Shown: in pieces, positions 1 to 24,762 of the stretch | Position numbering within the stretch: position 1 is the stretch's first letter | Layout of the letters: the number at the start of each line of letters is the position of its first letter | DNA from: a virus | Direction: 5' to 3' (one strand) | IMG/VR virus record: IMGVR_UViG_3300008267_000346 | Coordinates: 1 to 24,762 of that record | Length of the DNA stretch: 24,762 bases | The notes under the pieces: generated by a model | The model's database searches: none | Told to the model about the DNA's origin: nothing | Seen by the model: the letters and a program-made list of their open reading frames with translations, nothing else | Translations under genes and position numbers: made by a program

Positions 1-652
1 CCAAAAGTTGGGCAACGCCTTGATCTTGACCCACCATGGGGAAGAGTTCAGCATATGCGCCATCAGCACCCGAAAGTTTGGCACTAGAAGTACCAGTGTA
101 GCGGGTATCGAGGTATTGGTATCCAAGTTCCTTACCACCAGCAGCGGCTTGAGGATTAGGAAGAGCGGCATTGGCATTGGTGCCAGAACCGTCAACCCCA
201 TCATTACCGAGTTGGTTAGCGAGGTACTTGTAACGTAGAGCGAAAGCGAGGCCAACGGGACCACCCATTGGTTGAACGCCAACGATTTCGTTAGTAATCA
301 ATTCGGGGAAAGTACGGCGAATCATCGGGATGAGGATCTTGGGAAGACGGGCATCACCTTGTGCATAAACGTCACCAGCAGGGTAGCTGTTGGGGAAGTT
401 GTTTCCTGCACCACCAAAGCCACCAGAGTTAACACTTCCGAAAACGGAAGAGCTTCCACCAGCAACGTTTGATTCCTCAATGCACCAGCGTTCTTGGTTC
501 TCAAGAAGCATAGCGGTATTAAGGCGGGTATGATCGTCCTCGATAGCGGCAACCTTATCTGAAGTATAGTTCAGAACGGGCTTCCACTTCTCAAGAAGAG
601 CCTCAGCGCGAGTTTGGTCAATATAGGCTTGTGTAGGGCGTATAGATTTCAT
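1..652 (-). CDS. 23: Major capsid protein, T4 gp23-like (3' end outside window)
   Basis: The frame is open from an ATG at 652 to the window edge, giving the first 217 residues of the capsid-building protein. Recognition rests on several stretches that match the T4 gp23 pattern: LLEKWKPVL near residues 19-27, LLENQERW near 49-56, IPMIRRTFPELI near 98-109, and then VGVQPMGGPVGLAFALRYKY. In T4 the prohead protease removes about 65 N-terminal residues. Here I58-E59-E60 followed by S61 fits the [IL]-x-E cleavage rule at nearly the same place (inference). A Shine-Dalgarno-like AAGGAG lies at 668-673, but 15 nt from the ATG, which is long. A late-promoter-like TTAAATAAC is further upstream at 698-706. 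The gene follows the gp22-like scaffold, as in T4. The C-terminal half is not in the window. Confidence 0.93.
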   Translation of the reverse strand, partial: MKSIRPTQAYIDQTRAEALLEKWKPVLNYTSDKVAAIEDDHTRLNTAMLLENQERWCIEESNVAGGSSSVFGSVNSGGFGGAGNNFPNSYPAGDVYAQGDARLPKILIPMIRRTFPELITNEIVGVQPMGGPVGLAFALRYKYLANQLGNDGVDGSGTNANAALPNPQAAAGGKELGYQYLDTRYTGTSSAKLSGADGAYAELFPMVGQDQGVAQLL

Positions 653-689
653 GTTCGTTATTTGTTTCTCCTTTTTGTTCGATTATTCA

Positions 690-710
690 GATATTAAGTT
701 ATTTAATATC
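690..710. repeat. AT-rich inverted repeat upstream of the capsid gene
   Basis: GATATTAA (690-697) and TTAATATC (703-710) form a perfect 8-bp stem with a 5-nt loop between the scaffold stop and the capsid start. It lacks a GC-rich stem and a T-run, so it is a poor intrinsic terminator. It overlaps the promoter-like motif at 698-706 and may be an RNA stem in the capsid leader or a protein site. Confidence 0.4.
698..706 (-). promoter_or_regulatory. Late-promoter-like motif TTAAATAAC for the capsid gene
   Basis: The minus strand reads TTAAATAAC, matching the TAAATA core seen before many genes in this window and the T4 late promoter core. Unlike the others it lies about 47 nt upstream of the start, leaving room for a leader with a Shine-Dalgarno-like sequence. 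Confidence 0.45.
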
Positions 711-720
711 TCAGCTAAAA

Positions 721-1596
721 TTAGTATTTGGAAAGTTCTTGGAGGTAGGGGTTCATTTGAACCTGTCCCTCTGGTTTCACTTGGGTTTTTTCCTCAAGGA
801 TTTGAGGAACATCGACGTTAGTGGAAACTGATTTTTTAATTGCACTTTCCTTTAGTTCGTGTATTCTTTCATTCTCATTCTTATTGAAGAGATTGAGAGC
901 ATAATCAAAATTCTCATTGATGAATTCGGCACTCTTACCCTTCATGATGCGATTGATATAGTCTTTTTTCTTATCGCTAAGTCCTGTGGCCTTTTTCTCA
1001 AGAATGAGATCGGAAGCAATGTGGTTGAAACGCTCAACAAGAACATTGTGATCTTTCTTGAGTGCTTCATATTTTTCAGTGGCTTCGTCAATTTGTTTTT
1101 TACCATCGATAATGGCGGATTTGACAGCTTTCTTTGCAAGGGCGGTGTCCACGCCGAGAAATTCTTTGATTTGTTCAAGAACGACTTGTGCTCTGCGATT
1201 GCTGACGGCTTCTTGAATTTGGGCTTTGGGGAGAGCCTCGTCAACATATGCATCAAGATATGTGGAAACATCATTGATGATATTTGATTTGAAGGAACCA
1301 GCCTCACTAACAATGGCGGTTTGATATTTCTCAACAATCGACTTGAGTTTTTCACCGTGATTGATATCAATTGCTTTTACAACCTTTTGAAGTTTCTTGG
1401 TGTGATCTTTGTCGATGGCTTCCAAGAGATGTGTTAGTTTATTAGCATAATCAGTGTCTTGCTTAACAAGAGCAGATGCTACTTGAACTTTTGCCTTTTC
1501 CTCAACAGCTGCTTCAAACGAAGCTTGGATCTCGTTGAGTGCTTCTTCGCTAAGAAGTTCCTTAGTTACTTTTTTTAGTTGCTTTTTGATATCCAT
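721..1596 (-). CDS. 22: Prohead core scaffolding protein, T4 gp22-like
   Basis: A 291-residue, highly charged, mostly helical protein without cysteines. It probably forms the internal core around which the capsid assembles and is then degraded by the prohead protease. The N-terminal stretch from ELLSEEAL to VASALVKQ (about residues 13-46) and the C-terminal stretch around residues 200-240 (ILEKKATGLSDKKKDYINRI) follow the pattern of gp22-family scaffolds, in which a conserved helical segment sits near the C terminus. The position directly before the capsid gene supports this. It starts 12 nt after the stop of the preceding Pro/Gln-rich gene and shows no clear ribosome-binding site. The T4 order has the gene 21 protease just upstream, but no protease is visible here. 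Confidence 0.85.
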   Translation of the reverse strand: MDIKKQLKKVTKELLSEEALNEIQASFEAAVEEKAKVQVASALVKQDTDYANKLTHLLEAIDKDHTKKLQKVVKAIDINHGEKLKSIVEKYQTAIVSEAGSFKSNIINDVSTYLDAYVDEALPKAQIQEAVSNRRAQVVLEQIKEFLGVDTALAKKAVKSAIIDGKKQIDEATEKYEALKKDHNVLVERFNHIASDLILEKKATGLSDKKKDYINRIMKGKSAEFINENFDYALNLFNKNENERIHELKESAIKKSVSTNVDVPQILEEKTQVKPEGQVQMNPYLQELSKY

Positions 1597-1608
1597 ATTT
1601 ATTATGTT

Positions 1609-2844
1609 TTAAATTTTTGCAATCCTTTGTGCGATTTTGGCATTTACCTTGTCGTCCACAATTGCTTTCAAATATTTATGCGCGGACGAATAATTTTTTT
1701 CAGAAAGATGCTTTAAAAATTTAGAAATATTAACTTTTTCTTGCACGGTAATTTTATTTAGTGCATTGCTTTTATTTTTCTTGCATTTTTCACAATTATT
1801 TTCACAATCTTCACAATTTTCTTCATTAGCTTCTTCTTCAGATGCTTCTGGCTTTGCTGGCTTTTGAGTAGATGCAACTTGTTGTTGTGATTTATTTGCA
1901 CCACCATACATATTTTGAACACTTTTTGAAAGAGCACTTCCTACTTTTGATAAATCTCTTATGAATGGATTGGGGGTGGATTCAGCTGCTTTTGTTGGAG
2001 CTTGCTGTTGTGGAGCAACAGCAGGTTGTTGAGCCGTTTGTTGCTTTTGAGCTTGTTGTGCAGCTGCGGCGGCGTTTGTTGGCCCTTGTGCAAGAGTTCC
2101 TGTTTGTTGAGGAGCTTGCATTTTAAATGGTTCCTGTGGTGCTTTCATTTGCTGAACAGCCTGAACACTTGGAACGTTTTGAGCATTTAATTGAGGAGCA
2201 GGAGCAGATGCTGGTGCTGATTGTTGTGCAGTTGGTTGAACATTTACAGTTCCTTTTTTCTGGGAATATTGTTTTCCGTAGACCGCATTTGCAAGAGTCT
2301 TTAGATTTGCATCTTTTCCAACTTCTTGTCTAGCTTGTCTTAGGATTTCTAAATTTCTTTTATCCGTTGAAGAATTTGGATCATATGAAGATTTGTGCAG
2401 CTTTTGAAGCATTGTCTTCTCTTCATCTGTCGGAGCTTCTGCTTTTTGTGCTGGTTGTGCAGCAGGTTGTTGAGGTGCGGGAGCTTGTGGTTGTGCAGCA
2501 GCTTGTGGTTGAGGAGGTGTTGCAACAGCAGATGGCTTTGGAGCTTCTTCAGCTGGAGGAGGAACGCCTTGCTTTTTGGCTTGTTGATTTTGAGCGGGTT
2601 GTTGTGGTGGAGGCGTTGCAACGGCGGATGGCTTTGGAGCTTCTTTTGGTGCTGTTTTCTTCTCCCTTTCGCTCAATTGTTTTGTTGCACTATTTAATTC
2701 TTTTTGTAACCCTATTTTACTTTTACCATCTGGCATTTTGTCAATCACTGCCTGTATTCTTTGAAGCTCGGTCATTCCTTGTTTCAGACGATTTACTTCG
2801 TCTTGTTCAGCTTTTCCTGTTAAGATTTGTTCAAATAAATTCAT
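1609..2844 (-). CDS. Pro/Gln/Ala-rich putative head protein with Cys cluster and shared C-terminal motif
   Basis: Function not recognised. The 411-residue protein has a helical N terminus (1-65), a long low-complexity part rich in Q, P and A (65-330) with the unit EAPKPSAVATPP occurring twice (68-79 and 100-111), and a more ordered island at about 138-195. An acidic segment (334-350) leads into four cysteines spaced CxxCxxxCxxC (344, 347, 351, 354). The C-terminal motif at 371-407 (VNISKFLKHLSEKNY, then AHKYLKAIV) is shared with the next gene upstream. The start overlaps the previous stop as ATGA and has a GGAG sequence 9 nt upstream, so the two are translationally coupled. The place just before gp22 corresponds to that of the small prohead core genes in T4, so a core or internal head protein is plausible (inference). 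Confidence 0.75.
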   Translation of the reverse strand: MNLFEQILTGKAEQDEVNRLKQGMTELQRIQAVIDKMPDGKSKIGLQKELNSATKQLSEREKKTAPKEAPKPSAVATPPPQQPAQNQQAKKQGVPPPAEEAPKPSAVATPPQPQAAAQPQAPAPQQPAAQPAQKAEAPTDEEKTMLQKLHKSSYDPNSSTDKRNLEILRQARQEVGKDANLKTLANAVYGKQYSQKKGTVNVQPTAQQSAPASAPAPQLNAQNVPSVQAVQQMKAPQEPFKMQAPQQTGTLAQGPTNAAAAAQQAQKQQTAQQPAVAPQQQAPTKAAESTPNPFIRDLSKVGSALSKSVQNMYGGANKSQQQVASTQKPAKPEASEEEANEENCEDCENNCEKCKKNKSNALNKITVQEKVNISKFLKHLSEKNYSSAHKYLKAIVDDKVNAKIAQRIAKI

Positions 2845-3800
2845 TTGATTGCTCCTGAAATTTTTCTTTTAATTTTATTTTCAACAATATTTTTAAGATA
2901 TTTGTTGGCCAAAGAATAATTTTTCTCCGACAATGATTTCAAAAATTTCGCAATATTGACGCTTTCTTTATATTGTGCCTCGGAAGTAGTGCTAGTATAT
3001 TGATCTGTTACATTTTCAGTTTCAGGTTCCCCAACTTCTTGCCATCCTTCTTCTTCCTGATCGTCTTGATCTTCGAATGGTTCTTTTAAATTTTTTGGTC
3101 TTATGGTTGTGGTATTTCCGGAAATTACAGTCTCGTATTTGTCTGTTACATTTTCCTTATCACCGGAGCTTCCCATTTCTTCCCATCCTTCATCATCACT
3201 TTCTTGTTCATCTTGATCGAATGACTTTGTAACATCCCCAATCATGCTTTTAATTTGATCAACAGTGTATGATGTCCCGTCATCTGCTGTAACAAGAGGT
3301 TGGGCTTGAACGTTTGCTGGAATTGTTTCTTGAGTTGTTTCGACTTCTTCATATCCACTTTCATCATCAGCTTCTGGTTGCTGTGCGGGTTGTGGTGCAG
3401 CAGGAGCAGCTGGAGCGGCTTGGGCTGCGGGTTGAGAAACAGGGGCGGGTTGCGCTGCTGGTTGCTGTGGTGCTGGAGTAGTAGTGGGGGAAGATTGTGC
3501 TACATTTTCTCCACCAGAAATTGGAGTTCTTTCTTTTGTTCTGGGATTTTCCAAATATCCTTTTTGTGCAGCTGGTTTAAGAAAATTCTGAGAAATAGAA
3601 ATCTTCTGATTTGTTGGCATTTGATCAAACTTTTTTCCTGTAAGCTTTTCCCATGCTGTTTTTGCTTGCACCCATTTTGGATCTTTTTCCGCTTGCGATG
3701 TTGCAGTTCCTTCTACTTCTGTTGATCTAACAGCTTCTTTCAAAAGAACGTTATCCATGTAAGAAGAGAAAATGTTACTTGTATCTGAATTTTTGCCCAT
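2841..3800 (-). CDS. Putative head protein with acidic repeats and shared C-terminal motif
   Basis: Function not recognised. The 319-residue protein begins with a short extension ending VLLKEA (residues 18-23), which fits a capsid-targeting leader cut after E22. It then has a compact Lys-rich region (40-95), a Pro/Ala/Gln linker (104-143), and acidic repeats. One repeat unit, with Asp/Glu run, EGW, and ENVTDKY, spans about 196-222 and recurs at 243-268 with ENVTDQY; a weaker relative lies near 145-152. The C-terminal motif at 281-317 closely matches that of the neighbouring gene (VNIAKFLKSLSEKNYS, then KYLKNIV). A late-promoter-like CATAAATA lies 7 nt before the ATG. Likely a prohead core or internal head protein by position; this is inference. 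Confidence 0.72.
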   Translation of the reverse strand: MGKNSDTSNIFSSYMDNVLLKEAVRSTEVEGTATSQAEKDPKWVQAKTAWEKLTGKKFDQMPTNQKISISQNFLKPAAQKGYLENPRTKERTPISGGENVAQSSPTTTPAPQQPAAQPAPVSQPAAQAAPAAPAAPQPAQQPEADDESGYEEVETTQETIPANVQAQPLVTADDGTSYTVDQIKSMIGDVTKSFDQDEQESDDEGWEEMGSSGDKENVTDKYETVISGNTTTIRPKNLKEPFEDQDDQEEEGWQEVGEPETENVTDQYTSTTSEAQYKESVNIAKFLKSLSEKNYSLANKYLKNIVENKIKRKISGAIK

Positions 3801-3807
3801 AATATTT

Positions 3808-3815
3808 TATTTATG
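3808..3815 (-). promoter_or_regulatory. Late-promoter-like motif CATAAATA
   Basis: The minus strand reads CATAAATA, with the TAAATA core ending 7 nt before the ATG at 3800. It differs from the T4 late consensus TATAAATA only in its first base. Confidence 0.55.
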
Positions 3816-3819
3816 TTTC

Positions 3820-4260
3820 TTACTGTCCAAGTTTTTGCAAATTAGCAATAATTTGTTGTGCATTTGGGACATTTGCTGCTGGTGCAGTTGTTGGAGATGT
3901 TGTTTGGGCTGGAGTTGTAGATGATTGTGCCTTTTGTGCAGTCATTGTCGCAATCATTTTCTTATAAAATTCTTCTTGTTGTTTGTTTCCTTGTTGGATT
4001 GCATCTGCCAAACCCTTGATTGCATCCGAAGAAGCATCGCCTTCTGCGGGAGCCTCCTCTGTTGGTTTTTGCGGTTGTTGCGCAACTTGTCCCTGTTGTG
4101 GGGCTTGTTGTTGGTTTACTGGTGTTCCCTTTGTAGAAACTCCTGTAATAGAAGACAAACCATCTTTTGGTGTTGTGGTTGGGGCTTGTTTCTCGTCCTT
4201 TGGTTGGGTTGAAAAAGTTGCCTCTCTTAGAATTTTATTTACAAAGTCATCGAATAGCAT
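3820..4260 (-). CDS. Small Pro/Gln/Thr-rich putative virion protein
   Basis: Not recognised. The 146-residue protein opens with an amphipathic leader, FDDFVNKILREA (residues 3-14), in which L11-R12-E13 followed by A14 fits a T4-type prohead protease site. The middle is low complexity (Q, P, T, A). A helical segment at about 77-110 contains QQEEFYKKMIATMTAQKAQ, and the end is a short hydrophobic helix (IIANLQKLGQ). It lacks the C-terminal motif of its two downstream neighbours but shares their composition and orientation. The late-promoter motif CTAAATAAT lies 3 nt upstream of the ATG with no ribosome-binding site. An internal head or core protein is a guess from context. Confidence 0.7.
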   Translation of the reverse strand: MLFDDFVNKILREATFSTQPKDEKQAPTTTPKDGLSSITGVSTKGTPVNQQQAPQQGQVAQQPQKPTEEAPAEGDASSDAIKGLADAIQQGNKQQEEFYKKMIATMTAQKAQSSTTPAQTTSPTTAPAANVPNAQQIIANLQKLGQ

Positions 4261-4263
4261 ATG

Positions 4264-4272
4264 ATTATTTAG
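4264..4272 (-). promoter_or_regulatory. Late-promoter motif CTAAATAAT
   Basis: The minus strand reads CTAAATAAT; TAAATA ends exactly 5 nt before the ATG at 4260. It forms a divergent pair with the plus-strand motif at 4281. Confidence 0.7.
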
Positions 4273-4280
4273 ACGAATCC

Positions 4281-4288
4281 TTAAATAC
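4281..4288 (+). promoter_or_regulatory. Late-promoter motif TTAAATAC before the Nudix gene
   Basis: TAAATA ends exactly 5 nt before the ATG at 4293, the same geometry as on the opposite strand. This supports 4293 as the true start rather than any upstream in-frame codon. Confidence 0.65.
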
Positions 4289-4292
4289 TTCT

Positions 4293-4718
4293 ATGAATAT
4301 TTTTGAAGCATACAAAATCATCAAGGAATCAAATGTGAATAGATTCCATGGTGCGGGAATCGTTTTTTACGATGGGGAAAGAATTCTACTAGTTAAAAAA
4401 CCAAATAAAAAATGGGGATTTGTTGGTGGAAAACCAATTGAACAAGAGACCCCATTGGAAACCGCAAAAAGAGAATCCAAGGAAGAAATTGGAACAATCA
4501 AGGGAGTTAATAAAAAAGAACTTGAATTTAAAATTCGTGGAAACAAGTATTTTACTTACATCTTCAAGGTAAATGAACCATTCCACGACATTACTCTTTC
4601 AGACGAACATATTGATTATTCTTGGGTTAAATTGGAAAACTTGGATAAATTAAAAATTTCCAAGATTTTTGAAATTTGCCTTCCAGTTATCCTGAAAGCA
4701 CTAAAATCTTTGCGTTGA
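4293..4718 (+). CDS. Nudix hydrolase
   Basis: A 141-residue member of the Nudix family, which cleaves nucleoside diphosphates linked to another moiety. The Nudix box spans residues 46-68: G46, E52, then R60-E61 and E64-E65, and G67. Serine (62) and threonine (68) occupy two positions that are usually hydrophobic. Beta-strand AGIVFYDGERILLVKKP (21-37) and WGFVGG before the box fit the fold. The substrate cannot be read from the sequence; T4 NudE is a precedent for such enzymes in this phage type. The start at 4293 is chosen because a promoter motif sits 5 nt upstream and the frame before it runs through the divergent head gene. Residues 1-17 precede the domain and end IIKES, resembling a capsid-targeting leader. 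It converges on and overlaps the next gene by 18 nt. Confidence 0.9.
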   Translation: MNIFEAYKIIKESNVNRFHGAGIVFYDGERILLVKKPNKKWGFVGGKPIEQETPLETAKRESKEEIGTIKGVNKKELEFKIRGNKYFTYIFKVNEPFHDITLSDEHIDYSWVKLENLDKLKISKIFEICLPVILKALKSLR

Positions 4719-5798
4719 TAGTCCACTAAAGCTTGGGAATTTACCCAATGTTCCCTGCATTGGTTTGACATTTTCCAAGTCTTTCTTACCTTGTTCTGTC
4801 CAGTCTTTCCAAGTTTGTGGAATGTCACCGGAAGCGATTACTGTGGCTGCTTTTGCACCAGCGGCTGTTCCTTTGGCTGCTTTTTTAGCGGCTGATGCGA
4901 TTGCCTTAGATGTTGGTTTAATTGCCTCCTTCGCTTTTTGTACAACTGTTTTTGTCGCTCCTTTTACAGTTTGAGCACCTTTTCCGACAATTCCTTTTTT
5001 AGCTACAGTTCCCAACTTTCCTGTTGCTTTTACAACATTTTCATTTTTAGAAATAGCACTTCTAACGTATCTTGCTCCTTCTCTTGCAATTTTGGTGCTT
5101 CTTCCACCCAAGATTGTGAAGGGCATTGTTAAAAGTTTAAATGGAAAGGTAAGAATTCCGAGCGGCAACCGTACGCCGGGTATTACGGAAATCTGAGCAG
5201 CTAAAAGATTTAAAAAATAAATATCCTCGTCTTCTGTTCCCTTATTTTTTTCATACAAATCCAGAGCTTTTCTGTAATAGGGCCAAGACATAACTCCAGT
5301 TGGTTCAAATACAGCCGCAATTTTATACCATATACTTTCACTCAAGTTGTTTTGAATATCATCCACATATTCTTTTCCTATAAAACTTGTAACATATTCT
5401 CCAATTTTATCCGCAACAGCATCTCCAACTTCTGCCAATGTTGGTCCCAGATATTCTTGTGCTGCCGTTCCAACTTTACCCGCAACATCTTTAATAGCAC
5501 CCCATGTTTTTTGAAGACCTGTTTCTTCTACCTCTTCTTTTAATGATTCAATTTCTTCTTCTGAAAAAGATTTAGAAATAGAATTCACGTAATCAGCAAT
5601 TTGATCATAAATTCCACCATCGGATGAATATTTTTGAAAAGATTCGGATTCATACTGTTCCGGATCGGTTTTAAGTTTATTTGAAATTTCCTCTTGTGTT
5701 TTAGTAACAATAGGCTCTGGATCAATTTCTTCTGTTTGATCCTGTTCAAAAATCAAACTCTCCAAAAGTGCATTAATCGTATTATCAAACCTAGACAT
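4701..5798 (-). CDS. Putative virion protein with Lys/Ala-rich histone-like tail
   Basis: Function not recognised. The 365-residue protein starts with FDNTINALLES (4-14), where L11-L12-E13 before S14 fits a prohead-protease site. An acidic helical region follows (15-95), then helices to about 160. Next comes a motif EPTGVMSWPYYRKALDLYEK (165-184), and LNLLAAQI (197-204); similar TG-x-x-SWP patterns occur in other large phage structural proteins, from memory. A hydrophobic stretch lies at 211-231. Residues 250-318 are rich in Lys and Ala with few acidic residues, recalling histone H1 tails, and suggest nucleic-acid binding. Its promoter motif overlaps the stop codon of the upstream flavin reductase gene. 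A DNA-associated internal head protein is one possibility; a tail protein is another. Confidence 0.72.
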   Translation of the reverse strand: MSRFDNTINALLESLIFEQDQTEEIDPEPIVTKTQEEISNKLKTDPEQYESESFQKYSSDGGIYDQIADYVNSISKSFSEEEIESLKEEVEETGLQKTWGAIKDVAGKVGTAAQEYLGPTLAEVGDAVADKIGEYVTSFIGKEYVDDIQNNLSESIWYKIAAVFEPTGVMSWPYYRKALDLYEKNKGTEDEDIYFLNLLAAQISVIPGVRLPLGILTFPFKLLTMPFTILGGRSTKIAREGARYVRSAISKNENVVKATGKLGTVAKKGIVGKGAQTVKGATKTVVQKAKEAIKPTSKAIASAAKKAAKGTAAGAKAATVIASGDIPQTWKDWTEQGKKDLENVKPMQGTLGKFPSFSGLSTQRF

Positions 5799-5801
5799 AT
5801 T

Positions 5802-5810
5802 GTTATTTAG
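5802..5810 (-). promoter_or_regulatory. Late-promoter motif CTAAATAAC
   Basis: On the minus strand TAAATA ends exactly 5 nt before the ATG at 5798. The motif contains the TAA stop of the upstream gene (5807-5809), so it is embedded in coding sequence. Confidence 0.65.
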
Positions 5811-6538
5811 AGAAGCTCTTCGTTAAATTCCTTAATTGCGTGTTTATATGAATCCTTTGATTCATTGTTTGCATTGTTCGTATATTGCCAGTTCCAACAA
5901 ATGTCGTTCTGAACATCGAATCCGTAAAATTTAAAGACTTGTTTTTGGGTTTCTATTACATTTTCTCCATTCCAATTTTGTCCTGTAAGAATAATTCCAG
6001 CTGAAATATTTCCGACAATATTTGATTCTCTTAGAGTGGTATGTCTATTTTCAATCCAACATAGTCTTTCTATAAGTTTTTGATAGATGGCATTGGTCTG
6101 ACCCCAACGAACAGAACCAAAAAATACAACACAATCGGATTCAAAAAGAGGTCTGGAAATTCTCCAAAGCTCATCGTCCTTATGGTGCAATGAACACCAA
6201 CACCTGTGAAAACCTGTGGGATTCTTTGCCTTGTCTTCTAGAACTGCTTCTTTTTTTCCACATCCATTTCCATTTGCACTGCTCACATTTCCCTCACAAT
6301 TGTATATGTTTAGTTTTGGAACTTCCACGATTTCTATCTTTTTCATTCCAACCATTTCTTGAATATAATATGCAATTTGTGTGCTTTTTGGAATATCGTC
6401 TACATTTTTATCATAACGATTCGATGTGGTCAAAAATAAAACTTTCTCTTTGTTTTCCAAAAAAGATATTGTTTTTTGTATATTATTTTTGAATTCAGAA
6501 GAGGCCGATTCGTTTATGTATTTAGAAAATGACATCAT
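5807..6538 (-). CDS. NAD(P)H-dependent FMN reductase-like flavoprotein
   Basis: A 243-residue protein with a flavodoxin-like fold, probably binding FMN and acting as a reductase. The first strand KVLFLTTSN (32-40) leads into the expected phosphate-binding loop. Strand IEIVEVPKLNIYNC (68-81) follows, and then DCVVFFGSVRWGQTNAIYQK (135-154), the FMN-site segment of this family. GIILTGQNWNGE (181-192) matches the next strand and loop. The cysteines at 81, 93, 113 and 115 lie where iron-sulfur flavoproteins carry cluster ligands, but the spacing is not the classic one. Residues 1-20 precede the domain; FSKYINES (4-11) resembles a T4 capsid-targeting leader with cleavage after E10. The ATGA overlap with the spike gene ties it to baseplate expression. 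Its role in a phage is unknown. Confidence 0.78.
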   Translation of the reverse strand: MMSFSKYINESASSEFKNNIQKTISFLENKEKVLFLTTSNRYDKNVDDIPKSTQIAYYIQEMVGMKKIEIVEVPKLNIYNCEGNVSSANGNGCGKKEAVLEDKAKNPTGFHRCWCSLHHKDDELWRISRPLFESDCVVFFGSVRWGQTNAIYQKLIERLCWIENRHTTLRESNIVGNISAGIILTGQNWNGENVIETQKQVFKFYGFDVQNDICWNWQYTNNANNESKDSYKHAIKEFNEELL

Positions 6539-8898
6539 ATGCTTATTGGGGCAAAGCTTTTTATATTTAATTGATTACTAAGTCCAGTGTTTCCTTCTTT
6601 TGTGGTTCCAGCGACTTCTGGGCAAGTTAGACCGTTTTCTATCTTTTTAGCTTCTATTGGTGATCCTCCATCTATTCCAGATGCGCTTCCTCGCATTGCC
6701 TCATATGTTGGAGCAAGAGTCAATGGTATATTTCTAAATGCATGGCTATGGGGATATACGAAAAAACATCCATCATCGGCCTTTTGTCCACTATCAGTTG
6801 ATACAATTGGAACGGGATTATTTGTAATTTCTATTGTCTTTTCCGATCCATCTATTTTCGCAGTAAATGTAGTTCCTACGGCAAGATATCCAATTTTTAA
6901 AGAAGAATTGGGATCAGCTGTTCCATACAATTCGGATTGATATTCGGTTTCCTGTAGAGACATTGGAGCAGTAATGTGTTGGACAAATAATTCACCGTGA
7001 GCCATGATACCCCCACGGCATATTATATTGCCATCCACAGACAGATTCGGTTTTACAAATACTTGATTGGAGGATTGAATGGCAACATTTGATGCTTTGA
7101 TGGAAAGAATGTCATCTGTTGCAATGTTTAAACCACTTTTTGCGCTGATGTTTATTTGTTCTCCGGTGACTTCTGCGATGGTTCCGTGAATACTCATGAC
7201 TCCGGTGCTGCTGAAATCGATTCCACCGGAGCCTCCTAAGATGTTTATTCCGTTTTGAGCATCAACGGTAAACTGTCCACCTGGAAACCTATCAACGTGT
7301 ACCTTTTCCACCACCGCTCCCACCACTTGCGATGGATATACCCCCTTTGCTCCGTCTAATTTCAACCCAATATCATGTGCCGAACCCTGATTGTTAACTC
7401 TCACGCTATCCAAATCATTGGATGCACAACCAATGCTCAAGAACACGTCCTTTGTAACGTTTAGGGTCAAGCTTCCACCCTCTCCTAAATCATTTTCAGC
7501 CTCAAAGAAATCTTGAGCCGAGTTCAAATATAAATTTCCAATCTCTTCTTTTCTTTCTTCTTTTGGAAAATTCCCACCCATCGATGATGGTGATTTCCCA
7601 CTACCAGAACAAACTGGACAGTCTTTTGTTTTGGGGTATTGCTCGTCCTTTGCATCTTGGATTTCCAGCTTAGTTTCTTTTCCAAGAAAAGAAAAAATAT
7701 TTCCCTTTAATGTGTCCAGCAAAGAAGTTTGACCATCACCAATCGTCTTGCTATTCTTTTCATCACCATTTCCTCCTGTAAGCGTTTTAAACGATTTTCC
7801 CTGACTACATGCTGGACAGGGGGCGTTATCTCCACCCTTTTTGGCTAATGGGGAAGAATAAAAACTATCACTTCCTGAATTTTGAGTCTCTGGAAGGCTC
7901 TTAACAGCATGAATATTTGATGCTGTATCTTTCCACTTTTGGGCAGCAGCATAATTTGCACTTCCTATTGTTATCTGAACATCTTTTTGCACAGAAACAT
8001 TGGAATTGTCACCACAATGAAAGGAATGAGTATCATCTATTGTGGAGTATGCTGGACCTTTTACCAAACTGCTCTTTTGACCCATCACAAGATTCTGTTG
8101 ACCGGAATTATTGAACTCGTTATATGAACCGCTGTCATGTGCAATGCTTAGAGACTCCTCATTGTCCGTTCCGTTGAAAGAAATACTACCACCTTTTTGG
8201 TTGATAGCCATCATGTTTCTTCTTTTTACATTTTCCGGATTCGCTTCCTGTGTTGGATCATTGTTTTCATATCCACTTGGATGGTTCGTATCATCATAAA
8301 TCTGACCGTATGTGGAGGCGGACGGACTATATCCAAAAACAACAGGTGTATTTGGGTTTCCATCTAGGAAAAACAGCCAAACCTTTGTATTGACTTGAGG
8401 AATGCCAAACATTCCCTTTGGTGCATTATAAAAAGATTGGGTATTGTATGTTGCGCCTAGCGGATTTGGATTGTCTGAAGAAGAGGAGAATCGATCCGAT
8501 GGTGGGTTTGCCTTAACTTCCGCCCCTGCTGGTGCTCCGGTTGACCCATCGTCTTCTGCAATTTGATTTGCATAAGATGGACTGTCAGAAATTGTTGCCT
8601 TGTTGGATGTGGAATTAAATGAACTATAGCCACCTCCGGTTATTGGAAGAGAAACTTCTGCCCAAGGGAGCTTGAGCTTGATTTTCTCCATGTATTTTGT
8701 GAGATCAACTAGATTTGGGTCTTTCTTTTGATAATTCGTTCCAAATTCTCCGAAATAAAATTCCTTATCGTGATCACTTTCTTCCAAATCAAGCAAAGAA
8801 AGGTGAATGTGTGGAACAAATACTTTAACTCTTCCTAACTTTTGTGGATCATTGTTCTGAACAATTACTCCTCTATAAAATCCATTTAAGTTTTTCAT
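6535..8898 (-). CDS. 5: Baseplate central spike, gp5-like, without lysozyme domain
   Basis: A 787-residue protein of the gp5/VgrG type that would form the trimeric spike at the tail tip. The N terminus (FYRGVIVQNNDPQKLGRVKV, residues 7-26) is the typical OB-fold start, continued by LPWAEVSLPITGGG (77-90) and YNAPKGMFGIPQVNTKVWLFFLDGNP (157-182). No lysozyme domain can be recognised. Instead a hydrophilic region carries two CxxC pairs, CPACSQGKS (361-369) and CPVCSGSGKS (427-436), like DnaJ-type zinc knuckles. Residues 475-640 show short repeating strands ending in I/V-x-I/V, consistent with a beta-helix. A His-containing stretch near the end (FFVYPHSHAF, 712-721) could help bind a metal at the tip. 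The gene overlaps both neighbours by 4 nt (ATGA). Gene symbol by analogy with T4. Confidence 0.82.
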   Translation of the reverse strand: MKNLNGFYRGVIVQNNDPQKLGRVKVFVPHIHLSLLDLEESDHDKEFYFGEFGTNYQKKDPNLVDLTKYMEKIKLKLPWAEVSLPITGGGYSSFNSTSNKATISDSPSYANQIAEDDGSTGAPAGAEVKANPPSDRFSSSSDNPNPLGATYNTQSFYNAPKGMFGIPQVNTKVWLFFLDGNPNTPVVFGYSPSASTYGQIYDDTNHPSGYENNDPTQEANPENVKRRNMMAINQKGGSISFNGTDNEESLSIAHDSGSYNEFNNSGQQNLVMGQKSSLVKGPAYSTIDDTHSFHCGDNSNVSVQKDVQITIGSANYAAAQKWKDTASNIHAVKSLPETQNSGSDSFYSSPLAKKGGDNAPCPACSQGKSFKTLTGGNGDEKNSKTIGDGQTSLLDTLKGNIFSFLGKETKLEIQDAKDEQYPKTKDCPVCSGSGKSPSSMGGNFPKEERKEEIGNLYLNSAQDFFEAENDLGEGGSLTLNVTKDVFLSIGCASNDLDSVRVNNQGSAHDIGLKLDGAKGVYPSQVVGAVVEKVHVDRFPGGQFTVDAQNGINILGGSGGIDFSSTGVMSIHGTIAEVTGEQINISAKSGLNIATDDILSIKASNVAIQSSNQVFVKPNLSVDGNIICRGGIMAHGELFVQHITAPMSLQETEYQSELYGTADPNSSLKIGYLAVGTTFTAKIDGSEKTIEITNNPVPIVSTDSGQKADDGCFFVYPHSHAFRNIPLTLAPTYEAMRGSASGIDGGSPIEAKKIENGLTCPEVAGTTKEGNTGLSNQLNIKSFAPISI

Positions 8899-10094
8899 TC
8901 AGTTACCCCCATTGCTACAAGTTCCGCTTCTCTTTTTTCAAGTTCTTTTAATCTTTGCATGGCTTCCTCTTTTGTTATTGTTGTTTTCGTTTCTGCTGCT
9001 TTCTTTTTAAGTTTTTGTTTATCTTCTTTCTCTTTTGGCGAAGGTACAGTGACAGTTGCAAGAACATTTCTTTCTGGATGAGCCTTTAAATATGCTTGGG
9101 CTTTCTCTTTTGTTTCAAAATAAATGGCAACTGTTGGGTTTTCACCTGATGTTGTTATACCCTTTGATGGAGTTGCAACATCGACAGCTTCTCTTTCTTT
9201 TTTATCGTCTGCGAATTTCACCTTGCTTCCAATTATAACCTTGGAATTGTCAACTGCAAGGCTGTAATCATCTTTTAATTTGTTTCCGGAATTGGCTTTT
9301 TGTGCCGCCGCTTCCGGTAAAGCACCCTCTCCTTTCCCCCAATATACTGTTCTATAAACTGTAACTTTTTCTTTTGATGGGTCATCTGGATTTTCTTTTG
9401 GTAAAAGATTCTTTCCACTTTCAATCACACTCTTAAACATTTCAACATAACCAGAACTGTCCAATTGGTCGTTAATTAAACTTTGAGTTGCAATTAATTC
9501 TGCTGTTTTTCCAGTAAGATCAAGTGTAGTGTTTAGTGTTGCATTGACAACTCTTCCATAAAAATTGGGATCAGCAAGGTCTTTTACTTTTTTAGGAGAA
9601 AGTTGAGCAAAACTTTCTATGGTATTGGATGCGGTTTTTTGTAAATTTGCGAGGTCTTGGACTTCAATATTGAGTCCTGTTGCGCTATTTAAAGAAGAAA
9701 CTGCTAAATCCGCAATAACAGAACTATCGTTTTGTATATTTGTGGATAAGTTTTTGAGATCATCGTAAACTGCTTTTGCTTCATTATATACATTTTCGAC
9801 TTCCCCTTTGAGGGAATTGAAAACTCCTGTGATCTCATTTTCCAGATAGCCCTTGATATCTGTTAGACCATTGAACAATGCATTTTGCAATTCTGTTAAA
9901 GAAACAAGACCTAGTTTACCATTTTCATCTGTTTTTATAAGATTTTCTGGTAACAATCCTTTTGCAAGTTCGGAGAATTCGGATAATTGTGGTAAATTCG
10001 ATGCACTTGTCAATGCATCAATAGATATACTACCATCCAATTTATTTTGTATTCCGTCTAAATCTTTTAGAAAATCAGGCGCATTAAGATTCAC
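8895..10094 (-). CDS. Baseplate-associated protein with degenerate 3D (RlpA/MltA-like) domain
   Basis: The 399-residue protein has a helical N-terminal part (1-240) with coiled-coil character. Residues 244-350 resemble a 3D domain, the double-psi barrel used by some peptidoglycan lytic enzymes: VTVYRTVYWGKGEG (244-257), SLAVDNSKVIIGSKVKF (278-294), AVDVATPSKGI (303-312), then VAIYFETKEKAQAYLKAHP (322-340). Two of the three name-giving aspartates are present (D282, D305), but the third position, before I-Y-F, is Ala323. A Lys/Glu-rich helical tail follows. The start is GTG at 10094; the ATG overlapping it is followed at once by a stop. A promoter motif lies 6 nt upstream. Co-transcription with a spike lacking lysozyme suggests a separate cell-wall-facing subunit, active or only structural. 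Confidence 0.65.
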   Translation of the reverse strand: MNLNAPDFLKDLDGIQNKLDGSISIDALTSASNLPQLSEFSELAKGLLPENLIKTDENGKLGLVSLTELQNALFNGLTDIKGYLENEITGVFNSLKGEVENVYNEAKAVYDDLKNLSTNIQNDSSVIADLAVSSLNSATGLNIEVQDLANLQKTASNTIESFAQLSPKKVKDLADPNFYGRVVNATLNTTLDLTGKTAELIATQSLINDQLDSSGYVEMFKSVIESGKNLLPKENPDDPSKEKVTVYRTVYWGKGEGALPEAAAQKANSGNKLKDDYSLAVDNSKVIIGSKVKFADDKKEREAVDVATPSKGITTSGENPTVAIYFETKEKAQAYLKAHPERNVLATVTVPSPKEKEDKQKLKKKAAETKTTITKEEAMQRLKELEKREAELVAMGVTE

Positions 10095-10098
10095 ATGA

Positions 10099-10107
10099 AT
10101 TATTTAA
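10099..10107 (-). promoter_or_regulatory. Late-promoter motif TTAAATAAT
   Basis: On the minus strand TAAATA ends 6 nt before the GTG start at 10094. It would drive the three-gene set of 3D-domain protein, spike and flavin reductase. Confidence 0.55.
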
Positions 10108-10134
10108 CGCTGCGTTTGGGAAATGGAAATATAA

Positions 10135-10506
10135 TTATGGTTTTTCTGGCCAGACAACCTCGGAAGGTTCTGAAAAGCTTTGAGGAAGATCTCTGAGAGC
10201 TTGTCTGTAGGTTAGCCAAGCTTCTTTAGAAGGTTTTGGAGTTGCATCAGAAGCAACAGACCAATCAGAGTCTTTTAACAAGGCATCTCGTTGTGATCTA
10301 ATTTGTTCCCAAGTAGGAGAAATTACTGGAGGAACAATTGCTATTGGATATCCATTTTGATCAGGAACGATTTGCTTTCCTTGAGATTGTTCATTCAAAA
10401 GATTAGCATGTTGTTCTTTTGTAATTTCAACGCAATCTGAAGGAATATTTGTTCCGTGAATTTCTGTGCCATAAAAACCCTTTGTTGTTTTTGAGTAGTA
10501 AATCAT
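10135..10506 (-). CDS. Tail fibre assembly protein (Tfa-like chaperone)
   Basis: The 123-residue protein matches the general plan of tail fibre assembly proteins, which help fold or trimerise the fibre tip. The opening YYSKTTKGFYGTEIHGTNIP (3-22) with VEITKEQHANLL just after is typical, and the C terminus TWEQIRSQRDALLKDSDWS, then AWLTYRQALRDLPQSF and VVWPEKP is a strong family signature. It follows the fibre-tip gene by 4 nt and has AGGA 10 nt upstream of its ATG, so it uses a normal ribosome-binding site as a downstream operon gene. The partner is presumably the product of 10511-11011. Confidence 0.88.
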   Translation of the reverse strand: MIYYSKTTKGFYGTEIHGTNIPSDCVEITKEQHANLLNEQSQGKQIVPDQNGYPIAIVPPVISPTWEQIRSQRDALLKDSDWSVASDATPKPSKEAWLTYRQALRDLPQSFSEPSEVVWPEKP

Positions 10507-10510
10507 AAAA

Positions 10511-11011
10511 TTAATATCCTATTGCAAGCCAATAAACAGCATTCGATCCAGTTGACAAATTAATGTGATACGACACTATATTAAAAGCAGTCGCAAAATA
10601 CGTAGAATGCGCCATCGTTTGTACAAAAATTAAAGCAGAATTTTGTGGTGGGATATTAGGAGCCGATGTGCCAACTATATTCAAGCAACTCGTGGGAAAT
10701 GCTATCGGAAAAGTTCCTGTAAACGCCGTTCCGTATGACACCATTGCTACTCCCCACTGAATAATCAACCCGCCTGGTAATTTTTGCCAACCGTTTTGTG
10801 AGAGAGATTGATTAGTTCCTGTAAAATTAGATTCTTTCAAAAATATATTACCCAATTGAGTTGACATTATTCCACTTACTGCATTTGCAATTGTTGAAAC
10901 TAGATATTTCCTCTCCCCGTCGGGTACCGCAGTGTCAAAGCCCACGAGATAATCATTGCTTTGAATTGTTGAGGTCGTTCCCTCTGTAAAGCTATCAAAA
11001 TTAATTGCCAT
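10511..11011 (-). CDS. Tail fibre tip protein with gp53-like C-terminal domain
   Basis: A 166-residue putative receptor-binding fibre protein. Residues 70-166 match the compact C-terminal domain found on many phage fibres (gp53-like C-terminal domain): LSQNGWQKLPGGLIIQWG (70-87), GTFPIAFPTSCLNIVGT (99-115), and the terminal VYWLAIGY. The N-terminal 60 residues (DYLVGFD, then KYLVSTIANAV) are a short fibre base. An assembly chaperone gene follows at once, the usual arrangement. The protein is short for a full fibre, so it may attach to another fibre subunit. Its promoter is an exact T4 late consensus. Confidence 0.83.
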   Translation of the reverse strand: MAINFDSFTEGTTSTIQSNDYLVGFDTAVPDGERKYLVSTIANAVSGIMSTQLGNIFLKESNFTGTNQSLSQNGWQKLPGGLIIQWGVAMVSYGTAFTGTFPIAFPTSCLNIVGTSAPNIPPQNSALIFVQTMAHSTYFATAFNIVSYHINLSTGSNAVYWLAIGY

Positions 11012-11018
11012 ATAATTT

Positions 11019-11026
11019 TATTTATA
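11019..11026 (-). promoter_or_regulatory. T4-type late promoter TATAAATA, exact consensus
   Basis: The minus strand reads TATAAATA, identical to the T4 late promoter consensus, with the core ending 7 nt before the ATG at 11011. This is the copy that best anchors the interpretation of the related CTAAATAAT motifs. Confidence 0.75.
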
Positions 11027-11053
11027 TATAAAGTTTCGTTTTTTTCAAAAAAA

Positions 11054-11416
11054 TTAACTTAGGGTCAAAAGATACTTCGTTTTGTTAATAACAGCAAGCA
11101 TTTCATCCTTCAAATTCAACAAATCGCTGTCTTTTTCAGGATTCAATCCATCTGGAAGTGTAATTGTTAAAAAATTAATAATTTCTTCTAGTGCATCAGA
11201 GGTTTGAATATCTCCTTCTGAATAAATTGTAAGATCAATTGTGGAGAGATTTTTTCCATATTTTCCAAGCATTACTTCTACAAATTCGTCGATCATGTCA
11301 TTTAAGCTATCGTATGCTTTTCCAAGTGCTTCGTGTTTTGCAAAGGAATCGGTAGACCAATGATGAAATTTAATTTGATTTAGTATTGTTAACAATCCTT
11401 GAATTATTCTTTCCAT
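11054..11416 (-). CDS. Small helical ferritin/Dps-like phage protein (DUF5856-like)
   Basis: The 120-residue, all-helical protein resembles the first half of Dps/ferritin-like bundles. FHHWSTDSFAKHEALGKAYDSLNDMIDEF (17-45) gives H18/H19-W20, H28, D40 and D43-E44, close to the His-His-Asp-Glu arrangement of ferroxidase sites. I believe a phage family with this appearance is catalogued as DUF5856, from memory. It is shorter than Dps (about 160-170 residues). It lies alone between fibre genes with its own divergent promoter. Whether it binds iron is unknown. Confidence 0.65.
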   Translation of the reverse strand: MERIIQGLLTILNQIKFHHWSTDSFAKHEALGKAYDSLNDMIDEFVEVMLGKYGKNLSTIDLTIYSEGDIQTSDALEEIINFLTITLPDGLNPEKDSDLLNLKDEMLAVINKTKYLLTLS

Positions 11417-11419
11417 GGG

Positions 11420-11428
11420 ATTATTTAG
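11420..11428 (-). promoter_or_regulatory. Late-promoter motif CTAAATAAT, half of a divergent pair
   Basis: On the minus strand TAAATA ends exactly 5 nt before the ATG at 11416. With the copy at 11439-11447 it makes a perfect 9-bp inverted repeat separated by 10 nt. Confidence 0.75.
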
Positions 11429-11438
11429 CGTTTAACTT

Positions 11439-11447
11439 CTAAATAAT
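11439..11447 (+). promoter_or_regulatory. Late-promoter motif CTAAATAAT, plus-strand half of the pair
   Basis: TAAATA (11440-11445) ends exactly 5 nt before the GTG at 11451. This spacing decides the unusual GTG start of the fibre gene. Confidence 0.75.
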
Positions 11448-11450
11448 ATC

Positions 11451-12851
11451 GTGGAGGAATTTTACAAAAAGAATTACACAATTAAAACAGACAAATCAAT
11501 TGACCCATATGAGCCATCTTTTAGGGTTACAATTCATAATTTGTCTGGAACAAATGTAACAATTAGAGGAGATATGTTTCAATTCACCACATTGAACGGT
11601 CTTTATCTTTCTTCTAATAATCCGTCAATGTCTTCAATTGAATTAGATTTATACACAGAAATAAAATCAATCAGTGCAAGATATCCCTCAGTTTACGGCT
11701 TTCCTGTTTATGAATATGATGTATTGGATAATGGAATGCTTTTACAGTTCAGATTACCGGAAAATCTTTTAGCTGGAAATTATGATATTCTTTATTTTAA
11801 CGGTGCAGGATATGCAAAAGCATCAAATACTAAAAGATTTACATTTTTTCAAATCGTATCTGGAATCGAATTCACACCAATTCCTACAATTTCACAAACT
11901 CCAACCCCTACGGTCACCATTACATCTACTCCAACAATTACACCAACGAATACGATTACACCAACACCTACAATAACTCCCACGGTTACTATTACCTCTA
12001 CTCCGACAGTAACGCCTACTATTACGCCTACTATTACGCCGACTGAAACCCCAACAGTAACCCCAACCTCTACAGTAACGCCCACAGAGACGCCCACTCC
12101 TACACTAACGCCTACTTCAACTCCTGATATTTGGAACCCAGAAAAAATATCAACGGCTTTTTGGTACGATGCGTCCGATTCCTCCACAATAACATCAAGT
12201 GGAAGTGAAGCAACTCAAGTTCTGGACAAGTCCGGAAACAGTCATACTCTCACAGTGAAATCTGGACAATCTGGTCCATTTACTGGAACACGAACACTTA
12301 ATGGGTTAAATGTTCTTGAGTGGACTGGAAACAATTGTCTTGAAAATACTTCATTTACATATAATCAATCTACAACACCTCTCAATATCGCAATAGTGAT
12401 CCTAGCCGATGAAAGTACAACGCAACACTTTATTTTAGCGGGAACAACCACCACAACAGCAGGAACACGCATGTCAACGAGAGTCACCGTTGGTGATGTG
12501 TGGGATGTTCTAGGCGGTTCAAATACAGGTGTGAATCAAAGGATGTTAACTGGACCAACGGTTATTGGAGATCAACCATACATCATCTTGCCAAAATACA
12601 ATGGAGCATCTTCCGCATGGAGAATTAATGGAACTCAAACCAATACCGGAAATATAGGAACGAACTCGTATACTACTCTTCAAGTGGGTCACAATGAAGT
12701 TGAAAAATTTGATTTAGATGGCTATATTGCAGAAATGGTTGCATTCTCCGATAATACACAACAAGAAATTGTAGAAGGATACTTGGCGTGGAAGTGGGGA
12801 TTGGTATCGAATCTCCCATCAGGACACCCATATAAAAACATAAGACCCTAA
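11451..12851 (+). CDS. Tail fibre with short Thr-Pro linker and C-terminal LamG-like domain
   Basis: The 466-residue protein has three parts. Residues 1-140 form a beta-rich N-terminal domain unlike that of the other fibre. Residues 142-226 are a Thr-Pro linker with the TPTx rhythm. From W228 to the end is a domain that looks like a concanavalin/LamG-type beta-sandwich: FWYDASDSSTI near its start, VLDKSGN, then GYIAEMVAFSDN and EGYLAWKWGL near the end, the usual signature of this family in secreted and phage proteins. That domain is about 80% identical by eye to the end of the 923-residue fibre on the other side of the glycan operon. The start is GTG, set by the promoter motif 5 nt upstream. 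A role in host-surface glycan binding is likely but inferred. Confidence 0.82.
   Translation: MEEFYKKNYTIKTDKSIDPYEPSFRVTIHNLSGTNVTIRGDMFQFTTLNGLYLSSNNPSMSSIELDLYTEIKSISARYPSVYGFPVYEYDVLDNGMLLQFRLPENLLAGNYDILYFNGAGYAKASNTKRFTFFQIVSGIEFTPIPTISQTPTPTVTITSTPTITPTNTITPTPTITPTVTITSTPTVTPTITPTITPTETPTVTPTSTVTPTETPTPTLTPTSTPDIWNPEKISTAFWYDASDSSTITSSGSEATQVLDKSGNSHTLTVKSGQSGPFTGTRTLNGLNVLEWTGNNCLENTSFTYNQSTTPLNIAIVILADESTTQHFILAGTTTTTAGTRMSTRVTVGDVWDVLGGSNTGVNQRMLTGPTVIGDQPYIILPKYNGASSAWRINGTQTNTGNIGTNSYTTLQVGHNEVEKFDLDGYIAEMVAFSDNTQQEIVEGYLAWKWGLVSNLPSGHPYKNIRP
11874..12128 (+). repeat. Thr-Pro repeat linker (short version)
   Basis: About 85 codons encode alternating Thr with Pro or a variable residue (TPTx, 12-nt period), with mixed synonymous Thr and Pro codons. 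The same kind of repeat, seven times longer, occurs at 21041-22828. Confidence 0.85.
12132..12851 (+). repeat. Inverted long repeat, left copy (LamG-like domain)
   Basis: About 720 nt closely matching the reverse complement of 20303-21031. The longest identical run I found by eye is 37 nt (12292-12328 against 20835-20871). The two copies face each other and bracket the endonuclease and glycan genes. Confidence 0.85.
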
Positions 12852-12956
12852 AATTTAACAGTTAAAATAGCAACATAGGCATAATTATAAACTGGAGTTG
12901 TTTATAGTGAAAAAATTATTGTTGAAAGTGCTTGATTGATTCTTTGATTTCTCATT

Positions 12957-12964
12957 TTAAATAT
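12957..12964 (+). promoter_or_regulatory. Late-promoter motif TTAAATAT
   Basis: TAAATA (12958-12963) ends exactly 5 nt before the ATG at 12969. The 117-nt gap between 12852 and this gene shows no other feature. Confidence 0.6.
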
Positions 12965-12968
12965 AAAC

Positions 12969-13226
12969 ATGTTTACTTGCAAGGTTTGTGAAAAAGAATT
13001 TGAATTGAAAAGCCAATTGGCGGGGCATTCAAATTTGCATACAAAAACCAAAAAGAAATTGGAATATGAGGCGAATCCAAGATTATGTAAGGAATGTGGG
13101 GGAATTATTCCTTATTCTTCTTTAAGAAGAAGAAATAAAATGGTTTTTTGTGGAATCTCTTGTAGGTCTAAGTTCTTTTATAGGGAAAATCCGAAATGTT
13201 TATTGAAAAATAAAAAAGTTTCGTAA
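12969..13226 (+). CDS. Small two-zinc-finger protein
   Basis: An 85-residue basic protein with a classical C2H2 finger (C4, C7, H20, H24; spacing C-x2-C-x12-H-x3-H) and a second Cys4 site (C40, C43, C61, C65). Such paired zinc sites occur at the N termini of phage HNH endonucleases, so this may be a free DNA-binding protein or the remnant of an endonuclease that lost its nuclease half. It is followed by an HNH gene in the same orientation and is AT-rich and lysine-rich like that gene. The start is supported by the promoter motif 5 nt upstream. Confidence 0.68.
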   Translation: MFTCKVCEKEFELKSQLAGHSNLHTKTKKKLEYEANPRLCKECGGIIPYSSLRRRNKMVFCGISCRSKFFYRENPKCLLKNKKVS

Positions 13227-13244
13227 AAAAGCATTAACTAAATG

Positions 13245-13253
13245 CTAAATAAT
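13245..13253 (+). promoter_or_regulatory. Late-promoter motif CTAAATAAT before the HNH gene
   Basis: TAAATA (13246-13251) ends exactly 5 nt before the ATG at 13257. An earlier in-frame ATG at 13242 overlaps the motif itself and is therefore unlikely to be used. A small inverted repeat GCATT/AATGC (13231-13245) abuts it. Confidence 0.7.
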
Positions 13254-13256
13254 TAC

Positions 13257-13877
13257 ATGTTTAAAACATGTACAAGATGTGGAGTTGAGAAAAATGTTGA
13301 GGAGTTTTATAGAAAATTGAAGGGTAGTGAAGAAAGACGTGGCGATTGTAAAGTTTGTGTAAATTTGAATAATAAAATATATTCAAAAATAAATTTAAAA
13401 AAAGTTAATGATATAAAAAGAAAATATGTGGAAAGACATAAAGACAGAGTTAAACAATCTAAATTAAAATGGTTCGACAAAAATCCGAATTATAAAAAAG
13501 AATGGGCTGAAAAAAATAGGAAAAAAATTAGAGAAAAAAGTAATTATAGATATAAAAACGATGTTTTATGTAAATTACAAAACTCTGTTAGAAATAGAAT
13601 AATTGGGTTTTTAAAAAGAAAAAACGTAAATAAAAAAAATAAAACTTTTAATATTTTGGGCTGTTCTCCAGAATTTTTAAAAGAACACATTGAAAAACAA
13701 TTTAAAGAAGGAATGAGTTGGGAAAATTACGGACTATATGGGTGGCACATAGATCACATCATTCCTTTATCTTCTGCAAAAACAGAAGAAGAGATTTATA
13801 AATTAGCCCATTATACTAATTTACAACCCTTATGGGCTAAGGATAATTTAGCGAAAAGTAAAAAAATAATTACTTAA
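13257..13877 (+). CDS. HNH endonuclease
   Basis: A 206-residue probable homing-type nuclease. The N terminus has a zinc ribbon (C5, C8, C31, C34), followed by a long Lys/Asn-rich basic stretch that likely wraps DNA. The C-terminal HNH motif reads WHIDHIIPLSSAKTEEEIYK (163-182), then HYTNLQPLWAKDNLAKSKK, a very common phage HNH signature with H164, D166-H167 and the Asn of NLQPL. The composition is markedly more AT- and Lys-rich than the neighbouring fibre and glycan genes, as expected for an inserted selfish gene. Its stop overlaps the stop of the convergent glycosyltransferase gene in the shared TTAA at 13874-13877. Start chosen at 13257 from the promoter position. Confidence 0.9.
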   Translation: MFKTCTRCGVEKNVEEFYRKLKGSEERRGDCKVCVNLNNKIYSKINLKKVNDIKRKYVERHKDRVKQSKLKWFDKNPNYKKEWAEKNRKKIREKSNYRYKNDVLCKLQNSVRNRIIGFLKRKNVNKKNKTFNILGCSPEFLKEHIEKQFKEGMSWENYGLYGWHIDHIIPLSSAKTEEEIYKLAHYTNLQPLWAKDNLAKSKKIIT

Positions 13878-15553
13878 TTTTCTTTTCTTAATCCAGAGGA
13901 ATAATGATGAAATCTATCGTGTTCAATTGGACTTAATAATAATATTCCAGCATTAATTCTACCCTTAATTGTTTCTTGAAATACTTGGGACATAAGGGTT
14001 TGCTCAAATGCATGTGCAAATTTAGTTTCAAGATAACATTTATAATTTCCTTCTTTGGTTAAAAGAATAGGCCAATTGCAAAGAAAGATTTCTCCAGTTG
14101 CATATGGTAATCCTTTATGACATTTTATGTTTTTAAATTGAGTCAATGGGGCATTTGGATCGAATCCCTGAACTGGTAATCTTGGATTTTCGGGCCAATG
14201 TTTTGCTCTGAATTCTTGGGGCGTGTTATACCAAGCAATTTGAGTTGAATTTGTAGAATAAAATTCACTAAAACTTAATTTTAAAAAATCAAAATTTTCT
14301 TTTTTTACAATTTCCAAAGATTTTTGATATAAATTCGGACAGTATCTATTGAATCCACTTTTACAGGTAACTTCTTTATTTGCATATAGTTGCATATCAT
14401 CTTCAAAAAACAGGTATGCGTTCAAATCTGTCTGATCGAAATGTTCTGCAATAAAAACTCTCCCCCCACAGATCCCAATATTATCCTTTTTGATATGTTC
14501 AAAACCATATTGTTCACAAAGTTCCACATATCGTGGAGTCGTGGTAAGATCAACCGAATTATCCAACAAAAACTTTCTCGGTTTATTGATAAAGTCCGCA
14601 TCATATTCCAACATGGACTTGATCAAGGTTTCAAATTGTTCAGGACTATTAAAACTAATCACATATAGTCCTACTTTCTCAATATCAATTCTCTTTGAGA
14701 TTTCTCCAGTTTTCTTTGGGCAAATATTCTTGACTTCAAATTTATCATTTTTCAAATCCTCGCAGAATTTGGAAATCAAACCATTGGATTCAATTTCAAC
14801 ATAATCAATCATTCCACATTGTCTATAGAGTATAATACTGAATATAGATTCTTCTGTCCCCATATATCCATCATTCAAAGTGCTCGACAATGTTCCATGA
14901 TAAATGGTATTAATTTCAGATATTGTGTCTTTTGGTCCTCCGAATAACCCTCCTCTGCAAACCAACTTCACATCTTTTCCAGCATAGTCATTTATTTTAG
15001 GATAAGGAAAACCATGAATTTCATTGTTTGGTTCATATGGAAATGCAACAAATCCAAATCTATCAAAAACCTTCGGTAGTTTATTCTGAACCTTATCGTG
15101 TGTAAAATATCCAGAATGAACCGTATTTGTTATGCCAGCATCGATCCAATACATATGACTTGAATTGAAACGATCCATAATTCTAGCATCATTGAGCAAA
15201 AATACTTTGGACATCACAAGGGGATTGTACATTTCCAATGTCGCTTGCGTTGAATCTTTCAACCATCCTGCTTGGTTATACCAATTTGGGCTGTTTCTTA
15301 TATTTTGAATCTTATCGTAAAATTCATTTTTAAACCAGTTTTTACTTCTACAAACAAATTGAGTATTTTCCGGACTTCTGTGTTGGAAAACAAAACTTTC
15401 CAGTTCCTGTTCTCCAAAAATAATCATGTTGTTTTCAATTTTTAGGAGTTCAGATAACTTGGAAAGATAATGATCGAAATTTCTAGACCAACCTTCTTTC
15501 AATTCTCCCCTGCCGATGTCCCAAAGACCCGTTACAATTGTCACGTTATTCAT
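13874..15553 (-). CDS. Two-domain glycosyltransferase (HtrL/YibB-like plus GT-A)
   Basis: The 559-residue protein, last gene of the glycan operon. Residues 1-285 resemble the HtrL/YibB family: TIVTGLWDIGRGELKEGWSR (5-24), NNMIIFG (41-47), and YWIDAG (135-140). Residues 290-559 look like a second GT-A fold: VGLYVISFNSPEQFETLIKS (294-313), KFLLDNSVD, and LFFEDDMQLY (381-390), where E384-D385-D386 would supply the metal-binding acidic motif. The C terminus contains TGEIFLCNWPILL and a His-rich end. Two active sites in one chain suggest that it adds two sugars or builds a disaccharide unit. The ATG overlaps the preceding stop by 4 nt. Donor and acceptor are unknown. Confidence 0.78.
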   Translation of the reverse strand: MNNVTIVTGLWDIGRGELKEGWSRNFDHYLSKLSELLKIENNMIIFGEQELESFVFQHRSPENTQFVCRSKNWFKNEFYDKIQNIRNSPNWYNQAGWLKDSTQATLEMYNPLVMSKVFLLNDARIMDRFNSSHMYWIDAGITNTVHSGYFTHDKVQNKLPKVFDRFGFVAFPYEPNNEIHGFPYPKINDYAGKDVKLVCRGGLFGGPKDTISEINTIYHGTLSSTLNDGYMGTEESIFSIILYRQCGMIDYVEIESNGLISKFCEDLKNDKFEVKNICPKKTGEISKRIDIEKVGLYVISFNSPEQFETLIKSMLEYDADFINKPRKFLLDNSVDLTTTPRYVELCEQYGFEHIKKDNIGICGGRVFIAEHFDQTDLNAYLFFEDDMQLYANKEVTCKSGFNRYCPNLYQKSLEIVKKENFDFLKLSFSEFYSTNSTQIAWYNTPQEFRAKHWPENPRLPVQGFDPNAPLTQFKNIKCHKGLPYATGEIFLCNWPILLTKEGNYKCYLETKFAHAFEQTLMSQVFQETIKGRINAGILLLSPIEHDRFHHYSSGLRKEN

Positions 15554-16239
15554 TTTTTGATATATAATTTTTGCCTTCCTTCAAACAAGAGATTATAACC
15601 CAATTCCAAAAGTTTTGGGGAAAGAAATGCATCTTTTCCAACTCCATCGATATCAAAATCCGTGTCATCAATTAAAATTAAATGCGTTTCCGCTAGTTTT
15701 TCTTTTACCACTTCAAAACATTCCAAGTGTTTTTCCCTATATTGATCTGTTCCTGTATCCCATCCATCTAAAAATAAAACATCGATTTTTTTATCAAATT
15801 TCTTTAAAAATTCAATTCCATCTTCTGGGATATGGAGATGAAGATTATTTGGAAATTCTTTTCCAATATTACCAAAAGACCAAATGGCTTGTGTTTTTGT
15901 GTGGGGATCAATATCACATGAATAAACATCAAATCCTTCCATATTCCACACGATTCCACCATGACCATCAGCACAACATGGCGGGGAAATGAAAGGATCG
16001 ATATTTTCAGAATTATAATAATCCAAGCATTTTTGTGACAATGCGAATCTAGTCGCTCCAATTTCCACAACAGTTTTCATATTTAAGATTTTCGCAATCT
16101 TTGCCGCTGTTTTCAAGTAAGGAGCGGGTTTACTTCTCACAAAATCATGATCATGCCCAGTCAGTGAAAGGGTCTTCCAATATTTTTTAGGAATACTTTC
16201 ATTGAATTCTTTTGCTATTTTAAAAATTTCCTCAATCAT
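15550..16239 (-). CDS. Class I SAM-dependent methyltransferase
   Basis: A 229-residue Rossmann-type methyltransferase. Motif I is VVEIGATRFALSQK (57-70), with Gly61 but not the full GxGxG; VYSCDIDP (105-112) supplies the acidic residue after strand 2; IDVLFLDGWD (152-161) and LILIDDTD (187-194) match strands 4 and 5 of small-molecule O-methyltransferases such as the Methyltransf_24 type. The segment SPPCCADGHGGIVW (85-98) is an unusual Cys/His insertion near the active site. The coupled position (4-nt overlaps at both ends) with glycosyltransferases suggests methylation of a sugar, but the acceptor is not shown by the sequence. Confidence 0.75.
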   Translation of the reverse strand: MIEEIFKIAKEFNESIPKKYWKTLSLTGHDHDFVRSKPAPYLKTAAKIAKILNMKTVVEIGATRFALSQKCLDYYNSENIDPFISPPCCADGHGGIVWNMEGFDVYSCDIDPHTKTQAIWSFGNIGKEFPNNLHLHIPEDGIEFLKKFDKKIDVLFLDGWDTGTDQYREKHLECFEVVKEKLAETHLILIDDTDFDIDGVGKDAFLSPKLLELGYNLLFEGRQKLYIKK

Positions 16240-16907
16240 AAGGGTTTAATATACCAATCTCCAAAAACTTCAGAATAATTTAATTTTTCATATCCGCAAT
16301 CATTTGTGAATTCATTTAAAATTTGTTCTGCTTCCTCATTTGTTAATACATCTCTATGATTGTGCTCAAAAAGAATAAAAGGTTTATCTTTCATTTTTTG
16401 AATAACATTTTTCATCGATTTGATGACATTGTAATCCCTATTTTCTGTATCGATTTTTATCAAATTAACTTTATTTAAATTATCAATGTAATTTGAAAGT
16501 AAATTTTCAGCACTTACCATTTTAACTGAAATTCCACCGTGTTCAGTCATTTTAGATACTCCCATATCGATGTGATCATCATTTGAACCCAAAATACAAT
16601 CAATTGAAAATTGAGTTTCTCCATCTTGGTCGGAAACCGCAAAGTCATATATTTTACAATTCTGAACATCCTTGAACTTCTCTTTCAAATAATCATTAAG
16701 CATGGGGGCTGGTTCTACCATGACAACACTCTCTATTTCATATTCATCTTTCAAGACATCGTAGAACTTTCCGACATTTGCGCCAATATCAATATAGTTA
16801 AGTTTTTTAACCCCTTTTGGGTTGAAAAAATTTCTAATATAAGAAACTTCGTTCATTATATGTTTCTGAATCAGTTCATTGTCCCATTTTTTAATATAAT
16901 CTTGCAT
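16236..16907 (-). CDS. FkbM-family methyltransferase
   Basis: A 223-residue SAM-dependent O-methyltransferase of the FkbM type. Motif I is NYIDIGANVGKFYDVL (37-52), then VVMVEPAPMLNDYL (61-74) with the ribose-binding Glu65, YDFAVSDQDGE (87-97), and LIKIDTENRDYNVIKSM (149-165), the family's hallmark IDxE strand, here with Asn-Arg-Asp after the Glu. FkbM enzymes commonly methylate sugars in glycan clusters. The start overlaps the preceding sulfotransferase gene by 17 nt. It is the second methyltransferase in this operon. Confidence 0.85.
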   Translation of the reverse strand: MQDYIKKWDNELIQKHIMNEVSYIRNFFNPKGVKKLNYIDIGANVGKFYDVLKDEYEIESVVMVEPAPMLNDYLKEKFKDVQNCKIYDFAVSDQDGETQFSIDCILGSNDDHIDMGVSKMTEHGGISVKMVSAENLLSNYIDNLNKVNLIKIDTENRDYNVIKSMKNVIQKMKDKPFILFEHNHRDVLTNEEAEQILNEFTNDCGYEKLNYSEVFGDWYIKPL

Positions 16908-17598
16908 TGTTCAATTTTTCTTTAAATTTATCGTCAATGACAGTATTAGCAAGCTCGATTTGTTCTAAGGTCAATTGTTTTGGATAACCCTCAATATAAT
17001 ATTTTTCAGAATCTTTATTATAATCTTTTGAAAGAAGAACATCCCCCTTTTCAACATTGATCCAAGTTTCGCTTTTTTTATATTTTTTTTCTTCTCTCCA
17101 ATTTAAAACCTCAGTTATTTTATTTAAAATGTCGTTTCTCTTTTCATTTAATAAAAGATCTTCATATTTTATTAAAATCAAATTTTTCCGGTATTCTTCT
17201 TTCAACAAAAAAACCCAATTTTCATAAAATTGCCTGTAACAATTGCAAATTAAATTCAAACTTATATTTTTGTCCGATAAAATAAAATCTTTTTCTGTTT
17301 TTATGATTCTGTTTTGATCTATTACATCTTTTTTGGTTTTTGTTAATGTGATAATATGTTCCCCATCACTCGGTCTTCTAAAAATAACGGATTCCAGCCA
17401 AGTTAAATCATTTTTATATATCACAAACAGTGGAACGTCTTCCATTTTATCCGGAACTTTTATAGAATGTTTCCAATGCTCACTAAAATTGCAATTTGTA
17501 TTGAGCATTTTTATTTTGGAAAAATTAATATGTAAAAGTTTTGCCAAATAATTGGTTCCGCTTCTATGTAATCCAAACAAATATATTTGGTTTTCCAT
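16891..17598 (-). CDS. Sulfotransferase-like protein
   Basis: The 235-residue protein opens with IYLFGLHRSGTNYLAKLL (5-22), the 5'-phosphosulfate-binding loop of PAPS-dependent sulfotransferases. A later segment, LILIKYEDLLLNEKRNDIL (139-157), matches the conserved YEDL region of the family, and the C-terminal part (GYPKQLTLEQIELANTVI) fits the usual helical end. A clear 3'-phosphate-binding motif is less obvious. The enzyme would transfer sulfate to a hydroxyl, probably of a sugar given its neighbours. The ATG overlaps the upstream stop by 1 nt (TAATG), with AGAGGAA as a ribosome-binding site. Confidence 0.8.
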   Translation of the reverse strand: MENQIYLFGLHRSGTNYLAKLLHINFSKIKMLNTNCNFSEHWKHSIKVPDKMEDVPLFVIYKNDLTWLESVIFRRPSDGEHIITLTKTKKDVIDQNRIIKTEKDFILSDKNISLNLICNCYRQFYENWVFLLKEEYRKNLILIKYEDLLLNEKRNDILNKITEVLNWREEKKYKKSETWINVEKGDVLLSKDYNKDSEKYYIEGYPKQLTLEQIELANTVIDDKFKEKLNNARLY

Positions 17599-18416
17599 TA
17601 CTCAATTTCCTCTATTTGTTTGAAACATTCTGGAATAAAAAACTTAGGTTCTGATTTCAATATTTCAGGATGATTGCAACCTGTTTTCATCAAGGCATTT
17701 GAATGTTTCACTACAGGAAATGTTGTAACTCCCTGAAACTTATACCATTCATCATATGTTTTTACTTTTTCAATATCAGGCTCATATGGAACAACGTATT
17801 TTTTTATTCTTTTATGTTTAAAATAAAAAGACATCAAAACATCATCTGATTTGGTTTTTCCAAGAAAATCATTAAAAAAATCTTCTTCAAAATATCTAAC
17901 AAAATAAGAAGCTGATTTATAATGCTGCAATTCCTTAACTCTTGAAATTTCACCCACACTAATAATCCAAGAATCCCGCAAATCTGCGAATTTAGGAGGA
18001 ACCAGACTCCTTCCATCATATAAAATAACAGAATTTTCCAAGATATTATGGTATTTCACGTGTTCATTGACCATATCTGGGTGATAAACAAGATCATCGT
18101 CAACAACAATCAACAAAGTGTTTTTGGATTCCCTTTGAATGGTCGGAACAACCTTTGTGGATGGGCCGAAATCCTCTGTACGGAATATTTTTAAATGAGA
18201 AAATGCTTCACATTTTTCATTCAACCATTTTGGAATTTCATATTTTTCACTAGTGACCAAATAAACATAAGGAAGGTTCAAATGAACTTCGTAATTGGAA
18301 TTGTTTTGATTGCAAAGAGAATCAATAACAGACCTGAAACCATCATAAACATCATAATTTAGTCTATCTGGAACGGTTGTTAATGTGATTACAATTTTGT
18401 CAATCGGCACTGGCAT
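17598..18416 (-). CDS. Glycosyltransferase, GT-A fold
   Basis: A 272-residue single-domain glycosyltransferase. The N-terminal strand IDKIVITLTTVPDRL (5-19) begins the nucleotide-binding fold. TEDFGPSTKVVPTI (80-93) is characteristic of one group of capsule or LPS-type transferases, and LLIVVDDDLVYHPDMV (101-116) carries the metal-binding D106-D107-D108. KSDDVLMSFYF probably supplies the catalytic acid region. No membrane segments. It sits in the middle of the operon, overlapping the DUF6165-like gene by 17 nt. Sugar donor unknown. Confidence 0.83.
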   Translation of the reverse strand: MPVPIDKIVITLTTVPDRLNYDVYDGFRSVIDSLCNQNNSNYEVHLNLPYVYLVTSEKYEIPKWLNEKCEAFSHLKIFRTEDFGPSTKVVPTIQRESKNTLLIVVDDDLVYHPDMVNEHVKYHNILENSVILYDGRSLVPPKFADLRDSWIISVGEISRVKELQHYKSASYFVRYFEEDFFNDFLGKTKSDDVLMSFYFKHKRIKKYVVPYEPDIEKVKTYDEWYKFQGVTTFPVVKHSNALMKTGCNHPEILKSEPKFFIPECFKQIEEIE

Positions 18417-18753
18417 GGTTCATTTTGATATCTCGATATCCTTCTTTGGAGATATCGACAATATCGTTTTTATATCCAACTCTTATTTTATTTAATTCTC
18501 TGATTGCAATCGCCCTTCTCCCAACTTCTTCCAAACCAAGCTCACCCTCTTTTCCTTTTCTGATATCGGATTCCAAGTCCCAAATTTTACCATTCACATC
18601 GATTAATTTTTGAATATAATCTTCCATGTTTTGGTATTTCTTTATTTCGTTTCCCAAATCTTCAATTTCGGATTGATTTTCCGCATTTGCTCTTTCTTTT
18701 TTAAGCAATGCGATGGAATACCTGTCACAAATCTCGCTTATTGGCATTTTCAT
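18400..18753 (-). CDS. DUF6165-like small helical protein
   Basis: A 117-residue helical, charged protein: PISEICDRYSIALLKKERA (4-22), a coiled-coil-like middle, then KIWDLESDIRKGKEGELGLE (56-75) and VGRRAIAIRELNKIRVGYKN. This resembles a small family (DUF6165-like, from memory) that often accompanies glycosyltransferases; its function is unknown. It overlaps both neighbours (ATGA at the start), so it is made together with them. It may be an accessory subunit for one of the transferases. Confidence 0.68.
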   Translation of the reverse strand: MKMPISEICDRYSIALLKKERANAENQSEIEDLGNEIKKYQNMEDYIQKLIDVNGKIWDLESDIRKGKEGELGLEEVGRRAIAIRELNKIRVGYKNDIVDISKEGYRDIKMNHASAD

Positions 18754-20003
18754 AGTTTGCCTGTAATTCTATCGCACCATCCTTTGGATTCCGAGTGCGG
18801 CCATACCACCCAATTTGTAACTTGTTTTGTAGTTTGAAATTCTCTCCACACTTTGCAATACTTGTCTGGATCGTTCATCATTCTTGCAATTTCATTTTTA
18901 TCAGCATCTTTTCGATACAATGTTTCACCGGAATCGTCATGGAATGCAACAACCCAGAAATCATAATCTTTTTCAGGAACGCTCGCATATTGAATATCTA
19001 TACAATGCTTGAATACCCTTGCGAATTGTTTTTTCCAATTTTCAAATCCTCCAAGAGATTCAATGGAAGGATTTGGTGCGTCTTTTTTGTCCAATGTATA
19101 TTGTTGAATTGATCTTTCGGAAAACAACAATCCACTATATTCCTCATAATCCCTCAATGTTCTAACATTTCCAAAACCATATTTTCCTTCATGTCCTTCT
19201 TGGGTAAGTCCATCCATTCCAAAAAGTTTTCTATTTGTGAAGTGAGAGTGGTTATTTTTAATAACCCATTCCTTGTCTACATCCCATTGCTTGGTTCTCC
19301 CTTTTCTCGTATATTCGTGCCAAATAACAACTCTGTGAGTATGAAACAAATCATAACCATGTGTAAATGCCCTCACTCCAATAGAAATTTCCTCACCATG
19401 AAAATAATATTCAGGATTGTGTTGAACTTCTTTTGAAAATTCACCAAGAGTAAAACAAAAATGAGCGGAATAGAATCTGGCTGGAACAGGAGAATTCAAC
19501 TCTTTCCAGTTTGGAATTGTTTCAGGTAGAAAGAAAACAGCACCTTCTGGAATGAATCGATCAAATACCATTCTCCAAGGTTCTTGAATTCTTTCGGCGG
19601 GATCGTTCTCTGGATTAAAAGATGGAACATAACCAGTCAGAAGTGGCTTTTTATGTCCCTTTTTCTGCAAATCTTTAACCATTTTGATTAAAGTTTCGTC
19701 CCAATTTGGAGTAAATCTCATATGGGAATCTATTTGCAATGTATATTTTTCCCCGTCATATTGTTGTTGAACGAGGTTTCTAGCCCAACATACACCTTTG
19801 GATTCTTTGTGGGGGATATTAACTACCTTGAATCTTGTATCATCTTTCCACTTTTCCAAACTATCCGATTGATCATCTGGGTTATATTGTCTAGCAATAG
19901 AAAACACGAGATTTTCCGGTTTTTTGGCATTTTTAATACAATCTTCAATTGTAACAGGAAGTTGCGGGTCACAAAATGATGCGATTTGAATAAAGATTTT
20001 CAC
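18750..20003 (-). CDS. GT60-like polypeptide N-acetylglucosaminyltransferase
   Basis: The 417-residue protein, first in the glycan operon, matches the GlcNAc-transferase family (GT60-like) that includes eukaryotic enzymes adding GlcNAc to Thr or hydroxyproline of proteins. Key stretches: IFIQIASFCDPQLPVTIEDC (3-22), KESKGVCWARNLVQQQY (66-82), LQIDSHMRF (89-97) with the D92-x-H94 metal motif, PEYYFHGEEISIGVRAFTHG (197-216), and VIWHEY (226-231). The C-terminal 120 residues are family-variable. The start is GTG; TAAGATA, a one-insertion variant of the promoter core, ends 5 nt upstream. Its protein-modifying relatives and the flanking Thr-rich fibres suggest it starts glycan chains on the fibre. 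Bacterial relatives of GT60 also exist in other contexts, so the acceptor is not certain. Confidence 0.83.
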   Translation of the reverse strand: MKIFIQIASFCDPQLPVTIEDCIKNAKKPENLVFSIARQYNPDDQSDSLEKWKDDTRFKVVNIPHKESKGVCWARNLVQQQYDGEKYTLQIDSHMRFTPNWDETLIKMVKDLQKKGHKKPLLTGYVPSFNPENDPAERIQEPWRMVFDRFIPEGAVFFLPETIPNWKELNSPVPARFYSAHFCFTLGEFSKEVQHNPEYYFHGEEISIGVRAFTHGYDLFHTHRVVIWHEYTRKGRTKQWDVDKEWVIKNNHSHFTNRKLFGMDGLTQEGHEGKYGFGNVRTLRDYEEYSGLLFSERSIQQYTLDKKDAPNPSIESLGGFENWKKQFARVFKHCIDIQYASVPEKDYDFWVVAFHDDSGETLYRKDADKNEIARMMNDPDKYCKVWREFQTTKQVTNWVVWPHSESKGWCDRITGKL

Positions 20004-20008
20004 ATTCC

Positions 20009-20015
20009 TATCTTA
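20009..20015 (-). promoter_or_regulatory. Possible variant late promoter TAAGATA before the glycan operon
   Basis: The minus strand reads TCTAAGATA, one inserted base away from CTAAATA, ending exactly 5 nt before the GTG at 20003. No better promoter is visible in the 30-nt gap; readthrough from the fibre genes is the alternative. Confidence 0.35.
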
Positions 20016-20033
20016 GAGGAAAATGTAAAAAAA

Positions 20034-20282
20034 TCAAATTGAAACAGCAGAAAGTTCTCCGCTATTTGTGACAATCAAACGATATTGATCCCCGTTATTA
20101 TCGGAAAGAATAATGTTGTCACAAACGAAATTACCATTAACGGTAAGATCATCGTGAAACACAGAGTCACCTGAAACAGAATTATTATAGCAACTGTCGA
20201 TAAGATCGGAAAATGCGGATTGATCAGGATAATCTCCAGTTTCAAATAATGCCTTTAATTCTTCTGATGTTTTAATTGCCAT
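20034..20282 (-). CDS. Small fibre-base module protein
   Basis: An 82-residue protein that aligns along its whole length with residues 1-81 of the 923-residue fibre encoded just upstream (LKALFETGDYPDQSAFSDLI here, LKTRFENGDLPDQTDYRDLV there; both continue DSC-NNSVSG). This K/R-x-F-x-x-G-D-x-P-x-x-x-x-F-x-D-L-I-D-S motif is common at the N termini of phage fibre proteins. The gene therefore encodes the attachment module alone, without repeat or lectin-like domain. It could be a spacer, a competitor or a decayed fibre. It has its own promoter motif 5 nt from the ATG. Confidence 0.78.
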   Translation of the reverse strand: MAIKTSEELKALFETGDYPDQSAFSDLIDSCYNNSVSGDSVFHDDLTVNGNFVCDNIILSDNNGDQYRLIVTNSGELSAVSI

Positions 20283-20285
20283 GAT

Positions 20286-20294
20286 TGTATTTAG
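20286..20294 (-). promoter_or_regulatory. Late-promoter motif CTAAATACA
   Basis: On the minus strand TAAATA ends exactly 5 nt before the ATG at 20282. Confidence 0.65.
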
Positions 20295-20302
20295 TTTTTA
20301 AT

Positions 20303-21031
20303 TTATGCGGTTCTTGGTGGATCGTTTTTATATGGGTGTCCTGATGGGAGACTTGATACCAATCCCCACTTCCATGCAAGATATCCTTCCACGATTTGTT
20401 GATTTGTATTATCTGAGAATGCGACCATTTCTGCGATATAACCATCTAAATCGCTGGCTTCCGTTTCATTATGGCCCAGTTGAAGAGTAGTATAAGAATT
20501 TGTTCCAATATTTCCGGTATTGGTCTGAGTTCCATTAATTCTCCATGCGGAAGTTGATCCGTTATATTTTGGTAGGATTAGATATGGTTGACCTCTGGTG
20601 GCGGCTGTTCCAGCTTGCATGGATTGGTTTACACCAGTATTTGAGCCTCCCAAAATTTCCCATGCATTATCAGCGGCGAGTCTCATTGACATGCGTGTTC
20701 CTGCTGTTGTGGTGGTTGTTCCCGCTAAAATAAAGTGTTGTGCTGTTCCGCCGTCTATTTGAAGAATGATAGCAACATTCAAAGGTGTTGCGGATTGATT
20801 ATATGTAAATGAAGCATTTTCTAAACAATTATTCCCAGTCCACTCAAGAACATTTAACCCATTAAGTGTTCTTGTTCCAGTAAGTGGTCCAGATTGTCCA
20901 GATTTCACTGTGAGAGTGTGGATGTTTCCAGACTTATCGAGAACTTGGGTCGCTTGACTTCCACTTGATGTTATTGTAGAGGAATCAGATGCATCATACC
21001 AGAAAACCGTACTTATTTGAGACGGTTCCCA
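20303..21031 (-). repeat. Inverted long repeat, right copy (LamG-like domain)
   Basis: Codes for residues 682-923 of the large fibre and matches the opposite strand of 12132-12851. The products are about 80% identical; differences cluster in a short surface-like segment (around residues 90-130 of the domain), while most of the rest is nearly unchanged. Confidence 0.85.
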
Positions 21032-23074
21032 CAAAGCGTTCGGCGTCATTGTAGGCGTTGGAGTGTTGGTCGGAGTTACCGTTGAGGTTGGGGTTATGGT
21101 GGGGGTCGGGGTTTCTGTTGGAGTTACACTAGGAGTGACTGTATTTGTTGGACTTATAGTCGGAGTTACCGTAGAAGTCGGAGTTTCTGTGGGAGTATTT
21201 GTTGGCGTTACGCTTGATGTTACAGTTGGTGTTGGGGTTTCAGTTGGCGTAACGCTTGGAGTCACGGTTGGCGTGGGTGTTTCAGTTGGCGTAACGCTTG
21301 GAGTAATAGAAGGTGTAACGCTTGGAGTCACGGTTGGCGTGGGTGTTTCAGTTGGCGTCACACTTGGAGTGTTTGTTGGAGTAACTGTTTGAGTCGGTGT
21401 AATTGTTGGAGTAACGCTTGATGTTACAGTTGGTGTGGGTGTTTCAGTTGGCGTTATACTTGGTGTCACGGTTTGTGTTGGCGTTAATGTCGGTGTTTCC
21501 GTTGGAGTTACGCTTGGTGTGACCGTTGGGGTTGGCGTTACACTCGAAGTAATTGTTGGCGTAATGCTTGGCGTTATAGTCGGAGTTGGAGTCTCCGTAG
21601 GAGTGAGTGTCGGTGTAGAGGTTTGTGTGATACTGGGCGTTACGGTTGGTGTAATAGTCGGAGTAGGTGTTTCGGTTGGCGTAACGCTTGGAGTAACAGT
21701 TGATGTTGGGGTTTGTGTTGGGGTAATACTTGGTGTTATTGTCGGAGTGACAGTAGGGGTTACTGTTTGCGTTGGTGTAATTGTGGGAGTCGTGCTTGGC
21801 GTTACACTGGGCGTTGTTGTCGGAGTAGATGTTGCCGTTGGAGTGGGGCTTTCGGTTGGGGTAATTGAAGGTGTAACAGTTGTAGTAACCGTAGGAGTCA
21901 CGCTTGTTGTTACTGTTGGAGTAGGGGTTACGGTAGATGTTGGAGTTTCTGTTGGTGTTATGCTCGGAGTAATTGTTGGCGTAACAGTCGATGTGGGAGT
22001 GATAGTTGGTGTAACGGTTGGCGTTGTTGTCGGAGTGATGCTCGATGTGGGGGTTACCGTTGGTGTTGTTGTCGGTGTGGTTGTGGGTGTAGTTGTTGGG
22101 GTGGGAGTTTCAGTGGGAGTAACGGAAGGTGTGACGCTTGAAGTAACAGTTGGCGTTGGTGTCTCAGTTGGAGTGACTGAAGAAGTCACAGTTGGGGTAA
22201 CGGTGGGTGTAACAGTAGAAGTTGGTGTAATTGTGGGGGTTGCGGAGGGGGTATTGGTTGGAGTAACGCTAGGTGTTATAGTGGGTGTAACTGTTGGCGT
22301 ATTTGTTGGAGTGACTGTTGGGGTCGAAGTCTGAGTTGGTGTAATTGAGGGGGTTACGGTTGGAGTAACGCTCGTTGTAACTGTAGGTGTTGGTGTTTCA
22401 GTTGGAGTTATCGAAGTAGTCGGGGTTGGAGTGACGGAAGATGTGGGTGTAACGGTCTGAGTGGGCGTGGATGTTGGTGTTTCAGTTGGCGTTGTTGTTG
22501 GAGTTACTGTATTTGTCGGCGTGACAGTTGGGGTAATTGTCGGGGTCGTGGTTGGAGTTAAAGTCGATGTTGGGGTTGTTGTGGGAGTGAGGGTTGGGGT
22601 AACTGAACTGGTCGGAGTTGTGGTTGGGGTTATAGTGGGCGTGATTGTAGGAGTTACGCTATTGGTTGGAGTGATCGTTGGAGTTGTGGTTGGGGTAACG
22701 GTATTGGTCGGTGTTAATGTGGGTGTTGGTGTTGCGGTTCTTGTTGGCGTTACAGTAGGAGTTACACTATTTGTCGGAGTAACTGTATTTGTCGGAGTGA
22801 CGGTCGGTGTCGGCGTTGGTGTTGGTGGAATTACCAATACTGCACTCAATGAACCATTTATAACTTCCAACGAATAAACTCCACCATAAGAATTCGTTAA
22901 CAGAATGTTGTTGGGATTAAAATCTCCAACAACGGATAAAGATGCGAAATATGTGGAAGATCCTGAAACAGAATTGTTAAAACAAGAATCTACCAGATCA
23001 CGGTAATCCGTCTGATCTGGTAGATCTCCATTTTCAAATCTTGTTTTTAAAAAATCGCTACTTTGGTTCGCCAC
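20303..23074 (-). CDS. Large tail fibre with about 600-residue Thr-Pro repeat and LamG-like tip
   Basis: A 923-residue modular fibre. Residues 1-82 are the fibre-base module (FENGDLPDQTDYRDLVDSC). Residues 83-678 are an almost unbroken TPTx repeat in which every second residue is mostly Thr (sometimes Ser), with Pro and a variable residue (V, I, N, S, E, L, Q) filling the others; no aromatic or basic residue is apparent apart from one early Arg. This resembles mucin and cellulosome linkers: extended, stiff, and rich in possible O-glycosylation sites. From W682 comes a LamG-like beta-sandwich (FWYDASDSSTI, later GYIAEMVAFSDN and EGYLAWKWGL). The start is GTG, with the late-promoter motif 5 nt upstream. 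The glycan operon lies immediately downstream on the same strand. Confidence 0.85.
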   Translation of the reverse strand: MANQSSDFLKTRFENGDLPDQTDYRDLVDSCFNNSVSGSSTYFASLSVVGDFNPNNILLTNSYGGVYSLEVINGSLSAVLVIPPTPTPTPTVTPTNTVTPTNSVTPTVTPTRTATPTPTLTPTNTVTPTTTPTITPTNSVTPTITPTITPTTTPTSSVTPTLTPTTTPTSTLTPTTTPTITPTVTPTNTVTPTTTPTETPTSTPTQTVTPTSSVTPTPTTSITPTETPTPTVTTSVTPTVTPSITPTQTSTPTVTPTNTPTVTPTITPSVTPTNTPSATPTITPTSTVTPTVTPTVTSSVTPTETPTPTVTSSVTPSVTPTETPTPTTTPTTTPTTTPTVTPTSSITPTTTPTVTPTITPTSTVTPTITPSITPTETPTSTVTPTPTVTTSVTPTVTTTVTPSITPTESPTPTATSTPTTTPSVTPSTTPTITPTQTVTPTVTPTITPSITPTQTPTSTVTPSVTPTETPTPTITPTVTPSITQTSTPTLTPTETPTPTITPSITPTITSSVTPTPTVTPSVTPTETPTLTPTQTVTPSITPTETPTPTVTSSVTPTITPTQTVTPTNTPSVTPTETPTPTVTPSVTPSITPSVTPTETPTPTVTPSVTPTETPTPTVTSSVTPTNTPTETPTSTVTPTISPTNTVTPSVTPTETPTPTITPTSTVTPTNTPTPTMTPNALWEPSQISTVFWYDASDSSTITSSGSQATQVLDKSGNIHTLTVKSGQSGPLTGTRTLNGLNVLEWTGNNCLENASFTYNQSATPLNVAIILQIDGGTAQHFILAGTTTTTAGTRMSMRLAADNAWEILGGSNTGVNQSMQAGTAATRGQPYLILPKYNGSTSAWRINGTQTNTGNIGTNSYTTLQLGHNETEASDLDGYIAEMVAFSDNTNQQIVEGYLAWKWGLVSSLPSGHPYKNDPPRTA
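21041..22828 (-). repeat. 1.8-kb Thr-Pro coding repeat
   Basis: A degenerate 12-nt tandem repeat encoding TPTx units, with higher-order blocks such as TPTETPTPTVTPSV recurring. All four Thr codons and all four Pro codons are mixed throughout, so the protein period is far more regular than the DNA. Long open frames on the plus strand here (Val-Gly repeats) are a by-product. Confidence 0.9.
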
Positions 23075-23077
23075 TTT

Positions 23078-23086
23078 ATTATTTAG
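23078..23086 (-). promoter_or_regulatory. Late-promoter motif CTAAATAAT for the large fibre
   Basis: On the minus strand TAAATA ends exactly 5 nt before the GTG at 23074, supporting that start. Confidence 0.7.
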
Positions 23087-23106
23087 GGCGAGCGGAGAAA
23101 AATCAC

Positions 23107-24180
23107 TCAGGCATATAATGTTTTTCCAAGAGTTGACACATTCGCAACTCCGTCATTGATCATAACAGTCTCAACTCCAAATGTGTTATCTTCTCCCAGA
23201 GAAACGATACCAAATGCATTTTGCCAATTTGGGGTCGCGGCATAGAGTGCGGACAATTTGCAAAGACATCCCATTTCATATGCATAAATTTGCTTGTCTT
23301 TTCTTTTTCCAATGGATGGAATTCTTTGGGCAGTAAATCCAACCCTGTGGGTGTGTCCCATGATGGAACTTTGATAATATTTTTCAAGTGTTCCTCTGGC
23401 GGATTGACCACCGTGTTTTCTCACAACATCTCCATGAAGAACAACAAGATCATCATTGAGTTCGACATAATCCGCCATTTGAATTTTGTCCTTGAAATCG
23501 CCAAGGAAAATATTCTCGTAGCTCAATGTGTATTTGATTTCTGGAAGGCATATCAGTTCTCCGATTCTTTCGCTCAAATAACGCCACCAGCGGCCAAATG
23601 TGGAGTCTCCGCTATGGTTTCCGTGGATTTCAATAATTTCAGCACCTTCGGAAACTTCCATGAGAGAATAGAGAAATTCGTGATATGCGATTCTTTCATC
23701 CAAAAGATTGAATTGTTTGCGAATGTCTTTTGGATATCTGGAAATGGCAAGCATGTCCAAGGAATCACCATTAATAACAATAGTTTTTGGTTTTAGCTCA
23801 TCAATAACAGCAAATGCGATATCGATGGATTTTTGACAGTGCATTGGAAAGTGCAAGTCATTCATGATAACTGCAAAATCGTTCAATCCACTCTTTGGAG
23901 TATTAATCTTTGGTGCTTTTAGATTGATCGGTGCAAGTTGTTCCAAAAATACCTGAACATCGAAATTCTTTTTATCAAGTGATTGTCGGCCTTGAAAGGT
24001 TGTTAGGTTTTCATTTTTATGTGCAATTGGACCATCACTCCTTTTGCGATCATTGAACCAATCCCAAACCGTGGACTTGGGGAGGAGCAATACATTTGCC
24101 GCTTCTGCGACTGAATAACCTTTTTGTTTCATCTGAAGAGCTTTTTGCTTCAGATCGATTCGGGATTTTGGATTTATCAT
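23107..24180 (-). CDS. HTH-metallophosphoesterase
   Basis: The 357-residue protein joins an N-terminal helix-turn-helix (residues 20-45, GYSVAEAANVLLLPKSTVWD) to a calcineurin-like phosphoesterase. All the metal-binding motifs are present in order: D108-x-H110 (NDLHFP), GDSLD (138-142), GNH (187-189), LHGD (248-251) and GHTH (275-278). The family cleaves phosphodiesters or phosphomonoesters, and the DNA-binding domain suggests a nucleic-acid substrate such as a DNA end. It is not a structural protein and lacks the late-promoter motif; a sigma70-like promoter lies upstream instead, so it may be expressed at another time. Gap to the fibre gene: 32 nt. Confidence 0.88.
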   Translation of the reverse strand: MINPKSRIDLKQKALQMKQKGYSVAEAANVLLLPKSTVWDWFNDRKRSDGPIAHKNENLTTFQGRQSLDKKNFDVQVFLEQLAPINLKAPKINTPKSGLNDFAVIMNDLHFPMHCQKSIDIAFAVIDELKPKTIVINGDSLDMLAISRYPKDIRKQFNLLDERIAYHEFLYSLMEVSEGAEIIEIHGNHSGDSTFGRWWRYLSERIGELICLPEIKYTLSYENIFLGDFKDKIQMADYVELNDDLVVLHGDVVRKHGGQSARGTLEKYYQSSIMGHTHRVGFTAQRIPSIGKRKDKQIYAYEMGCLCKLSALYAATPNWQNAFGIVSLGEDNTFGVETVMINDGVANVSTLGKTLYA

Positions 24181-24192
24181 ATGAATGATGTT

Positions 24193-24282
24193 TTAGATAT
24201 TAACAGGAAATCTAGGCATGTCAATGTCTTTTTTCAAATAGTGCATCCGAGATGCCCCGCCAACCCTACCCCTATTTGTAAT
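24193..24282 (-). other. Possible tiny coding region with strong ribosome-binding site
   Basis: AGAAGGAG (24287-24294, minus strand) is the strongest Shine-Dalgarno sequence seen here, but no ATG follows at the usual distance. An open frame follows, with a possible ATT start at 24282 and an internal ATG at 24246, ending at TAA 24193-24195. From the ATG the peptide would be MHYLKKDIDMPRFPVNI. It is locally GC-rich. It could be a tiny gene, a decayed gene end, or chance. Confidence 0.25.
24197..24224 (-). promoter_or_regulatory. Possible sigma70-like promoter for the metallophosphoesterase gene
   Basis: On the minus strand TTGACA (24219-24224) and TAATAT (24197-24202) are separated by 16 nt, the -10 box ending 16 nt before the ATG. 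The -35 is a perfect consensus and the -10 matches 4 of 6. It overlaps the tiny open frame described above. Confidence 0.4.
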
Positions 24283-24299
24283 TATACTCCTTCTAAATT

Positions 24300-24762
24300 T
24301 TAGTAATAAATTCTTTCTCTCACGTTATTTACTGGTTCGTCGTATCTTTTTTTATTTTCAGTTCTAGTGCCTCTAACCATATAAACAATAATTGTGTCAA
24401 CGATTTCCAAAAGAACTGCCAAAAGAAAACAAATGAGAGCGGTAATTTCTCCTTTTAACAATGCACCAAAAGATAATTGAATAACATTATCTGATTCAAA
24501 TTTTATATATTTCGGTTCCACATTGAGTTTGGAAGAAACGATATTGATTGAATTGTTTAACTTTACAGAGACATCAGCAAGTTCAATGAAACTTTTCGCC
24601 TTGTTGACTTCAAATATCAAACCATCCTCACCTAAAAGTCCATCGATTGATTTAATGCCTTGGTCAATGGATTGTTTTTTTGTTTCGTATTCTTTTTTGA
24701 CTTTCTCAAGTTCTTTTTCATGATTTTGTCTGAGTGTGTTTTTTTCCAATTCAGAAGAAGAT
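24300..24762 (-). CDS. Coiled-coil membrane protein (5' end probably outside window)
   Basis: Not recognised. The frame stays open to the window edge; a TTG at 24749 is possible as a start, but the codons before it (reading Ser-Ser-Ser-Glu) are also open, so this is likely the C-terminal part of a longer protein. Counting from the TTG, residues 1-32 are a charged helix or coiled coil, 45-80 another helical region, and 100-127 a strong hydrophobic segment (ITALICFLLAVLLEIVDTII), followed by a basic, Arg-rich tail ending RERIYY. The plan, coiled coil followed by membrane anchor near the C terminus, resembles some uncharacterised bacterial membrane families. Its relation to the phage genes is unclear. 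Confidence 0.62.
   Translation of the reverse strand, partial: SSSELEKNTLRQNHEKELEKVKKEYETKKQSIDQGIKSIDGLLGEDGLIFEVNKAKSFIELADVSVKLNNSINIVSSKLNVEPKYIKFESDNVIQLSFGALLKGEITALICFLLAVLLEIVDTIIVYMVRGTRTENKKRYDEPVNNVRERIYY

Follow-up and report, generated by a model that had tools for sequence, protein, structure and literature searches.

A probable phage-encoded module for O-glycosylation of Thr-Pro fibre shafts, centred on a GT60 transferase

The window analysed here, a 24,762-nucleotide stretch from virus record IMGVR_UViG_3300008267_000346, carries a glycan operon headed by a GT60-family transferase between two Thr-Pro-rich fibre genes, and we consider it probable that this region encodes the phage's own machinery for O-glycosylating its fibre shafts. 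Across related loci the constant core consists of a Thr-Pro protein, the GT60 enzyme and a two-domain HtrL/YibB-GT2 protein, while the remaining operon genes are variable. The observations behind this reading are the sequence and gene order, a linkage that is conserved, the identity of the domains and the predicted folds.

The seven operon genes occupy positions 13874 to 20003 on one strand (-) and overlap end to end (Table 1). A preliminary description of this DNA had placed them between two Thr-Pro fibres, and this arrangement was borne out, with a strict T-P-T-x pattern over 84 and 594 residues. Two endonuclease-like genes (12969-13877, +) separate fibre 1 from the operon, and a promoter and terminator scan gave nothing above shuffled sequences. 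The shaft of fibre 2 contains 277 Thr and 137 Pro, with Thr at alternate positions (226 Thr-Thr pairs at lag 2, compared with 26 at lag 1 and 29 at lag 3); as all four Thr codons are also used (100/86/51/40), the repeat is maintained at the protein level. In the densest 85 residues, fibre 1 has 19 TP (maximum of 6 in 300 shuffles) and fibre 2 has 21 (maximum of 13 in shuffles). Both fibres end in a common C-terminal domain (80% identical), for which a sequence search of solved structures returned nothing informative. An ORF similar to the small one between fibre 2 and the GT60 gene also lies directly upstream of GT60 in another surveyed locus (L003).

Table 1 Features of the fibre and glycan region (positions in the window)
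Feature	Position	Strand	Remarks
Small Thr-Pro fibre (fibre 1)	11451..12851	+	466 aa; PHROG 15511/11772, function unknown
TPTx region of fibre 1	about 11874-12125		residues 142-225, 84 residues
Inverted repeat	12145..12839 and 20324-21018		695 nt, arms 82% alike; codes for fibre C-terminal domain
Two-domain glycosyltransferase	13874..15553	-	N-terminal HtrL_YibB domain, C-terminal GT2-like domain
Class I methyltransferase, Methyltransf_24-like	15550..16239	-	variable cargo; PF13578 3.7e-5, just below cut-off
FkbM-type methyltransferase	16236..16907	-	variable cargo; PF05050 5.2e-12, TIGR01444 5.3e-17
P-loop sulfotransferase-like protein	16891..17598	-	variable cargo; putative function
GT-A/GT2-like glycosyltransferase	17598..18416	-	variable cargo; PF00535 0.0012, below cut-off
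DUF6165-like small protein	18400..18753	-	variable cargo; homologues in L041, L043
GT60 (PF11397) transferase	18750..20003	-	417 aa; proposed initiating polypeptide O-glycosyltransferase; DxH = D92-S-H94
Small ORF between fibre 2 and GT60	20034..20282	-	resembles only N-terminal domain of fibre 2
Large Thr-Pro fibre (fibre 2)	20303..23074	-	923 aa; folded N-terminal and C-terminal domains
TPTx shaft of fibre 2	about 21041-22822		residues 85-678, 594 residues

The first operon gene had been called GT60-like, and its identity is now firm: the product matches the GT60/GlcNAc family (PF11397) at 7e-62 (210 bits vs a cut-off of 21), and the DxH motif (D92, H94) is invariant in 41 of 41 phage and bacterial GT60 sequences, as are G203, E205, H229, Y231 and R233. 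The GT-A fold alone leaves the acceptor unfixed. In a comparison of the AlphaFold model of the enzyme by itself (pLDDT 93.9), polypeptide GalNAc-transferases filled all of the best 29 VIA matches, with Z 19.3-22.5 against 17.8 for the next family, an example alignment covering 274 residues at 3.5 Å; the predicted fold is thus closest to the mucin-type enzymes, which also share the DxH motif. These belong to a different CAZy family, GT27, and no match to solved GT27 sequences was detected at E 1 with a single sequence or at E 0.1 with a profile, so that the GT60 enzyme may work like GT27 but is not filed there. Within its own family, a characterised member forms GlcNAc-alpha-O-Thr on Trypanosoma cruzi mucins (PMC9472816, PMC3769586). 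The window enzyme has PF11397 and a proposed Thr-rich, mucin-like acceptor in common with T. cruzi TcOGNT and Dictyostelium Gnt1/Gnt2, but it is a phage enzyme (elsewhere bacterial), with a predicted activity and clustered with its putative substrate. It also differs in being 417 residues long with no added membrane anchor, model and alignment starting directly at the GT-A domain.

The Dictyostelium Skp1 enzyme Gnt1 also belongs to GT60 and is known to act in the cytoplasm on hydroxyproline, and the shaft is rich in proline; the phage enzyme might in the same way modify hydroxyproline, and not threonine, in the Thr-Pro shaft or in another virion protein. Against this, the shaft holds twice as much Thr as Pro, with Thr in strict alternation, and only 3 of 50 GT60-bearing records contain a prolyl-hydroxylase-like 2OG oxygenase (PF13640), a count that includes fragments and would miss a hydroxylase supplied by the host. 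Hydroxyproline as a general acceptor was rejected on the basis of this count, and we regard it as very improbable here.

Linkage between the enzyme and its proposed substrate was followed in a survey of 80 related viral GT60 loci, 74 of which contain a Thr-Pro-dense ORF. Counted over GT60 loci of at least 8 kb, such an ORF was present in 74 of 78, compared with 22 of 69 control loci. This co-occurrence is the opposite of an operon found mostly in phages without a Thr-rich fibre, the outcome that the preliminary description had named as speaking against its proposal. In 60 surveyed loci the Thr-Pro-dense ORF ends no more than 150 bp upstream of GT60, although the count does not represent 60 independent events, since 52 of 61 Thr-Pro ORFs directly upstream of GT60 share non-repeat sequence. 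The upstream gene is not of the Thr-Pro type in a few loci (L002, L003, L006, L033, L071, and L061, where it encodes a Ser/Gly/Thr repeat). A metallophosphatase gene was dropped as neutral control, having relatives in only 2 loci. Starting from the repeat, GT60 was found in 17 of 55 TPTx-encoding contigs of at least 20 kb vs 1 of 44 contigs encoding collagen repeats, and in 11 of 18 TPTx contigs of 80 kb or longer. The other 38 of 55 TPTx contigs, partly fragments, are without detectable GT60, so the repeat does not require the enzyme. That number would also fit a shaft serving as a plain, unglycosylated flexible linker next to an operon with some other target, for example phage DNA, and DNA-modifying transferases are well documented in phages. 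The tight adjacency of GT60 and Thr-Pro genes, the co-occurrence statistics and the pairing of bacterial Thr-Pro proteins with GT60 all argue against a linker, which we judge to have very little chance of being correct.

GT60 has a constant partner in the two-domain protein, which is present in 68 of 71 GT60 loci and, among 49 TPTx contigs, in 11 of 16 with GT60 vs 0 of 33 without it (p = 1.5e-7). Its N-terminal part matches HtrL_YibB (PF09612; 5.7e-18, 65.9 bits vs a cut-off of 24.1) but stays below the HtrL/YibB equivalog cut-off (TIGR02192, 79 bits vs 264.9); its model consists of two GT-A-like domains, and a sequence search of solved structures yielded nothing informative. The seven genes, earlier presented as one enzyme set, thus divide into this constant pair and five variable cargo genes. 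The cargo GT-A gene has a homologue in L041 (5.8e-5). The DUF6165-like protein aligns weakly with a true DUF6165 protein (28% over 80 residues) and found no relevant Pfam family, PF19662 included, at thresholds up to E 10. The P-loop protein described previously as sulfotransferase-like is at most a possible sulfotransferase: it too found no relevant Pfam family up to E 10, a sequence search of solved structures returned nothing informative, and a relative in L043 reaches Sulfotransfer_3 at 7e-4, below the cut-off.

Across loci, the genes between GT60 and the two-domain protein belong to sugar-modifying families, including GT10, GT11, GT25, GT2, FkbM, Sulfotransfer_2/4, carbamoyltransferase and pyruvyltransferase. 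GT10, GT11, GT25 and carbamoyl-, pyruvyl- and methyltransferases also occur in O-antigen clusters, and these enzymes could instead modify host surface polysaccharide or LPS, leading to superinfection exclusion, with the fibres adjoining them as fellow host-range genes. Glycosyltransferases from the hypervariable regions of T4-like phages of aquatic habitats are usually assumed to act in this way, and those of pelagimyophages have already been read as host-surface modifiers (PMC7029224). We nevertheless find it unlikely, as characterised GT60 members act on polypeptides, the model is nearest to polypeptide GalNAc-transferases, and the 25 commonest cargo families comprise no lipid-carrier initiating enzyme, flippase or polymerase. 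Furthermore, the Thr-Pro ORF adjoins GT60 even on bacterial chromosomes. In Jiulongibacter (L377) and a member of the Saprospiraceae (L373), both Bacteroidota, a Thr/Ser-Pro protein lies divergently next to GT60, in the latter with a type IX secretion tail, and the pairing of GT60 and Thr-Pro recurs on a Gemmatimonadota chromosome (L389). Of 395 Bacteroidota genomes sampled, just 1, the search centre itself, had a GT60 of this type; given this rarity, common genes do not account for the bacterial pairings.

Co-occurrence and predicted fold together support the earlier proposal that GT60 starts O-glycans on the shaft threonines; the fibre as acceptor, the sequence of reactions, the sugars involved and what the coat is for are inferred. 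GT60, as a cytoplasmic relative of mucin-initiating enzymes, would begin by attaching one sugar to T-P-T-x threonines in the shaft, probably with a UDP-sugar as donor and GlcNAc or another HexNAc as the sugar transferred. The two-domain HtrL/YibB-GT2 protein may act second and extend this sugar, and the variable genes (the GT-A transferase, two methyltransferases, the possible P-loop sulfotransferase and the DUF6165-like protein) would decide which glycan results. The fibre would then have a stretched shaft covered in sugar, with an attachment domain at one end and the C-terminal tip at the other, and this coat might confer stiffness, protection or adhesion.

A broader reading, on which we are evenly divided, is a dedicated prokaryotic mucin system in which a Thr-Pro or Thr/Ser-Pro rod, a GT60 initiator, a two-domain extender and hypervariable tailoring genes give each phage its 'glycotype', from loci that would be much like bacterial O-antigen loci; it would occur mostly in large aquatic phages and also in rare Bacteroidota and Gemmatimonadota. 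To our knowledge, few cases of phage-encoded glycosylation of virion proteins are known. If the proposal is correct, mucin-type O-glycosylation of fibres would be a widespread and predictable trait of large aquatic phages, and would explain many of the 'auxiliary' glycosyltransferases encoded next to tail genes, for which LPS modification is the customary interpretation. It would also offer a source of compact enzymes that initiate glycosylation on Thr-Pro acceptors, and would extend the mucin-like solution from eukaryotes to bacteria and phages.

Phage capsid or tail proteins as glycan carriers, as proposed here, have a parallel in mycobacteriophages, whose capsid and tail tube subunits reportedly carry glycans at their C-termini (Freeman et al. 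2023, as cited in PMC12619734). The present system differs in its repetitive Thr-Pro shaft, conserved core of GT60 and two-domain protein, and variable cargo. The cultured Xanthomonas phage XacN1 encodes GT60 (ORF334), as do two further cultured carriers, Stenotrophomonas phages RAS14 and CM1, in their own genomes. For XacN1, proteomic analysis is reported to have revealed at least two virion glycoproteins, the main text giving neither their identity nor a tie to a Thr-Pro protein or a general module (PMC5852040). XacN1 also has the two-domain transferase (ORF330), but its Thr-Pro stretches are short: the Thr-Pro part of ORF325 makes up just 97 of 3314 residues and is separated from the GT60 gene by some 9 kb. 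In two loci from a distant, diverged phage clade (L371, L372), whose GT60 is 37% identical to the XacN1 enzyme, a Thr-Pro ORF lies 41 bp upstream.

The window is a viral, T4-like phage contig of 24.8 kb, with a major head protein gene at one end and genes for a gp5-like baseplate hub, a tail fibre and fibre assembly. The two Thr-Pro fibres and the seven genes between them, as claimed in the preliminary description, were all found. Family assignments are solid for GT60, FkbM and HtrL/YibB and weak for Methyltransf_24 and GT2, and family searches gave no confirmation of the sulfotransferase and DUF6165 identities for the window's own proteins. The shafts, of 84 (small fibre) and 594 residues (large fibre), follow a T-P-T-x pattern: every second residue is Thr and about every fourth is Pro. 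Compared with shuffled sequence, the pattern is far stronger in the small fibre and stronger in the large one. Because the shaft Thr residues are encoded with all four Thr codons, this pattern is kept at the protein level and does not reflect a young DNA repeat. The fibres have a common C-terminal domain (80% identical). The DNA encoding it makes up a 695-nt inverted repeat (82%) that flanks the whole operon; recombination between its arms would invert the operon and exchange fibre tips between shafts.

Positions of features in the window and in fetched comparison loci
Sequence	Feature	Position	Strand	Remark
Window	DUF5856 protein	11054-11416	-	between tail fibre genes and small fibre; PHROG: starvation-inducible regulator
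Window	Small Thr-Pro fibre	11451-12851	+
Window	Inverted-repeat arm	12145-12839
Window	C2H2/HNH-like fragment	12969-13226	+	between small fibre and operon; possibly homing endonuclease
Window	Endonuclease VII/HNH-like gene	13242-13877	+	between small fibre and operon; possibly homing endonuclease
Window	Seven-gene operon	13874-20003	-
Window	Large Thr-Pro fibre	20303-23074	-
Window	Inverted-repeat arm	20324-21018
L031	Thirteen cargo ORFs	2678-11992		between GT60 and two-domain protein
L061	ORF directly before GT60	1-831
L071	ORF directly before GT60	5739-9926
L377	UDP-glucose dehydrogenase and NAD-dependent epimerase/dehydratase-family gene	4943-7228		close to bacterial Thr-Pro/GT60 cluster
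L377	Second GT60 paralogue	7942-8862

Among 2.9 million viral contigs scanned, 320 stretches were found to encode GT60 relatives. In 73 of 82 loci (the best 80 of the 320, which were fetched, plus two jumbo-phage loci), GT60 is preceded on its own strand by a Thr/Ser-Pro-dense ORF, and in 60 of these the gap to GT60 is 58-149 bp; this count describes a conserved arrangement and not 60 inventions, as the loci are related, with non-repeat sequence common to 52 of 61 directly upstream ORFs and seven other groups making up the remainder. The anticipated co-occurrence of GT60 with Thr-rich fibres was borne out: in loci of at least 8 kb, a Thr-Pro-dense ORF at any position or strand accompanies GT60 in 74/78 cases, vs. 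22/69 control loci picked by collagen-like repeat (Fisher p about 1e-16). Conversely, GT60 is present in 17 of 55 contigs of at least 20 kb picked only for encoding TPTxTPTxTPT (11/18 at 80 kb or more) vs. 1 of 44 collagen-repeat contigs (p = 1.5e-4). Across the 49 TPTx contigs tested, the two-domain transferase occurs in 11/16 GT60-positive vs. 0/33 GT60-negative contigs (p = 1.5e-7).

In 68 of the 71 loci with enough sequence, GT60 is followed downstream by the two-domain HtrL/YibB-GT2 protein, while the intervening genes vary by locus (54 clusters, including GT25, GT10, GT11, GT2, FkbM, Sulfotransfer_2, Sulfotransfer_4, carbamoyltransferases, pyruvyltransferases and DUF6165). The window's full cargo recurs in the same order only in L041 and L043 among the loci compared. 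The proposed seven-gene system is thus better described as two constant enzymes accompanied by a variable cargo. The cargo of L031 includes candidates for a DegT-type aminotransferase (364 aa) and a hexapeptide transferase, a combination suggestive of an unusual sugar made by the phage itself.

Polypeptide GalNAc-transferases rank first for the predicted GT60 model (pLDDT 93.9) in both structure-search programs (best match Z 22.5, 274 residues, 3.5 A; 29/29 matches above Z 19), with other GT-A enzymes from Z 17.8 downward; since sequence searches of solved structures found no relative, this likeness is one of fold and not of membership. The two-domain model (pLDDT 88, pTM 0.56) comprises two GT-A-like halves, each with an invariant acidic motif (W-x-D 136-138; EDDM 384-387). 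The data establish gene linkage, enzyme family and predicted fold. In the best-supported reading, for which we infer acceptor, sugars, order of steps and purpose, GT60 would initiate glycosylation of shaft Thr residues in the cytoplasm, and the resulting glycans would be extended by the two-domain enzyme and tailored by the cargo enzymes. Hydroxyproline is a less likely acceptor, as 2OG oxygenases are rare, occurring in 3 of 50 GT60-bearing records. The main rival is modification of host LPS, the customary reading for such genes (PMC7029224), which may apply to the cargo. Protein glycosylation by such phages is supported, without pointing to a particular acceptor, by the published experiment on Xanthomonas phage XacN1 (PMC5852040), whose proteomic analysis is reported to show at least two glycoproteins. 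No description of GT60 in phages, or of this module, was found in the literature searched, a weak novelty test given that most subscription journals lay outside its scope.

The linkage extends to distant phages and to bacteria. Among more divergent GT60s, those of L371/L372 are preceded at 41 bp by a Thr-Pro ORF, and members of the XacN1 clade mostly have shorter Thr-Pro stretches, located several kb from GT60. The Jiulongibacter sediminis chromosome carries, adjoining, a Thr-Pro protein, GT60, a carbamoyltransferase, an FkbM-YibB fusion and a second GT60; the dehydrogenase and epimerase/dehydratase-family genes of this locus (L377) may be a source of UDP-sugars. A Saprospiraceae genome encodes a Thr/Ser-Pro protein with a type IX secretion tail, a Sulfotransfer_3 protein, GT60 and the two-domain protein, and in a Gemmatimonadota genome GT60 has a Thr-Pro-tailed protein directly upstream and the two-domain protein directly downstream. 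On a tree, window-type phage sequences nest with these bacterial GT60s; several of the bacterial sequences have long branches, which makes their exact placing unsure. A Thr-Pro ORF lies no more than 2.5 kb away in 33 of 41 members. In L061 and L071, the ORF preceding GT60 encodes a Ser/Gly/Thr repeat or Thr/Ser-rich repeat protein and not a Thr-Pro one, and acceptors besides Thr-Pro are therefore possible.
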